Of a stretch of 64,000 bases of DNA, positions 1 through 64,000 are shown piece by piece; position 1 is the stretch's first letter; every line of letters starts with the position of its first letter. The notes under the pieces were generated by a model. It was not told the origin of the DNA. It searched no databases and saw only the letters and a program-made list of their open reading frames with translations. Made by a program: the position numbers and the translations under genes. Location of the stretch: positions 1 through 64,000 of the forward strand of contig CACZBD010000019.1 in assembly GCA_902779305.1 (NCBI GenBank), read 5' to 3'. The stretch is from an uncultured Lachnospiraceae bacterium. GTDB lineage: Bacteria > Bacillota > Clostridia > Lachnospirales > Lachnospiraceae.

Positions 1-88
1 TATCATTTGAGATGGTGGTATAAAACACAATACGATCACTGAATGACAGGTTGTTGTATGAAGTTATGACATCTTTCAGTTCTGACAT
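1..88 (-). CDS. 5' end of an SOS-controlled gene, product unknown (cut by left edge)
   Basis: An open frame starts at an ATG at 88-86 and runs left off the window. Its first residues are MSELKDVITSYNN, and all 29 visible codons are open. The ribosome binding site is weak (TAGG about 8 bases upstream). It is called a gene because a perfect consensus promoter with two LexA boxes lies directly in front of it (106-155) and points at it. I do not recognise the protein. It does not look like the N-terminus of LexA, RecA or UvrA. Control by the SOS response is inferred from the operators. Confidence 0.65.
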   Translation of the reverse strand, partial: MSELKDVITSYNNLSFSDRIVFYTTISND

Positions 89-105
89 ATGTGAGGCCTA
101 CAAGA

Positions 106-155
106 GAACAACTGTTCGATGCTTTGATTATATCGAACACTTGTTCTCTTGTCAA
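106..155 (-). promoter_or_regulatory. SOS promoter with two LexA operators
   Basis: On the minus strand a -35 TTGACA (155-150) and a -10 TATAAT (132-127) are both perfect and are separated by 17 bp. One Firmicutes LexA box (GAAC-N4-GTTC, 135-146) fills the spacer, and a second (106-117) lies just downstream of the -10, so both would block RNA polymerase. The boxes sit inside a 20-bp inverted repeat (101-120 and 132-151) with one mismatch. The centres are 29 bp apart, close to three helical turns. A strong promoter under double repression is typical of tightly controlled SOS genes. Confidence 0.85.
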
Positions 156-182
156 CCACGAAAACGAAAATAGCCAACTTTT

Positions 183-1235
183 TTATTCCTGGATCCGTTT
201 CATGATGATGCAGTTTCCGTTGGGAACCTTGATCATCGGACCGTTCATGACGATCACATTGTCCGTAAGGTTTAAGTCAAAGAAAGACATGGTGCCGGAC
301 TCGTGGTTTAAGCTGATGATATGTTTTGTATCCGGGAAAACGGCGATATCCTTGGGAAAATCACCGCTGACCGGAAGAATGAACAGTTTCTCCAAAAGGC
401 CTGTTTTGGCATCGATCTTAAATGCGCCGATCGAGTTGTCCCCGGCGTTGGTGCAGAACAGATATTTAAAATCAATGGAAAATTTCAGAGCAAATGCAGC
501 CGTGTCCGATGTATGGTAATCGTTCGCGGTCGTGATCTGCTGGATCTTCGTGAATTCCGGATAGTCATTCACTTCTTTATATTCATAGACTTCGATATTA
601 TGATGCAGCTGGTTGATCACATAGGCATATTTACCGTCGCCTCTGAACTTGATCAGCCTGGGGGCGCTGCCCTGCTCGCATCTGACGATATCTGCCAGCT
701 TGAGTTTTCCGGTGTTATGGTCAAGTCTGTAGATCTTGATATGGTCGATCCCCATATCCGCGGCGCAAAGATACTTGTTGTCTCTTGTCATTTTTACGCA
801 GCTGACATGCGGCGTGAATGTCCTCTCCGTCACTTCTCCGACGCCCTGGTGAAAGATCTCGTCGCAGATCTCGCCGACCGTTCCGTCCTCACGAAGCCGT
901 AAGACCGTGATCTTTCCGTCATGATATCCTGCCACAAACAGGAACGTATCCGTATAATCCGTGGACAGATAGCAGCCTCTCATGCCGTTGATCGGCGCGG
1001 AGCCGATGGACTCAAGGCCTCCGTCGGGCAGGACTTTGAATGCTTCCACACCCATGTCTGTAATGGAATACACAAATTTCTGGTTATGGGCGATCGTTAC
1101 ATAGGAAGAATTCGTGATCGTGACCTGATCGCGTTCCGTCAGTCTTCCGGACTTGATATCCACATCATAGATCCGGATCCCTTTGTTATTCCCTTTGGTA
1201 TAAGTGGAAACATACGCCACATACTTCTCTGCCAT
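183..1235 (-). CDS. Lactonase-family seven-bladed beta-propeller protein (6-phosphogluconolactonase-like)
   Basis: The 350-residue protein fits the YbhE/Pgl lactonase family in length and in its opening (YVAYVSTYTKGNNKGI), followed by repeated blade signatures such as KYLCAADMG, KYAYVINQLHHNIEVY and KYLFCTNAGDNSIG. Family members hydrolyse 6-phosphogluconolactone or related lactones in the cytoplasm. The sequence does not settle the substrate here. The ATG at 1235 is preceded by AGGAGA. A TGA-TATAAT extended -10 lies at 1329-1324, overlapping the divergent promoter of the neighbouring regulator gene. There is no pentose-phosphate gene next to it and no clear terminator before the SOS promoter downstream. 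Confidence 0.8.
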   Translation of the reverse strand: MAEKYVAYVSTYTKGNNKGIRIYDVDIKSGRLTERDQVTITNSSYVTIAHNQKFVYSITDMGVEAFKVLPDGGLESIGSAPINGMRGCYLSTDYTDTFLFVAGYHDGKITVLRLREDGTVGEICDEIFHQGVGEVTERTFTPHVSCVKMTRDNKYLCAADMGIDHIKIYRLDHNTGKLKLADIVRCEQGSAPRLIKFRGDGKYAYVINQLHHNIEVYEYKEVNDYPEFTKIQQITTANDYHTSDTAAFALKFSIDFKYLFCTNAGDNSIGAFKIDAKTGLLEKLFILPVSGDFPKDIAVFPDTKHIISLNHESGTMSFFDLNLTDNVIVMNGPMIKVPNGNCIIMKRIQE

Positions 1236-1340
1236 CTCGTAATCTCCTGCCTCGCATCCTAATTTTCTTTCCGAATCCGGAAGATCAAACGCCGTTTTTT
1301 ACCTGCGGATCTCCCACTCACCGATTATATCATAATTTCA

Positions 1341-1368
1341 TTGACTTTTATATAGATGCGTGTATAAT
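1341..1368 (+). promoter_or_regulatory. Promoter of the XRE-cupin/pot operon
   Basis: A -35 TTGACT (1341-1346) and a perfect -10 TATAAT (1363-1368) are 16 bp apart. The start would be near 1375, leaving a leader of about 65 bases before the regulator gene at 1442. It lies back-to-back with the extended -10 of the lactonase gene at 1324-1329. Confidence 0.7.
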
Positions 1369-1382
1369 TCTATTTGCCGTTT

Positions 1383-1408
1383 GTTTAGAAATAGTAAACT
1401 TTTTGTTT
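1383..1408. promoter_or_regulatory. Candidate operator for the XRE-cupin regulator
   Basis: Two overlapping dyads lie just after the promoter: GTTTA-N7-TAAAC (1383-1399) and AAAC-N5-GTTT (1396-1408). The position just downstream of the transcription start and the AT-rich palindromic form suit autoregulation by the protein encoded at 1442. The assignment to that regulator is inference. Confidence 0.45.
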
Positions 1409-1441
1409 ATCATTTCTTTTTTTCTGACTCGGGTGACGGAT

Positions 1442-1981
1442 ATGGAAATCGGAAACAAGATCAAGGAATTACGCATACAGAAAGGACTGACGCAGGAAGA
1501 ACTGGCCGACAGGGCGGAATTGTCAAAAGGATTCATCTCCCAGATCGAACGGGACCTGACATCCCCGAGCATCGCCACCCTGACGGATATCCTTCAGGTG
1601 CTCGGTTCGGATCTGAGTTCGTTCTTTTCAGAAGAAGGCGAAGAACAGATCGTCTTCAAAGATCAGGACTATTTTGAAAAGATCGATACGGACCTTTCAA
1701 GCAAGATCGAATGGATCATCCCGAATGCGCAGAAAAACGCCATGGAGCCGATCCGGCTGACCTTAGCCCCCGGAGGTTCCACCTATCCGGATATTCCGCA
1801 TGAAGGCGAAGAATTCGGTTATGTTCTTTCCGGCGCGATCAGGATCCATATCGGAAAGCGCGTTTATAAAGCCAAAAAAGGGGAATCTTTCTATTTTGTC
1901 CCGCGGGCAAGCCATTATATCAGTGCAGACAGCAAAACGGGCGCGACACTCATCTGGGTAAGCACGCCGCCAAGCTTCTGA
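1442..1981 (+). CDS. XRE-family regulator with C-terminal cupin, likely polyamine-responsive
   Basis: The 179-residue protein has an N-terminal helix-turn-helix (residues 4-60; [20 protein letters not shown]) and a C-terminal cupin sensor domain (about 110-175; [16 protein letters not shown]). This is the PuuR-like design often found in front of pot operons, where the cupin is thought to sense polyamine or a product. The ATG at 1442 is preferred to a TTG at 1403, because the HTH starts right after it and the upstream stretch is unlike the family. It is first in an operon with potABCD, 40 bases upstream of potA, so control of uptake is the natural role. Confidence 0.85.
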
Positions 1982-2021
1982 AATGTTCCTTCCTACTTTA
2001 AACATACATCGGGTGAATCAC

Positions 2022-3101
2022 ATGGCAAAAGACAAACAACTGATCAAACTGGACCACATCTCCAAGTCATTCGGAAACCAGCTCGTTCTGGATGATCTGG
2101 ATCTCTATATCCGTGAAAATGAATTTATCACGCTTTTGGGACCAAGCGGCTGCGGAAAAACGACCACATTAAGGATCCTTGGCGGATTCGAAACGCCGGA
2201 TAAAGGAACCGTGTATTTTGACGGGCAGGACATTACCCATCTTCCGCCGAACAAAAGGCCCTTAAACACGGTCTTTCAGAAATATGCATTGTTCACGCAT
2301 ATGACGATCGCGGAAAACATCGCTTTCGGCTTAAAGATCAAGAACAAGCCGAAAACCTATATTCAGGATAAGATCAAATATGCCCTGAAGCTGGTAAATC
2401 TGGACGGTTTTGAAAACCGTATGCCGGATTCTCTTTCAGGCGGCCAGCAGCAGCGGATCGCGATCGCGAGAGCTATCGTCAACGAGCCGAAGGTCCTGTT
2501 GTTGGATGAGCCTCTGGGGGCGCTCGACTTAAAACTCAGACAGGACATGCAGTATGAGCTGATCCGCCTGAAGAACGAGCTCGGCATTACTTTCTTATAT
2601 GTCACGCACGATCAGGAAGAAGCCCTGACCATGTCGGATACGATCGTGGTCATGAACCAGGGCTATATCCAGCAGATCGGCACGCCGGAAAAGATCTACA
2701 ACGAGCCGGAAAATGCCTTTGTGGCCGACTTTATCGGCGACAGTAACATCATCTCCGCAACCATGATCGAAGATTATCTTGTGGAGATCCTCGGTGCAAG
2801 GTTTGTCAGCACCGATGCGGGCTTTGGCAAAAACAAACCGGTCGATGTCGTGATCCGCCCGGAAGATGTGGAACTGGTAAAACCTGAGGAAGGGATCATT
2901 CAGGGAACAGTAACGCATGTTATCTTTAAAGGCGTTCACTATGAAATGGAAGTCATGGCAAACGGTCATGAATGGCTGGTGCAATCCACATCCATGTTCC
3001 CGGTCGGAACTCCCGTCGGGATCAAAGTGGATCCGTACAATATCCAGACCATGCACAAGCCGGAATCCGAAGATGAGGAGGCGATCGGCGTTGAAGAATA
3101 A
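2022..3101 (+). CDS. potA: Spermidine/putrescine ABC transporter ATP-binding protein
   Basis: The 359-residue ABC ATPase drives polyamine import. Visible motifs are Walker [10 protein letters not shown], a Q-loop in [10 protein letters not shown], signature LSGGQQQR, Walker [13 protein letters not shown] and the switch histidine in [11 protein letters not shown]-terminal TOBE-like domain (about 270-350) follows, as in PotA and MalK. The start MAKDKQ at 2022 has GGGTGA seven bases ahead and is preferred to the ATG at 1983. The end overlaps the TTG start of potB, which suggests translational coupling. Confidence 0.93.
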
Positions 3102-3906
3102 AAAGAATCTTCTGGCCTTTCCATACCTGCTCTGGTCGGCCGGTTTCATCATCATCCCGCTCTGCATGATCTTCTTTTACGGCTTTACGGATAAGACAAA
3201 CCGGTTTACTTTTGCAAATGTGGTCTCGATCGTAGAAGGCGAAAATCTGAAAGCGCTCGGCATATCCATCCTGTTGGCACTGATCGCCACATTGATCTGC
3301 GTCCTGCTCTCCTACCCGTTAGCCTATATCCTCTCGGGGTCCGGCATGAAGCAGTCCGGTTTTATGATCTTTGTGTTCATCCTGCCGATGTGGATGAATT
3401 TCCTGCTCCGCACCCTTGCCTGGCAGACGCTTCTGGAAAAGAACGGCGTGATCAACATGATCCTGCACTTTCTGCATCTGCCGGTACTGAACATCATCAA
3501 TACGCCGTATGCCATTGTGCTCGGCATGGTCTATAACTTCCTGCCGTTTATGATCCTTCCGCTCTATAATGCGCTATCCAAGATCGATCCGAGCGTGATC
3601 GAAGCAGCGAGGGATCTTGGCGCCAACAGTTTTCAGACCTTTGTGAACGTGATCTTCCCTTTGAGCATTCCGGGACTGATCAGCGGGATTACCATGGTTT
3701 CCGTGCCCGCGCTGACCACCTTCGTGATCTCGGATATGTTAGGCGGCGGGAAGATCCTGCTGATCGGCAACGTGATCGAGCAGGAATTCAAGCAGGCCAA
3801 CAACTGGCACGTCGGCAGCGGTCTGTCGATCGTCCTGATGCTGTTCATCCTGCTCGCGATGGGTCTGACCGCGAAATACGATAAGGAAGGAGGCAGTTAC
3901 TTCTGA
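3091..3906 (+). CDS. potB: Spermidine/putrescine ABC transporter permease
   Basis: The 271-residue membrane protein has about six hydrophobic segments (first at [18 protein letters not shown]) and the cytoplasmic EAA loop typical of importer permeases ([14 protein letters not shown]). It forms the transmembrane channel with PotC and docks on PotA. I chose the TTG at 3091 because GAGGAGG lies nine bases ahead and because homologues begin near this point. An ATG at 3073 in the same frame would overlap the Shine-Dalgarno. The gene overlaps the end of potA by 11 bases. Confidence 0.9.
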
Positions 3907-3907
3907 T

Positions 3908-4723
3908 ATGAAAGCTACGCTGAAAAAACTGTATGTCCTCCTGATCTTATTACTCTTATATGCACCAATAATAACACTTGTTGTTCTTAGTTTCAATGCT
4001 TCCAAGACCAGAGCGAAATGGGGCGGCTTTACGATGAAATGGTATGCATCCCTGTTTCGGAATGAGCAGGTCATGAACGCGCTCTACACTACACTGCTCT
4101 TAGCGCTCCTCTCCGCACTGATCGCAACGCTGATCGGCACGGCTGCCGCCATCGCCATGAACAGCATGCAGGCAAAGATCAAAATGTACTTTACCGCCGT
4201 CACGAACATCCCGATGCTGAATGCGGATATCGTAACAGGCATTTCGCTGATGCTTCTGTTTCTGGCCATTGATGCGACATTCGGGTTTCCCACGGTGCTG
4301 CTGGCACACATCACGTTTAACATACCGTATGTTATTCTATCTGTGCTGCCGAAGATGAAGCAGACCAACCGCAGTGTTTACGAGGCCGCTCTGGATCTCG
4401 GCGCCACGCCCGCGTACGCATTTTTCAAAGTGGTCTTCCCGGACATTTTGCCGGGTGTCATCGCCGGCTTCTTCCTGTCCTTTACGATGTCGCTGGATGA
4501 CTTTATCATCACACACTTTGCCAAAGGACCGGGGCTGGACACCCTGTCCACCAAGATCTATACGGAAGTCAAGAAAGGGATCAAACCGGAAATGTATGCT
4601 CTGTCCACACTGATGTTTCTGACCGTGCTGATCCTGATCATTCTGGTGAATTATATTCCAAACATTCAAAAGGAAAAGAATCTAAAGGAGAACACGCGTT
4701 ATGAAAAAGGCATGGTTCACTAA
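3908..4723 (+). CDS. potC: Spermidine/putrescine ABC transporter permease
   Basis: The 271-residue second permease of the importer starts with a long hydrophobic helix (LYVLLILLLLYAPIITLVVL). It has the EAA motif EAALDLGATPAYAFFKVVFPD near residues 160-180, characteristic of PotC/PotI proteins. It starts one base after the potB stop and overlaps the start of potD by 23 bases, so the four transporter genes are one tightly coupled unit. Confidence 0.92.
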   Translation: MKATLKKLYVLLILLLLYAPIITLVVLSFNASKTRAKWGGFTMKWYASLFRNEQVMNALYTTLLLALLSALIATLIGTAAAIAMNSMQAKIKMYFTAVTNIPMLNADIVTGISLMLLFLAIDATFGFPTVLLAHITFNIPYVILSVLPKMKQTNRSVYEAALDLGATPAYAFFKVVFPDILPGVIAGFFLSFTMSLDDFIITHFAKGPGLDTLSTKIYTEVKKGIKPEMYALSTLMFLTVLILIILVNYIPNIQKEKNLKENTRYEKGMVH

Positions 4724-5762
4724 ATCCCTCCTCATTTTGGCAGTGCTTGGCATCCTTCCTCTCATCGGATGCGGCAGCGCAAAAAGCGGTGAGGAAGTGA
4801 TCGTTTACAACTGGGGAGAATACATCGACCCGGATGTGCTGACTTCATTTGAAGAAGAAACGGGGATCAAAGTGGTTTATGACGAATTTGAGACCAATGA
4901 GATCATGTACCCGAAGGTAGAGTCCGGCGCTTCCGCCTATGATGTGATCTGCCCTTCCGATTACATGATCAAAAAGATGATCGAACATGATCTTCTGCAG
5001 GAGATCCATTTGGAAAACATCCCGAATGTTACCAATATCGACCCGCAGTATATGAACGAATCCAGACAGTTCGATCCCGAGAACAAGTATTCCGTTCCCT
5101 ACTGCTGGGGGACCGTCGGGATCTTATACAACAAGACCATGGTGGATGAGCAGATCGACAGCTGGAGCGTCCTCTGGGATGAACAGTATGCGGATAACAT
5201 CCTGATGCAGGATTCCGTCCGTGATGCATTTATGGTTCCGCTGAAATTAAAGGGACATTCCTTAAACTCCACCGATAAAGCCGAACTGGAAGAGGCACGG
5301 GACCTTCTGATCGAGCAGAAGCCGCTGGTGCAGGCTTATGTGGTCGATCAAGTCCGTGATAAGATGATCGGAAATGAAGCAGCCATCGGCGTCATCTATT
5401 CCGGTGAAGCCATTTACACGCAGCGTGAAAATCCGGACCTTGAATATGTGATCCCCAAGGAAGGCTCCAATATCTGGATCGATTCCTGGGTGATCCCGAA
5501 AAACGCGCCGAATGTTGCAAATGCCGAAAAATTCATTGACTATATGTGCCGCCCCGATATCGCGCTGAAAAACTTTGAATACATCACCTATTCGACACCG
5601 AACAAAGCTGCAAGGGAACTGATCGAGGATGCGGACATCAAAGACTCTCCGATCGCATTTCCGGATCTTTCAAAGTGTCCGGACCTTGAAGCCTATCTTT
5701 ACCTCGGTGAGGATGCGGATGCGATGTACAACGAACTATGGAAAGAGGTCAAATCAAACTGA
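4701..5762 (+). CDS. potD: Spermidine/putrescine-binding lipoprotein
   Basis: The 353-residue extracellular binding protein delivers polyamine to PotBC. The N-terminus is a lipoprotein signal peptide with lipobox LIGC (Cys24), and maturation would tether it to the membrane. The mature part starts with VIVYNWGEYIDPDVL, a hallmark of PotD/PotF proteins, and later shows DVICPSDYMIKKM and the YCWGT ligand-site region. It is last in the operon. It ends 61 bases before the convergent trpS gene, and I see no strong terminator between them. Confidence 0.93.
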   Translation: MKKAWFTKSLLILAVLGILPLIGCGSAKSGEEVIVYNWGEYIDPDVLTSFEEETGIKVVYDEFETNEIMYPKVESGASAYDVICPSDYMIKKMIEHDLLQEIHLENIPNVTNIDPQYMNESRQFDPENKYSVPYCWGTVGILYNKTMVDEQIDSWSVLWDEQYADNILMQDSVRDAFMVPLKLKGHSLNSTDKAELEEARDLLIEQKPLVQAYVVDQVRDKMIGNEAAIGVIYSGEAIYTQRENPDLEYVIPKEGSNIWIDSWVIPKNAPNVANAEKFIDYMCRPDIALKNFEYITYSTPNKAARELIEDADIKDSPIAFPDLSKCPDLEAYLYLGEDADAMYNELWKEVKSN

Positions 5763-5823
5763 TCTGACCTCCTGCATATCCAAACGTATATAGTTGTTTA
5801 AACTCCGGGATCTTAATCCGATC

Positions 5824-6828
5824 CTATCTGATCTTTTCGGGAAAGCCGACTTTCTTTTGCACCTTGCGCAGTGTCTTGGTCGCAAAGTAGTTGGCTTTCT
5901 CTGCGTTTTCCTTAATGATCGAATCAATGAAGGTTTTATCTTTCTCCAGTTCGTAGAATCTCTCCTGAACAGGCTTCAGAACGGATACGACAGCCTCACC
6001 GACTGCGCTCTTAAAGTCTCCGTACCCTTTCCCGTCAAATTCCTTCTCCACTTCTGCAGGTGTCTTTCCGGTGCAGGCGCTGTAAATATCGATCAGATTC
6101 CGGATACCCGGCTGTTCTTCCGTATAACGGATGGTCGCAAGCGAATCCGTCACGGCGCGTTTGAACTTGCGCATGATCGTATCGGGATCATCCATCAGAT
6201 AAACGCTGGCATTCGGATTCTCGTCCGATTTGCTCATCTTCTTTACCGGATCCTGCAGGCTCATGATCTTGGCGCCGACCTTGCCGATATAAGGCTCCGG
6301 GATCGTGAACACATCCCCGTAGATCGCATTGAAACGCTGCGCGATATCTCTTGTGATCTCTAGGTGCTGCATCTGGTCGATCCCGACCGGTACCACATCC
6401 GTCTGATATAGTAAAATATCCGCAGCCATCAGAACAGGATAGGTGAACAAGCCTGCATTGATGTTGTCTGCATGTTTTGCCGATTTATCCTTGAACTGCG
6501 TCATGCGGTTCAGTTCTCCCATATAGGTAAAGCAGTTTAAGATCCAGGACAGCTCCGCATGTCCGCTGACATGGGACTGATAATAAATGCAGTTCTTCTT
6601 CGGATCAAGCCCTGCGGCAATGTAGAGCGTCAGCAAAGCCCTGGCTCTCTTCCGAAGTTCCGCCGGGTCCTGTCTGACGGTGATCGAGTGCAGATCCACC
6701 ACGGAATAAAAGCACTCGTACTCTTCACTTAATGCCACCCAGTTCTTCAGTGCTCCGAGATAATTGCCGATGGTCAGCGTTCCTGTTGCCTGCATCCCGG
6801 AAAACAATACTTTTTTGTTGTCGATCAT
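5824..6828 (-). CDS. trpS: Tryptophanyl-tRNA synthetase
   Basis: The 334-residue class I synthetase charges tRNA-Trp. The HIGH-like motif is TIGNYLGAL near residue 19, the KMSKS loop is intact (KKMSKSDENPN, about 200), and the D-x-x-Q tryptophan pocket signature appears as DIAQRFNAIYGD with VGIDQMQHLEITRD. Length is normal. The ATG at 6828 is preceded by GAAGG. The upstream gap is only about 100 bases and shows no T-box leader. Confidence 0.95.
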   Translation of the reverse strand: MIDNKKVLFSGMQATGTLTIGNYLGALKNWVALSEEYECFYSVVDLHSITVRQDPAELRKRARALLTLYIAAGLDPKKNCIYYQSHVSGHAELSWILNCFTYMGELNRMTQFKDKSAKHADNINAGLFTYPVLMAADILLYQTDVVPVGIDQMQHLEITRDIAQRFNAIYGDVFTIPEPYIGKVGAKIMSLQDPVKKMSKSDENPNASVYLMDDPDTIMRKFKRAVTDSLATIRYTEEQPGIRNLIDIYSACTGKTPAEVEKEFDGKGYGDFKSAVGEAVVSVLKPVQERFYELEKDKTFIDSIIKENAEKANYFATKTLRKVQKKVGFPEKIR

Positions 6829-6929
6829 GATCTTACCTTCTTTATTTTTCTATATTTTTCTTTATATATCTTGATTCAAGCCCGCTGTCTGCACGGGCGC
6901 ATGGTCACATGGCTGCTCACAGGCCGTTG

Positions 6930-8675
6930 TCAGCCCATGAGCACGACCAGACTGCGTCCTCTGATCGTGAAGCTCTCTTTGTACTCTTCCTGCGCCTGTC
7001 CCATGGGATCGATCACACACTTCCAGGTTCTGCCTTTCGGAAGCGCAGGCAGTCCGAAGGTCTTGTCCTCCCAGTGCATGTTAAAAGCCAGATAAAGTGT
7101 CGCATCTTCCTTTTTCTCGGAAGTCCTCGCATATTTCCCGCAAAGCAGCATACCGATATGCCGCACATTTTCCTGGAACTGCGGATACCATGCCTGTTCT
7201 CCGTGATAGGACAGATCCGGATAGGAGCATGCCCTGTAATCCATCAGACGAAGCGGCTCCCGCATATGCAGGATCGTATGTTCCTTCCGGAATGCGATCA
7301 TTTCTTTCGTAAAATTGAAGACTGCTTTTCCGGTCCGGTCACTTTTCCAGTTCAGCCATGAGATCTCGTTGTCCTGACAGTACGGGTTGTTGTTTCCGAG
7401 CCTAGTCTGTCCCCACTCGTCTCCTGCCACGATCATCGGCGTACCCTGCGCCAGAAACAGCATCGCCACGGCATTGCACATCTGGTTTCTGCGAAGCTTC
7501 ATGACCGCCTGTTTTCTGGAGGGACCTTCCTCGCCGCAGTTCCAGCTGAAATTATTGTTCGTTCCGTCCCGGTTCATTTCCTGATTGTCATCATTGTGTT
7601 TAAAATCATAAGACACCAGGTCTCTTAACGAAAATTCGTTAAAACTGGAAATATAGTTCAGCGCCCTGAACGGCTTCGGATAATTCCGCATCTGGTAGGC
7701 AAAGGATTGCAGCGTGTCCGCATCGCTCTTAAGATAACGCCTGATATCTTTGATGAAACCGGTATTCGTAACGGAAACATTCCGGTTGACGATCTTTTCG
7801 GAATCAGGGATCATTTCCGTCTGCTCGAAGTAGAGTTTGGCATCGGTCAGAAGCGGATGCGTCATCAGAAACGCCGCAGGGATGTTTTCCCCGAGCAGCC
7901 AGAACCCGTCCACATGATAGGCCTGATGCCAATAAGCCAGACACTCCGCGATCATCAGCGCATTCGTTTCCTTCGGGAAGAAAAACATCATCACGGCTTC
8001 CATGCCTTTTTTGTGCAGTTTCCGGACAAGATCCGCAAACTCCTCTTCCGGATTATCATAGGAATAGGCTGCTTTCGGCATAAAATAACGGTTGTTGTTC
8101 GTAAATCCCCAGTAATTCAGCTTTCCTGTTTTGGGGTCAAGTTCATCAAATTCATATGCCGGCATCAGGATCAGCTGGTTGACGCCAAGGCCCTGCAGAT
8201 ATTTGATCTTTTCCGTGATCCCGGAAAACGTCCCGGGATATTTCACCTTGGAAGAAGCATGTTTTGTAAAGCCTCTGACATGCAGAAGATACGCGATCAC
8301 ATCCTGTTGCGGGATCGCCGGATACCGATCATCCTCCATGTTCACAACGGAGGTCCTGAAATACAGGTTCTCCGGGCTTTCCTCTTTGGTATTCCATTCC
8401 CGGAACGGATACATGCCTCTTTCGTATCCGTCAGACACAAAACACTCATCGGCCTCAAACCGGTATAATTTATCCCGCATGTCCACACCGGCCACCGATA
8501 CGGAATACACCTGCCCGCTGATGTGATAAGGCAGCATGTCGATCCGGCGGATCTCGTTCTGGTCTTTATCATAAATATGCAGAAACAGGGAAGACCTGCA
8601 GTCACTTACACAGGTAAACTGCCAGCCGTTTGCTGTTTGCTCTTCGAATACCGGATTTCCTTGTTGTCTGTTCAT
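6930..8675 (-). CDS. GlgX/isoamylase-like GH13 protein lacking catalytic residues (probable pseudoenzyme)
   Basis: The 581-residue protein follows the glycogen-debranching layout: an N-terminal beta-sandwich (CBM48-like, about 1-110), a TIM-barrel (about 120-470) and a C-terminal beta domain. The GlgX landmark NRDGTNNNFSWNCGEEG is present. The GH13 signature blocks are degraded: region I DVVYNH reads MMFFFPK (about 229-235), region II nucleophile block DGFRFD reads DGFWLL (256-261), and region IV AHDG reads SFNE (343-346). Only the region III Glu (about 284) seems kept. Hydrolysis is therefore unlikely, and a glycogen-binding or scaffold role is possible. Start ATG 8675 follows AAAAAGGA; ATGs at 8723 and 8693 are less likely. 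Confidence 0.8.
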   Translation of the reverse strand: MNRQQGNPVFEEQTANGWQFTCVSDCRSSLFLHIYDKDQNEIRRIDMLPYHISGQVYSVSVAGVDMRDKLYRFEADECFVSDGYERGMYPFREWNTKEESPENLYFRTSVVNMEDDRYPAIPQQDVIAYLLHVRGFTKHASSKVKYPGTFSGITEKIKYLQGLGVNQLILMPAYEFDELDPKTGKLNYWGFTNNNRYFMPKAAYSYDNPEEEFADLVRKLHKKGMEAVMMFFFPKETNALMIAECLAYWHQAYHVDGFWLLGENIPAAFLMTHPLLTDAKLYFEQTEMIPDSEKIVNRNVSVTNTGFIKDIRRYLKSDADTLQSFAYQMRNYPKPFRALNYISSFNEFSLRDLVSYDFKHNDDNQEMNRDGTNNNFSWNCGEEGPSRKQAVMKLRRNQMCNAVAMLFLAQGTPMIVAGDEWGQTRLGNNNPYCQDNEISWLNWKSDRTGKAVFNFTKEMIAFRKEHTILHMREPLRLMDYRACSYPDLSYHGEQAWYPQFQENVRHIGMLLCGKYARTSEKKEDATLYLAFNMHWEDKTFGLPALPKGRTWKCVIDPMGQAQEEYKESFTIRGRSLVVLMG

Positions 8676-8748
8676 GGGGGATTCCTTTTTCATATTAAGC
8701 AATGTCATCTGTTGCAATGACATGCCGGGTCATTGACTCACTTTTTGT

Positions 8749-8824
8749 ATTGTAACACATCGCATAAAACACGGCAAACCTTTCGGATGCAATACTTTAC
8801 GAGTACGCCCCGATGTGTTACATT
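8749..8824. promoter_or_regulatory. Symmetrical divergent promoters with a split 12-bp inverted repeat
   Basis: A perfect 12-bp inverted repeat (TGTAACACATCG at 8751-8762, complement at 8811-8822) overlaps the -10 box of each divergent promoter. Leftward: TTGCCG (8777-8772), 17 bp, TACAAT (8754-8749), reading into the GH13-like gene. Rightward: TTTACG (8796-8801), 17 bp, TACATT (8819-8824), reading into the DUF1292 gene. The same element placed at both -10 boxes suggests one regulator binds both arms. The regulator is unknown. Confidence 0.6.
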
Positions 8825-8861
8825 AAATGTTGGAAACCTTTCAATCCCAAGGAGGACGAAT

Positions 8862-9188
8862 ATGGCTGATATTGAGAACAACGAAGAAGAATTCCTCGAT
8901 GAGGACATGAGTGTGGATATCATTTTGGAAGACGGAACAACGGTCAACTGCAGTATCCTCACGATCTTAACCGTAAATGAGAAGGACTATATCGTCCTGC
9001 TTCCCACCAATGATGACGGGGAAAGCGAAGACGGTGAAGTCTGGTTCTACCGCTATGAAGAAGATGAAAACGATGTAAACGCAGAACCTGTTTTAACCTA
9101 TATCGATGATGACGAAGAGTACGAAGCCGTTGAGGATGCTTTTGACGAATTCCTCGACAGCGATCTCTTTGATGAAATGGAAGAATGA
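8862..9188 (+). CDS. DUF1292 family acidic protein
   Basis: The 108-residue, very acidic protein belongs to the YrzB-like DUF1292 family of Firmicutes. It has a single small beta-rich domain (DIILEDGTTVNCSIL, KDYIVLLP, VWFYRYEED) with acidic N- and C-terminal tails rich in Glu and Asp. No function is established for the family. The ATG at 8862 has a strong AAGGAGGA. The TGA overlaps the next start as ATGA, so it is translationally coupled to the GNAT gene. Confidence 0.85.
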   Translation: MADIENNEEEFLDEDMSVDIILEDGTTVNCSILTILTVNEKDYIVLLPTNDDGESEDGEVWFYRYEEDENDVNAEPVLTYIDDDEEYEAVEDAFDEFLDSDLFDEMEE

Positions 9189-10042
9189 TAGGGAACGTCG
9201 GTTTACTGATCGGTCAGTATAACGAGAATGAAACGCTTGATAAAGCCCGGACTCATATTGAAGAGCTCGGGCTTTCCTGTTTTACGTCCTCTCATATTCT
9301 GAGCAGTTCAGAGGATGGCCGGAGCCTCTTAAAAGAACACACCTTTGTCTTTACGGATGACAGGACGGTGGCAGATCTGGCCGCAAGCCTTGGCATCGGC
9401 TTTGCCGTCTATCTGAATGATAAGAGCCGGAGCGCTTCTTTTCCGGAAGCCTTATATTCCGTGGATGAGATCAGTTCTCTCCCGCTCCTTCAGATCGACC
9501 GGATGCTCCTTCGCCACCTGAAACTCCCCTGGCAGATCCTTGAAACGAAGCGCTGTATCATCCGCGAGATCATGGTTGATGATGTCGATACGCTTTATAA
9601 TATCTATGGCGAAGATCCAGCAGCCTTCCAATATGCGGGGGAACTGTACGAAGATCCCGAAGAAGAAAAACAGTATACCAAAGATTATATCGATCACCAG
9701 TACCGCTTCTGTGAATACGGGATCTGGATCGTGACCGACAAAGCCACCGGTAAGATCATCGGCCGCGCCGGTCTTGACAGGCGGGAAGGCTACGAGTATG
9801 CGGAACTGGGTTTTGTCTTTGCCATCTCCTACAGGCACAAAGGGTACGCATATGAAGTCTGCTCCGCTATCATATCCTATGCAAAAGAACAGCTTGGCAT
9901 GAGCGCTCTGAACGCGTTCACGATCCGTCAGAATCATGACAGCGTCAGACTCCTGAAACGCCTCGGATTTCATTTCGAGGATACCGCTGTCCTGTTTGGC
10001 AAAGAACACGACCGTTATTTTATTGAACTATCTCATCGATGA
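9185..10042 (+). CDS. Two-domain protein: HAD-like N-terminal region plus GNAT acetyltransferase
   Basis: The 285-residue protein has a C-terminal GNAT N-acetyltransferase domain (about 120-285) with the RimJ/RimL-like start IREIMVDDVDTLYNIY, an acetyl-CoA loop region FAISYRHKGYAYE and the closing SVRLLKRLGFHFE. Residues 1-110 form an extra domain (TFVFTDDRTVADLAASLGIGFAVYL) that resembles the late part of a HAD phosphatase fold, without clear catalytic aspartates. The acceptor substrate is unknown. It overlaps the DUF1292 gene by four bases and the convergent helicase gene by 23 bases. Confidence 0.75.
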   Translation: MIGNVGLLIGQYNENETLDKARTHIEELGLSCFTSSHILSSSEDGRSLLKEHTFVFTDDRTVADLAASLGIGFAVYLNDKSRSASFPEALYSVDEISSLPLLQIDRMLLRHLKLPWQILETKRCIIREIMVDDVDTLYNIYGEDPAAFQYAGELYEDPEEEKQYTKDYIDHQYRFCEYGIWIVTDKATGKIIGRAGLDRREGYEYAELGFVFAISYRHKGYAYEVCSAIISYAKEQLGMSALNAFTIRQNHDSVRLLKRLGFHFEDTAVLFGKEHDRYFIELSHR

Positions 10043-11768
10043 ACGGGCTGATCCGTTTTCCGATCTCCCTGTTTCCCCTTGCAAACAGATACAGCCTGTT
10101 AACGGCCCGTGTCATGGCCACATATAAAAGCCTTCGTTCCTCTTCTCTTTCCTCAAGATCCATCGCCTTTTTATGCGGTAAGATCCCGTCCTGCAGCCCG
10201 ATCACAAAGACCGTGTCATATTCGAGTCCTTTGGAGGCATGGATCGTCTGCAGGATGATGCCGCTTTCTGTTTCCGTTGTCCCACTGTTTTCCTGTTCCG
10301 AACGGATCCCTTTTAAAAACGCATCCACCGTCCGGTAATTTCTGCTCAACTCCGACAGTTTCAAAAGGACGGTATTGTCTTCATATTCCTTCCCAAATCC
10401 GATCTTTTTCCAAATATAATGAAGGGCCGCAAAAGGCGGCAGGTCATGCATTCTCTCAAGATCCGAAAACAGCTCTGCAAGTGTCTTCTGCCTGCCGGGA
10501 TCATCCGCATAATATGCCAATGTCTCTTCTTTCGTAACGGTTTCTTTTGCTATGCACTCCCGCACCAGATCCCGTTCCGGATGATTTAGGATCTCATAGA
10601 AGTATGGTCTTAGAAAGCGGTATTGCGACAGTTCCAGATATGCAAAGATCTTTTTTACGATATCCGTCTCCAAAAAACCTTCCTTCTTACGTCCACACGG
10701 AATCTCTGCCTTCTTCAGACACTCTTCCAGAGCAGCCGCAACCGTTTTTGTCCTGTAAAGGATTGCGATATCCGCTGGATGCAGGCCCCCATCCAGCAGT
10801 TCGCGGACTTTTGCCGCAACCAGCATGGCTTCTTCTGCCGCATTCTTTACCTCCAGGATCTCCACCGTCCCGTGTTCCCGAAACGAAGACGGCAGCTGCT
10901 TGGGTTTGGGGATCCTAAGGCTGTTTTTTCTGATCAGCCTGTCCGCATGATCGATCACTTCCGGGCTGCACCGGTAATTCCTGATCAGATGCACCGTTTC
11001 CGCCTGCGGGTGATCGCATGTAAACTGTCTGACAATGCCGCTGTTTGCGCCGCGGAATCCGTAGATCGACTGGTCATCATCCCCGACCAGGAACAGATTG
11101 TGGTGTTTGGCGCTTAAAAGCAGCAAAAGTTCATACTGAGGATCGTTACAGTCCTGAAATTCGTCCACAAGGATGTGCAGGAACCTGTCCTGCAGCTTTG
11201 CCAGCACCTCCCGGTCCTTTTGGAACAGCAGGACGCAGTTTATGATCATATCGTCAAAATCGATCAGGCCCGCGTTTTCAAGCCTCCTGCCGTATTCTTT
11301 AAGGATTTGCTCAAATTCCGCTTCCTCTTCCGGTATGTGTGACGGCATTTTCCCCGTATTTTTATATCTTCCGATCTCTTCAAGTCTTGCAAAGCACCAG
11401 GCCCTGTCGATCTCTTCATCGTTCTTCAGTTTTCTTCCGATATCACTGAGGATCCTGATCTGCTCTTTTTCACTGATCAGGCTGATCTCTTTCGAATTGT
11501 ATCGCCGCAATACATTATAGAAGATAGAATGAAACGTCCCGAACGTAACGGAATCATTGCTCTTCAGTCTTTTCTGCATGGACAAAGCGGCCTTTTTGGA
11601 AAAGGTCAGCGCCATGATCCTTGCAGGATCGATCCTTTGCTCCCTGATGAGAAAACGGATATGTTCTGTCAGGACCGCGGTTTTGCCGCTGCCGGGTCCT
11701 GCCAGAACCAGAAGGGGACCGTCTTTGTGGCGGACGGCCCTGATCTGTTCCTTATTCAGATGTACCAT
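10020..11768 (-). CDS. Compact UvrD/PcrA-like superfamily 1A DNA helicase
   Basis: The 582-residue protein carries the whole set of SF1A motifs: Q-motif LNKEQIRAV, Walker A GPGSGKT, motif II DEFQD, motif III GDDDQSIYGFRGA, motif IV NYRCS, motif V TIHASKGLEYDTVFV and motif VI RRLLYVAMTRA. It should unwind DNA 3' to 5' with ATP. PcrA and UvrD are about 720-750 residues, so this protein lacks part of the 1B/2B insertions and the C-terminal tail. It is probably an accessory paralogue rather than the main PcrA. The ATG at 11768 is preceded by AAGGAAA. It lies downstream of gltX on the same strand. Confidence 0.88.
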   Translation of the reverse strand: MVHLNKEQIRAVRHKDGPLLVLAGPGSGKTAVLTEHIRFLIREQRIDPARIMALTFSKKAALSMQKRLKSNDSVTFGTFHSIFYNVLRRYNSKEISLISEKEQIRILSDIGRKLKNDEEIDRAWCFARLEEIGRYKNTGKMPSHIPEEEAEFEQILKEYGRRLENAGLIDFDDMIINCVLLFQKDREVLAKLQDRFLHILVDEFQDCNDPQYELLLLLSAKHHNLFLVGDDDQSIYGFRGANSGIVRQFTCDHPQAETVHLIRNYRCSPEVIDHADRLIRKNSLRIPKPKQLPSSFREHGTVEILEVKNAAEEAMLVAAKVRELLDGGLHPADIAILYRTKTVAAALEECLKKAEIPCGRKKEGFLETDIVKKIFAYLELSQYRFLRPYFYEILNHPERDLVRECIAKETVTKEETLAYYADDPGRQKTLAELFSDLERMHDLPPFAALHYIWKKIGFGKEYEDNTVLLKLSELSRNYRTVDAFLKGIRSEQENSGTTETESGIILQTIHASKGLEYDTVFVIGLQDGILPHKKAMDLEEREEERRLLYVAMTRAVNRLYLFARGNREIGKRISPFIDEIVQ

Positions 11769-11885
11769 AGAATTTCCTTACATTTGACCGGATCTATAGG
11801 TGAAGATCCGAAGACTCGTCTGATCGTGATCGATGAGGTTTCTGTGAAACTGCATCAACAATGACTATAAAATCTGATTTGCTTT

Positions 11886-13334
11886 TTAAGCGGACAGCTT
11901 GCCGATCGCTGATCTGATCCTGCTGATGCTCTCCTCTTTTCCGAGGATCTCCATCAGTTCCGTTGCACCGCCGGGCGTTGTCTGCTTCCCGGAAAGCGCC
12001 GTACGGATCGGCCAGAGAACATAGCCGTTCTTGTATCCTTTTTCCTGCGCATAGGAAGAGATCATCGCATAGAGCGCATCATTGCTGTAATCTTCCTGGT
12101 TCTCCAGGATCGGCAGGAGTTCCTGCAATACCGCAAGGCTGGAGCTGACATCCGTTTTCATTTTCTTATGGCAGTACATTTCGCTGTCATATTCGGGTAC
12201 GGCTTCAAAGAAATCGATGTGCTCCTTGATATCCGACAGGACTTCGATCCTGCTCTGTACCATTTTCGCGATCTTTTTCAGGTCAAGATCCTTTGTGATC
12301 ACGCTTTTGATCACGGGCTCAGCCATTTCATAAAAGCGGTCCGGATCCATGGCCTTGAAATACTCGCCGTTCATCCATTTTAACTTGGTAAAATCAAACA
12401 CTGCGGGAGATTTGCTCATATGATGATAATCAAACTTCTTGATCAGTTCGGCAAGGGACATGATCTCCTCGTTATCTTCCGGACTCCAGCCGAGAAGCGC
12501 GACAAAATTCACCACCGCTTCCGATAAAAAGCCCTGTTCGATCAGATCTTCATAGGACGAATGTCCGCTTCGTTTGGACAGTTTCTTGTGTTCCTCGTCC
12601 GTGATCAGCGGGCAGTGCACATAGACCGGCACTTCCCATCCGAACGCCTCGTAGAGCCTGTTGTATTTCGGCGAAGAGGACAGGTACTCGTTGCCGCGCA
12701 CCACATGCGTGATCCCCATGAGATGATCGTCCACGACATTTGCAAAGTTGTAGGTCGGATAGCCGTCCGATTTGATCAGGATCATATCATCGAGTTCGAT
12801 ATTGTCGACCGTGATATCGCCGTAGATCTCATCATGAAACGTCGTGGTCCCCTCCTGCGGGTTATTCTGTCGGATCACGAATGGTTTACCGGCCGCTAAG
12901 TTCGCCTCGATCTCTTCCTTGGGAAGATGCAGGCAATGCTTGTCATAAACGCTGATCTCCTTATCTCCCACTTTCTGTGTCAGGCTTTCCAGACGTTCCT
13001 TGTCGCAGAAACAGTAATAGGCCTTGCCCTCATCCACAAGCTGTTTGGCATATTTCATGTAGATCCCGGCAGCCTGTCTCTCACTTTGTACATAAGGGCC
13101 GACGCCGCCGTCCTTATCGGGTCCCTCATCATGAATAAGGCCCGTCTTCTGCAGGGTTCTGTAGATGATGTCAACAGCGCCTTCCACATATCTTTCCTGG
13201 TCCGTATCTTCGATCCTAAGCAGGAAATCGCCGCCTTCATGCTTGGCGATCAGATACGCATACAATGCGGTTCTTAAATTTCCGACGTGCATCCTGCCTG
13301 TCGGAGACGGAGCAAATCTGGTTCTGATCTTCAT
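11886..13334 (-). CDS. gltX: Glutamyl-tRNA synthetase
   Basis: The 482-residue class I synthetase charges tRNA-Glu, and in many Firmicutes also tRNA-Gln. The HIGH-type block is [21 protein letters not shown] at the N-terminus, and the KMSKS-type loop is [15 protein letters not shown] near residue 250. Length fits the bacterial family. The protein cannot be classed as discriminating or non-discriminating by eye. A good promoter lies at 13459-13431, and a hairpin in the leader could affect expression. Confidence 0.94.
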
Positions 13335-13384
13335 ATCCTATCTCTTTCTCACTTTCCTGTTTTCATACCACGGCGCACGATCTT

Positions 13385-13415
13385 CCCCGGTCAAAAGAGC
13401 ACTCTTTGACAGGGG
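13385..13415 (-). promoter_or_regulatory. Hairpin in the gltX leader
   Basis: CCCC/GGGG and GTCAAAAGAG/CTCTTTGAC arms pair around a two-base loop with a single bulge. It lies between the gltX promoter and start codon. No long T run follows on the minus strand, so it is not a clear terminator. An mRNA-stability or attenuation role is only a guess. Confidence 0.35.
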
Positions 13416-13430
13416 TTTGCGCTAACTTCC

Positions 13431-13459
13431 ATAATACGCAACCGTTTGCAAAAAATCAA
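13431..13459 (-). promoter_or_regulatory. gltX promoter
   Basis: A -35 TTGATT (13459-13454) and a -10 TATTAT (13436-13431) are separated by 17 bp on the minus strand and give a leader of about 90 bases. Confidence 0.6.
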
Positions 13460-13468
13460 GGGACAACC

Positions 13469-13498
13469 TTGACCGTATGCACTTAACAATGTTATAAA
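13469..13498 (+). promoter_or_regulatory. Promoter of the PRPP synthetase gene
   Basis: A -35 TTGACC (13469-13474) and a -10 TATAAA (13493-13498) are 18 bp apart and about 35 bases upstream of the start codon. The gltX promoter faces away from it, ten bases further left. Confidence 0.55.
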
Positions 13499-13534
13499 TA
13501 TCTATGTCAAATACCGCATCACAAAGGAGACCTC

Positions 13535-14725
13535 ATGGCTGCTACAGACCTGTTACAGGATAAGATGCAGGTCGCTCCCCTGCAACTGATCGTTCACGAA
13601 AGCTGCAGGAAACTCGGCGACGAAGTAAACGCTTATCTTGTGGAATCCCGCAAACAACTCAATCACGAATATAAATCCACACCGGAATATCACGACTACG
13701 AACGCGACACCTATATGACAAGTTTCGTCTGTCCGCGTTTCGGGACCGGTGAAGGCAAGGCCGAGCTCAAAGAATCCGTTCGCGGCAAAGATGTCTATAT
13801 CCTTGCCGATGTCGTCAATCATTCCCTGACATACAGGATCAATCAGTATGAAAATCGCATGTCCCCGGATGATATCTATTCCGATGTAAAGCGGATCATC
13901 GCCGCCATCGCCGGAAAAGCGCACCGGATCACCGTGATCCTGCCCTTTCTCTATGAGAGCAGGCAGCATAAGCGTTTTGGCAGGGAATCTTTAGACTGCG
14001 CCACGGCTCTCGTGGAACTGCACGGCATGGGCGTCGACAATATCGTAACTTTTGACGCGCACGACCCCAAAGTACAGAACGCAACGCCCCTTTACGGATT
14101 TGACAATTTCACGCCGCCCTATCAGTTCATTCAGGCACTGATCCATTACGAGAAGGACCTGATCATCGACAAGGATCATCTGATCGTGATCTCGCCCGAT
14201 GAGGGCGCTTTGGACCGCGCGGTTTATTTTGCCGGCGTGCTCGGCGTCAATACCGGCATGTTCTATAAGCGCAGGGACTATTCCAAGGTCGTCAACGGCA
14301 AGAATCCCATTGTTGCGCATGAATTCTTAGGGGACGATATCGACGGCAAAGACGTGATCATCATCGACGACATGATCTCTTCCGGCGGCAGCATGATCGA
14401 TACGGCCAAGCAGTTAAAGGAAATGAACGCAAAGCGGGTATTCATCTGCTGCACCTTCGGTCTGTTCACCGACGGGATCGCGGCCTTCGACAAAGCCTAC
14501 GAAAACTGCTATTTTGACAAGATCATCGTTACCAACTTAAATTATCACGATCCCGAGATCAACAGCAGACCCTACTTCATCGAAGCCAATCTCAGCCGGT
14601 TCCTCGCCTCCATCATTGATTTCCTAAACCATGATGCTGCGCTCTCGGCCGTTCATACGCCGACCGATAAGATCCGCCAGATCCTCGATAAATACAATTC
14701 CAGAATGGATGAAACAGATTCATAG
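13535..14725 (+). CDS. Ribose-phosphate pyrophosphokinase, long divergent form
   Basis: The 396-residue protein is of the PRPP synthetase family, which makes phosphoribosyl pyrophosphate from ribose 5-phosphate and ATP. Recognisable parts are a family core LPFLYESRQHKRFGRE, DAHDP (metal/ATP region), VISPDEGALDRA, the flexible-loop MFYKRRDYS and the PRPP loop VIIIDDMISSGGSM. The usual enzyme is about 315 residues with the loop DDMIDTGGT. This form is longer at both ends and has SSGGS, so it may be a second, divergent Prs. The ATG at 13535 has AAAGGAGA. Confidence 0.82.
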   Translation: MAATDLLQDKMQVAPLQLIVHESCRKLGDEVNAYLVESRKQLNHEYKSTPEYHDYERDTYMTSFVCPRFGTGEGKAELKESVRGKDVYILADVVNHSLTYRINQYENRMSPDDIYSDVKRIIAAIAGKAHRITVILPFLYESRQHKRFGRESLDCATALVELHGMGVDNIVTFDAHDPKVQNATPLYGFDNFTPPYQFIQALIHYEKDLIIDKDHLIVISPDEGALDRAVYFAGVLGVNTGMFYKRRDYSKVVNGKNPIVAHEFLGDDIDGKDVIIIDDMISSGGSMIDTAKQLKEMNAKRVFICCTFGLFTDGIAAFDKAYENCYFDKIIVTNLNYHDPEINSRPYFIEANLSRFLASIIDFLNHDAALSAVHTPTDKIRQILDKYNSRMDETDS

Positions 14726-15076
14726 CATGTACGGAAATGCGTTTTGAAACCAGGTGAGTTCCTCACCCAGAATTGAGATGACATCAAAGCGAAAATCATG
14801 ACCTTTCAGACCACCGTGACAGAGCCTGTAATGATCGGCAACTCTGCAGATGGTCTTTCTTTTTCTGAGATCCACAGCTTCATACGGCTGGCCGAAAGAA
14901 GCGCTTTTGCGGTATTTGACTTCCGCAAACACGATGGTGCCGGCTTCATCCCTTGCGATCAGATCGATCTCACCGATCCTGCACCGGTAATTCCTCTCAA
15001 GGATCACAAGACCCGCTTTTATCAGATGATCGGCGGCAAGTTCCTCGAATCTGCCGCCAAGTGCACGTTTATTCAA
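14720..15076 (-). CDS. yraN: YraN family (UPF0102) endonuclease-like protein
   Basis: The 118-residue protein has the restriction-endonuclease-like core of the UPF0102 family: GRFEELAADHL, CRIGEIDLIARD and VFAEVKYRK, giving the E-x-x-x-D ... D ... E-x-K pattern of a PD-(D/E)xK nuclease. Its biological role is not established. It is last in the leftward ribosome/secretion cluster and overlaps the end of the convergent PRPP synthetase gene by six bases. Confidence 0.85.
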   Translation of the reverse strand: MNKRALGGRFEELAADHLIKAGLVILERNYRCRIGEIDLIARDEAGTIVFAEVKYRKSASFGQPYEAVDLRKRKTICRVADHYRLCHGGLKGHDFRFDVISILGEELTWFQNAFPYML

Positions 15077-15086
15077 TCACAATCCC

Positions 15087-15374
15087 TTACTGTCCCATCT
15101 TGGAACGGATCTTCTCCATCTGGTCGACAAAGACCAGGATCTCGGCAACGACTTCATAGAGCTCGGGCGGGATAAAATCCCCGATATCGAGCTTGGAAAG
15201 CGTATCCGCCAGTTTGTCATCCTGATGCACCGGAACCTCGGCATCCTGCGCAGCCTCGATGATCTTTTCCGCGATCTTGCCGCGTCCCGTGGCGATGATC
15301 TTAGGCGCGACCTCGTTCGGATCGTACTCTAAGGCGATGGCCTGTTTGACTTTCTTTTTCTCTTCTTCCGCCAT
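15087..15374 (-). CDS. FlhB cytoplasmic-tail-like protein (YlqH type)
   Basis: The 95-residue protein matches only the C-terminal cytoplasmic domain of FlhB/YscU export-switch proteins (AIALEYDPNEVAPKIIATG, IPPELYEVVAEILVFV). The membrane part and the self-cleaving NPTH motif are both absent. Bacillus subtilis has the same arrangement (ylqG-ylqH next to rnhB). It starts one base after the stop of the FliK-like gene, so the two are surely co-expressed. No flagellar gene is visible in the window, and its function is unknown. Confidence 0.8.
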   Translation of the reverse strand: MAEEEKKKVKQAIALEYDPNEVAPKIIATGRGKIAEKIIEAAQDAEVPVHQDDKLADTLSKLDIGDFIPPELYEVVAEILVFVDQMEKIRSKMGQ

Positions 15375-15375
15375 A

Positions 15376-17025
15376 TCAGGCCCTCACATCAAATGACTTT
15401 GTGCTGATCACGGGGGCAAAGGAGCCCTCTTCGTTTTCCTGTTTCATATATTCATCGATCACGCTGCTCTTCGGATCGTCCTTGACGCTGACCGTCGTGT
15501 TCATGTGATACCCTTTATTCGTCAGTCTCTCGTTCAGGATATGGATATTCGCCTCGATAAAATCAAGCGTCTTCTCGTCTTTCATATAAAAATGCGTGGA
15601 TACTTTTTCCTGCTGCATGGCCACATAGACGTCCATCGGTCCGAGATGTTCCATGTCCAGATGCAGAAGCGCCGAGAAATTCCCGTCTTTTTCGGCAAGC
15701 TTCTTCTTGTTGGCATAAACGTAAAGATCCCCGTGCGCATTTTCCTCGCTCATTTTCAGCGGCAGTTGTACAAAAGCCATCATTTCGTTCAGATGATTCA
15801 TGAACTGCACATTATCAAACAGATTCTGCGCGCTCTTTAATGCATTCTGCGAATTTGCGCTCTCATTCAGCATCTCCGTTGCTTTTGCGGAATGCTCCAC
15901 GATCTTCTTGTAGAGTTCTTCCACTTTACCTTCTTTGGCCACGTCCTCCGGTGAAAGCTGCAGCCTGGAAGTCAGCCTGCCGGAAAGCGCATCCTTAAAC
16001 AGTGGGTTATTCAGGGCTTCTTTCAGAATTTCCTTATCTTCAGCAGAAAAAGAAGACGGATCCAGTCTGTAAGCATGGATCAGCTGCGCGGTCAGTTTCA
16101 CGATCTCCTGTCCCGCGGAATTTGTCTGGGAACCCTGTCCGGAATCCGATGCAACCTGTTGGTCTTCCAGTGCCAGTTCTTTGGAAGGTTCCGGCTTATC
16201 CACTTCGAGCGGCAGGAACTCTTTTTCCGATACCTGCACGCCCTCTTTGCCCACAAGTTCCGCGCCTTTTTCCGCATTGATCAGGGCGGACAGCTGCTCG
16301 ACGGTCTCGGGAACGGGAAGCTGCGACTCCGGGATCCCTTCCTCTTCAAAAGCCATCTGCAGAACGTCTGACAGGGTCTGAAACGCAAGATCCTCCTTTC
16401 CCTCCGCGATCAGTTCCTGCGGGAGGGAGGCAAGGCCCTCATTCATCTCCCTGACATCATTTTCGATCTCATGTTCAAAGTTCTGATAATTCTCAAACTG
16501 GCGGATCGTCGCCTCATCGAGCGGCAGATTCAGTTTCTGCATCTGCACGATCGTCGCCGGGCTCACATCCGGGTGCGCGTTCAGATGTTCCACCATGTCA
16601 AGAAGCGCTTCTTTACTGACAGACATGCCTTCTTCCATCATATGTTCCACCATGGAAACGTTCCGGTCCGTCATGGGAAGCGACGCTTCGCTTAAGGCCG
16701 TGCCGACGGTGGAGGACCCTGAAAGATTGGTATAGAGCGGCCTGAGTTCGGTCTGCTGGCCGCTTAAGGAACGTACTTCAAAAGAAAGGATCTGCCCGAC
16801 ATTGATCGGCAGTTCACCGGTCAGCTGCGCGGACAGGGTCTGTTTGGAATCCAGCAGGAGTTTGATCTGGTCTCCGTCCAAAGAAGTCACACGTCCGGAC
16901 AGGATCTGTCCCGTGGAAAGCGACAGTTCCTGCTTCAGCTGGCGCAGGCTCTCCTGTGACAGGATCTCCTGCGCAGACTGCACTTGATTCTGTTGTATTT
17001 CGCGGGTGGTGATCTCCAGACTCAT
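15376..17025 (-). CDS. FliK-like / YlqG-type protein
   Basis: The 549-residue, Gln-, Glu- and Ser-rich protein has a folded C-terminal domain (about 410-520; FVQLPLKMSEENAHGDLYVYANKK, HLDMEHLGPMDVYVAMQ) resembling the hook-length-control (Flg_hook) domain. The N-terminal region (about 25-95) looks like a small beta domain (GQILSGRVTSLDGDQIKLLLD). The middle is low-complexity and probably extended. No signal peptide is seen. It pairs with the FlhB-tail protein downstream, echoing the FliK-FlhB partnership of flagellar export, but here it stands in a ribosome/secretion cluster. Confidence 0.75.
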   Translation of the reverse strand: MSLEITTREIQQNQVQSAQEILSQESLRQLKQELSLSTGQILSGRVTSLDGDQIKLLLDSKQTLSAQLTGELPINVGQILSFEVRSLSGQQTELRPLYTNLSGSSTVGTALSEASLPMTDRNVSMVEHMMEEGMSVSKEALLDMVEHLNAHPDVSPATIVQMQKLNLPLDEATIRQFENYQNFEHEIENDVREMNEGLASLPQELIAEGKEDLAFQTLSDVLQMAFEEEGIPESQLPVPETVEQLSALINAEKGAELVGKEGVQVSEKEFLPLEVDKPEPSKELALEDQQVASDSGQGSQTNSAGQEIVKLTAQLIHAYRLDPSSFSAEDKEILKEALNNPLFKDALSGRLTSRLQLSPEDVAKEGKVEELYKKIVEHSAKATEMLNESANSQNALKSAQNLFDNVQFMNHLNEMMAFVQLPLKMSEENAHGDLYVYANKKKLAEKDGNFSALLHLDMEHLGPMDVYVAMQQEKVSTHFYMKDEKTLDFIEANIHILNERLTNKGYHMNTTVSVKDDPKSSVIDEYMKQENEEGSFAPVISTKSFDVRA

Positions 17026-17043
17026 TGAAATTCCCCGTATAAG

Positions 17044-17802
17044 CTAAGGCAAAAAGTTGCCGATAAAACTTCTTCTGTGGATCGGCGTCGGTCCCATCTT
17101 TTTGATCGCCTCGATGTGATCCGCGGATCCGTACCCCTTGTTGGATGCAAACCCGTATCCCGGATAGATCGCATCAAATTCCACCATCATCCTGTCCCTT
17201 GTAACTTTGGCAACGATGGATGCCGCAGCGATCGAAGCGCTTTTGGCATCGCCCTTGATGATGGGTACCTGTTTCATTTTAAGCTGCGGGATGGTCACCG
17301 CATCATTTAATAATATATCGGGTGAAACGGACAGTTTCGTAACCGCCTGACGCATGGCTTCATAGGTCGCCTGCAGGATATTGATCTCGTCGATGCGCTG
17401 ATGATCCGCCATGCCGATCCCGACGGATACGGCCTCAGACATGATCTTATCGTAGAGTTCCTCCCTCTTTTTGGCGCTCAGTTGTTTGGAATCGTTGAGA
17501 TACAGGATCTGATAGTCTTTCGGAAGGATCACGGCACCCGCGACAACAGGGCCCGCCAGAGGTCCCCTTCCGACCTCATCGATCCCGCAGATATAGGAAT
17601 ACGTTGCATATTCGTTCTCAAACGCATACATTTTCTGCGTTCTTGCAAGTTCCTTTTCGTAGTCGTCGATCTGCTTTTTTGCTTTCTTCAGAATGCTTAC
17701 AACGCCGGCTCTTTCGTCTGATGCGTAAAGATCGATAAATGCGGGTACTTCCTCAAACGGTGTCTGTTCGTATTCTTTTTTGATCTCTACTATGGATTTC
17801 AT
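17044..17802 (-). CDS. rnhB: Ribonuclease HII
   Basis: The 252-residue enzyme removes ribonucleotides from DNA and RNA of DNA-RNA hybrids. The catalytic start CGIDEVGRGPLAGPVVAGAV supplies the DE pair near residue 74, and later acidic residues lie in DILLNDAVTIPQ and IVAKVTRDRMMVEFD. An N-terminal extension of about 65 residues is typical of Firmicutes RnhB. The start overlaps the end of lepB by four bases. Confidence 0.93.
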   Translation of the reverse strand: MKSIVEIKKEYEQTPFEEVPAFIDLYASDERAGVVSILKKAKKQIDDYEKELARTQKMYAFENEYATYSYICGIDEVGRGPLAGPVVAGAVILPKDYQILYLNDSKQLSAKKREELYDKIMSEAVSVGIGMADHQRIDEINILQATYEAMRQAVTKLSVSPDILLNDAVTIPQLKMKQVPIIKGDAKSASIAAASIVAKVTRDRMMVEFDAIYPGYGFASNKGYGSADHIEAIKKMGPTPIHRRSFIGNFLP

Positions 17803-18374
17803 TTCTTCTTCAAAACCCCGATCCTGTTAAACGGATAGATCCTCAAGGTCGCTCTTCCGATGATGTCTGCTTTCTTTACATTTCCGATCTCCTCCGACCT
17901 TGAATCGATGCTTTTGGGCCGGTTGTCTCCGATCACAAAATACTCATCCTCTGCAAGATGGATCTCCTGCGCGGCGCGTCCCGGATCTTCGATCTTCTCG
18001 GTCCCGGAAACGTCTTTGATCTGATTGCCGTTGATAAAGATCATGCCTTCCGTGATCTGCACCGTTTCTCCCGGCAGGCCGATCACACGTTTGATCAGTC
18101 CTTCCCGCTCATGCTCGCTGTTAAAACAGATGATCTCATAACGCTCCGGTTCCCGGATCCTGTATGTGATCTTGTCCATCAACAGCACGTCGCCCTCTTC
18201 CATGGTGTCCAGCATGGAAACGTTGTGGACGGTGATTCGCTGCATGACAAATGCGGATACCAGATAGGACAATGCCAGCACGATCAGTAAGAATACGCCA
18301 AGATCCACGATGGCTTTCAGGAGGCGGTATCCGAATGACTTTTTCTTCTTTTTACGGTCTTTTCTCTCACTCAT
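17799..18374 (-). CDS. lepB: Signal peptidase I (paralogue with unusual SMLDTM active-site box)
   Basis: The 191-residue type I signal peptidase has one N-terminal membrane anchor (about 19-45) behind a Lys-rich cytoplasmic start. The serine box reads NVSMLDTM where most have SMxPTL, and the lysine box is LIKRVIGLPGE. Box E appears as VIGDNRPKSIDSR. The Ser/Lys dyad is intact. The ATG at 18374 overlaps the rbgA stop (ATGAGTGA). An ATG at 18383 in the same frame is also possible. It is the second lepB of this cluster, with rbgA between them. Confidence 0.88.
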   Translation of the reverse strand: MSERKDRKKKKKSFGYRLLKAIVDLGVFLLIVLALSYLVSAFVMQRITVHNVSMLDTMEEGDVLLMDKITYRIREPERYEIICFNSEHEREGLIKRVIGLPGETVQITEGMIFINGNQIKDVSGTEKIEDPGRAAQEIHLAEDEYFVIGDNRPKSIDSRSEEIGNVKKADIIGRATLRIYPFNRIGVLKKK

Positions 18375-19224
18375 ATATTCCATTGCCCGGATGCTCCAGG
18401 CTGATCCTTCCGATCTTCCCTGATCTGAAATCATCGAGAATGATCCCGGAAGCCTTCACGGTGTCCGGTTCTTCCCCCTTTTTCAGACAGCCCCTTACTT
18501 TTGCGATGCGGTAAAGCAGTTCCACTGCGCTGCCGTTCTCATCGATCCCATACCTGCTTCCGATCAGTCCCTGTCTGAAAGACCGGATCCTTGTCAGCAG
18601 TTCCAGCGCCAGTTCCTCTGTATTTAAGATCTCATCATTGATCGAGCCGATCATCGCCAGATGCAGGCCGACCTTCTGATCTTCAAACTTCGGCCATAAA
18701 ATTCCCGGCGTGTCCAGAAGTTCCACATTCTTGTTCAGACGGATCCACTGCTTGCCCTTTGTGACGCCGGGCTTGTTGCCGGTTTTGGCGCAGGCTTTGC
18801 CGGCCATCGAATTGATCAGAGTGGACTTCCCGACATTCGGGATCCCGACGACCATGGCTCTGACGGGGCGGTTTAAGATCCCTCTTTTGCGGTCTCTCTC
18901 GATCTTTTCCCTGCAGGCTTCCATCACGGCATCCTGAATGCTTTTCGTGTTGCCTCTGTTTCTGGCGTCGATCCGGACGGTCTGATATTCCAGCGACTGA
19001 AAATATGAGATCCACGCCTCATTGACGGCTTCATCCGCAAGATCGGCTTTGTTCAGCACGATCAGTCTGGCCTTGTTTTTCCCGAGTTCATCAATGTCCG
19101 GATTTCTGGAAGAAAGCGGCACTCTCGCATCGAGAAGTTCAATGATCAGATCGATCAGTTTGATATTCTCCTGCATCATGCGCTTTGCTTTCGTCATGTG
19201 TCCGGGATACCACTGCACCTGCAT
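18367..19224 (-). CDS. rbgA: Ribosome biogenesis GTPase RbgA (YlqF)
   Basis: The 285-residue GTPase matures the 50S subunit. It shows the circularly permuted motif order of the family: G4 NKADL (about 58), then G1 GIPNVGKSTLIN (about 128) and G3 DTPGILWP (about 175). The start MQVQWYPGHMTKAKR is diagnostic. Its ATG overlaps the stop of the upstream lepB as TAATG, and its own stop overlaps the next lepB, so the three genes are tightly coupled. Confidence 0.95.
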   Translation of the reverse strand: MQVQWYPGHMTKAKRMMQENIKLIDLIIELLDARVPLSSRNPDIDELGKNKARLIVLNKADLADEAVNEAWISYFQSLEYQTVRIDARNRGNTKSIQDAVMEACREKIERDRKRGILNRPVRAMVVGIPNVGKSTLINSMAGKACAKTGNKPGVTKGKQWIRLNKNVELLDTPGILWPKFEDQKVGLHLAMIGSINDEILNTEELALELLTRIRSFRQGLIGSRYGIDENGSAVELLYRIAKVRGCLKKGEEPDTVKASGIILDDFRSGKIGRISLEHPGNGIYE

Positions 19225-19826
19225 TATTTGATCCTCCCGATACCTTCACTTGCATCTTTGGTCAGATGCAGCCAGGCCTTTCCTTCGATCATGGAACGGT
19301 TGACGATCCCGATATCCGCGCTTCTGCTGTCTTCACTTTCGGCCCGGTTATCCCCGAGCACAAAAAACTCTTCGACGCCGAGTGTGATCACATTTTCCGC
19401 GATCCCCGGCTCCATCAGTTCGCTCGAGTAATCCTGCGCATACTGCACACCGTCGATATAGAGTCTGCCCTGTTTGATCTGTACGGTTTCCCCGGGCAGT
19501 CCTACCACCCTTTTGACATAAAGGTGGGTATTCTCATTTCCGTTCGGATGAAAGACGATGACATCTCCGCGTTTGGGAGAAGAAAACTGATAAATGATCT
19601 GATCCATCAGGATCTCCTGGCCCGCGACAAGCGTCGGTTCCATGGACGGACCGATCACGCTGGTCCTGATTCCTAAGGCATAGATGGAAAAGAAGCCGAG
19701 AAAAGCGGCTGCGACGACAATGAACACCCAGGTCAGTACTTCGTACAGATGGGTGAAATTATGTTTTTTCCTTTGCGGCTGGGCATGCAAAATGCCGCCT
19801 CTGTAATCCTGCGATCTTCTTTTCAT
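19224..19826 (-). CDS. lepB: Signal peptidase I
   Basis: The 200-residue membrane protease cleaves signal peptides of exported proteins. It has one N-terminal transmembrane helix (about 32-55), the canonical serine box GPSMEPTL, the lysine box YVKRVVGLPGE and the late box VLGDNRAESEDSRS. It is the first gene after the rplS terminator and the canonical member of the lepB pair. Confidence 0.93.
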   Translation of the reverse strand: MKRRSQDYRGGILHAQPQRKKHNFTHLYEVLTWVFIVVAAAFLGFFSIYALGIRTSVIGPSMEPTLVAGQEILMDQIIYQFSSPKRGDVIVFHPNGNENTHLYVKRVVGLPGETVQIKQGRLYIDGVQYAQDYSSELMEPGIAENVITLGVEEFFVLGDNRAESEDSRSADIGIVNRSMIEGKAWLHLTKDASEGIGRIK

Positions 19827-19892
19827 GATACAAATTCTTTCCGCATCGTTGCATTCTTAATACAGTATAAAGGATTTCAGACCGTTTATCCA

Positions 19893-19925
19893 TAAAAAAA
19901 TGAGCGGTCATCCGCTCATTTTTTA
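19893..19925 (-). terminator. Intrinsic terminator of rplS
   Basis: A 13-bp perfect stem (19895-19907 with 19912-19924, core ATGAGCGG) has a four-base loop and a T run on the minus-strand exit. It lies 16 bases after the rplS stop codon and separates the ribosomal genes from lepB. Confidence 0.88.
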
Positions 19926-19940
19926 TATGTTTATCTGACT

Positions 19941-20291
19941 TTATTTCACAAGTTCTTTGACTTTGGCTCTCTTGCCGACACGATCACGCAGGTAGTAGAG
20001 TTTTGCTCTTCTGACTTTACCGCGTCTTACAACTTCGATCTTTGTTACATGCGGGGAATGAAGCGGCCAGGTCTTCTCAACGCCGACACCGTTGCTGTTC
20101 TTACGAACGGTAAAGGTCTCTCTGTTGCTTCCGCCCTGTCTCTTGATCACGGTACCTTCAAATACCTGGATCCTCTCGCGGTTACCCTCTTTGATCTTGG
20201 CATGTACCCTGACGGTATCGCCAACTGCAAACTCGTCAACTTCGCTCTTCATCTGCTCGGCTTCGAGCTCTTTGATGATCTCTGTATTCAT
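19941..20291 (-). CDS. rplS: Ribosomal protein L19
   Basis: The 116-residue protein matches L19 over its whole length ([58 protein letters not shown]). It sits at the 30S-50S interface. The ATG at 20291 has an AGGAGG. It is last of the rpsP-to-rplS operon, but a gap of 131 bases before it holds a possible own promoter and leader. Confidence 0.97.
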
Positions 20292-20361
20292 CTTTCTTCC
20301 TCCTGTTCATTATTGACGTTCTTGCAGCCTGTGCAGAGGACCGTCTCTTTCACCGGTTTCA

Positions 20362-20415
20362 TTGCCGTTTTGTCGGCAACATGACTAATTTATCACAAAA
20401 AATGCGGCAATGCAA
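20362..20415 (-). promoter_or_regulatory. Possible rplS promoter and leader hairpin
   Basis: On the minus strand TTGCAT (20415-20410), 17 bp, TAAATT (20392-20387) is followed by a TTGCCG/CGGCAA hairpin (20379-20374 with 20367-20362). Firmicutes often have an autoregulatory L19 leader here. I cannot confirm its consensus by eye. Confidence 0.4.
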
Positions 20416-20422
20416 GGAAAAC

Positions 20423-21121
20423 TTACAGATCTTTCGAGAGATACTTCTCAAACAGATCCGGTCTGTTCTGAAGCGTTTTCCTCACGCTTTGTTCATGCCG
20501 CCATTTTTCCACGTTTTCGTGGTGCCCCGAAAGCAGGACCTCAGGAACACTTTCCCCGTGCCATACTTCCGGCCTCGAATACTGCGGATATTCCAGCAAA
20601 CAGTTTTCAAAAGTCTCCGACTGCGCGGATTCCCCGTTATGGAGCACGCCGGGAAGCAGTCTCGCGATCGCATCGATCATGACCATGGCCGGAAGTTCTC
20701 CGCCCGTCAGCACATAATCCCCGATGGATACATGATCGTCCACGATCTCATTTAAGACACGCTCATCCACGCCTTCGTAATGGCCGCACAGAAAGATCAG
20801 TTCTTCTTCCGCGGCCAGTTCATGCGCCATCTTCTGATCAAAGGTCCTGCCCTTGGGATCAAGATAAATGACCCGCGGTTTCCTGTTCAGGTCCTTTGTA
20901 ACGGCTTCATACGCCCTGTAGACCGGTTCTGCCTGCATGACCATGCCGGCTCCGCCGCCGTAAGGATAATCATCCACCTTGCCATGCTTGTTGTTCGCAT
21001 AGTCCCGGATATTGACGGCATTGATCCTGATCAGGTCCGACGACAACGCCCGGCCTAAAATACTGACCCCGGCATTCTGCATGATCATTTCCGGAAACAA
21101 CGTCAGAACGGTAATCTGCAT
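20423..21121 (-). CDS. trmD: tRNA (guanine-37-N1) methyltransferase
   Basis: The 232-residue SPOUT-class enzyme methylates G37 of tRNAs that read CNN codons, preventing frameshifts. Diagnostic stretches are the start MQITVLTLFPEM, DDYPYGGGAGMVMQ, and the knot region LCGHYEGVDERV with IGDYVLTGGELPA. The ATG at 21121 overlaps the rimM stop (ATGA). An upstream in-frame start at 21184 would add a Cys-rich stretch foreign to the family. Confidence 0.96.
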   Translation of the reverse strand: MQITVLTLFPEMIMQNAGVSILGRALSSDLIRINAVNIRDYANNKHGKVDDYPYGGGAGMVMQAEPVYRAYEAVTKDLNRKPRVIYLDPKGRTFDQKMAHELAAEEELIFLCGHYEGVDERVLNEIVDDHVSIGDYVLTGGELPAMVMIDAIARLLPGVLHNGESAQSETFENCLLEYPQYSRPEVWHGESVPEVLLSGHHENVEKWRHEQSVRKTLQNRPDLFEKYLSKDL

Positions 21122-21627
21122 CACAGGCCCTCCAAAACATGAACACGCATGAAGCCTTCCTCCACATCCACATGAAGGATGCACTGACTGATCGCGGGAA
21201 GCAGCAGTTCGCTTCCGTCCGGCATCGCGATCACATAGACATCGTTTGCGCCGGTTTCCATGACATCCGTCAGTTCGCCGAGTTCCTGTCCCTCTTCATC
21301 AACGACGCGCATGCCAATCAGATCCGCGATGTAGTACTCGTCTTTTGCGAGTCTGACAGCATTCTCTCTTGATACATACAGCGACAGGCCTCTGTATTTT
21401 TCGATGTCGTTAATGGAATCATAGCCCTCAAATTTTAAGATCGCAAACTGCTTGAAAAACTTAACGCTTACGATCTTAAGCGGAAGCTGTTCCCCGGAAG
21501 GCAGTCTTAAGAGCGCTTCTTTCAGTTTTTTAAAACGATTGACATCATCCGTTGTGGGGAAGACCTTGACTTCCCCATGCACACCGTGTGTGGACGAAAT
21601 GATGCCAACCTGCAGATACTGTTCCAT
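21121..21627 (-). CDS. rimM: 16S rRNA processing protein RimM
   Basis: The 168-residue protein assists 30S head assembly with S19. It starts with the RimM hallmark VGIISSTHGVHGEVKV and has the linker region DEYYIADLIGMRVVDEEGQE before the C-terminal PRC-barrel (about 95-165), ending in LLPAISQCILHVD. It is coupled to trmD downstream, as in most bacteria. Confidence 0.95.
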   Translation of the reverse strand: MEQYLQVGIISSTHGVHGEVKVFPTTDDVNRFKKLKEALLRLPSGEQLPLKIVSVKFFKQFAILKFEGYDSINDIEKYRGLSLYVSRENAVRLAKDEYYIADLIGMRVVDEEGQELGELTDVMETGANDVYVIAMPDGSELLLPAISQCILHVDVEEGFMRVHVLEGL

Positions 21628-21629
21628 AT

Positions 21630-21857
21630 TTACTGAATATCAACGATTACTTTCTTGGTTTCCTTAGCGGATGCGGCTTTGACGACCGCACGGATCGCTT
21701 TCGCGATACGCCCCTGTTTTCCGATCACTTTCCCCATGTCGGACTGTGCGACATGCAGTTCCAGAACGATCGCATGATCGTCCTCGCGTTTTGTAACAGT
21801 TACTTCATCCGGATTCTCCACAAGAGCTTTCGCAATGACTTCAACCAACTCTTTCAT
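21630..21857 (-). CDS. khpA: KH-domain RNA-binding protein KhpA (YlqC)
   Basis: The 75-residue single KH domain has the GxxG loop in VIGKQGRIAKAIR. In Firmicutes KhpA partners KhpB and binds RNA, with effects on cell division and sRNAs. It sits between rpsP and rimM in the usual order. Confidence 0.93.
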   Translation of the reverse strand: MKELVEVIAKALVENPDEVTVTKREDDHAIVLELHVAQSDMGKVIGKQGRIAKAIRAVVKAASAKETKKVIVDIQ

Positions 21858-21877
21858 GTCATCACCTCCAGTGAAGA

Positions 21878-22123
21878 TTATTTTTCGATTCCGGCAAGTT
21901 TAAAGATCTTGGCAACAACTTCTGTCGGCTGTGCGCCGTTGTTCAGCCACTTCTTTGCCAGTTCTTCATCTACGGTAAATGTAGAAGGGTCGTTGTTGGG
22001 ATCATAGGTACCGATCTCCTCGATGCATCTGCCGTCTCTGGGGCTCCTGGAATCTGCTACGACGATCCTGTAAAAAGGTGCCTTCTTCTGTCCCATTCTT
22101 CTGAGTCTGATTTTTACTGCCAT
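21878..22123 (-). CDS. rpsP: Ribosomal protein S16
   Basis: The 81-residue protein is S16 throughout ([48 protein letters not shown]). It binds 16S rRNA in the 30S body. It stands between ffh and khpA, with an AGGAG-type ribosome binding site. Confidence 0.97.
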
Positions 22124-22206
22124 GATTTTTGTTCCTCCGTGTTTTATGTGTTTATTTATGATATACGCTGCAAATGACGTTTGTCTTTACAACATCTATC
22201 TGCTTC

Positions 22207-23556
22207 TTAAAACGGCATCCTGAATCTGCCGCGCTTGCCGCCGAACATCCCGGGCATCTGCTTCATCATCTTCTGTGTCTGTTCAAACTGCTTTACCAGA
22301 CGGTTGACTTCGGATATATCCACGCCCGCGCCCTTTGCGATCCTGTGCTTTCTTGACGGGTTCAGCAGTTTCGGGTTCTTTCGCTCCGCCTTCGTCATGG
22401 AAAGCACGATGGCTTCCGTTCGCGAAAGTTTCTTTTCATCCACGGCCGCTTCGATATCGCTGTTCTTAAGGCCCATCCCCATGCCGGGCATCATGCTTAA
22501 GATACTGGAAAGACCGCCCATCTTACGCATCTGCTTCATGCTTTCGAGGTAGTCGTTAAAATCAAACTTCCCCTTCTTCATGCGCCCCATCATGTCGCGT
22601 TCGGTTTCTTCGCTGATATCGATCTGTTCCTGCGCCTTTTCGATCAGGGTGAGCACATCCCCCATGCCGAGGATCCTGCTTGCCATGCGGTCCGGATAGA
22701 ACTGCTCGAGATCGGACAGTTTCTCGCCCATACCGACATACAGGATCGGTTTTCCGGTCACGGCCTTTACGGAAAGCGCCGCGCCGCCTCTGGCATCGCC
22801 GTCCATCTTCGAAAGTACGATCCCGTCGACACCGATCTTGTCATTGAACGTTTCCGCAACATTTACCGCTTCCTGACCGGTCATGGCATCCACAACGAGA
22901 AGGGTCTGATGCACACTGACGGCTTCTTTGATCCGGACGAGTTCGTCCATCATCTCTTCATCGATCTGAAGACGTCCGGCCGTATCTAAGATCACGACAT
23001 TGCAGCCGGTCTGCTTCGCATGATCGATGGCTTCTTTTGCGATCTTGACAGGATCTTTGCAATCCTCTATCGAAAAAACGGGCGTTTCCATCTTTTCGCC
23101 GTTGACTTTCAACTGTTCGATGGCTGCGGGGCGGTAAACGTCACAGGCAACCAGCAGGCTCTTTTTGCCTTTCTGCTTCAGTTTCCCGGCGATCTTGGCA
23201 CTTGTTGTCGTCTTACCGCTACCCTGAAGGCCGCACATCATGATCACCGTCGTGGCCTGTCCGGGCTGCATGGTCAGTTCCGTCGTCTCCGACCCCATCA
23301 GGGCCGTCAGTTCTTCATTGACGATCTTGATCACCGTCTGTGCAGGGTTCAGGCCGTTCATCACATCGGCCCCGACCGCGCGCTCTTCAACGGATCTCGT
23401 GAACTGCTTGACCACACGGAAGTTGACGTCCGCTTCTAAAAGCGCCATCTTCACTTCCTTTAACGCCGTCTTGACATCGGCCTCGCTGAGCCGCCCTTTC
23501 GAACGCAGTCCCTTAAAAACGTTTTGCAGTTTTTCGGTTAAACTTTCAAATGCCAT
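22207..23556 (-). CDS. ffh: Signal recognition particle protein
   Basis: The 449-residue SRP54 homologue delivers nascent membrane proteins to FtsY. It has an N domain, a G domain with GLQGSGKTTTSAK, DTAGRLQIDEEMM and TKMDG-like SKMDGDARGGAAL, and a Met-rich M domain (about 300-449; MLSILSMMPGMGMGLKN region and QTQKMMKQMPGMFGG). It starts four bases after the ylxM stop. Confidence 0.96.
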   Translation of the reverse strand: MAFESLTEKLQNVFKGLRSKGRLSEADVKTALKEVKMALLEADVNFRVVKQFTRSVEERAVGADVMNGLNPAQTVIKIVNEELTALMGSETTELTMQPGQATTVIMMCGLQGSGKTTTSAKIAGKLKQKGKKSLLVACDVYRPAAIEQLKVNGEKMETPVFSIEDCKDPVKIAKEAIDHAKQTGCNVVILDTAGRLQIDEEMMDELVRIKEAVSVHQTLLVVDAMTGQEAVNVAETFNDKIGVDGIVLSKMDGDARGGAALSVKAVTGKPILYVGMGEKLSDLEQFYPDRMASRILGMGDVLTLIEKAQEQIDISEETERDMMGRMKKGKFDFNDYLESMKQMRKMGGLSSILSMMPGMGMGLKNSDIEAAVDEKKLSRTEAIVLSMTKAERKNPKLLNPSRKHRIAKGAGVDISEVNRLVKQFEQTQKMMKQMPGMFGGKRGRFRMPF

Positions 23557-23560
23557 ATGC

Positions 23561-23887
23561 TTATAACTGTTTCAAGATCTCGTCCGTAAGCGACAGGATC
23601 TTCTCTCCACCGGCCTGATCTTTTGCCGCTTCGCGGATCTTTTCGGTCAGTTCCTTGATCGAGCGGTGGCGGCTGATCAGATGCAGTTTTTCCTCATAGG
23701 AAAGCAGCTGTTTATCGCAGCGTTTCAGCAGATCGTGGACGCTCTGCTTGGAGATCTTATAGGTATCCGCGATCTCCGAAAGCGACAGGTCCGCATATGC
23801 GCTGTCTTCATAGATCTTCTTCTGGTAATCCGTCAGAAGGTCTCCGTAAAAATCATAAAGCAGGTTCCGTTCTACGATCTTCTCCAT
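23561..23887 (-). CDS. ylxM: YlxM/UPF0122 helix-turn-helix protein
   Basis: The 108-residue protein has a sigma-70 region-4-like helix-turn-helix (about 15-70; YQKKIYEDSAYADLSLSEIA, YKISKQSVHDLLKRCDK). Family members sit in front of ffh in Firmicutes and are linked to the SRP pathway. It is first in the operon, with its promoter inside the terminator of the upstream ilvA gene. Confidence 0.92.
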   Translation of the reverse strand: MEKIVERNLLYDFYGDLLTDYQKKIYEDSAYADLSLSEIADTYKISKQSVHDLLKRCDKQLLSYEEKLHLISRHRSIKELTEKIREAAKDQAGGEKILSLTDEILKQL

Positions 23888-23907
23888 TTCAACACACCCG
23901 AATACAG

Positions 23908-23936
23908 ATTTTATACGAAAAAAACGACCCTGTCAA
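23908..23936 (-). promoter_or_regulatory. ylxM-ffh promoter embedded in the ilvA terminator
   Basis: A perfect -35 TTGACA (23936-23931) lies in one arm of the ilvA terminator stem, and a -10 TAAAAT (23913-23908) follows after 17 bp. The start site would be about 15-20 bases before the ylxM start codon. Confidence 0.65.
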
Positions 23937-23958
23937 GTAAAATTCCTTGACGGGGTCG
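23918..23958 (-). terminator. Intrinsic terminator of the ilvA transcript
   Basis: A 13-bp stem (23925-23937 with 23946-23958, one wobble pair) with an eight-base loop is followed on the minus strand by seven T. It lies 27 bases after the ilvA stop codon. Confidence 0.88.
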
Positions 23959-23985
23959 GAAATGACTGCAAAACTCACGCAGGGA

Positions 23986-25197
23986 TCAGATGTTCGTCCT
24001 TACCAGTTTCGGCTTGTATCCCTTGGCTTCCAGCGTATCCATGATCTCCTGCTTATGCTCCGTACCGAAGGCCTCGAGCGTGATCCGAAGTTCCACGGCC
24101 GCGGAACGGTTGGTGGAAACGAACTGGTTGTGCTCGAGTTTGATCACGTTGCCGTTCTTCTTTGCAATGACCGCAGCAACCCTGGAAAGTTCGCCCGGCT
24201 TGTCCGGAAGAAGTACGGATACCGTGAAGATCCTGTCTCTCATGATCAGTCCCTGCTGGACCACGGAAGACATCGTGATCACATCCATATTTCCGCCGCT
24301 TAGGATCGAAACGATCTTCTTGTTCTTGACCGTTAACTGCTTAAGGGCAGCGACCGTGAGCAGGCCGGAATTTTCCACGATCATCTTGTGATTTTCAACC
24401 ATATCAAGAAAAGCAACGATCAGATCTTCGTCTGAAACCGTCAGGATCTCATCCAGATTCTTCTGGATATACGGGAAGACCACGCTTCCCGGTGTCTTGA
24501 CTGCGGTACCGTCGGCGATCGTGGATACATGATCCAGTGTCACGACCTTTCCCGCCTTGAGACTCGCCTTCATGCAGGCAGCGTTTTCCGGTTCCACGCC
24601 GATGACCTTGATCTTCGGATTCATCATCTTGGCAAGTGTCGCAACGCCGGCCGCAAGCCCGCCGCCGCCGATCGGAACCAGGATATAGTCCACGAGAGGC
24701 AGTTCCTGGAAGATCTCCATTGCGATCGTTCCCTGCCCGGTGGCTACAGCCGGATCGTCAAAAGGATGAATAAAGGTATAGCCGTGCTTTTCGGCAAGTT
24801 CCAGCGCATGCTGGCAGGCCTCATCATAAACATCCCCGAACAGCACGACCTCTGCGCCGTAACTCTTGGTGCGGTTGACTTTGATCAGCGGTGTCGTCGT
24901 CGGCATCACGATCACGGCCTTTGTTTTAAACTCTTTAGCCGCAAAAGCAACGCCCTGCGCATGGTTTCCGGCGGAAGCCGTAATGATCCCTTTTTTCTTC
25001 TCTTCTTCCGAAAGCGTGCTCACCTTGTAATATGCGCCGCGCAGCTTGTATGCGCCGGTCATCTGCATATTCTCAGGCTTTAAATACACCTTGTTGCCGG
25101 TCTGCTGGCTCAAGTAGCTCGAATAGACCAATTTGGTCTCAAGCGTTACTTTTTTGACAACTTCACTCGCTTCTTCAAATTTCTCCAGTGTCAGCAT
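23986..25197 (-). CDS. ilvA: Threonine ammonia-lyase with C-terminal ACT domain
   Basis: The 403-residue PLP enzyme converts threonine to 2-oxobutanoate, the first step toward isoleucine. The PLP lysine lies in TGAYKLRGAYYK (about 58), and the phosphate-binding glycine loop is PIGGGGLAAG. A single ACT domain ends the protein (about 325-400; VLLPDKPGELSRVAAVIAKK), the short form common in Firmicutes. The start at 25197, behind GGGAGGAG, is preferred to 25281. It overlaps the end of ftsY by 23 bases, an unusual partner. Confidence 0.92.
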   Translation of the reverse strand: MLTLEKFEEASEVVKKVTLETKLVYSSYLSQQTGNKVYLKPENMQMTGAYKLRGAYYKVSTLSEEEKKKGIITASAGNHAQGVAFAAKEFKTKAVIVMPTTTPLIKVNRTKSYGAEVVLFGDVYDEACQHALELAEKHGYTFIHPFDDPAVATGQGTIAMEIFQELPLVDYILVPIGGGGLAAGVATLAKMMNPKIKVIGVEPENAACMKASLKAGKVVTLDHVSTIADGTAVKTPGSVVFPYIQKNLDEILTVSDEDLIVAFLDMVENHKMIVENSGLLTVAALKQLTVKNKKIVSILSGGNMDVITMSSVVQQGLIMRDRIFTVSVLLPDKPGELSRVAAVIAKKNGNVIKLEHNQFVSTNRSAAVELRITLEAFGTEHKQEIMDTLEAKGYKPKLVRTNI

Positions 25198-26131
25198 GAT
25201 CTTCCATCTCCTCCCGATCTTCAAACAATGCCGCGACAAAACTGTCGGCATCAAATTTCTGCAGGTCTTCTGCCTGTTCACCTACCCCGATATATTTGAT
25301 GGGCAGATGCAGTTCACTCTCTATGGCAACGGCGATCCCGCCCTTTGCGCTTCCGTCAAGTTTCGTTAAGATCACCCCGTCAACCGGTGTGGCCTCGTTG
25401 AACAGTTTTGCCTGCTGCAGCGCATTCTGTCCGGTAGCGCCGTCTAAGACCACAAGGGTCTCTTTATGAAAATCACCCGCTTCCCTGTCAATGATGCGGT
25501 TCATCTTCTTCAGCTCTTCCATCAGGTTTTTCTTATTGTGAAGCCTGCCTGCCGTATCGCATAAAAGCACATCCGCTTTCCTTGCGATAAATGCCTGCAG
25601 GGCATCATACAATACCGAAGACGGGTCCTGTCCCTCGTTCCCTTTGATGATCTCGACATCCGCCCTGTCGGCCCAGACATTCAGCTGTTCCACGGCGCCT
25701 GCCCGGAATGTGTCCGCTGCCGCCACGATCACGCGCTTTCCGCGGTTCCTTAAATTCAGGGCCAATTTCCCGATGGTCGTCGTCTTGCCGACGCCGTTTA
25801 CGCCGACAACAAGAACGATGCTTCGTTTTTCTTCAAAATCATACGCATCCTCTGCCGTTTTCAGCTGGTTCCTGATGGAATCCGTCAGGTATTCCCTGCA
25901 TTCTTCGGGATGCTTTAAATGCGCGGTCTTTACATGCTCTTTCAGTTCTTCTATGATCTCCTGCGTTGCATGCACGCCGACATCACCCATGATCAGGATC
26001 TCTTCGAGTTCCTCATAGAAATCCTCATCGATCGTAGATGCCGTAAAGACTGCTTCCAGACCGGATGCGATCTGGTTGCGCGTCTTGGTCAGTCCCGCTT
26101 TTAATCTTGCAAAAATGCCTTGATTTTCCAT
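25175..26131 (-). CDS. ftsY: Signal recognition particle receptor FtsY
   Basis: The 318-residue SRP GTPase receives Ffh-ribosome complexes at the membrane. It has the short form of the N domain without the long acidic A domain of Escherichia coli. GTPase motifs are GVNGVGKTTTIGKLA, DTAGRLHNKKNLMEEL and TKLDGSAKGG. Its start touches the smc stop (ATG/TAA share a base near 26131), giving the usual rnc-smc-ftsY order. Confidence 0.95.
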   Translation of the reverse strand: MENQGIFARLKAGLTKTRNQIASGLEAVFTASTIDEDFYEELEEILIMGDVGVHATQEIIEELKEHVKTAHLKHPEECREYLTDSIRNQLKTAEDAYDFEEKRSIVLVVGVNGVGKTTTIGKLALNLRNRGKRVIVAAADTFRAGAVEQLNVWADRADVEIIKGNEGQDPSSVLYDALQAFIARKADVLLCDTAGRLHNKKNLMEELKKMNRIIDREAGDFHKETLVVLDGATGQNALQQAKLFNEATPVDGVILTKLDGSAKGGIAVAIESELHLPIKYIGVGEQAEDLQKFDADSFVAALFEDREEMEDHADTGEI

Positions 26132-29100
26132 TAATCTTCCAAATCCTTATCGATCAGACTGACGGATACCAGCGCGGAAACGCCTTTCTCCTGCATCGTG
26201 ATCCCGTACAGCCTGTCTGCCTTTTCCATGGTTCCTCTGCGGTGCGTGATGACGATAAACTGCGTATGCTTGGTCAGCTTGTGCAGATAATTTGCAAATC
26301 TGCCGACGTTCGGCTCATCCAGCGCCGCCTCGATCTCATCGAGCAGACAGAACGGGGAAGGTTTCAGATTCTGGATCGCAAACAGCAGCGCGATCGCCGT
26401 CAGTGCCTTTTCACCACCCGAAAGCTGCATCATATTCTGCAGTTTCTTGCCGGGAGGCTGTGCATTGATCATGATGCCGGCTTCCAAGATATCCTCTTCT
26501 TCCTGCAGCTTGAGTTCTCCGTTTCCGCCGCCGAAAAGTTCCTGGAATACCTTGTTGAATTCCGTACAGATCTCTTTGAATTTCTCGTCGAACTGCTTAC
26601 GCATTGACTCATCAAGTTCATCAATGATCCCGAGAAGCGTCTGCTCTGCCTTCACCAGATCGTCATGCTGATCCTTCATGAAGGTATAGCGCTCCATCAG
26701 GTTCTTGTAATCTTCAATGGCATTGACATTGACATCGCCAAGGCCTCTGATGTCTTCTTTCAGTTTCTGGATGCCTCTTCTGATGGACGGGATCTCCGTC
26801 AGCGTCTCATCCCTCATCGGCAGCGCCTGCGAAAGCGTCAGTTCATATTCCGACCACATGTAGGAAGCCTGTCCCTCCCTGGATTCCTCCAGACGCTCTT
26901 TCTGGCTGTTTAAACGGAACACTTCCTTGTCGAGGGAATTGATCTTTTCGTTGAATTCGCGACTCTTTTCGATAAAGCCCTTCTGTTTTGCAGACAGTTC
27001 TTCTTTCTTTGCGATCGTTTCGTTCAGATCTTTCTCTTCATCGCTGCTTAAGTTTTCGGAAGAAGAGATCGTCTTCTGGATCTCAAGGATATCGTTCTGC
27101 TTGTTCAGGATATCCTCTTCGGAATTTTTCAGTTCTTCCGCGATCTGGTCTCTCTCGGTATGAAGTTTGCTCGCTTCAGACCCGATACGGTCGATATTCT
27201 GCTGCGCAAAATCAAGTTTCTGCTGGACTTCTGATACCTTCAGTTCCAGATCGGAAGTGACCAGCACCTGTTTGGTCTCTTCATCACGCAGTTTATCCAG
27301 TTTGGAGCCGATGTTTGCGATCTGCTCCTGCAGCTGTGCTTCTCTTTTTTCGGAATCGGACAGCTGGCCCTTTACGGTCTCCCTGTTGTTTTCAAGTTCC
27401 GAAAACTCTCTGGTGATCTCGTTGTTTTCCGTTTCCAGTGATCTTAAATCATCCGCAAGTCCCGTTTTCTTCAGCTTCGCGCTGTCCACGTTCAGCTGGG
27501 CGGTATTCTGCCTGATGTTCAGTTCCTGTTTATTTTCTTTCAGTTTCTCAAGGTCTTCTCGAACGGCAGAACGTTCCTTTTTGATCGAGACGATATCGTT
27601 TTTCAGATCTTCGATCTTCTGCAGTTTGTTCTGAACCTGTTTCTCGAGTTCCTCGATCTCGCGCTTTCTGCCGAGCAGATTGCTCGAATCCTTGAACGCG
27701 CCGCCGGCAAGCGCGCCGCCGGGTGTCAGATATTCGCCTTCAAGTGTGACCAGGCGGACCTTGTAATTGTATTTTTTGGCGATCGCCAGCGCATGATCGA
27801 CATGATCGATCACAACGATCGCGCCAAGCAGCTGGCTGATCACATTTTTGTAGTCCCCATCCGCCTTTACCAGATCGGATGCCATGCCGATAAAGCCCGT
27901 CTCATTGGCGATCTGGGGGTAATCGTAATCGCCCCTGCCTTTTACGGTCGTCAGCGGCAGAAACGTTGCGCGGCCGCCCTTCTGCGCTTTCAGATAGGCG
28001 ATCATCTTTTTGGCGACCTGCTCGTCCCTGGTAACGATATTCTGGATGTTACCGCCAAGCGCGGTCTCGATCGCGGTCTCGTATTTCTTATCCACGTCAA
28101 TGATGTCTGCGACAACACCGATGATCCCGCTGTTTTTGTTCTTCTGGTCCATGACGATACGGATGCTGCTTCCGTATCCGTCATAACGCTCCGTTATATT
28201 TTTCAGCGCTTCCAGTTTCGACCGTTCCTGATGGTAATCCACCTGGGCAGCGGAAAGTTCCTTGTCCTTGTTCTCAAGAGACTTCCTGAAATCCGCAAGC
28301 GCTTCTTCCATATCCGCCTGCTTCCTGTCACTGTCCTGGATCAGGGCAAGCACTTCATTCAGCTCGTTCGTCAGCTCTTTGATGAGGTTTTCCTGCTCGA
28401 CGTCCTCGGACTTCGCACTCAAAAGCTTGGACTGGATCTCGGCACGACGGATATTGATCTGCTCCATCTGCGTCTCATAACGTTCGATCGTGGAAGCAAT
28501 GCCGGAACGCAAATTCAGCGTCTCGATGATCTCACTGTTGTTCTTCTCGACATTGTCGTTCAGGCTTTCGATCTTTTGCTGGATCAGTGCAAGCGCTTCC
28601 TTGGCTTCATCCCGTTTGGCAAAGAGCTCCGAAGCGCTCTCATCAAGTTCTTTTTTGGCGCTCAGCTGCCTGTTCTTCTCGCTCTCTTTGGCAGCGATAT
28701 CTTCGTCCAGCTTTTTCTTGCGCCCTTCGTTATATTCGTTGTTGGTCCTGGCCGAATTGATCTTTTCCTGCAGGACTTTGATCTCGCCCTCCAGCTTTTC
28801 CTTTAAGACGGTGTTATCCGTCATCTTCTTTCTTTTTTCTTCTATCTGCGCATCCAGCTCAGAAAGCGTGTTTGCCACTTCATCGTACTCTTTCTGGCTG
28901 TTCTCGTAGGCTTCTTTGCTTTCCGCAAGGTCTTTGCCTGCTACTTCGATCTTTTCTTCCAGACTCTTTAACTGTTCCCCGCTCTTTTCGGTTTCCAAGA
29001 GGAACATGTTGACGTCTAAGATCTTCAGTTCTTCTTTCTTGTGCAGATATTCCTTGGCCACCTCGGACTGCTTCTCGAGAGGTTCCACCTGTTTTTCGAG

Positions 29101-29691
29101 TTCCGTTAAGATATCGTTGATGCGCACCATGTTCGCGCGCTCATCTTCAAGTTTCTTGACCGCGGTATCCTTACGCCGTTTGAATTTGACGATCCCGGCA
29201 GCTTCATCGAAGAGTTCCCTTCTCTCTTCGGGTTTACCGCTTAAGATCCTGTCGATCTGGCCCTGGCCGATGATGGAATAGCCTTCCTTACCGATACCGG
29301 TGTCGTAGAACATCTCATAAATATCACGCAGTCTGCACGGCGCGCCATTGATCAGATATTCGCTTTCACCGGATCTGTAGACCCTTCTGGATACGGTCAC
29401 TTCCTCAAAATCGATCGGAAGCGAGTGATCGGCATTATCCAGCGTAATGGACACATAAGCGTACCCCATCGGCTTACGAAGCTGGGTACCCGAAAAGATC
29501 ACGTCCTGCATGGAGGAACTTCTTAACTGTTTGACTTTCTGTTCTCCAAGCACCCAACGCACGGCGTCCGCAACGTTACTCTTTCCGCTGCCGTTCGGCC
29601 CGACGATCCCGGTGATCCCGTTATCAAATTGGAAAATGATCTTATTTGCAAAGGATTTGAATCCATGCACTTCAATCCGTTTTAAATACAT
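26131..29691 (-). CDS. smc: Chromosome segregation ATPase SMC
   Basis: The 1186-residue protein is a full-length SMC. It has Walker A VGPNGSGKSNVADA near residue 35, two long coiled coils (about 170-500 and 680-1000), the hinge (about 515-680; GVVADIIDVDKKYETAIETALGG), signature LSGGEKALTAIALLFA and Walker B FCLLDEIEAALDE. It condenses and segregates chromosomes with ScpAB. It starts four bases after the rnc stop. Confidence 0.97.
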   Translation of the reverse strand: MYLKRIEVHGFKSFANKIIFQFDNGITGIVGPNGSGKSNVADAVRWVLGEQKVKQLRSSSMQDVIFSGTQLRKPMGYAYVSITLDNADHSLPIDFEEVTVSRRVYRSGESEYLINGAPCRLRDIYEMFYDTGIGKEGYSIIGQGQIDRILSGKPEERRELFDEAAGIVKFKRRKDTAVKKLEDERANMVRINDILTELEKQVEPLEKQSEVAKEYLHKKEELKILDVNMFLLETEKSGEQLKSLEEKIEVAGKDLAESKEAYENSQKEYDEVANTLSELDAQIEEKRKKMTDNTVLKEKLEGEIKVLQEKINSARTNNEYNEGRKKKLDEDIAAKESEKNRQLSAKKELDESASELFAKRDEAKEALALIQQKIESLNDNVEKNNSEIIETLNLRSGIASTIERYETQMEQINIRRAEIQSKLLSAKSEDVEQENLIKELTNELNEVLALIQDSDRKQADMEEALADFRKSLENKDKELSAAQVDYHQERSKLEALKNITERYDGYGSSIRIVMDQKNKNSGIIGVVADIIDVDKKYETAIETALGGNIQNIVTRDEQVAKKMIAYLKAQKGGRATFLPLTTVKGRGDYDYPQIANETGFIGMASDLVKADGDYKNVISQLLGAIVVIDHVDHALAIAKKYNYKVRLVTLEGEYLTPGGALAGGAFKDSSNLLGRKREIEELEKQVQNKLQKIEDLKNDIVSIKKERSAVREDLEKLKENKQELNIRQNTAQLNVDSAKLKKTGLADDLRSLETENNEITREFSELENNRETVKGQLSDSEKREAQLQEQIANIGSKLDKLRDEETKQVLVTSDLELKVSEVQQKLDFAQQNIDRIGSEASKLHTERDQIAEELKNSEEDILNKQNDILEIQKTISSSENLSSDEEKDLNETIAKKEELSAKQKGFIEKSREFNEKINSLDKEVFRLNSQKERLEESREGQASYMWSEYELTLSQALPMRDETLTEIPSIRRGIQKLKEDIRGLGDVNVNAIEDYKNLMERYTFMKDQHDDLVKAEQTLLGIIDELDESMRKQFDEKFKEICTEFNKVFQELFGGGNGELKLQEEEDILEAGIMINAQPPGKKLQNMMQLSGGEKALTAIALLFAIQNLKPSPFCLLDEIEAALDEPNVGRFANYLHKLTKHTQFIVITHRRGTMEKADRLYGITMQEKGVSALVSVSLIDKDLED

Positions 29692-29695
29692 GCAG

Positions 29696-30406
29696 TTACT
29701 CCTTGGACGACATCGGGATCCTGTTCATTTCCTTTAAGATCTCATATGCCGCTTTTTGTTCCGCGCTTTTCTTGGTGCGTCCGCACCCCCGTGATCTTTC
29801 CTTTCCGTTGATCAGCGCCCTGACAACGTATTCGCGGTCATGCGCGGGCCCGGTCTCCTTCAGCAGTTCGTACTCGAGTTTATCTCCTTTTTCCTGTACC
29901 ACTTCCTGCAGGATCGTCTTACTGTCGGTAAAGCCGATCTTGCGCTCCATATCCGTCAGGACAAACCGCTCCACAAAGCGTTTTGCCGGCTGAAAACCAC
30001 CATCCAGATAGATCGCGCCGATGATCGCCTCGAAAACGTCCGACACGATCGAATCGCGGTTTCTGCCGCCCGTCATCTCTTCTCCCTTGCCAAGCAGCAG
30101 ATAGTCACCCAGATGAAACGCTTCCCTGGCACAGTAAGCAAGCGTCGGTTCGCAGACCAGAGAGGCCCTCATTTTGGTCATACTGCCTTCGTGCATCGTC
30201 GGATTGTGTTCATACAGATATTCACTGACCGACAGTTCCAGCACGGCATCGCCCAGAAATTCGAGACGCTCATAGTCCTCGGTCCTATTCAGTTTCAGTT
30301 CATTTGAAAAAGAGCTGTGTGTCAATGCCAGTTTTAACAAGGTCTGGTCATGGAACACATAGCCGATTTTCGTCTCTAATTCCTGATATCCGTTTAACCT
30401 GTTCAT
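29696..30406 (-). CDS. rnc: Ribonuclease III
   Basis: The 236-residue endonuclease cuts double-stranded RNA in rRNA and mRNA processing. The catalytic signature ERLEFLGDAVLELSVSEYL is near residue 46, the second acidic site lies in VSDVFEAIIGAIYLDGG, and a C-terminal double-stranded-RNA-binding domain covers about 160-230. Confidence 0.96.
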   Translation of the reverse strand: MNRLNGYQELETKIGYVFHDQTLLKLALTHSSFSNELKLNRTEDYERLEFLGDAVLELSVSEYLYEHNPTMHEGSMTKMRASLVCEPTLAYCAREAFHLGDYLLLGKGEEMTGGRNRDSIVSDVFEAIIGAIYLDGGFQPAKRFVERFVLTDMERKIGFTDSKTILQEVVQEKGDKLEYELLKETGPAHDREYVVRALINGKERSRGCGRTKKSAEQKAAYEILKEMNRIPMSSKE

Positions 30407-30480
30407 TACATAAATATAGGCTCGAAAAACCGTGGTCTTCCGAGCACTGTAAAAGATCCACCGATATGCGATATGCGCTC

Positions 30481-30711
30481 TTAGCTCAATGCATTCTTGA
30501 TCTGCTCTACCGCATCCTGTACGGTCACGATCGATTCCGCATCTTCCGTGGCGATCTCAACGTCAAATTCTTCTTCGATGCCCATGATGATCTGGAATAC
30601 ATCGAGAGAATCCGCGCCAAGGTCATCCACAAACTTGGTCTCCGGAGTGATCTCACTCTCGTCCACATTCAGAACTTCCGCAATGATCTTTTTCAGTTTC
30701 TCAAATTCCAT
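30481..30711 (-). CDS. acpP: Acyl carrier protein
   Basis: The 76-residue acidic protein carries the phosphopantetheine serine in [10 protein letters not shown] (Ser35). It shuttles acyl chains in fatty-acid synthesis. It lies between plsX and rnc, the standard place in Firmicutes. Confidence 0.95.
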
Positions 30712-30734
30712 AACTGCTTCCTTTCTGTTCCGGA

Positions 30735-31739
30735 CTATTCTTCCGGCATATTGATCTTATTTGCAATCTTACGATTGATATCCTGCTCTTTAAAAGTCAC
30801 ACACTGGATGATGGAGTTCTTCACTTCCTTGGCCTTGGAGGATCCGTGTGTCTTGACGACCAGTCCGTTGAGTCCCAGAAGCGGTGCCCCGCCGTATTCG
30901 CTGGAATCAAAAGACTTCAGGGTCTTCTTCAGTGCCGGCTTGATGAGCGCACCGCCGATCTTGGTACGAAGGCTTGTCATCAGGCTCCCCTTGATCAGTT
31001 TGAGCAGGGTTCCGCCGACACCCTCATATAATTTCAGGATCACATTGCCGACAAAGGCTTCACAGACGATCACGTCCGCATCCCCCTGCGGGATGTTCCT
31101 TGCCTCGATGCTGCCGACAAAATTGATGTCGGGACAGGTCTTTAGGAGCGGGTAGGTTTCCTTGACCAGAAGGTTCCCCTTCTCTTCTTCCGCGCCGATG
31201 TTGACGATCGCAACTCTCGGGTTCGGAATGCCGATCACATGCTCCATGTAAACGGAACCCATCTTGGCAAACTGGACCAGATGCGAAGGTCTTGCATCCA
31301 CATTGGCACCGCAGTCGATCAGCAGGGAAACGCCCTTTTCGGTCGGGATCAGCGGTGCAAGCGGCGGTCTCTCGACTCCTTTGATGCGGCCTACGATAAA
31401 CTGCCCGCCGACAAGGATCGCGCCGGAGCTGCCTGCCGACACAAACGCATCGCAGGTTCCGTCCTTGACCAGATGCATGCCCTTAACGATCGAGGAATCC
31501 TTCTTCCTGCGGATCGCCATGACAGGTGCTTCCGCGGTCTCGATCACATCCGGCGCATCGATCAGCTCGATCCGGGCGCTGTCATAACTGTACTGCCCAA
31601 GTTCCCGTTGCATGTCATCCATGCGGCCGCACAGATAAATCTTAATGTCATCTCTTTCCGCAAGCGCTTCGATCGCGCCTTTAATGATCTCTGTGGGCGC
31701 ATTGTCGCCACCCATTGCATCCAGTGCAACTTTGATCAT
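30735..31739 (-). CDS. plsX: Phosphate acyltransferase PlsX
   Basis: The 334-residue enzyme makes acyl-phosphate from acyl-ACP for phospholipid synthesis. The start [20 protein letters not shown] is diagnostic, followed by [12 protein letters not shown] and [16 protein letters not shown] near the end. In Firmicutes it normally follows rpmF directly. Here the upstream rpmF copy is damaged (31892-32068) and a terminator separates the two, so plsX probably needs its own promoter in 31740-31844. I see no strong one there. Confidence 0.95.
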
Positions 31740-31844
31740 GAAATCTTACCTGCCTTACCCTGTTGCTTCCTAAATAACTATACAAGACATTTTTTTATAA
31801 ATCAACCCATAAAAATCATTTGATTTTCAATCGAGCCGGACAAT

Positions 31845-31873
31845 AAAATTCCCCGGGGGGAAACCCCTCGGGG
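31845..31873 (-). terminator. Terminator of rpmF remnant copy 1
   Basis: A GC-rich ten-base stem (31851-31860 with 31864-31873, one mismatch, AAA loop) is followed on the minus strand by AATTTT. It would stop transcription coming from the large gene at 32052 before plsX. Confidence 0.75.
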
Positions 31874-31891
31874 AATAACTTGCATGGTGAT

Positions 31892-32068
31892 TTATGCTTC
31901 CGTGTTGATGATCTCTTTCTTGTTATAAGAGCCGCATGCCTTGCATACTCTGTGCGGAACCATCAGCGCACCGCATTTGCTGCATTTTACCAGTGTCGGA
32001 GCGCTCATTTTCCAGTTCGCTCTTCTTCTGTCTCTTCTTCCCTTGGAAGATTTATTCTTCGGACAAAT
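31892..32068 (-). pseudogene. rpmF: Ribosomal protein L32 gene lacking its start codon, copy 1
   Basis: The frame encodes 58 residues beginning ICPKNKSSKGRRDRR and containing both L32 zinc pairs (CSKC, CKAC) and PHRVCKACGSYNKKE. Related L32 proteins start MSICPKNKS. Here the first codons are missing, there is no ATG, GTG or TTG in frame before Met21, and no ribosome binding site. Upstream sequence is the end of the large secreted-protein gene, whose stop codon (32052-32054) lies inside this frame. Initiation at the ATT would be the only rescue and is improbable. It occupies the place of native rpmF, in front of plsX. Confidence 0.8.
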
Positions 32069-35000
32069 GTATGATCTTAAAGGTGACCGTGGTTGTGCCG
32101 GCGTACCCGTTTTTGGCCTTGATCGTGATCTTGCCGGTGCCCTTTTTCACGTTGTTGCTGTAGCCGATGATGTCGTAGTAATCCGATGCGTTCGCATCCG
32201 GTATATCCGTAAAACTGCGTCCCTCCTTCTTCTGGACTTTTATCTTTCCTATCCCCGGGGTAATGGGTTTTCCGGTATATTCGAAGGTTCCTTCTACAGT
32301 AAATTTCAGTGCCGAAACGCTCGCCTTGGCAACCTTAAAACTCTGGCAGATTGTTCCGTTATAGTTATTGATACCTTTTGCATATACAAGGATCTCCGTC
32401 TTGTCAGGAAGGATATCTGTTGCCTGCACCTCCTCGCCCGGTTTGCGGTCGACTGTCTGTGTGACTGCATTCTTTCCTTTTCCCGTTACCACAGTGACAT
32501 CTTTTGTGAGGGTTGCATATTTATATACAAGATCCTTCTTATAATCCGTTCCCGCTTTGAGAACCGTACCTTCTGCATCCGTAATGACAGGCTTTCTTGC
32601 AAATTTATTGGCGGCGTTCACATAGACCATATCTTCAAGGCTCATATTTAAGTCCGCTATGTCTACAGATTTGATTGTGAAGTACTTCGTCGCCTGTTTG
32701 CTGTAATTCCCTTTAAAAGTGATTGTAAAGGACGGTCCGACATATTTCTTGCCTTTCATGGCATCATAATTACCCACAGCCTTATTATTGCTGTATTTTA
32801 CGGTATAATCCTTGCCCGCGACCAGCGGTATTGTCCCGAACTTACAGAAGAATACAGGTTGCACACCGTTCTTCTGATAGGAATATTCTCTGCCATCAGA
32901 CCAGTCTTTCTCTACACCTTTATCGTTAACACATACCGTCACTTTGGATGCATCGGCCGGAGCGATCTTGTAAGATGCCTTAATGGTTCCGCTAAAGCGT
33001 CCCATACCGGTAAATGTCATATTCACGGTTCCGGCATTCGCATTTCCGTTCTTCCCGTAGGAAACTGTAAAATCTTTATTCTCCGTTAAGGTTTCCCCGT
33101 TATATGTCAGCCGGTAAGCCGGAATAACTTTATCTCCTGTATAATCATATTTCGCCTCAATACCTTCAAGTTTCACATTGGCCTTGTTGAACGCAATTCC
33201 CTTGATCTGGAATGTAACGGTTCTGACCCCGAAATATGTACTCCCTTTTCCGCGGAGAACAACGGACGCTTTTCCGACAGACTTGTTATTTTCATATCGT
33301 AAAATCTCATACTGCTCTCCCAGATTCAGCTTATCGCCTTTGTAGGTAACGGTAAAGTCATTTTCATCAGGCTTTACCTGATAGCCGCTGCCTGTTTTCC
33401 ACTTCGGATCCGTAATGTCCTGTGCAGCAATGGATGATACCTTCACCTTGCTAAGGGATACATTATTTTCCCCCAGACAATACACGTATTCTTTTTTTAT
33501 AGTACCGTTGACTATATAATTGGAACCTGTTTTTTGCGAGATCTCAATCTCATATCGGCCCGGTTCTGTAACCGCATCCTGGGGCATCCCGCCCTTATTG
33601 TATTTCAGTGTATAGTCAACGCCCGGCTTTAAAACCTTCCCTGTCGCCTTGAGCGTCACTTTCGGATCCGGGCTTTGCGGTGCGGTTTCTCCCTTCACCT
33701 TTTTTTCCTTGACTTCAGGGCACGAATAAGTGATATCATTTTCACCGATCACATATTGCCGGATCGTGAAAGGGAACGTCTGCTTTCCGGAATAATTACC
33801 CTTCAATGTCACCGTAACAGATGCATTGCCGGATGCATTCACGTTATTTGCGTATTTCAGCGTGTAATCACTTCTGGGATCCAGCTTTGTTGTCTGGTAA
33901 TATACTCTCAGATCCGAAATCGTTACAGCCTTTCCGGTATAAACCAAGCCCTCAAACTGTGCCTTCGGGATCCAAAGTCCCGCATAATCAGCGGTAAAAT
34001 TAGCACGTTCATCTTCAAACTCACCCGTTATATCAACAGGTTCGATATCTCCCCAGGGGTTCACGGCCTTATACTCACATTTTTCGTGCACTATGCTGCT
34101 GTATTTCAAGTCTTTCCTGACGGCAATGGCATGAATCCAGGGGTTTGATTCGGTAATATCCGTTCCGGCAACAAGAGGCTGCCTGTATTCCCTGACCTGC
34201 GTTGTCTTTGGCTTATATCTCTGTGCATCTGCATCCCAGGTGATCACATTATCAGGGTTGTTAAACACCGTGGATGTCATATCGTCATAGTTATCGACAG
34301 CATAAAAGATCTGTGCATCCGCCGTTATGGTTCGAAGCGCCAACAGGTCTCCGTATCCTTCACCGTTTCCTGTAACTGCTTTGACATACGGCGTTTTTGC
34401 ACGTTCTTTTTCCAAAATGGCCACATTGATCCGTACGGTTCCCATTCCGCCACTGACCGTGACCGTTGCATCCCCGATCTTTTTCTTAATCATCAGGGTC
34501 AGTTTCACCTGATTGTTTTCTTCAGCTGATAATGTCCCTTCCACTATCGATGCATCTGTCGTCTTCACATCGTATTCTGTTGTCAGATGTTTTGCCGGCC
34601 CGATAGTGAGCGTAACCGGAACAGTTTCCGCTCCCGACATATCCTCATAGATCTTCACAATGGAAGCAGCGCTTGCCGTGATCGAAGAGACCTGTACAGG
34701 CGCGGCAGTTCCAAATTCCATCTTGTTTACCCATTGGTTTCCGTAGCTCAAAAGGCTCTGTTTCGTGACACCGTATTTGTCATAGAATTCCGCTTCGGTG
34801 CCCGGGTAATAGATCTTCAGTACATTGAACGTTTCCATATAGTGAAGGCTTACAAATATGTTGTAAAAGCCATCTTTAACGAGACTCTTCGGAAGATAGA
34901 TCTCCTTAAGAAAACTGCCTTCTCCGGGCAGTGCTCCCAATTTTTTTACTCCTTCCGGAATGATCAGTGTCGTAAAGTTCTTATTTCCGATGCCGTTAAA

Positions 35001-37433
35001 CGCACCGTCCTCAATCACCGGATCCATTTTCCATGTTGGCAGATTAGGGTCGGTCCATGTCCCTCCAAACTTGGGCAATACAATACCGGAAAGATTTGTC
35101 CCCTGAAATGCACTGTTCCCGATCCTGGCAAGTGTGGTTTTGGCGGGATCCGTAAATATGACTGTTGTCAGGTCCTTTTGCAGTTCAAATGCCTTGGCAC
35201 CGATCTCGGTTACCGAAGGCGGGATCAGAACCGTTTCAATATGTCCCGAAGTGTCTTCTGCATTCACCTGGCAGATATAATCCGGTATGGTTTTGATCCC
35301 CGTCTCAAACGTGACCTTTCTCAGGGCCTTACAATGTGAGAAGGTTCCCATCGCACTTACTGTTTCGAGTTTTTTCGGGATCGTGATCTCAGGAAGACTT
35401 TCACAGTCGGCAAAGCACCCTCCTCCCATTTCCGTGAGGTTTTCGGACAGCCTGACATAGGTCACTTTTCTCATTTCCTGAAAATAAAAGGTACCGGCAA
35501 TCTTACCGATATGATCATCCATGATAATATCCGTAACTGTTGTTTTTGCCATATTTCCATAGAGTGAATCACTGATGATCCCCTGGTTGTTCAGAACCGC
35601 GTTGTTCTGCGTGCCAAAAACATAAAGCGCCACATACTGTTTTCCGTCTGCAAGATAACTGTATAACTGACCGTAAGCATTGGTGCCCAGTTCCTTTTCC
35701 GCAAGCGTCTTGTCATATACTTTGACACTGGATGCGACAGCGCCGGGCCTTAAATACTGCAAGGGTACCGGCGAGCCTGTTTCTGCCTGCCAGTGAGCCT
35801 TCAGTGTCTCGCCTTCTTCCAGTCGGCAGGGCGAATACATGGTAATACGCTTTCCGTTTTGGTTGAACCAGCCAAGGAAATCCTGTCCCTTTTTAGTGAC
35901 AAGCGGAAGCGAACCGTACATGGCGCCCTTTGCAACCCTTTTGCTTGTTTCTCCTGTGATCGTTCCGCCGTTTGCATCAAAGCTGACTGTACATCTGACC
36001 ACATCACTGTTCTCATAATCCGGTGCTACAAAATAACCGACATATCCGTTTCCGTTTGACAGGTTTCCGTTTGTCTTGTTGACCACATATCGCCCTGTTC
36101 CGACAGCATTGCCGGAGTTTCCGTGCACAACATTGAGCGTAAGGGTGCTTCCGTTGTCTTCCACACTTTCCAGCAGTGTGGTATGACTCAGACTTTGGTC
36201 CGGCGCGTATGTCACACTGGATCCTTTCCATACCCACAGGATCACATCGCCTTTTCCCGGCGTATAGGAACCGCCGCCCCATACCGTTTCACTCCACGGA
36301 TGATATGCGGCAGTTGTATCCGCTGTAAATGTATTGGCATTGGCGCCCTTGCTGCTGTTGACAAGACTCGTGGGCACGCCTGCCATGCGGATGCACCAGC
36401 TCGCAAATTCCGAACACCATGCGTTCCCGGAACTGCCCAGGAATCTTCCGTATTCACTGACATCGCCTTCTCCGTCCGTATTGCCGCCGCCATAATCTGC
36501 TTCGCTGTCTCCCTCATGATACCCGATCTGGGATCTTGCGATCGCGATTACATCATCGCGGTAATTACCTGTCAGTTCTGTCTGCAAAAGAGTTGTGTAG
36601 TAAGAACTGCTCTTGTAAATATCATTTTCTGTCGCGGCAAGGTCCTCATTAAAAGGTGTATTGCTAAATACGCCAGTATTATCGAGAACGACACTGTCAG
36701 ACAGGTTCACGTCCGTCAGCGCATAACAATTCTGAAAAGCCCAAAGCCCAATACTTTCAAGCGAATCCGGCAGACTGACGACCTCCAGCTTCTGAAAATT
36801 CTGCATGGCACGGTCACCGAGCCTTGTGATTCCTTCGCAGACCACCAGTTTCGTTACCTGTGCGCTGTAAGTTCTCCACGGCTGGTCAGATGTGGACGGA
36901 CTTCCGCTGCCATTTTTCGCGTAATTCCTTGTCGCGCCGCTCCCGCTAAGAGTAAGCGTACCGTCATCGGAAAAGGACCACTTAATGTTTGTTTCCGGTT
37001 CATCACCGTCTGCAGCCCCCAGATATTCTCCGGACACATAGAAATCTTCCGCTTCTTCAGCTTCTTCCGGGATCACTTCTTCAACATAATCTTCTGTCGG
37101 ATACAGAATATCATCCAGTTCACAAGAAGACAGGCTTTCTTCGACAGGATTCTCATCGGTTTCCACCGCATCCTCCGGTTCCGATATTATACTCTCATCG
37201 GCTGGAGTGTCATTCTGACTCTCGTCCGTATTTTCTGCTATGAATTCCTCTTCCGCCTGTTCTAAAGCATCAGGTTCTGCAATCTCATCCGAAGCGTCTT
37301 CCTGTATAATTTCATCCGCCCATGCCGGCTCGATTTCTTCTGCAAAAGTCTGTGCAGGCAGCGCCGCCAGGATCATTGCCGAAGCAAGCAGCCCGGTCAA
37401 AACTCTTTGCAGGATCCGATTCGCTTTTTTCAT
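32052..37433 (-). CDS. Large secreted protein with BspA-type leucine-rich repeats, a CHAP amidase-like domain and YDG/MBG-like repeats
   Basis: The 1793-residue protein has a signal peptide (cleavage after QTFA, about 31) and an acidic linker (to about 140). Then come a BspA-type LRR (about 195-260), a CHAP/NlpC-like domain (about 290-470; AWCSEFASWC with Cys340, SLSHTTLLE with His417) and an InlB-type repeat (about 480-550; VSFDANGG, FLGWFNQNG). A second LRR_5 block and about eight repeats of the type YTGK..DYTLKYANN..VTVTLKGNYSGK reach the C-terminus. No LPXTG anchor is seen. Its last five residues (HLSEE) and stop codon come from the rpmF remnant. ATG 37433 follows AAGGAGAG and is preferred to 37523. 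Confidence 0.85.
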   Translation of the reverse strand: MKKANRILQRVLTGLLASAMILAALPAQTFAEEIEPAWADEIIQEDASDEIAEPDALEQAEEEFIAENTDESQNDTPADESIISEPEDAVETDENPVEESLSSCELDDILYPTEDYVEEVIPEEAEEAEDFYVSGEYLGAADGDEPETNIKWSFSDDGTLTLSGSGATRNYAKNGSGSPSTSDQPWRTYSAQVTKLVVCEGITRLGDRAMQNFQKLEVVSLPDSLESIGLWAFQNCYALTDVNLSDSVVLDNTGVFSNTPFNEDLAATENDIYKSSSYYTTLLQTELTGNYRDDVIAIARSQIGYHEGDSEADYGGGNTDGEGDVSEYGRFLGSSGNAWCSEFASWCIRMAGVPTSLVNSSKGANANTFTADTTAAYHPWSETVWGGGSYTPGKGDVILWVWKGSSVTYAPDQSLSHTTLLESVEDNGSTLTLNVVHGNSGNAVGTGRYVVNKTNGNLSNGNGYVGYFVAPDYENSDVVRCTVSFDANGGTITGETSKRVAKGAMYGSLPLVTKKGQDFLGWFNQNGKRITMYSPCRLEEGETLKAHWQAETGSPVPLQYLRPGAVASSVKVYDKTLAEKELGTNAYGQLYSYLADGKQYVALYVFGTQNNAVLNNQGIISDSLYGNMAKTTVTDIIMDDHIGKIAGTFYFQEMRKVTYVRLSENLTEMGGGCFADCESLPEITIPKKLETVSAMGTFSHCKALRKVTFETGIKTIPDYICQVNAEDTSGHIETVLIPPSVTEIGAKAFELQKDLTTVIFTDPAKTTLARIGNSAFQGTNLSGIVLPKFGGTWTDPNLPTWKMDPVIEDGAFNGIGNKNFTTLIIPEGVKKLGALPGEGSFLKEIYLPKSLVKDGFYNIFVSLHYMETFNVLKIYYPGTEAEFYDKYGVTKQSLLSYGNQWVNKMEFGTAAPVQVSSITASAASIVKIYEDMSGAETVPVTLTIGPAKHLTTEYDVKTTDASIVEGTLSAEENNQVKLTLMIKKKIGDATVTVSGGMGTVRINVAILEKERAKTPYVKAVTGNGEGYGDLLALRTITADAQIFYAVDNYDDMTSTVFNNPDNVITWDADAQRYKPKTTQVREYRQPLVAGTDITESNPWIHAIAVRKDLKYSSIVHEKCEYKAVNPWGDIEPVDITGEFEDERANFTADYAGLWIPKAQFEGLVYTGKAVTISDLRVYYQTTKLDPRSDYTLKYANNVNASGNASVTVTLKGNYSGKQTFPFTIRQYVIGENDITYSCPEVKEKKVKGETAPQSPDPKVTLKATGKVLKPGVDYTLKYNKGGMPQDAVTEPGRYEIEISQKTGSNYIVNGTIKKEYVYCLGENNVSLSKVKVSSIAAQDITDPKWKTGSGYQVKPDENDFTVTYKGDKLNLGEQYEILRYENNKSVGKASVVLRGKGSTYFGVRTVTFQIKGIAFNKANVKLEGIEAKYDYTGDKVIPAYRLTYNGETLTENKDFTVSYGKNGNANAGTVNMTFTGMGRFSGTIKASYKIAPADASKVTVCVNDKGVEKDWSDGREYSYQKNGVQPVFFCKFGTIPLVAGKDYTVKYSNNKAVGNYDAMKGKKYVGPSFTITFKGNYSKQATKYFTIKSVDIADLNMSLEDMVYVNAANKFARKPVITDAEGTVLKAGTDYKKDLVYKYATLTKDVTVVTGKGKNAVTQTVDRKPGEEVQATDILPDKTEILVYAKGINNYNGTICQSFKVAKASVSALKFTVEGTFEYTGKPITPGIGKIKVQKKEGRSFTDIPDANASDYYDIIGYSNNVKKGTGKITIKAKNGYAGTTTVTFKIIHLSEE

Positions 37434-37501
37434 GATTCTTCTCTCCTTAACCGTTGTTTGTTTTGATTCAGGTGTCTCTCCCCGGATACACTCACAAAGT
37501 G

Positions 37502-37544
37502 ATTCTAGCATAGAGCAGTGCACTCCGCTACCGACGAAAGTCTA
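37502..37544 (-). promoter_or_regulatory. Promoter of the 1793-residue protein gene with shared 17-bp box
   Basis: The box TAGACTTTCGTCGGTAG (37544-37528) lies exactly 20 bp before TGC-TAGAAT (extended -10, hexamer 37507-37502). The same box and spacing occur in front of the 2255-residue gene (50617-50575). No good -35 hexamer is present, which fits an activator-dependent promoter. Confidence 0.65.
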
Positions 37545-37601
37545 GGTTTCAAATATGTGCTCACGCAAGCACGGTACACACTTGATAGCCGTATCACACA
37601 A

Positions 37602-37629
37602 AAAATTCCCCGGGGGAAAACCCTCGGGG
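37602..37629 (-). terminator. Terminator of rpmF remnant copy 2
   Basis: The hairpin has the same arms as the terminator at 31845-31873 (CCCCGAGGG / CCCCCGGGG) with an AAAA loop, and AATTTTT follows on the minus strand. It would shield the 1793-residue gene's promoter from transcription coming from the right. Confidence 0.75.
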
Positions 37630-37647
37630 AATAACTTACATGATGAT

Positions 37648-37824
37648 TTATGCTTCCGTGTTGATGATCTCTTTCTTGTTATAAGAGCCGCATGCCTTGC
37701 ATACTCTGTGCGGAACCATCAGCGCGCCGCATTTGCTGCATTTTACCAGTGTCGGAGCGCTCATTTTCCAGTTCGCTCTTCTTCTGTCTCTTCTTCCCTT
37801 GGAAGATTTATTCTTCGGACAAAT
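37648..37824 (-). pseudogene. rpmF: Ribosomal protein L32 gene lacking its start codon, copy 2
   Basis: The 177-base frame differs from copy 1 by one silent base (GGT to GGC) and starts at the same point, ICPKNKSS. An in-frame TAA lies three codons upstream, so no normal start exists. A perfect consensus promoter ends only five bases before the ATT, so any transcript would begin at about the first codon with no leader. Because both copies keep an undamaged reading frame, the duplication looks recent or selection acts on the sequence. Confidence 0.8.
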
Positions 37825-37829
37825 GATAG

Positions 37830-37858
37830 ATTATACAGGCCCTTTCAGGCTTTGTCAA
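37830..37858 (-). promoter_or_regulatory. Perfect consensus promoter abutting rpmF remnant copy 2
   Basis: TTGACA (37858-37853), 17 bp, TATAAT (37835-37830). It begins 20 bases after the stop of the 1542-residue gene. The expected start site falls at about 37823, inside the remnant's first codon. It may be the old rpmF promoter joined to a truncated gene, or it may drive a short non-coding RNA ending at 37602-37629. Confidence 0.65.
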
Positions 37859-37877
37859 CAAAAATCTGTCTGAAATG

Positions 37878-40800
37878 TCAAGGTATAAAACTGATCGTGA
37901 TCTTTGATACGGCTGTGGTCCTGACCAGCGGATTTCCGTATCCGTCATTTCCGTGTGCCACCGTGTATTCCACAAAGCATGTCCGGTCAGCCGCACCTTT
38001 TGCGCTCTGTATATAGGAAAGTTTCTCTTCGCTCAGATCATTCTTTAAACTGATCGATGCGAGCTGTCCATCAGTCGTTTCGGCAAACACAAAGTAATCC
38101 GTGAAGTGATTGGGCTGCCCTTTGACATTGCAGTTATAGATTTTTGTATAGGACAGTTCCCTGACCTCTCTTCCGTTTGTCGAAAGTGTAACAGGAGCCG
38201 GGGTTTTCTTGGAAATCCTGTAACTTGCTGCCGGCCTGAACGATCCCTTTACAACTCTGGGCCTGATACTTTTTACCGTTACACTCGCAGGAATCGTTTC
38301 CGGGATAAATTTCCCTTCTTCCTCTCTTCCAAGCACGACGGAAAGCTTGTAGGAACGGACCGGTACATACCCGGATATGTTGAGTTCCACGCTGTACTTT
38401 GTGCCCGACGGCGTAAACGAAACCGCCTCGGTCCCGTTAAGAGCGGGACATGCGGACCGAAGATCTGCATAGAATGGCTGCGCTTTCTGCTCATCCACGC
38501 TGTCACAGGAAATGCGTATGGCTTTTTCTGTCGGATCATAATTCTTTGCAGTGACGATCAGGGTCAGCTTCTGTTCACCCGGCATGCCGCTGATGATGTC
38601 ATTCTGGGCTTTTGCCGTCAGAGTGCTGTCCTTGCAGTCTGCATAAGCCGTATTGGTAACAGTATAGTTTACGGTCTTCTTATTATGTACATCCTGAAGA
38701 GAAAGTGTTGCCTTATCCTTTGTGACACTGATCAGGAATTCTCCCGTCCCATAATCCTGTTTGAGGATGGTACCGCCCTTTGCTGTCAGCTTATAATTGG
38801 TCAATGCATCCAGAGCTTCCCAGTCCGCACTGTCCCGGTCCTTTTTCATGACCTTAACCGGCAACGCTGTATTCTTCGTTCCGACGAAGTCGATATTTTC
38901 CTGACCCGCCGCGTTACCGTCAACTGCAAGGCACATCTCTTTGGGTTCCGCGTAGGTGATGCTGACCTTGATCTGTTCTTTATCATTTCCGCCGTCCGTC
39001 GTTGCCGCGCCAAGGGCTACATTCTTTGCGGTCTTTTCGGCCAGAACATGCACATAGGAAGGATCGGTTGCAAGCGGCATGGCGGTCTTGTTGGAAGTGG
39101 TAAATTTCAGTTTTTCCGGCTCGATCAGGTATTCGGACAGTTCGTACCTGTAGTAATCGTCTTTGATCGGAGCCCCCTCCATAAAGGGTGCCAGGATCGC
39201 GCCGTTTGCCTCTTCCGTAGTCAGTATATCTCCGTCTTCGCCGATTTTATTGTATTTATGCGTTGTCTCATCATAAGACAAAAGCACCAGTTCGCCAATC
39301 TCAAGCGGCGCATTTTTGATGATGATCGGCGCCGAAATACCGTAAGTCATGTTTTCGCCAAAATCCTCTGCTACGGCTTTGATACAGAACGAAACACTGT
39401 CGCCTTCCTCTTCCGGGATCTCGTACGAAGCATCAACTACAACCTTCCCGTTTGTGATCTTGACCTTATCATAAAGCGACGATTCCGCCTCAATGCTCTG
39501 TCCGTTTTTATCAACAAGATAATAGGAGGCTTTTGCCGTCTGCGGTTTGATCCCTGACGTTTTGTTATAGATCGTTTTCGTTGTGATTGTCAGCGCCTTG
39601 TTTTTCTGTTTCAGGAATTCTTTTGCGGCCGGTTCGACCGTGATCTCATCAATCGCCTTGTAGACCGTCACCTGCAGGGATACCGGTGCCTGATAGATCT
39701 GCTGTGCCGCGCCGTAAGGCATGATCTGTATGGTATGTTTTCCGGTCAACGTATTTGCGTCAGAAGACAGAAGCAGAAAGTCATTCGCTTCTTCGATCCT
39801 GACCTGAAGTTTCTGTGTATCGGAGCAGTCTGTGATATCTTCTGCCGTTACCGACAGACAGGTTGCACCCTTACTGTAGCTTAAGATCGCGGCAAGCACA
39901 TCCTGCTCTCCCGCATAGAATGCTGTCTGTTTTTTGTTCAGCTTCACCTGTGTCGCAAAGACAGGATCCTGCGTAGATACCTTCAATTCCTGAACGTGAT
40001 CTTCTCCGGTCTGCACGTGGATCTTTGCCGCTGCGCTTTCTGCGCTTTCGGTATCATAAGATAAAGTCTGTCCCGGCAGCGTATTCACGCAGGATACAGA
40101 CACATCAAAATCCCACGCAAAGCCTTCTCCGCTCATTTTCGAATTTACCGGAAAAGTCGCATACTGCCGGTAGTTCTTTGTAATCTTATCGTTGATCTGA
40201 TCGATCTTTGCGATCTGCGCATCCGTTGTTTCATCGGGATAGTCCTGCAATACCGGATAGGTGCGCTGTACATAATACGTTTTGGCAAGAAGCAGATCCG
40301 TAGGAGTAACAACCCCTTCTTTTGCTTTTGGCGTGATACTTACCTTGTAATAGGTTTTTCCCTGATAGGGTCTTGCGATCGCGATCGACGGAAACTCCAG
40401 CGTAAACGACACATCCGTCTGCTTGCATACCGATGCGGCAGGTGTCTGCACCTGAATCTTCCGGTCCTTTACGATCCGAAGCGGAATAACCGCCAGATCC
40501 GTGCCGGCATTCATTGTATTATAAAGATGAATATAGAGGAGCTTATTCTCATCCGTTTCCTTAATCTTCGTCTGAATATTCAGTCTCGCGGTGAGCGCCT
40601 TGCCAGGCACCTGAAGATCAACCTTGGCATAATCTGAATCTGCAGCAACCGCTTCTTGGGCACCGTCCGTTTCTCCGTATGTGATCTTGTACGCAAGGTT
40701 CAGCAGGACGGGGAATCCCCTAACATCCGCTTCGCCATTTGCATTCCGATTGCTCCGGATATTGATCACCGCACGTGAGTCCGTACAGATCTCATATATA

Positions 40801-42506
40801 CCGGTCGCTTCTTCTTTTGGCAGAGAAGTTATGGTAGAAATGCTTTTTAATGTAGGAACCGTTTTTATGGAAAAACTTACCCCCAAGTCCTGTCCGCTCG
40901 TCTCGGGGTATTCCGGATTCGGATACCTTAATATATAGGATTTGGAAGTGTTTCCATGTGAAGAATCTATTTTCAGCAGAAGGGTCTTTCCATCCTCGGA
41001 TAATTCCCAATCGTAATGGGCATAGGGCCGCATGACATCATTAAAAGAAATCCGTTTCTCTCCCTTATATAGTTCAGCTGTATAATCTCCGCATTCCAGC
41101 CAGTAATCTATACTTGTGCCGCGGGAATACGCCATCGGTAAAACAACAGTGCTACCCTTTCTCTTGATCTCAATTCTGTACCGGTCTATCGTTTTGATCT
41201 CTACTTCAATATTACCGATGACCGGAAGGCTGCTCGAAAATGCAGTATTCCTGGAAGTTCTGATACAGCTATACCGGTTTGTGGAGACGCTTTTGACCGT
41301 GTAATAAAATATCCACTGATATTCAGCGGCGGTTGCGCCAAAGGTAACCGTTTGACCGAAGTCAACAGGGTAGGTCAGCGTGCAGATCTTGGGAGCGCCT
41401 TCCTCCCCGCCCTGATAGGAAGCATCAGAAGGCTCTATATCTGTATCGCCATTGCGCAGGAAAACCGAATCAAGATACTTTTTGAGATCGGCTTCGGATT
41501 CGGTTTCTCCAACCGGATAAGAGATCCGAAACGTCAGCTGACGCGGCGCACTCTGTTCCTGAATGACCACGGAAGAAGATTTCGGAAGGTCTTTCCACAA
41601 AATGTAGTAACTGTATGCACCGTCTTCCGTCCTGCCGTCACTCTCTAAGAAACGGACAGCGGAGTCATGTCCGACATAATAAACCGCGGGGACTGCATCA
41701 TCCGGCGCATGCACTGAAAACCTGATCCCATCCGCCTTATAGGTCAGATGATAACGGTTCTCATTTTCCAAATCCTTGAATGTAAGATCCGATTCCTCTG
41801 CAACCTCATAGGATGCCCCCAAAAGCTGCATATCAAAATCCAGTATGCGGTCTACAGGTACCGCCGTCGCAACAACAGTCAGATCCTCTGTTACCTGCTC
41901 GATCTCATACGAAAACAGAGAAACATCGTCAACCTCTGTACCGTTTATGAAAATCGTTTCGAGCGTATAGTCATCATCAGCCATCACATCATAATGAACC
42001 GGATCGCCTTCTCTTACAGTACAATATAAGTCGGACGAAGGGGTGATCTCCGTACTCTCCTGACAGGAGATCTGCGCATGATACCCAATGAAATGAATGG
42101 TCTTAGGTTTCGGCTGGGTGATCTCGACACGTACAGGGTCGGAAGAAAACGAAAATGTGAAATGAAGATCTTCCCCTGCTTCAGCAGGTTCAATCTCCTC
42201 CGGGTCCCGATTTTCATAGATGACCAGGACTTTGGGCCGGTATTTCTCATTGGGATCAGGTCTGATGGTGATCGAAACCGTGGTATCGCTTAGCAGGTAC
42301 TCATACTCGGAATCAGAAATCTTCGGAAATTCGTTCTGATTCACCTCATCCATCACGGACAGCACATTCACATCCGCAGCAACCGATACGGGAATACTCC
42401 CGTCGTTCTGCTCCGGTTCTGAAAGTCCCTCTGAAGCATAAACTGCCACGGCAGTGCAAAAAAGCAGTGCCGTGGCAATGATAAGACCGAACCATGTTTT
42501 TTTCAT
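37878..42506 (-). CDS. Large secreted beta-rich protein of unknown function
   Basis: The 1542-residue protein has a signal peptide (WFGLIIATALLFCTAVAVYA, about 5-24). The rest appears to be a chain of beta-sandwich/Ig-like modules without a repeat family I recognise. Traces include LTVTAKNYDP-like strand pairs and Cys-poor, Thr/Ser-rich stretches. There is no LPXTG motif or C-terminal membrane helix (it ends KITISFIP). Unlike its two large neighbours it has no YDG/MBG-type repeat and no shared 17-bp box. It starts 72 bases after pta, so it may be read from the pta promoter. A small hairpin (42522-42540) lies just upstream of its ribosome binding site. Confidence 0.75.
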   Translation of the reverse strand: MKKTWFGLIIATALLFCTAVAVYASEGLSEPEQNDGSIPVSVAADVNVLSVMDEVNQNEFPKISDSEYEYLLSDTTVSITIRPDPNEKYRPKVLVIYENRDPEEIEPAEAGEDLHFTFSFSSDPVRVEITQPKPKTIHFIGYHAQISCQESTEITPSSDLYCTVREGDPVHYDVMADDDYTLETIFINGTEVDDVSLFSYEIEQVTEDLTVVATAVPVDRILDFDMQLLGASYEVAEESDLTFKDLENENRYHLTYKADGIRFSVHAPDDAVPAVYYVGHDSAVRFLESDGRTEDGAYSYYILWKDLPKSSSVVIQEQSAPRQLTFRISYPVGETESEADLKKYLDSVFLRNGDTDIEPSDASYQGGEEGAPKICTLTYPVDFGQTVTFGATAAEYQWIFYYTVKSVSTNRYSCIRTSRNTAFSSSLPVIGNIEVEIKTIDRYRIEIKRKGSTVVLPMAYSRGTSIDYWLECGDYTAELYKGEKRISFNDVMRPYAHYDWELSEDGKTLLLKIDSSHGNTSKSYILRYPNPEYPETSGQDLGVSFSIKTVPTLKSISTITSLPKEEATGIYEICTDSRAVINIRSNRNANGEADVRGFPVLLNLAYKITYGETDGAQEAVAADSDYAKVDLQVPGKALTARLNIQTKIKETDENKLLYIHLYNTMNAGTDLAVIPLRIVKDRKIQVQTPAASVCKQTDVSFTLEFPSIAIARPYQGKTYYKVSITPKAKEGVVTPTDLLLAKTYYVQRTYPVLQDYPDETTDAQIAKIDQINDKITKNYRQYATFPVNSKMSGEGFAWDFDVSVSCVNTLPGQTLSYDTESAESAAAKIHVQTGEDHVQELKVSTQDPVFATQVKLNKKQTAFYAGEQDVLAAILSYSKGATCLSVTAEDITDCSDTQKLQVRIEEANDFLLLSSDANTLTGKHTIQIMPYGAAQQIYQAPVSLQVTVYKAIDEITVEPAAKEFLKQKNKALTITTKTIYNKTSGIKPQTAKASYYLVDKNGQSIEAESSLYDKVKITNGKVVVDASYEIPEEEGDSVSFCIKAVAEDFGENMTYGISAPIIIKNAPLEIGELVLLSYDETTHKYNKIGEDGDILTTEEANGAILAPFMEGAPIKDDYYRYELSEYLIEPEKLKFTTSNKTAMPLATDPSYVHVLAEKTAKNVALGAATTDGGNDKEQIKVSITYAEPKEMCLAVDGNAAGQENIDFVGTKNTALPVKVMKKDRDSADWEALDALTNYKLTAKGGTILKQDYGTGEFLISVTKDKATLSLQDVHNKKTVNYTVTNTAYADCKDSTLTAKAQNDIISGMPGEQKLTLIVTAKNYDPTEKAIRISCDSVDEQKAQPFYADLRSACPALNGTEAVSFTPSGTKYSVELNISGYVPVRSYKLSVVLGREEEGKFIPETIPASVTVKSIRPRVVKGSFRPAASYRISKKTPAPVTLSTNGREVRELSYTKIYNCNVKGQPNHFTDYFVFAETTDGQLASISLKNDLSEEKLSYIQSAKGAADRTCFVEYTVAHGNDGYGNPLVRTTAVSKITISFIP

Positions 42507-42521
42507 ACGCTTACCTCTTCC

Positions 42522-42540
42522 CCCCTAAAACGCAAAGGGG
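42522..42540 (-). other. Small hairpin next to the ribosome binding site of the 1542-residue gene
   Basis: CCCCT/AGGGG arms surround a nine-base loop. The G-rich arm adjoins the GGGGAAGAGG Shine-Dalgarno region, so pairing could affect initiation. The stem has only five pairs. Confidence 0.3.
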
Positions 42541-42578
42541 CAACATGTTCTCATGACTTTTTAAAAGCCAAACTCAGA

Positions 42579-43577
42579 TCAGACAGAAGCCTGAACTGCA
42601 GTGATCGCTACAACGCCTACGATATCATCCGCGCTGCAGCCTCTGGAAAGATCGTTGACGGGGCGTGCAACACCCTGCAGAACAGGACCGAACGCATCTG
42701 CTTTTGCAAGACGCTGTGCGATCTTATAACCGATATTTCCTGCATCCAGATTCGGGAAGATCATGACATTGGCAGAACCTGCCACGTCGGATCCCGGTGC
42801 CTTGGATGCGCCTACGGAAGGAACAACGGCTGCATCAAACTGCAGTTCTCCGTCCACTTTCAGTTCCGGATATTTTTCCTTTGTGATATTTGTTGCTTCC
42901 ACCATCTTGTCAACAAGCGCGTGCTTTGCACTTCCCTTTGTGGAATGGGACAGCATTGCGATCCTAGCTTCCTTGCCTACCAGCAGTTCAAAACTCTTGG
43001 CGCTTGATTTTGCGATCGAAGCCAGTTCCTGCGGGTTCGGATCCTGATTGAGGCCGCTGTCCGCGAACAGGAAGGTTCCGTTTGCGCCGTATTCGCAGTT
43101 CGGCACATCAATGATAAAGAATGCGGATACCAGGTCAGCATCCGGCGCGGTCTTTAATACCTGAAGCGACGGTCTTAACACATCCGGTGTCGCATGGCAT
43201 GCGCCCGCAACCATTCCGTCTGCATCACCCATCTTGACCATCATGACGCCGAACATCAGATAGTTGTTTAAGAGCGCATCCTTTGCTGCTTCTTCCGTCA
43301 TTCCCTTTGCCTTACGCAGTTCAAACAGTGTCTGTGCGTATGTATCGAATTTATCACAATTTGCAGGATCCACTACCGGGACATCGGAAAGGTCCAATCC
43401 CTGTGCTTTTGCATCCGCAAGCACTTTTTCCTTGTTACCGATCAGGATCACATTGGCAATCTTCTGCTGCAGCACCTTGGATGCCGCCTCCAGTGTTCTT
43501 GCGTCCTCTGTTTCCGGAAGCACGATCGTCTTCACATTCTGTTTTGCTCTTTCTTTGATTCCATCAATAAATGACAT
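42579..43577 (-). CDS. pta: Phosphate acetyltransferase
   Basis: The 332-residue enzyme interconverts acetyl-CoA and acetyl-phosphate. Family stretches are IVLPETEDARTLEAA, MVKMGDADGMVAGACHAT, IAMLSHSTKGSAKH and the end region VLQGVARPVNDLSRGCSADDIV. The start MSFIDGI at 43577 has AAGGAG, and an ATG further upstream would add an unrelated tail. Acetate kinase (ackA), its usual downstream partner, is not in the window; the 1542-residue secreted protein gene follows instead. Confidence 0.95.
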   Translation of the reverse strand: MSFIDGIKERAKQNVKTIVLPETEDARTLEAASKVLQQKIANVILIGNKEKVLADAKAQGLDLSDVPVVDPANCDKFDTYAQTLFELRKAKGMTEEAAKDALLNNYLMFGVMMVKMGDADGMVAGACHATPDVLRPSLQVLKTAPDADLVSAFFIIDVPNCEYGANGTFLFADSGLNQDPNPQELASIAKSSAKSFELLVGKEARIAMLSHSTKGSAKHALVDKMVEATNITKEKYPELKVDGELQFDAAVVPSVGASKAPGSDVAGSANVMIFPNLDAGNIGYKIAQRLAKADAFGPVLQGVARPVNDLSRGCSADDIVGVVAITAVQASV

Positions 43578-43611
43578 GATAAGTACTCCTTCCTGGGATT
43601 TAATTACGGGA

Positions 43612-43657
43612 AAACCCCGCAAACCTATTTAGTACAATAGCACAATTTGCGGGGTTT
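43612..43657 (-). promoter_or_regulatory. 12-bp inverted repeat overlapping the pta promoter
   Basis: AAACCCCGCAAA (43612-43623) pairs perfectly with TTTGCGGGGTTT (43646-43657) around 22 bases. The minus-strand exit has TTTT, so it may end the transcript of the 2255-residue gene. A promoter TTGATA, 17 bp, TATTGT reading into pta overlaps the right arm. The same DNA may therefore be both terminator and pta promoter region. Confidence 0.5.
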
Positions 43658-43703
43658 ATCAATGGAAATGAGCCCTGTTCTATGCGCTTTGCCGGATAGA
43701 GCC

Positions 43704-46700
43704 CTATAGCACTGCTTCCCACTGCGCATACAGTGTCCAGTTCTCACCGTAGAGCAGCGCAGTGATCCAGGATGGGGTGAAAGCGGCCTGATCCGCAAAA
43801 TTCTTCCCCGTGCCGTCCGGCCTCGTGTTCCAGCCGGCAAAAGTCACTTCCGTGGCGGTTACCCATCTGCCCCTGGCGTCCTTCTTCTGTACCTTGAACG
43901 CATTCTTCGCAAGCTTTCCGCCTTTGGGGATCACGGAATCCTTCATGGTGCCGACAACCTGATATTTCGATTCAAAATCATCCAAACTAGTGACAATGCC
44001 TTCCATAAGAAGTGCAGTATACAGATCTGAATCCTCATTGTACAGGTTCGCATCATAGTGGATCGTTTCATACATCTGTCTGGCAACGATCTTAAACGTT
44101 ACGGTTTTCTCGCCTGCATATCCTTTCTTAGGATTACCCTTCAGGACGACCGTTGCTGTTCCGGCATTCGTATTCTTATCATAGGATACGATCGTAAAGT
44201 CGGAATCATCCGGGTGTTCCGGATCAAATGCCAGCGGTTCTTCTACACCCTTTAAGGTCACCGTCAGCTCATCCGCTCCCAGCGTGATCGGGCTGCCGGT
44301 ATACATCCGGTCCGGGATCGTTACGCTTGCTTTGGTAAAGTCTTTTTCCGCAAAGCAGAAGGTTCCGGCGGAACTCTTATCATAGTATCCCTTGCTCTGC
44401 ACGCTGACAAAGATCCTTGTTCCGGCCGGAATGCAGTGCGTGTCAAGAACATCTGTTCCTACCGATACAGATTCTTCCTCCCATTTACCTGCCTTCTTCA
44501 CGGTGACTACCGTATCTTCCGCATAGGTATATTCGATGTCTTTTGCTGCGCTGTAGTCCGTTCCTGCCTTTAAGATCTGACCGCCGGTATCACGCACCGT
44601 GATCTTTGTTTTTCTGAACAATCCGGTTTTATTCGGCTGAGCCACAATGTCAGTCGCAAAAAGATCGTGTAACTCTCCGTTTGTGATCGTAAAGGTTCTT
44701 TCAGTCTTTCCAGCAAAACGGCCCTTGAAGGTGATCGTTACGGTCGGAGCAATGCTCTTTGATCTATTCGTAGCGTTATAGTCGCCGGGTTTTGTGTTGT
44801 TGGACCAGACAAGGGTGTAATCAACTCCTGCCTTCAAGGTCTCGTCATCTCTTCCCGTATAGCTGTAAACCACAACCGGTTCAGGCTTTACGCCGCCTTT
44901 CACGAACGGTTTTTTCGGAACATCATTTTCGGATGCATCCGGCATAGCTTTCCATTCTTTCGTGGTGTCATCGGGCAAATAGACCGAGATGGTTCCCATC
45001 TCTGCAACATCCTGTGCTTTGATCTTGAACGTCTTCTTTACAGTGCCGGCATAATTTCCCTTTCCTGTAAAGATGACCGTTGCGGTTCCGGGTTCAGAAT
45101 TATTTTCATAGGAAACCGTATAATCCTCTCCCTTTGTAAGGTCGTCATACTTTTGAGTCCCGTTTTCCTTATATTTATACTGCAGATCGATCCCATACGT
45201 TTCACTTTCATCCGTAGGACCTGCCACTTCAAACGGCAGACCGGTGTAAACAAACGCATTCTTGTCATAAAGATCAGCGTATTCTGTGGACTTGGTGATG
45301 TCCTTAAGGAATGTTACCTTCTTCATATCAATTCCCGTGATCTTGAATGGCTTCGATACCATTCCGACATAATCACCCATGCCGAATACATACACGGTTG
45401 CCGTGCCGATCTCTTTGTTCGCAGCATAAGCCAGCCTGTAATCTGTTCCGCTTGTAAGCGGCTTGTTTTTATATGTGATATCCCAGTTAAAATCACCTGC
45501 TGCGGACTTCAGCGGTTTTGTCGATGCAGTTTCAGTTACCCCGAGCTCAAATGACTTTCCGCTATACTTCTGATCGGGGATAGAAGGGAATTTCGCTGCC
45601 GAGATCATCGTCTCATCTTTGGCAACATAAACCTTAAGGTCTCTTTCCCCTGAAAAATTGCCGCCTGCAACGCCCCTTACCTTAATGGTATGGATTCCTT
45701 CGTCACTCAGCGTATCCTGATCGAGCGTATAATCCGTTCCCTTCTTAAGCGTAACAGCCTTTCCGTCTATATTGCATTTCAGAACCGGCGCGATCTTGAC
45801 CGGCTTACCTTTGTTATAGGCAACAACCAGATGCGCCTGCGTAAGTCCTTCCTTTACAGCCTCATCAAGATCCGTGTAAACTTCTGACGCGATATCAATC
45901 GGATTGATCGTGAATGTTACGGACGCGGTATCCTTAAAGTTTCCTTTTCCCTTAATGGTCACGGTCGGCGGGATGGGCTTGCCGTTCTTTACGCTGCCTG
46001 CATTGCCGGCATTCGTGTTATTGGAATAAGAAAGCGTATAATCGGCAGATGACAGTTTACGCCTAAACGACCCGTAGTAAACCTCCGGTTCCGGCTTCTG
46101 TGCCTTTCCGTTATAGGCGACATCAGGGATCCTTTTGACGATCAGCTGTCCGGCCGCAATATCCGTGATCGAAGCATGTGCCGTGATCGTAACGGTCTCC
46201 CCATGCTCGGTCGTGATGACAAGGGATAGATCAGACGTCCCGGAAGTATTGAAGTCATCACGGGGTATCACTTTAAACGTTTTGCTCTCTCCTGCTGCGA
46301 TCTCATTCCCCTCTTCCGGTAATCCGCCATAAATAGTGAATTTATGACCAGCATTTTGTGTAACATCTGCGATGGTCTGCTTTTGATTGCCCGTGTTTGT
46401 GAGCGTAACAGTCACAGCCTTAAATCCGCTTGCTCCTCCGAGCTCATTCACAAGCTTTTCGCCAAAGTCAATGCTCGCCGGTGTGGCAGTAAGACCATAA
46501 ACCGGTTCAGGCGCCGCCGTGATCTCATACTTTGCGGTGAACGTCCGTGAAATACCTGCATTCGTTGAGATCGTGAGTTCCTCAGAGTAACTGCCGGCTT
46601 CTGCTCCTTCTATGTTCTTCGGCCAGATCTTAAACGTCATGGACTCACCCGGCTCAAGCTTTGACTTTGAATATGCGCTTACTACGAATTTTTCGGAAGC

Positions 46701-49700
46701 AAATGATGCAAAAGTCAGTTCCGTATCACCGGTATTTGTGACGGTAACGATCGCCTTGTCCCCTTCGGGATACGGATCGGGATATTGCCCCTCGACAAAT
46801 GACGCAGCAGTAACAACCGCAGGTTCGATCGTAAAGGCCGGATTCGTGACTACGGTCGGTTCCGGGCCGATCATGACTGTACCGTTGTAGTTCTGCCCGT
46901 CTGCATCCTTAAATCTTTTCGATGATGCATCGAAACTTCCGCCTGCCGGGAGAAGCACCTTAATGTCACCTCCCAAAGTCAGGCTTCCGTCGATCCTGAG
47001 CGGTTCGGAATTACCTGCTGCCGTAAGCTTTGCACTGTCTGAAACAGTCAGGGCGGTTACCTGCATACTATCGTTTGTGTTGCTGCCGGTGATCTCAACC
47101 TGTGCATTTCCGCTGATCGCTGCCCGGGGGATATATTCACCGCCCGCCAGGTCATTTTTTCTTTTCAGTGTATTTCCCGAAAATTTTCCTCCGCTTGCCG
47201 TGAAGGAATCCTGTACGCTGACAGAGAAACTGTTTGAAAAATCACACTCTCCTCCGGATATCTCAAAAGAATTCAGATATGCACTGAAATTGCTTTTGCT
47301 TGTGTGCAGCTTTCCGCCTGTTACGATGAGTTTGTCCACACAGGAGCCATGTGAAGTACTTCCGAGGTCATCTGTAAGGCAGATATCACCGCCCTCGATC
47401 TTCAGGGTATCCAGCGTGGTATCATTGCTGATCCTGGTGGAAAGTTTTCCGTTATTGCTTCCCGTAAAAGTCAGGGTTACGGGATGATCCCCTTCCATAT
47501 AAGTATTGGTTAAATAAATGTTCTTCCCGTATTTTCCCCGGCTGAGGTCATCACCGTCTGCAAGGACGATCGTCGTATCCCCGACCAGCTGGATCTCACC
47601 CTCCGGGAGATCCTGCGGTCTGTATTCACCTCTATATCCAAATGTGTAATAGGCATACAGAGTTCCGGTAGAGGTTTCTCCACCGGAGACGATGTTTACG
47701 GTCAGCGCCGGTTCTCTCGAGGAATTAATCCCGGCAGTTCCTGTATAAGTGATCGTGCATTTTGTTTCTTCACCGGGATCAAGGGTGGAATCCGCAAACG
47801 CAAATGTTGAATTCGTTTCACCTGTGATCGAGGAGATCGTCAACGGATCATTCCCTGTATTTTTAATATAGAATTTTGAGGTTTTAGTTTCATCCGTAAT
47901 ACAGAACGGGATCAGAAGACGCTTTCTTCTTGCCGAATCCGTCCCTGCGGCATTTCCGAATTCGTCTGTGTATTCTAAGGAAACCGTCGCTTCCTCTACC
48001 GCGAACTTCAGCTCAATATTCATGATAAAGCCCTGAACCGTTGTCAATGTAACAGTTTCATCATGGCTGCCGGCTGTTAATCCGCCTTTCGGCAGAATAC
48101 TTAACACTATCTTCGAGTTCTTACCTAATGATGCCGGTGTTCTCGAATAGGTGAGTGTGTATTTTTCTGAAGTTACATTATTAAACTGGATAGACTCTTC
48201 ACCCGTATTCGTGATTTCTATATTCAGTGGGGATCCACCGGTAAAGTCATATCCTTCTATGACCGTTCCAAAATCAGCCGTCGCTTTTGCACTGTCTTCT
48301 TCATCGATCGCACCACCGAAAGAATCGTTTTCCGATGATACGGCGGTGAAGGCTGCCTTTGCATTACTTTTCTTTACCTGCACGGAAAGCGGAAGCGTAT
48401 ACGTTGCAGCGTTCTCCGAAATGGCAAACACCATGTTCTCGCTGTAGGCACCGGCTGCAAGTCCCGGTTTAGGCTGTACCGTAAATGTGTAGGTTTCGTT
48501 AACCGCAAGTTTCGGCCACTCGGTTACGTTTGCGGTAAAGTTTGTTGCGCTCGCTCCCGTGATCGTGCAGGGAAGATTGCTGTCGTTTCTGACGGTCACC
48601 TCCTGTGAAGTCGGACTGGAGCCAAGATACAGAAGGGAAAATTCCACGGCTGTAGGTGAAAACGCAAGACTGTACTGCGGATCTACAACCGAAAATCCTG
48701 CCGTAAAAGATTCTGATACTCCGGCATCCGTTTTGATCGTAAAGTTTTCCTCGTATCTTTGGGCAGATGAAGGGTTCTTTTTTTTCGGCCAGATCTTAAA
48801 TGTCATGGTATCTTCCGGGGCAAGCTTTACCTTGGAATATCCGCTGAAATAAAAGTTCTCGGGCCTTAGTGCAGAAAATAAGAGTTCCGAATCTCCCGTG
48901 TTTGTCACGGTAACCACTTTCTTATCGGCTTCCGGATACGAAGAAGGATAACAGCCTTTTACATAAGCCCCGCAGTCAACATATTCCGTGCTGATCGTAA
49001 AGGAAGGATTTTCAGGAGTCTCGGATGGTTCCGGTCCGATCTTGACCGTGCCGTAATAATCCTGACCGGCTGAATCCTTGAACCTTTTCCATGTTGGATC
49101 GTATCTTCCTCCTGCCGGGAGCAGAACCTTGACGTCATCTTCCAAAGTCAGGGTGCCGCGTATTTCCAGCGGGGTGGTTGCATTGGATGCTGCTGTGATC
49201 ATTGCACTGTCTGAAACTGTCAGATCCTTTACAGACATGTAGTCACTGCTGGTTTTACCGGTGATCTCCACCCGGCCATTCCCACTAATCACAGCCTCGG
49301 GAATGATTGTTTCACCACTACTACTCCTTACCAGCTTGTTCCCGATGAATTTACCGCCGCTTACTTTAAAGGAGTCCTGCACATAAACAGCCCAGCTGTT
49401 TGAAAAGTCACACTCTCCTCCGGAAATCTCAACCGACTTAATGCGGGCACTGAAGTATGTATTGTTAATGCCAAGCTTCCCGCCCGTCATGATGAGTTTG
49501 TTCAACCAGGATGAATGTGAAGAACTGCCGATACTATCCTTCAGGCAGATATCCCCTCCTTCGATCTTCAGCGTGTCCAGTGTGGTCTCATCACCGATCG
49601 CAGTGGAAAGCTTTCCACTATCATTTCCCGTAAAAGTCAGGGTTATGGGATGATCCCCATCCATACGAGTGTTTGTCAGATAAATATCCTTTTCGAATTT

Positions 49701-50471
49701 TCCACTCATATCAAGATCGTCTTCTTCCCCAAGGACGATCGTTGTATCACCGATCAGCGGGATTGTAGTCAGCACGCGGCCGTCTTCATAAAAATCCTGT
49801 GCCGCGTACCTTCCTCTGAATCCGAACCTGTAGAATGCATATAAAGTCGTAGTATAGGGGTTTCCACCGGATTCAAGTTTTACGGTCAAATCCGGCTCCC
49901 TTGAGCCGTTAGTATAGGCATTACCCGTATAAGTAACTGTACAGGTTGTATCTTCATCCGGATCCAGGTCTGGGTTTTCGATCTCAAAAGTCGACTGGGT
50001 TTCACCTGTTATCTCCACGATCTTAACAGGAGCGTCACTCAGATTTTTAATCTTGAACACACCGGTTCTGGGGTTATCCGTGATACAGATCGGGATCAGA
50101 AGACGCTTTCTTTTTGTAGACTCCGCTCCTGCCACATTATCGAATTCATCGATAAACTGCAGACTGATGCCATCGGGAACACCAAGCAGTTCATCAGCTG
50201 CATCCTCATCAGTGATCTCTTCCGGCATTTCTTCCTCAATGCCGGTTTCCCCGACAATCTCTTCAGGTTCAATGGTCTCTTCAGGTTCAACAGACTCCTC
50301 AGATTCTGCTGGCTCTTCCGGTACCTCAACGATGCTCGGGTTTTCAATCTCCATTGCCTCCACTGAGATTGGTTCTTCTGCCGGTTGCGATGCATATACC
50401 GGCACTTCGGGCAATACCGTTACCGCGAGCATTGTGATAACTGCGATCCAGGTGATAAACTTGCTTCTCAT
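43704..50471 (-). CDS. Giant secreted repeat protein with a 728-residue internal duplication and YDG/MBG-like repeats
   Basis: The 2255-residue protein has a signal peptide (about 1-28), an acidic Glu-rich linker (30-95) and two related long units starting near residues 102 and 830. Both units contain RKRLLIP.CITD, DGDHPITLTFTG/EGDHPVTLTFTG, LDTLKIEGGDICL and VLLPAGG, in a beta-helix-like then Ig-like order. Choice-of-anchor-type Ig modules and several YDG/MBG repeats follow (about 1410-2130), then a C-terminal InlB-type repeat (FAGWNTRPDG..WTLYAQWE). No LPXTG anchor is visible. The ATG at 50471 follows AAAGGAT. Confidence 0.85.
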   Translation of the reverse strand: MRSKFITWIAVITMLAVTVLPEVPVYASQPAEEPISVEAMEIENPSIVEVPEEPAESEESVEPEETIEPEEIVGETGIEEEMPEEITDEDAADELLGVPDGISLQFIDEFDNVAGAESTKRKRLLIPICITDNPRTGVFKIKNLSDAPVKIVEITGETQSTFEIENPDLDPDEDTTCTVTYTGNAYTNGSREPDLTVKLESGGNPYTTTLYAFYRFGFRGRYAAQDFYEDGRVLTTIPLIGDTTIVLGEEDDLDMSGKFEKDIYLTNTRMDGDHPITLTFTGNDSGKLSTAIGDETTLDTLKIEGGDICLKDSIGSSSHSSWLNKLIMTGGKLGINNTYFSARIKSVEISGGECDFSNSWAVYVQDSFKVSGGKFIGNKLVRSSSGETIIPEAVISGNGRVEITGKTSSDYMSVKDLTVSDSAMITAASNATTPLEIRGTLTLEDDVKVLLPAGGRYDPTWKRFKDSAGQDYYGTVKIGPEPSETPENPSFTISTEYVDCGAYVKGCYPSSYPEADKKVVTVTNTGDSELLFSALRPENFYFSGYSKVKLAPEDTMTFKIWPKKKNPSSAQRYEENFTIKTDAGVSESFTAGFSVVDPQYSLAFSPTAVEFSLLYLGSSPTSQEVTVRNDSNLPCTITGASATNFTANVTEWPKLAVNETYTFTVQPKPGLAAGAYSENMVFAISENAATYTLPLSVQVKKSNAKAAFTAVSSENDSFGGAIDEEDSAKATADFGTVIEGYDFTGGSPLNIEITNTGEESIQFNNVTSEKYTLTYSRTPASLGKNSKIVLSILPKGGLTAGSHDETVTLTTVQGFIMNIELKFAVEEATVSLEYTDEFGNAAGTDSARRKRLLIPFCITDETKTSKFYIKNTGNDPLTISSITGETNSTFAFADSTLDPGEETKCTITYTGTAGINSSREPALTVNIVSGGETSTGTLYAYYTFGYRGEYRPQDLPEGEIQLVGDTTIVLADGDDLSRGKYGKNIYLTNTYMEGDHPVTLTFTGSNNGKLSTRISNDTTLDTLKIEGGDICLTDDLGSTSHGSCVDKLIVTGGKLHTSKSNFSAYLNSFEISGGECDFSNSFSVSVQDSFTASGGKFSGNTLKRKNDLAGGEYIPRAAISGNAQVEITGSNTNDSMQVTALTVSDSAKLTAAGNSEPLRIDGSLTLGGDIKVLLPAGGSFDASSKRFKDADGQNYNGTVMIGPEPTVVTNPAFTIEPAVVTAASFVEGQYPDPYPEGDKAIVTVTNTGDTELTFASFASEKFVVSAYSKSKLEPGESMTFKIWPKNIEGAEAGSYSEELTISTNAGISRTFTAKYEITAAPEPVYGLTATPASIDFGEKLVNELGGASGFKAVTVTLTNTGNQKQTIADVTQNAGHKFTIYGGLPEEGNEIAAGESKTFKVIPRDDFNTSGTSDLSLVITTEHGETVTITAHASITDIAAGQLIVKRIPDVAYNGKAQKPEPEVYYGSFRRKLSSADYTLSYSNNTNAGNAGSVKNGKPIPPTVTIKGKGNFKDTASVTFTINPIDIASEVYTDLDEAVKEGLTQAHLVVAYNKGKPVKIAPVLKCNIDGKAVTLKKGTDYTLDQDTLSDEGIHTIKVRGVAGGNFSGERDLKVYVAKDETMISAAKFPSIPDQKYSGKSFELGVTETASTKPLKSAAGDFNWDITYKNKPLTSGTDYRLAYAANKEIGTATVYVFGMGDYVGMVSKPFKITGIDMKKVTFLKDITKSTEYADLYDKNAFVYTGLPFEVAGPTDESETYGIDLQYKYKENGTQKYDDLTKGEDYTVSYENNSEPGTATVIFTGKGNYAGTVKKTFKIKAQDVAEMGTISVYLPDDTTKEWKAMPDASENDVPKKPFVKGGVKPEPVVVYSYTGRDDETLKAGVDYTLVWSNNTKPGDYNATNRSKSIAPTVTITFKGRFAGKTERTFTITNGELHDLFATDIVAQPNKTGLFRKTKITVRDTGGQILKAGTDYSAAKDIEYTYAEDTVVTVKKAGKWEEESVSVGTDVLDTHCIPAGTRIFVSVQSKGYYDKSSAGTFCFAEKDFTKASVTIPDRMYTGSPITLGADELTVTLKGVEEPLAFDPEHPDDSDFTIVSYDKNTNAGTATVVLKGNPKKGYAGEKTVTFKIVARQMYETIHYDANLYNEDSDLYTALLMEGIVTSLDDFESKYQVVGTMKDSVIPKGGKLAKNAFKVQKKDARGRWVTATEVTFAGWNTRPDGTGKNFADQAAFTPSWITALLYGENWTLYAQWEAVL

Positions 50472-50574
50472 GACTTGTCCATCCTTTCATTTACCGCTGT
50501 CTGTCATTTCATGTTTGACTTATATGACTGTAATACTCTGTCAATTCTGACATCATATGCGCAATCTACATCGT

Positions 50575-50617
50575 ATTATAGCATGCGGTTTTACCTCCCA
50601 CTACCTACGAAAGTCTA
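50575..50617 (-). promoter_or_regulatory. Promoter of the 2255-residue protein gene with shared 17-bp box
   Basis: TAGACTTTCGTAGGTAG (50617-50601), exactly 20 bp, then TGC-TATAAT (extended -10, hexamer 50580-50575). Sixteen of 17 box bases match the box at 37544-37528. The expected mRNA leader is about 95 bases. Confidence 0.7.
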
Positions 50618-50623
50618 TACTTT

Positions 50624-50671
50624 AAAAGAGGTACAGCCGCGGATCTGTCCGGTCCGGGTTGTACCTCTTAT
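50624..50671. other. Long inverted repeat between tmcAL and the 2255-residue gene
   Basis: AAGAGGTACA (50626-50635) pairs perfectly with TGTACCTCTT (50660-50669), and inner GC-rich sequence may extend the stem. On the minus strand the stem is followed by TTTTAAA, so it could be an intrinsic terminator for leftward transcription, although no leftward gene precedes it. The remaining part of the 327-base gap holds only the promoters listed here. Confidence 0.5.
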
Positions 50672-50696
50672 GTTCGTTCAATGATTAAATTTTACT

Positions 50697-50725
50697 TTGC
50701 CTGCGGCTTTAGGAAATGATACACT
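50697..50725 (+). promoter_or_regulatory. Probable tmcAL promoter
   Basis: TTGCCT (50697-50702), 17 bp, TACACT (50720-50725), about 70 bases before the start codon. Confidence 0.45.
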
Positions 50726-50798
50726 GAAATTGAAAGAACAAAACGCTCTTGATCTTCATGAGAGCATGACCGAATTCCCGCAAACAGGAGAGCGTGAT

Positions 50799-52079
50799 AT
50801 GACGGTAACCGGGATCGTAGCCGAATACAATCCGTTTCATAATGGCCATCTGTATCACTTAAAGCGCGCCAAACGGGACACCGGGGCAGACTACATCATC
50901 GTGGTCATGTCCGGGGATTTTGTGCAGCGCGGCGCACCGGCCATTCTCGATAAATATTCGCGCACCAAAATGGCGCTTTCAGCCGGTGCGGATCTCGTTC
51001 TCGAGCTTCCTGTCTATTATGCGGTTTCCTCGGCGGACTATTTTGCCAAAGGCGCCACTGCTCTGCTCGATAAACTTGGGGTTGTAAATTGTTTAAGTTT
51101 TGGCAGCGAGCACGGACGGATCGAGGATCTAATCGGCATCGCTTCCCTTTCCGCAAACGAATCGCCCGCTTATTCCATTGCCTTAAACCGTTATCTTGTG
51201 GAAGGCAAGAGTTTTGCCTATGCCAATATGCACGCTCTGATGGATGCCTGCGAGGATGAGCAGTTAAGAAATCTGCTCGAATCGATCCTCGCACAGCCGA
51301 ACAATCTGCTCGGCATCTCCTACATCAAATCTCTGATGCAGCGCAATTCGCAGATCCTGCCGCATACGATCTACCGTTCTTCTTCCGACTATCATGATGA
51401 TTCCGAAGATGCGCTCTCTGCGACCAGCGTCCGTGCGAACCTGATGCGTTCCGGGCAGATCGAAGCCTTAAGGGAACAGGTCCCGGACTATGTACTTGAG
51501 GAGATCCATACCAATTACCAGAAAACATTTCCGATCTCGAGAAACGATTATTCCTCCATTTTGCTGTACAAACTCCGGGAACTGGTATATTCCGAGGAAA
51601 TCCAGCAGCTGACTTCCGTGCCGGATACATTTTCGTTTGCGCGATACCTGGATGTTTCGAATGCGCTGTCCCGCAGGATCATGGCCTGCATCAATCAGTT
51701 TGATGCTTTTAAACCGTTCATCAATCTGCTGAAAACGAAAAACATCACCTATTCCGCCATCAGCAGAGCCCTGCTTCATATCCTGCTTGAGATCCGCAAG
51801 GAAGACATGGAGGAATTTATCGAAAACGATTATGTCGGATATGCACGCATCCTTGGTTTTCGAAAACAGGCTTCCCCGCTCTTATCGCAGATCAAAGAAC
51901 ACACTTCGATCCCTCTGATCTCCAAAATAAAAGATGCGCCGTCCTATCTTGACGTCACATCTCTTAAAATACTTTCCTCGGATATCTTTGCCGCCGAACT
52001 CTACGAACAGATCGCGGCGCAGAAATTTTCACATCCGTTCCGCTCCGAATACACGCAGGAGATCATCGTCCTGCCGTGA
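50799..52079 (+). CDS. tmcAL: tRNA(Met) cytidine acetate ligase (YlbM)
   Basis: The 426-residue nucleotidyltransferase-fold protein uses acetate and ATP to make N4-acetylcytidine at the wobble base of elongator tRNA-Met. The start TVTGIVAEYNPFHNGHLYHL holds the HIGH-like NPFHNGH motif, and IVVMSGDFVQRGAPAI and LVLELPVYYAVSSADYF follow. The ATG at 50799 has AGGAGA, and the longer frame upstream lacks family similarity. In Clostridia and Bacilli this gene neighbours yceD-rpmF, which supports an ancestral tmcAL-pta-rpmF-plsX locus here. Confidence 0.93.
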   Translation: MTVTGIVAEYNPFHNGHLYHLKRAKRDTGADYIIVVMSGDFVQRGAPAILDKYSRTKMALSAGADLVLELPVYYAVSSADYFAKGATALLDKLGVVNCLSFGSEHGRIEDLIGIASLSANESPAYSIALNRYLVEGKSFAYANMHALMDACEDEQLRNLLESILAQPNNLLGISYIKSLMQRNSQILPHTIYRSSSDYHDDSEDALSATSVRANLMRSGQIEALREQVPDYVLEEIHTNYQKTFPISRNDYSSILLYKLRELVYSEEIQQLTSVPDTFSFARYLDVSNALSRRIMACINQFDAFKPFINLLKTKNITYSAISRALLHILLEIRKEDMEEFIENDYVGYARILGFRKQASPLLSQIKEHTSIPLISKIKDAPSYLDVTSLKILSSDIFAAELYEQIAAQKFSHPFRSEYTQEIIVLP

Positions 52080-52087
52080 TTTTTATA

Positions 52088-53452
52088 CTAGTTCTTAAAG
52101 GAATGGATCGGTGCCGGGATCCTGCCCGTGCGGTTGATGAACTCGTCGCAGGAATACGGATTCACGGCCATGACTGGCGCATATCCGAACAGGCCTCCGA
52201 ATTCCACAGTTTCCCCGACCTTTTTCCCGTATGCCGGGATCAGACGCGCCGCTGTTGTCTTCTGGTTCACCATGCCGATCGCCATCTCATCCGCGATAAT
52301 ACCGGAGATCGTTGTTGCCTTCGTATCCCCCGGAATCGCGATCATATCCAGTCCCACCGAGCAGACACAGGTCATCGCTTCCAGCTTTTCCAAAGTGATC
52401 GCACCGGCTTCCACCGCATTGATCATTCCCTGGTCCTCGGAAACCGGGATAAACGCGCCGCTTAAGCCGCCCACATAGGAAGAGGCCATCACGCCGCCCT
52501 TTTTCACCTGATCGTTCAGCATCGCAAGCGCCGCCGTCGTTCCCGGCGCCCCTGCATATTCTAAGCCGATCTCACATAAGATATCCGCCACGGAATCTCC
52601 GACTGCGGGGGTCGGTGCAAGAGATAAGTCCACGATACCGAACGGAATATTCAGCATTTTGGATGCTTCCTGCGCAACCAGTTGTCCGACGCGGGTGACT
52701 TTGAACGCAGTCTTCTTGATCGTCTCGCAGAGCACCTCAAAATCCTCGCCTTTAACTTTGGCGACAGCCTCCTTCACAACGCCCGGTCCGGAAACGCCGA
52801 CATTGATGATCGCATCCGCCTCCGTCACGCCGTGAAAAGCACCCGCCATGAACGGATTGTCATCCGGTGCGTTGCAGAACACCACCAGTTTCATGCAATC
52901 GGCGGAATCATTCTCTTTGGAGATCTCGGCTGTATCCAGAACGATCTGCCCCATCAGGCGCACCGCATCCATGTTGATGCCGGTTCTTGTGGACGCAAGG
53001 TTCACGGAGCTGCAGACCCTGTCCGTCTCGTGCAGTGCCTGCGGGATCGAGCGGATCAGCAGTTCATCCGCCTTCGTCATGCCCTTGGACACCAGCGCCG
53101 AATAGCCGCCGATCAGGTTGACGCCGACCGCCTTTGCCGCCTGATCCATTGTCTTGGCCAGCGTGACAAAATCGTCAATGCTCTTTGCTGCGCTTCCGCC
53201 GACGAGTGCCATCGGTGTCACGGAAATACGTTTGTTCACGATCGGGATCCCGAACTCCGTCTCGATCTTTCTGCCGCACTCGACAAGATCCTTTGCGGTG
53301 GTCGTGATCTTGTCATACACATTTTTGTGCAGCGTCGCGATATCATCCGTAATACAGTCAAGCAAACTGATCCCGAGTGTGATCGTGCGCACATCGAGAT
53401 TCTGCTGCTGGATCATTTTATTTGTTTCTCTGACTTCCCGTAGATTGACCAT
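52088..53452 (-). CDS. UPF0210 (PFL family) protein
   Basis: The 454-residue protein belongs to the conserved UPF0210 family. The start region [20 protein letters not shown] and [17 protein letters not shown] are typical, and the length is normal. Despite a distant relation to the pyruvate-formate-lyase fold, its activity is not known. It follows the UPF0237 ACT-domain gene, its constant partner. It ends eight bases from the convergent tmcAL gene. Confidence 0.9.
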
Positions 53453-53515
53453 GATAAAACTCCTTGTAGCGATTGATGATCTTCTTCCGCTTTTCGCTGT
53501 TATAGTATGTTGCCA

Positions 53516-53788
53516 CTACAGCCTGTGCATCTGATCGAAGATCTCTTCTCTCTGGCAGCGGATGATCACACCGATCTCCTCGCCGATCTGCGCCAGTTCG
53601 CTCGCAATATCCGTAAACGGCTTGTCTGTTTTGTCCATATCCACGATCATCATCATGTTAAAATAGCCCTGCACGATGGTCTGTGAAATATCCTCGATAT
53701 TGATCCGGTTGTTTGCAAGGTAGGTGCATACCTTGGCCATGATCCCGACCGTATCCTTTCCAACAACGGTAATGACTGATTTCTGCAT
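53516..53788 (-). CDS. UPF0237 ACT-domain protein
   Basis: The 90-residue protein has an ACT domain (QKSVITVVGKDTVGIMAKV, IEDISQTIVQGYFNMMMIVD), as in the N-terminal half of GcvR. It probably binds a small ligand and regulates or assists its UPF0210 partner, which starts about 64 bases downstream. The ATG at 53788 has TAGGAGGA. Confidence 0.9.
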   Translation of the reverse strand: MQKSVITVVGKDTVGIMAKVCTYLANNRINIEDISQTIVQGYFNMMMIVDMDKTDKPFTDIASELAQIGEEIGVIIRCQREEIFDQMHRL

Positions 53789-53833
53789 ATTTCCTCCTAC
53801 TGTACCCAAAAAATATATTTAAATTTTTGTGCG

Positions 53834-55351
53834 CTATCTGTAACTTCCGTGGGTTTTCCGGAATTCTTCTTTTGCATGATACATGGTGCGATCCGCCTCC
53901 GAAAAGGCGCGCTCGATCGTAGTGTCTTCCGGCCTGCTGTCTGCCATGCCGGCAGAAATCGAATAGCGTTCCCATTCCGGTACATCTTCTTTGGCATATG
54001 CCTTTTCAAAGGTTTCATTCAGCCGGCGGAACAACTCGGAGCGGTTTTCAAAATCCGTATTCTGCAAAACAGCGACAAACTCGTCGCCGCCGACACGGTA
54101 TACCGGCGAATGCGAGAATACTTTGCAGATCAGTTGGCAGCAACCGCGCAGATATTTGTCGCCCGCATCATGCCCGTATGCATCGTTGATGTATTTCAGG
54201 TTGTTGGCGTCCATCATGACAATACTGAAAGAAGACGGCTGCGTTGCGATCTTCTGCGCAAATTCTCCGGCGAACCGGTCAAAAGCAGCTTTGCTGCCGA
54301 CTCCTGTCAAAGCATCCCTGAATGCGACCTGACTGATCTGTCCGATCTCCTCCTCGCGTTCATAAAGATCATTCTCGGCCTGTGTCAGATCTTCTTCGAG
54401 CTGTTTCGTGATCCGTGTGTTTTTCTCGGAGCGGATCAGAATGAACAGCTGCACGCCAATGATCAGGATCGCCGCCGCGATGATCAGGAAAAGGGAATTC
54501 TTCAGATGATCGAAAGCAGGCGTCGCATCCGTGACTGATAAGCAGAACCAGTCGTCTGCAACGGTCGTCGTATAAACGATGTATTCGGATCCCTCATAGT
54601 CAAGGGAAAAGAAATTCTCATTGGTGGAGCGCATCTTATCAACGATCGCTGTGCCAAGGCCTGCACTCCCGCTGAAATAATCCTTTCCGACTTCTTCTTT
54701 GTCGGAATGCGCGATCACATGGTATCTGCGGTCTAGCAGCACGACTTTGCAGTCTCCCTGCGCCGCCAGTTCCTCCGCGATTTCCTGCAGCCGCTGAATG
54801 GAAAAATCCATCGCAACAACGCTTTTTCCATCGCACAGGGTTTTGCCCAGCGAGATCATGACCGTCCCTGTTTCGGCATCTATATAGGGATCCACAATGG
54901 CAACTCTTCCGATGCTTGCCCGTGCATCCACATACCAGGGTCTTTCCGTCGCTTCATACCCCTCCTCCGGCACCCAGTCCGTACCGTCCAGATATTGGCC
55001 GTTGATATATCCGTAGAGCCCGTCGCAGTTTTTGGATGTGATATTCATGATCGCAAAAGACTGGTTGACCAGGTAATCACGGATCTCCTGCCGGGAGCGG
55101 TCGTCACGGATCATGTTATCGAGGCTGTAGCCCGCAAGTCTTAAGATGTCCACACCTGTCGAGAGATATTTATCGATCTGCTCTGCCGAAGATTCGGCAT
55201 TCAGTTCGCTGATCTTAACGATCCTTTCTCTGGTCTCTGTCAAAAGACGGGCATAATAAATCAGGATCACCCCGATAAAGAGCAGGACGATGAACGACGT
55301 AAAAAGCATGGTCTGTACATAATAGGATCCTGTTTTTCTGTGCGGTTTCAT
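53834..55351 (-). CDS. Membrane diguanylate cyclase with extracytoplasmic dCache-type sensor
   Basis: The 505-residue protein has a membrane helix (about 14-34), an extracellular Cache-like sensor (about 40-280; ERPWYVDARASIGRVAIVDPYID, GTVMISLGKTL), a second helix (about 284-305), a coiled coil (about 310-345) and a GGDEF domain with intact RVGGDEFVAVL (about 420). It should make cyclic di-GMP from two GTP. The inhibitory RxxD site before GGDEF is missing (FSHS). The binding-protein gene stops 18 bases upstream, so both are probably one sensing unit. Confidence 0.9.
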   Translation of the reverse strand: MKPHRKTGSYYVQTMLFTSFIVLLFIGVILIYYARLLTETRERIVKISELNAESSAEQIDKYLSTGVDILRLAGYSLDNMIRDDRSRQEIRDYLVNQSFAIMNITSKNCDGLYGYINGQYLDGTDWVPEEGYEATERPWYVDARASIGRVAIVDPYIDAETGTVMISLGKTLCDGKSVVAMDFSIQRLQEIAEELAAQGDCKVVLLDRRYHVIAHSDKEEVGKDYFSGSAGLGTAIVDKMRSTNENFFSLDYEGSEYIVYTTTVADDWFCLSVTDATPAFDHLKNSLFLIIAAAILIIGVQLFILIRSEKNTRITKQLEEDLTQAENDLYEREEEIGQISQVAFRDALTGVGSKAAFDRFAGEFAQKIATQPSSFSIVMMDANNLKYINDAYGHDAGDKYLRGCCQLICKVFSHSPVYRVGGDEFVAVLQNTDFENRSELFRRLNETFEKAYAKEDVPEWERYSISAGMADSRPEDTTIERAFSEADRTMYHAKEEFRKTHGSYR

Positions 55352-55369
55352 CTCTTGTTCCGTTCCCGT

Positions 55370-56179
55370 CTATTTTACGATCGTAATGTCATTGCCAAAC
55401 CACTTAACGGAGATCTCGCCAAGTGTTCCGTCAGCCTTCATCTCGCTTACGGTCTCCTGCACCTTGTCCCGCAACGCCTGATCTTTCTTCCGGAATCCGA
55501 TGGCCAAACTCTCTTCGCCGAAACTGTCCGGCAGAACAAAGAACCGGTCCTCGCTTCTGGCAATATAGTAGTAGGCTGCAACGGAATCGATGAGACCTGC
55601 ATCCAGCCTGCCCTCCGTCAGGTCATGAAGCATCTGTATGTTATCGGGATATTCCACCATCGTGATCTCCGCGAATAAGGAAGAATCCTTCAGTGCCTCC
55701 TGCGCCGTCGAGCCGGACTGCACGCCGACAAACCTGCCCGCCAGATCCGATACGCTCTTGGCACTGCTGCTTTCATGCACCATGAAGATCAATTCATTCC
55801 GCATGTACGGCTCGGAAAGGTTCATGGCTTCTGCACGCTCCTGCGTTACCGACAGTGCGTTCCAGATGCAGTCGATGGTGCCGTTATTGAGTTCGTTTTC
55901 TTTTTCCTCCCAGTCGATCGGATGCTTAACAAGCGAGACGCCCAATCTGTTGCATACTTCCTGTGCCACGTCCAGATCAAAACCCACGAGTTCCCCATTT
56001 TCATCCGTGAACCCCATGGGCGGGTAATTTGCATCAAGTCCAAGAACAAATTCTTTTTTGTCGAGCACTTTCTGCAGGGAATCATCTGTTTGCACGCTGT
56101 CAGCTTTACAGCCGGCAAACATTACAAGCGCTGCAGAAAGCAGGACCGGCAGGGTCCTTCTGATCAAGTGTTTATTCAT
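55370..56179 (-). CDS. Amino-acid-type solute-binding lipoprotein (family 3)
   Basis: The 269-residue protein has a lipobox MFAGC (Cys24) and a family-3 solute-binding domain: FVLGLDANYPPMGFTDENG, LVGFDLDVAQEVCNRLGV, GTIDCIWNALSVTQER and VGVQSGSTAQEAL. It likely binds a polar amino acid outside the cell. No permease or ATPase gene is adjacent. Instead a diguanylate cyclase follows immediately, so it may serve as a sensor rather than a transporter part. Confidence 0.88.
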   Translation of the reverse strand: MNKHLIRRTLPVLLSAALVMFAGCKADSVQTDDSLQKVLDKKEFVLGLDANYPPMGFTDENGELVGFDLDVAQEVCNRLGVSLVKHPIDWEEKENELNNGTIDCIWNALSVTQERAEAMNLSEPYMRNELIFMVHESSSAKSVSDLAGRFVGVQSGSTAQEALKDSSLFAEITMVEYPDNIQMLHDLTEGRLDAGLIDSVAAYYYIARSEDRFFVLPDSFGEESLAIGFRKKDQALRDKVQETVSEMKADGTLGEISVKWFGNDITIVK

Positions 56180-56198
56180 CTTCCGAAACCTTACATTA

Positions 56199-56996
56199 CT
56201 AGACCGCGATCAGCTGCATCGGCTCATGGCGCGGCGCGATCCGGATCTTAAAATCATCCGGCTGGTAAACATTATCATCCATCAGGATCTCTAAGCGTAC
56301 CGTCTCATAAGCTAATTCCGCAAGATTGTTCTCGGCGCTTAAATGTCCCAGGATCACCGACTTTAAATTGTCATGGAGCAGTTTACATAATAACTGTCCG
56401 GACAATTCGTTGGAAAGATGGCCTCTGTCGCCTAAGATTCTGCATTTTAACGGATAAGGATACTTTCCGACCTGGAGCATATGCACATCATGATTGGCTT
56501 CCAAAAGCAGCGCATCAACCCCGGAGAAATTCTCCACGATATAATCGTCATAGATCCCGAGGTCCGTCACGATCCCTGCCTTACGCCCTCCATGTTCGAT
56601 CCGGTAAGCCACCGGCTCATTGGCATCGTGTGACACGGAAACCGGGTGAATACAGAGGTCCTCGATCATGAACGGCTCATCCGCTCTGATCTCACGAAAC
56701 AGTCCTTCCGGGATCTCGCCGATATATTTCGACTGCAGGATCCCTTCGATCGTACCCCTTGTCGCGTACATCGGCAAGCCGTATTTTCTTGCGAGCACAC
56801 CGACCGAAGCGATGTGATCGGAATGTTCGTGCGTGATCAGCAGCCCGTCCATTTCGGAAGTCTTCAGGCCGATCCCGTTCAGTCCGGCCTCGATCCGCTT
56901 CCCGCTGATGCCCGCATCGACGATCAGGTGGGTATTATCGGATCCCACATAAATACAATTGCCGCTGCTTCCGCTTGCAATGCTGCATAGTTCCAT
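56199..56996 (-). CDS. Metallo-beta-lactamase-fold hydrolase, WalJ/YycJ-like
   Basis: The 265-residue protein has the metal motif LLITHEHSDHIASVG (about 50-65), with more ligands in VSVSHDANEP, LLLEANHD and VILGHLSAENN. The opening LCSIASGSSGNCIYVGSD is typical of the YycJ group, which is linked to cell-wall homeostasis and possibly acts as a nuclease. No walRK genes are adjacent. Confidence 0.85.
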   Translation of the reverse strand: MELCSIASGSSGNCIYVGSDNTHLIVDAGISGKRIEAGLNGIGLKTSEMDGLLITHEHSDHIASVGVLARKYGLPMYATRGTIEGILQSKYIGEIPEGLFREIRADEPFMIEDLCIHPVSVSHDANEPVAYRIEHGGRKAGIVTDLGIYDDYIVENFSGVDALLLEANHDVHMLQVGKYPYPLKCRILGDRGHLSNELSGQLLCKLLHDNLKSVILGHLSAENNLAELAYETVRLEILMDDNVYQPDDFKIRIAPRHEPMQLIAV

Positions 56997-57084
56997 TTCA
57001 GTTTCTCCCCTCTTTCATTTTACTCCACTCATCAATAGGCGATCCCATCATCCGCTCACGAAGCTTAAACGGGTACAGGAATTC

Positions 57085-59289
57085 TCACGGTTTCCACCGG
57101 ATCTCCAGGTTGTCTCCCGTCTTCAGCACTTCCGTATACTGGGCGTTCTTCCCGTTCAACAGTGTCTCGACACTCTTGCCCTGCGGTTTGCTTAAGTCAA
57201 AATCAATATAATCGAATACATCGACAAAGATATACGAATCCTTCCCGGTAAGGTGTACGACAGAGCCGTTCACCAGCACGTCGACCCCGCCTTCTCCGGC
57301 AGGTTTTGTTTCTGCTTCGTTTCTGTTTTCGGCATTTTCCGGTTCCGAAGCGGCTTCTGTCTTCTCTGCTTCGTGTTCTTCGGTCACCGTATCTTCCGGT
57401 TCGTCATCCCCGTGTCCTTCAAGATCCCGGGCTTCCTCAGCATCGTCTTCCCCGTAATACGCTTCTTCCGGATATGCTTCCTCCTGCGCATCCGATGCTT
57501 CCTGATCTTTCTCCACATCCGAAAGCTTCAGTTCTTCCATCGTCCAGATCACCGCAAAATTATCATACACAAACGTATCCAGACCGGCGCGTTTGTTATT
57601 GACGTAGATGTTCATGTCCTTCTTTAAGATCACATCCATGAAATCCGCGATCTGCTTGACGGTGTAGTAATTGCACATCTCGACCTTATCGCCCTCTTTG
57701 AGCGAATAGAATTCCGACTGCAGATTGCCGTTAACAAGCGCAAACTTCGGGAGCAGGACCTTTTGATCATTCACGATGACCGTGATCGTGGAATCGTATT
57801 CCGGAAGCTGTTTGATGTCGCAGGACGCATCCTCTCCCGCCGTCGATTCTTTGACCGTGATCTTATCGCCGGCCACGATCGGCGCATTGATGCTGACCTC
57901 CTTGCCGCCGACTTTGATCACCGCCGGTTCTCCGAGTGTTCCCCTGACCATATGCTGCTTGCCGTTTACCGTAAAGTGCAGCTCCTTCCCGCGTTTCGGG
58001 AACAGGCCGTCATTGGGGAAGCCCGCCTGCAGAGCCGCATCCGCAACAGTCAGATGGCCGTTGTCGTAAAGTTTGATCCGCTCACCGTTAAAGTGCACGA
58101 AGATAAAGTTATTGCTCTGGTCATAGAAATTGAGACAGATTCCGATCGGTGTCACAAACAGGGAATCCTGTTTCGCGCTCTCAAACTGCAGATCGATCTC
58201 TTTGAGGGCCTCCGATCCGCGCAGCGCCACACGTTCTTCCGGAATACCGAGGCTGCCTGCCAGATGCTTGGTAAATCCCTTGATCTTGCCGCCACCGCCG
58301 ACCACAAACACGGCGCTGACGGATTTACCGCCGTTCAGTTCCTTGATCTTATCGGCGATTTCCTGGGTCATCTCCTGCATGATCCCTTCCACGGATTTTA
58401 ATACATCCGCAGGCTTGATCTGCTGCGTCAGACCCATAATGTCTTTATACTTGATCATCGCCTGGTTTCCGGACGCGATCTTGATCTTTTCCGCTTCGAT
58501 ATAATCCACCAGACATGCCTGGGCGATGGCATCCGTAAACTCATCTCCCGCGCTCGGGATCATGCCGTAGGCAACGATACTGCCGTCCTTTGTGACTGAA
58601 ATATCACTGGTTCCCGCACCCACATCCACAAGCGCGATATTCAGCATTCTGTACATGACCGGCACCGCGGCATGCATGGCAGCGATCGGCTCGAGCGTCA
58701 GATTGGCGACGGTCAGATCCGCCATTTCCACGGCCCTGTACAGTCCGTCCACGACCTCGTCGGGCAAAAACGTTGCGATCAGTTCCACCCCGATCTTTTT
58801 GGCTTTATGCTTTTCCAGGGAAGTGATCGGATAATCGTTCAGGAAATATTTCACAACCGTATAACCGACGGTATAGAACTTCATATCCAGATCGTTCTGT
58901 TCCTGAAATTCCTCGTATGCCTTTTCAAGTCCGAGCATTTCCAGTGTATAAATATGTTCCGCATCCACAACGGTATCGGTTTCAAAGACAAGTTCCGCGC
59001 TCGTCGTGAGTGTTTTTAAGACACGGCCTGCCGCCGCGATACAGACCTCGTTCAGTTCCCTGCCGACCTTTTTCTCAAGCGCCTTCTTCACGGAACGGAT
59101 CGTCACGGAAACCTGTTCGATATCATGGATCTGTCCGTCGAGCATGGAACGGGTCTGATGCTCCTCCACCTGCTGGGCCATCACATGAAAAACTTCGCCC
59201 GTCTTATAACCGACCGTCCCGACAACGCTTCTTGTGCCGATATCCAAACCGAATACGATCTGTCCCGGATTTTTCTTCTTCTCTGCCAC
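57085..59289 (-). CDS. FtsA-like actin-fold ATPase with long C-terminal extension
   Basis: The 734-residue protein has an actin-like ATPase core (about 10-380) with phosphate-1 VFGLDIGTRSVVG, phosphate-2 LVDVGAGTSDIS and adenosine loop VVGGGGKIKGF. FtsA is usually about 420 residues. Here some 350 extra residues follow, with beta-rich parts, a Glu-rich linker (about 600-660) and a final small domain ending NLEIRWKP. No FtsA membrane-binding helix is seen. Role in division or envelope assembly is inferred. The GTG at 59289, behind GGGAG, is preferred to the TTG at 59304. Confidence 0.8.
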   Translation of the reverse strand: MAEKKKNPGQIVFGLDIGTRSVVGTVGYKTGEVFHVMAQQVEEHQTRSMLDGQIHDIEQVSVTIRSVKKALEKKVGRELNEVCIAAAGRVLKTLTTSAELVFETDTVVDAEHIYTLEMLGLEKAYEEFQEQNDLDMKFYTVGYTVVKYFLNDYPITSLEKHKAKKIGVELIATFLPDEVVDGLYRAVEMADLTVANLTLEPIAAMHAAVPVMYRMLNIALVDVGAGTSDISVTKDGSIVAYGMIPSAGDEFTDAIAQACLVDYIEAEKIKIASGNQAMIKYKDIMGLTQQIKPADVLKSVEGIMQEMTQEIADKIKELNGGKSVSAVFVVGGGGKIKGFTKHLAGSLGIPEERVALRGSEALKEIDLQFESAKQDSLFVTPIGICLNFYDQSNNFIFVHFNGERIKLYDNGHLTVADAALQAGFPNDGLFPKRGKELHFTVNGKQHMVRGTLGEPAVIKVGGKEVSINAPIVAGDKITVKESTAGEDASCDIKQLPEYDSTITVIVNDQKVLLPKFALVNGNLQSEFYSLKEGDKVEMCNYYTVKQIADFMDVILKKDMNIYVNNKRAGLDTFVYDNFAVIWTMEELKLSDVEKDQEASDAQEEAYPEEAYYGEDDAEEARDLEGHGDDEPEDTVTEEHEAEKTEAASEPENAENRNEAETKPAGEGGVDVLVNGSVVHLTGKDSYIFVDVFDYIDFDLSKPQGKSVETLLNGKNAQYTEVLKTGDNLEIRWKP

Positions 59290-59314
59290 TTCCCGTTCTC
59301 CCAAGTATAGAAAG

Positions 59315-59899
59315 TTATGTTAACAACTTATCGATCTGCCTGTATACTTCTTCCACATCCGCATCATTCCTGATGATACGGTCCGCTTTCTTCGCAAATG
59401 CCCTGTAGTCAAGCTGCCGGCTCATGATGGAAAGCGCTTTTCCTCTCGAATAGCCGCGATCCTTCATCAGTCTTTTGATGCGCTCTTTCTTCGGTGCATA
59501 GATATACCAGACCTCATCAAGGATCTCATCACAGCCGGATTCAAACATGAGCGCCGCTTCAAAAAAGAAATACTCATAGCCTTCCTGCTGTGCCTTCAGT
59601 GCTTCCTGTTCTGCCGCTTCTTTGACGACAGGATGCACGATCGCATTGACCTTTGCCGTCATCCTGGGATCCATAAAAGTCATGGCGCCCATGATCTTCT
59701 TATCGATCCGGCCGTCCTCTGACAGAATGCCGTCACCGAGCAGACTGATCAGCTTCCCGTAGCAAGGGCCGCCTTTGTCTTCCAGTTCCCAGGCCAGAAT
59801 GTCCGCCTGCAGGATTTTGCAATGGCAGCGCTTTTGCAGATAATCCGTTATGATTGATTTTCCGGCACCGATGCCGCCCGTGATCCCGATCCTTTTCAT
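59315..59899 (-). CDS. coaE: Dephospho-CoA kinase
   Basis: The 194-residue kinase carries out the last step of coenzyme A synthesis. The P-loop is GITGGIGAGKSIITDYL, and the substrate region is FFFEAALMFESG. It lies just after polA, a common neighbourhood. Confidence 0.94.
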   Translation of the reverse strand: MKRIGITGGIGAGKSIITDYLQKRCHCKILQADILAWELEDKGGPCYGKLISLLGDGILSEDGRIDKKIMGAMTFMDPRMTAKVNAIVHPVVKEAAEQEALKAQQEGYEYFFFEAALMFESGCDEILDEVWYIYAPKKERIKRLMKDRGYSRGKALSIMSRQLDYRAFAKKADRIIRNDADVEEVYRQIDKLLT

Positions 59900-59935
59900 G
59901 ATATTATGTAAACTATTATATTTTGTTTCCGGATC

Positions 59936-62587
59936 CTATTTTGCCGCGTACCAGTTTTCTCCGTCATGCATGTCCACTTCCAGCGTGACGGCAAGCTTGG
60001 CAGCACCTGTCATTTCTTCCGACAGGATCTTATGGACCGCGTCGAGTTCATCCGGATACGTCTCGATCAGCAGTTCATCATGCACCTGCAGGATCATCTT
60101 CGAACGAAGTCCTTCGTCATCCAGCCGTTTCATGACACGGATCATGGCGATCTTCATGATGTCCGCGGCACTTCCCTGGATCGGCGCATTCATGGCCACA
60201 CGTTCTCCGAACGAACGCTGCATGAATACGTTGGATCTCAGTTCCGGGATCGGACGTCTTCTGCCGTACATGGTGACCGCATACCCGTCTCTTTTCGCAT
60301 CCGCAACAAGTCTGTCGACAAAGGCTTTGACCTGCGGATAGGTTTCAAAATACCGTTCGATATATTCCGCCGCTTCCGCCTTGGAAATACTTAAGTCCTG
60401 AGACAGTCCGAAAGAACTGATCCCGTATATGATACCGAAATTCACAGCCTTTGCATTGCGTCTGAGCTGCGGCGTTACCTCATCAAGCGGCACGTGGAAC
60501 ACTTCGGAAGCCGTGATCGCATGGATATCGTCGGCGCGTCTGTAGGCTTCGATCAGTTTCTCATCCCCGGACATATGCGCCATGATCCGCAGTTCGATCT
60601 GGGAATAATCCGCATCCACAAAGACACAGCCCTCACGCGGCACAAATGCCTTCCGGATCAGTCTTCCCTCTTCCATACGGATCGGGATATTCTGCAGATT
60701 CGGATCCGCGGAACTGATGCGTCCCGTCGCCGTGATCGTCTGGTGGAATGTCGACCGGATCCGCTCATCCTCATCGATGTAGGCCGTCAGTCCTTCCGCA
60801 TAGGTGGAACGCAGTTTGGAGATCGTCCGATAGCGCAGGATGTGCTGCACGAAAGGATGCTCCACCGCAAGTTTTTCCAGAACATCCGCTGCGGTGGAAT
60901 ACCCGGTCTTGGTCTTCTTACCGCCGCTCAGTCCCATCTTCTCAAACAGGATCTCGCCAAGCTGTTTGGGCGAGTTGATATTGAATTCCTCACCGGCCTC
61001 ATCATAGATCGTCTTTTCGAGCGCCGTCAGTTCTTCCTGCAGTTTTTCCGAATATGCGCGCAACTCACTGCTCCTGACCAGCACTCCTTCCGCTTCCATC
61101 CGGCATAAGCAGACACAGAGCGGCATTTCGATCTCCGTAAACAGGTTCATCATGCCCTGTTCCTGCAATTTTTCATAGAGTACCGGCTTTGTCAGAAAGC
61201 AGACACGCGACAGATCGCAGGCATAGTCCCTGACCTGATCCGGCTGCGTCTTAAGCACCTCCGAAAGAGCGGTTTTGCCGAAACGTTCCTTCTCGCCGCT
61301 GATCATCATGGACAGATGCTCATTTGCAATGTCCTCCACATCATAATCGCTCTTGAGCGGATTCAAAAGATAAGCCGCGATCTTACAGTCAAACAGGTGC
61401 TTTTTCGCTTCTTCCATCGACAGGATGCCAAAGATGCGCATCTGCTCCTTCAGGCCGAATGTGGCAGCATCAAGATCACCGGAGCGGGTGAGTAGCTTAA
61501 ACAGATGATCGCACAGATATTCCTGTGTCAGAAATCCCTGCACGGGAAGAAAATACGCTTTTGTTTCCGAGGCGCAAAGTGTCACGCCAAGAACCGATCT
61601 TCCTTCCGTAAGCAGCAGAAAAGAAAACCGTTTCACAGCGCCAAATTCCGTAAAGAGGGTTTCCGCTTCACTCAGATCCTCTACCGTAAAGTAATCCGCA
61701 GTAACCTCTTCGGACGGCTTATTTTCAAACCTTGAAAACATGTTTTTAAAGCCGAGTCTTTTTACGATCTTATAGGCTTCATCCGTGTAAAGATCCGCTA
61801 TGGCCAGATCCTTCATTGCCACTTCGACCGGTGCATCCGTATCGATCGTAGCAAGTTTTTTGGATAGTTCGGCAAGATCAAAGTGCTCGGTCAGTGTTGC
61901 TTTTACAGCTGCTTTTGTGATCTCTTCCACATGTTCTTTCAGATTTTCGATCGTGCCGTATTCCTGTACGAGCGCCGTAGCTGTCTTTTCGCCGATCTTC
62001 GGAACGCCCGGAATGTTGTCGGAAGAATCTCCCATCAGCGCTTTTAACTCGATCACCTGCAGCGGCGTGATCCCGTAACGGTCGATCACATCCTGTGTAT
62101 TGTAATCTTCCACTTCGGTCTTGCCGCCCTTGGTCTTGGGAATACGGATCCGGATATGATCCGTAGCGATCTGCAGAAGGTCACGGTCTCCGGACACCAG
62201 AGAAACATCGATGTTCTCTGCCTCGGCGCGTTTTGCAAGCGTCCCGAGCAGGTCGTCCGCCTCATATCCTTCCAGCGTCACCACGCGGATATTCATGGCC
62301 GCAAGCAGTTCCCTGAGAACAGGCATCTGCTCTTTCAGTTCACTCGGCATCGGTTTGCGCGTTCCCTTGTAGGCATCATACATCTTATGCCTGAACGTAG
62401 GCGCATGCAGATCAAAAGCCACAGCCAGATACTGCGGCTCTTCTTCGCTTAAGATCTTAAACAGGATATTGAGGAATCCGTAGATCGCGTTGGTATGTTC
62501 GCCAAGCGCGTTCGTCAGATCCGGCAACCCGTAAAACGCTCTGTTCGCTATGCTGTTTCCGTCGATCAGTACTAATTTCTCACGCAT
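59936..62587 (-). CDS. polA: DNA polymerase I
   Basis: The 883-residue protein has an N-terminal 5'-3' exonuclease (about 1-290; LVLIDGNSIANRAFYG, SGDRDLLQIA, ALMGDSSDNIPGVPKIG). A middle domain follows in which the proofreading acidic residues are not evident, as in many Firmicutes. The C-terminal polymerase (about 470-883) has VDADYSQIELRIMAHMSGD, KAVNFGIIYG and LQVHDELLIE. It repairs DNA and removes RNA primers. The start MREKLV at 62587 is where the exonuclease fold begins, although its ribosome binding site is weak. Confidence 0.95.
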   Translation of the reverse strand: MREKLVLIDGNSIANRAFYGLPDLTNALGEHTNAIYGFLNILFKILSEEEPQYLAVAFDLHAPTFRHKMYDAYKGTRKPMPSELKEQMPVLRELLAAMNIRVVTLEGYEADDLLGTLAKRAEAENIDVSLVSGDRDLLQIATDHIRIRIPKTKGGKTEVEDYNTQDVIDRYGITPLQVIELKALMGDSSDNIPGVPKIGEKTATALVQEYGTIENLKEHVEEITKAAVKATLTEHFDLAELSKKLATIDTDAPVEVAMKDLAIADLYTDEAYKIVKRLGFKNMFSRFENKPSEEVTADYFTVEDLSEAETLFTEFGAVKRFSFLLLTEGRSVLGVTLCASETKAYFLPVQGFLTQEYLCDHLFKLLTRSGDLDAATFGLKEQMRIFGILSMEEAKKHLFDCKIAAYLLNPLKSDYDVEDIANEHLSMMISGEKERFGKTALSEVLKTQPDQVRDYACDLSRVCFLTKPVLYEKLQEQGMMNLFTEIEMPLCVCLCRMEAEGVLVRSSELRAYSEKLQEELTALEKTIYDEAGEEFNINSPKQLGEILFEKMGLSGGKKTKTGYSTAADVLEKLAVEHPFVQHILRYRTISKLRSTYAEGLTAYIDEDERIRSTFHQTITATGRISSADPNLQNIPIRMEEGRLIRKAFVPREGCVFVDADYSQIELRIMAHMSGDEKLIEAYRRADDIHAITASEVFHVPLDEVTPQLRRNAKAVNFGIIYGISSFGLSQDLSISKAEAAEYIERYFETYPQVKAFVDRLVADAKRDGYAVTMYGRRRPIPELRSNVFMQRSFGERVAMNAPIQGSAADIMKIAMIRVMKRLDDEGLRSKMILQVHDELLIETYPDELDAVHKILSEEMTGAAKLAVTLEVDMHDGENWYAAK

Positions 62588-62631
62588 GTTCTTAATCCGG
62601 TCTAAAATTAAAAGGACCTTGCCCGTCGGGA

Positions 62632-62961
62632 TCACAGATAATACAGATACAGGTACATCATCTCCAGCGCGACCATAAGACCTGCTACCGTCAGGATGAG
62701 CCTTCTGACAACCGCGCCGCGGTTATGCCACCTGATGTACTGTTCCGTTAAGCTGATCTTCTCCTTCAGTTCGGAATGCAGATCAAAAGAAGTCCCGTCT
62801 TCCAGGCGGGCCAGCGCTTCTTTTAACAGGAAACTGGTCTCCATCTCATCAAAGCAGGTCTTGCACGTATTGATATGCCAGAGAAAGGCCTCCAGCGCAT
62901 CCCCGGTCAGCCTGTCATCGACAAAGTCCTGTATATATTGTTCGCTTTCCTGACAAGTCAT
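62632..62961 (-). CDS. Zinc-finger anti-sigma-like membrane protein
   Basis: The 109-residue protein has a zinc-binding anti-sigma (ZAS/zf-HC2) start with HINTCKTC (H-x3-C-x2-C, about 29-36) and one C-terminal membrane helix (about 87-107). Such proteins hold an ECF sigma factor at the membrane, but no sigma gene adjoins it in this window. It is 44 bases upstream of polA. Confidence 0.75.
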   Translation of the reverse strand: MTCQESEQYIQDFVDDRLTGDALEAFLWHINTCKTCFDEMETSFLLKEALARLEDGTSFDLHSELKEKISLTEQYIRWHNRGAVVRRLILTVAGLMVALEMMYLYLYYL

Positions 62962-62977
62962 AAAATCCCTCTCATAT

Positions 62978-63007
62978 ACTATACACTAAATGTTGTGCCT
63001 GCACAAC
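62978..63007 (-). promoter_or_regulatory. Promoter with overlapping palindrome before the anti-sigma-like gene
   Basis: TTGTGC (63006-63001), 17 bp, TATAGT (62983-62978). The -35 is part of a palindrome GTTGTGC-CT-GCACAAC (62992-63007), which could bind a regulator. Confidence 0.45.
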
Positions 63008-63041
63008 GAAAAAGTACCAGCATTTGCTGTTCATTCCTTCA

Positions 63042-64000
63042 TCATTCCTTCAGACGGATGAAGTCCTGCACGTTATGATAATCGATCAGGCGGTAATCCA
63101 CATAAAAGACCCTGCTGCCTCCGTCTGCGCTGAATACGGCGGTCGGACCGTCCGGTTCCGAAAGGTCAAAAGCCAGTTCCATGATCTTGGCCGCCTGCCC
63201 CTTCGCATCATTGTAGACCGTCCCTTCCATCTTCTTCATCTTGACCATCTCCAACGCCTCATCGACACCGTTGATCCCGACTATGAGCGGCAGGTCCGCG
63301 CCTTTATGCTCCACGGCATCCAGAGCGCCGAGCGCCATGTCATCATCATTGGCAATGACCATTTCGATCTGCGTCGGATAGGTATCCAGCAGCATGCTCA
63401 TCTTGCTGTTTGCCTGATTGCGGTTCCAGTTGGCGATCTCATCCCCGATCTTTTCGATGGAATAACCTGCCTGCTGGATCGTTTCGATGGAAACCTGTGT
63501 CCGGATCAGCGCATCCTGATGACCGATCTCGCCCTCTAAGATCACATACTGGATCACGCCGTCCCCGCTTTTATCGATCTGTGCAAACCGGGCGGGATCG
63601 CTTAAGGCATTGATCACAAGAGAAGCCTGTAAAGCGCCCGACTGTTCCGCATTGGCGCCGACATAGAAAAGCTTATCGAAACGGTTTAGATCTTCCGCCA
63701 CCGGTTCCCTGTTGAAAAACACCACGGGAACATTCGCGCTTTTGGCCTTATCGATGATCGCCGTGGTGTCGGTCCGGTCTACCGGATTGACACAGACCGC
63801 ATCATACCCTTTGTCGATGAATCTGGCAATCTGGTCATTCTGGGTCAGCTGGCTTCCCCCGGCACTGACGATATCGAGCAGGATCGCGGAGCCGGTCTCT
63901 TTTTCCTTCTCCCTGGCCCATTCGTTCATATCCTGTGTCATGTCGGAAATAAAGGTATCATAGCCGTCATAGACACTGACCCCGATCCGCAGGTTGTTTT
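63042..64000 (-). CDS. Sugar ABC transporter binding protein, MglB/RbsB-like (5' end beyond right edge)
   Basis: At least 319 codons are open and reach the right edge, with RIGVSVYDGYDTFI in frame at the border. The protein is a periplasmic-binding type I fold: DQIARFIDKGYDAVCVNPVD, VPVVFFNREP, EMVIANDDDMALGALDAVE and VGINGVDEALEMV. The NREP motif points to the galactose/glucose-binding MglB group. The signal peptide lies outside the window. Transporter partners are not visible. Confidence 0.87.
   Translation of the reverse strand, partial: NNLRIGVSVYDGYDTFISDMTQDMNEWAREKEKETGSAILLDIVSAGGSQLTQNDQIARFIDKGYDAVCVNPVDRTDTTAIIDKAKSANVPVVFFNREPVAEDLNRFDKLFYVGANAEQSGALQASLVINALSDPARFAQIDKSGDGVIQYVILEGEIGHQDALIRTQVSIETIQQAGYSIEKIGDEIANWNRNQANSKMSMLLDTYPTQIEMVIANDDDMALGALDAVEHKGADLPLIVGINGVDEALEMVKMKKMEGTVYNDAKGQAAKIMELAFDLSEPDGPTAVFSADGGSRVFYVDYRLIDYHNVQDFIRLKE

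Follow-up and report, generated by a model that had tools for sequence, protein, structure and literature searches.

Organization of the locus

The window, by which we mean the whole 64,000-nucleotide stretch of DNA that was analysed, comes from a gut-type Lachnospiraceae bacterium and carries two copies of rpmF, the gene for ribosomal protein L32, on its minus strand. Read along that strand, the order is pta (phosphate acetyltransferase; 42579..43622), a 1542-aa ORF (37878..42506), a promoter (37830..37858), rpmF copy 2 (37648..37824) with a terminator-like stem (37606..37618), an 1823-aa surface-protein gene (32052..37523), rpmF copy 1 (31892..32068) with its own terminator-like stem (31849..31862) and plsX (30735..31739). 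The two outer genes, pta and plsX, are the usual upstream and downstream neighbours of rpmF in the genus, and copy 1 is the plsX-proximal copy.

The 1823-aa ORF encodes a large secreted-type protein with BspA-type LRR, CHAP and List_Bact_rpt domains. Its length is counted from a mechanically assigned GTG; an ATG with a ribosome-binding site (RBS) at 37433 is the likelier start, and homology to the corresponding gene of a relative (G030) begins at about 37543. The 1542-aa ORF, which lies upstream of copy 2, gave no Pfam match (E up to 1) and no NCBIfam match (E up to 0.01), and a homologue of it adjoins pta in a second relative (G034). We also note a 2255-aa ORF (43704-50471) with choice-of-anchor D type domains and with internal duplications that lie 2166 bp apart and share about 70% identity (window positions 46615-49626). 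In this genome ackA lies away from pta, at a contig edge (locus L059, 1-165; contig C18 of this genome, G000), beside what we take to be part of an rRNA operon. That contig end was checked for a hidden rpmF and none is present.

The direct repeat and the two L32 frames

A sequence-only reading of the window had described two L32 frames, both cut at one base just before codon 3, differing by a single silent base and lying in a 225-bp direct repeat around a surface-protein gene. Each of these points was borne out, with both frames on the minus strand. The repeat units, which consist of rpmF and its terminator, span 31845..32069 (copy 1) and 37602..37825 (copy 2) and are 98% identical over 225 bp; an extended version of the repeat covers 244 nt at 94% identity. 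Both frames open with ATT TGT CCG, which corresponds to codon 3 of the relatives, and run from there to the stop codon with one silent difference in 177 bases (GGT/GGC). Neither has a start codon, as ATG, GTG and TTG are all absent from the frame in the stretch that runs from the stop before it to the ATT, and just upstream of the ATT neither copy has an RBS. Against the L32 domain (PF01783) each copy scores 80.2 bits, compared with a cut-off of 21.3.

The terminators of the two copies had been read as the same; they are alike but not identical, since three substitutions and one indel set them apart in the stretch from the stop codon to where the stem ends. Divergence after the stop is thus four in 47 bases, compared with one in 177 in the coding region (Fisher p 0.007, or 0.03 with substitutions alone), and this contrast suggests that constraint acted on the frames during most of the period after the duplication. 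If so, the 5' ends were lost only recently, or else the frames are still of use and some expression is left.

Upstream of copy 1 the surface ORF runs into the L32 gene and stops at 32052, so that the two are fused. The promoter scan showed no minus-strand promoter just upstream of this copy, which would be transcribed by read-through from the surface gene. Copy 2, on the other hand, is abutted by a sigma-70-type promoter, TTGACA-17-TATAAT, which matches the consensus at 12 of 12 positions in the promoter scan. The ATT lies 5 nt beyond the end of the -10 box, and a transcript of copy 2 would therefore start at or next to the ATT. The proposal that the locus is built of repeated units of a surface gene followed by an rpmF tail accordingly describes copy 1 but is incomplete for copy 2, which has a promoter of its own before it. 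A 45-bp segment at copy 2 (37824-37868) matches the rpmF promoter region of G034 with 93% identity. The span from TTGACA to codon 3 is 34 nt in copy 2 and 108 nt in G034, a difference of 74 bp, and the copy-2 junction has 2 nt (CA) in common with the start of the G034 leader. The native sides of rpmF are split between the two copies, the promoter side lying with copy 2 and the plsX side with copy 1.

Search of the assembly for a normal L32 start

The assembly comprises 3.25 Mb in 32 contigs and is 94% complete. When it was searched for further copies with the 225-bp block, only these two matches were obtained at E <= 0.001. Copies 1 and 2 are also the only L32 genes above the Pfam cut-off, with three further weak matches below it. 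The intact rpmF that the sequence-only reading had thought might exist elsewhere in the genome was thus not found above that cut-off; both genes above it are start-less.

The RBS-start pattern of rpmF gave no match in the assembly with two mismatches allowed. With a 140-bp query made up of the G034 promoter and leader, 13 matches were obtained. The single strong one (E 8e-13) falls on copy 2, where it represents the promoter part, and the remaining 12 are weak (E 0.0025 or more). The next-best match (C1:2555, E 0.0025) comprises promoter letters only and, on reading, follows the end of another surface-type ORF. On the results of the Pfam, RBS-start pattern and promoter-leader searches, we rejected the idea that the assembly holds a further complete rpmF, or the missing 5' part at some other place. 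A normally started L32 gene is absent from this assembly.

The main-operon ribosomal-protein genes served as a control on the assembly. A start codon is present in all 24 (23 ATG, 1 TTG) and an RBS-like motif in 23. This count drew on ORFs that already had a start, and the N-termini were therefore compared with the NCBIfam bacterial models as well. The products match these models from profile position 1-3, which indicates that none of them is N-terminally cut.

rpmF in the genus and close relatives

A start codon and a GGAGG-type RBS were found in all 35 other genus genomes with rpmF (31 ATG, 4 GTG); the 36th, G027, is 59% complete and gave no match above the L32 cut-off. A wider tblastn search covered 129 loci, consisting of 40 from the genus (some repeating one genome, and one from this genome), 80 named loci and nine of this genome's own. 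L32 is present at 102 of these, with 93 ATG starts, six GTG starts, two that are unreadable at contig edges and one that is start-less. The sole start-less L32 is this genome's own copy 2 (locus L200).

The adjacency pta-rpmF-plsX occurs in 24 of the 35 genomes, the remainder having gaps, missing neighbours or short contigs. Judged from these comparisons, the pta-plsX interval usually houses rpmF together with its own promoter. No plsX was seen in the 10 kb or so downstream of rpmF in G014 and G012, where ABC-exporter-like ORFs are found instead (L072, L070), and in G004 a transporter-like ORF lies between rpmF and plsX (L063); these names were given by eye. YceD (DUF177) normally lies upstream of rpmF. 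It was not above the cut-off in any of the 23 genus genomes searched (G000-G022) and is present in ten of 14 genomes from other families of the order. The idea that YceD was a neighbour lost in this genome was rejected, since it went undetected in all 23.

The best four genomes for matches to the repeat are this genome, G034, G030 and G028. The close relative G028 has the simple arrangement. In G030 the tail of pta is followed by a homologue of the 1823-aa gene, then by rpmF with promoter, leader and ATG, and then by plsX; the homologue is split into two frames (L041, 1926-2040). In G034, one contig has pta followed by homologues of the 1542-aa ORF and the 1823-aa gene, with two further ORFs, recognized by reading, lying between these homologues. 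A second G034 contig carries, from its end, an intact promoter-leader-rpmF-terminator unit, followed by a plsX leader joined to a pta tail. Beyond these lie a different surface-type ORF of 1540 aa, an rpmF remnant that is truncated at its 5' end and has a terminator, and then plsX. From the 13-base end that they share, these two contigs probably adjoin, which would put the intact rpmF just behind the homologue of the 1823-aa gene. We note that both contig ends (the low end of L222 on C40 and the high end of L040 on C35) carry CAGAGTAGAAAAC, next to which the sequences are unrelated; an insertion with target duplication, placed after the surface gene and ahead of the rpmF promoter, might give such a pattern.

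The sequence-only reading had regarded normal starts in relatives at the same junction as a sign against its account. Starts of ATG or GTG with an RBS are indeed what all 35 genus genomes have. As for the junction, the G030 rpmF with its normal start lies directly behind the same surface gene, and the same would be true of G034 if its two contigs join.

In two of the best four genomes, this one and G034, rpmF or a part of it occurs twice around a surface gene; in both, the copy nearer plsX follows that gene directly and has a cut 5' end. The junctions differ, the G034 remnant being cut at a different place from the copies described here. A surface-type ORF is also found upstream of rpmF in G016. 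Homologues of the 1823-aa gene itself were detected in three of the 36 other genus genomes (protein search, E <= 1e-100); those of G030 and G034 occupy this locus, whereas the one in G015 and a second, weaker copy in G030 lie elsewhere. A recent transfer of pta from the G034 lineage was suggested by a protein identity of 98% but was rejected as the DNA identity is 88%.

Origin of the start-less copies

The interpretation that we prefer, and that we put forward tentatively, is that rpmF was duplicated by recombination around the surface gene and that both copies then lost their 5' ends, leaving decapitated remnants that give little or no L32. From the observed repeat, its promoter, the fusion and the arrangements in the relatives, we infer an order of events, a templating step and a loss of function as follows. 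In this lineage, large surface-protein genes would be able to enter the pta-plsX interval immediately ahead of the native promoter-rpmF-terminator unit, and in this genome recombination would have duplicated that unit around the 1823-aa surface gene. Copy 1 would then have lost its promoter, leader, RBS and first two codons, which would give the fusion to the surface gene, and copy 2 its leader, RBS and first two codons, which would bring the promoter up against codon 3. One truncated copy may have acted as the template for the other during recombination, a non-homologous tail being trimmed to the start of homology and joined through the 2-nt microhomology, and this would yield the common end point. 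Given the identical end points in both copies, a single truncation spread by recombination would be the simplest explanation. Both copies are most likely remnants that make no or very little L32.

Three points count against this interpretation. The templated spread of the truncation was not observed, and the frames have apparently been constrained since the duplication, as the coding and after-stop differences given above indicate. Loss of L32 would, moreover, be costly, and a genome without any L32 would be unusual, which raises the likelihood of an assembly fault. The available part of one report describes L32 as deletable in Glaesserella parasuis with a growth cost (PMC11381497); in another, as far as its accessible text goes, E. 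coli rpmF is among the genes without insertions and is essential by TraDIS only (PMC5821084).

Two further ideas were tried and set aside. A structured leader does not explain the deletion, because the G034 leader folds no better than shuffled sequences (z -0.64). Retroposition of a transcript-shaped block, from codon 3 to the end of the terminator, has nothing in its favour beyond that shape.

Among the alternatives, an assembly artefact survives best, and we regard it as somewhat unlikely. On this explanation the real promoter, leader and start were dropped from one or both copies by the assembler or gap closer at the border of a collapsed repeat. Both losses do end exactly at the repeat border, L32 is rarely dispensable at no cost, the assembly is incomplete and in 32 pieces, and the contigs of the relatives G028 and G034 break at or near rpmF. 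The two copies, however, differ at several positions and were resolved separately, and no further piece of rpmF is found in the assembly at E <= 0.001. The bases at the copy-1 junction, ATA, match the surface-gene end of neither relative, although this comparison is with the relatives' ends and not with the former end in this genome. The intact N-termini of all 24 main-operon ribosomal proteins also argue for a sound assembly, and the loss of two different stretches is not predicted by any simple assembler failure.

Two independent deletions could also have reached the same end base, either by chance or at a local hot spot such as the CA microhomology at copy 2, but we consider this improbable. 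The 2 nt that the copy-2 junction has in common with the G034 leader start are consistent with such an event, and redundancy after the duplication would permit losses, as in the G034 remnant. That remnant is cut elsewhere, however, identical end points are improbable for unconnected events, and leader folding, the only hot-spot feature examined, was unremarkable.

More doubtful still is the reading in which copy 2 is the organism's only source of L32, translated by non-AUG (AUU) initiation from an mRNA that starts at or within a base or two of the ATT. The placement of the consensus promoter, from which transcription should begin at the ATT or beside it, fits this reading, as do the sign of coding constraint since the duplication and the cost that an L32 null would carry. 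Leaderless initiation generally favours AUG, which argues against it, and no such start is found in any of the 35 genus genomes. AUU starts are known in bacteria (PMC13009471), but in the part of that report available the non-canonical starts are predicted to rely on extended Shine-Dalgarno motifs, and copy 2 has no RBS.

Fixed-site integration or programmed exchange of cassettes made of a surface gene and an rpmF tail, generating surface variation, is very improbable: surface-type genes do recur beside rpmF in this genome, G030, G034 and G016, and a direct repeat flanks the surface gene here, but no recombinase was found among the five ORFs scanned with Pfam (30735-50471), inverted repeats of at least 16 nt are absent from 31700-44000, the junctions in G030 and G034 differ from those here, and the repeat is a whole housekeeping gene with only two copies in the genome. 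Of the earlier suggestion, we retain the derivation of one copy from the other by recombination (or of both from a recent duplication) and discard the fixed site. The 5.7-kb unit could be lost by ordinary homologous recombination between the repeats, as had been proposed, although this was not observed; such an exchange would only delete the surface gene and would leave rpmF still start-less. A surface-variation switch is unlikely, and the locus looks like recombination wreckage at a variable surface-gene locus rather than a switch.

Implications

A correct assembly would mean that, in a natural genome, none of the detected copies of a near-universal ribosomal-protein gene has kept its normal start. 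Such a genome would represent either a wild L32-null organism, useful for the study of L32 function, or an instance in which a ribosomal protein is translated by leaderless non-AUG initiation. In the latter case, recombination would have fused a consensus promoter to codon 3, removing the leader, RBS and AUG, with L32 still being made. A correct assembly would also mean that surface genes accumulating at a housekeeping locus can damage the adjoining gene. If the assembly is at fault, the case is a warning about repeats at rpmF.

Comparison with known systems

Duplications of bacterial ribosomal-protein genes exist, for example as zinc-independent paralogues. The locus described here is similar in having a second copy of a ribosomal-protein gene but differs in that both copies are of the same zinc-ribbon type, with identical residues, and are start-less. 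Among the matches listed, the open-access literature contained nothing on this rpmF arrangement, and nothing relevant was found there on the dispensability of L32 in Bacillus.

The wider bacterial cluster is yceD-rpmF-plsX, according to the available part of PMC5049393. The present locus resembles both this cluster and the native pta-rpmF-plsX order in having rpmF beside plsX, with copy 1 keeping the plsX side and copy 2 the promoter side. It differs in that two start-less copies are split by a surface gene and, with respect to the wider cluster, in that the genus genomes searched gave no YceD.

Arrays of T6SS effector-immunity modules in Vibrio offer a closer comparison. As described in the accessible portion of PMC5361080, these arrays are proposed to grow by stepwise accretion of modules with displaced remnants, which is attributed there to homology-facilitated illegitimate recombination, a process treated in the available part of PMC3240628. 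In both cases new surface or effector modules lie beside a conserved anchor, orphaned or truncated copies are left behind, and a junction may be homologous on one of its sides while the second side has short homology or none. The CA at the copy-2 junction and the join of plsX leader and pta tail in G034 would be compatible with this pattern. The leftover here differs in being a ribosomal-protein gene, and its copies are near-identical, as would be expected for duplication rather than import. Within the portions of the reports that were available, the insertion of Vibrio T6SS modules with orphaned remnants appears to be the nearest described process.
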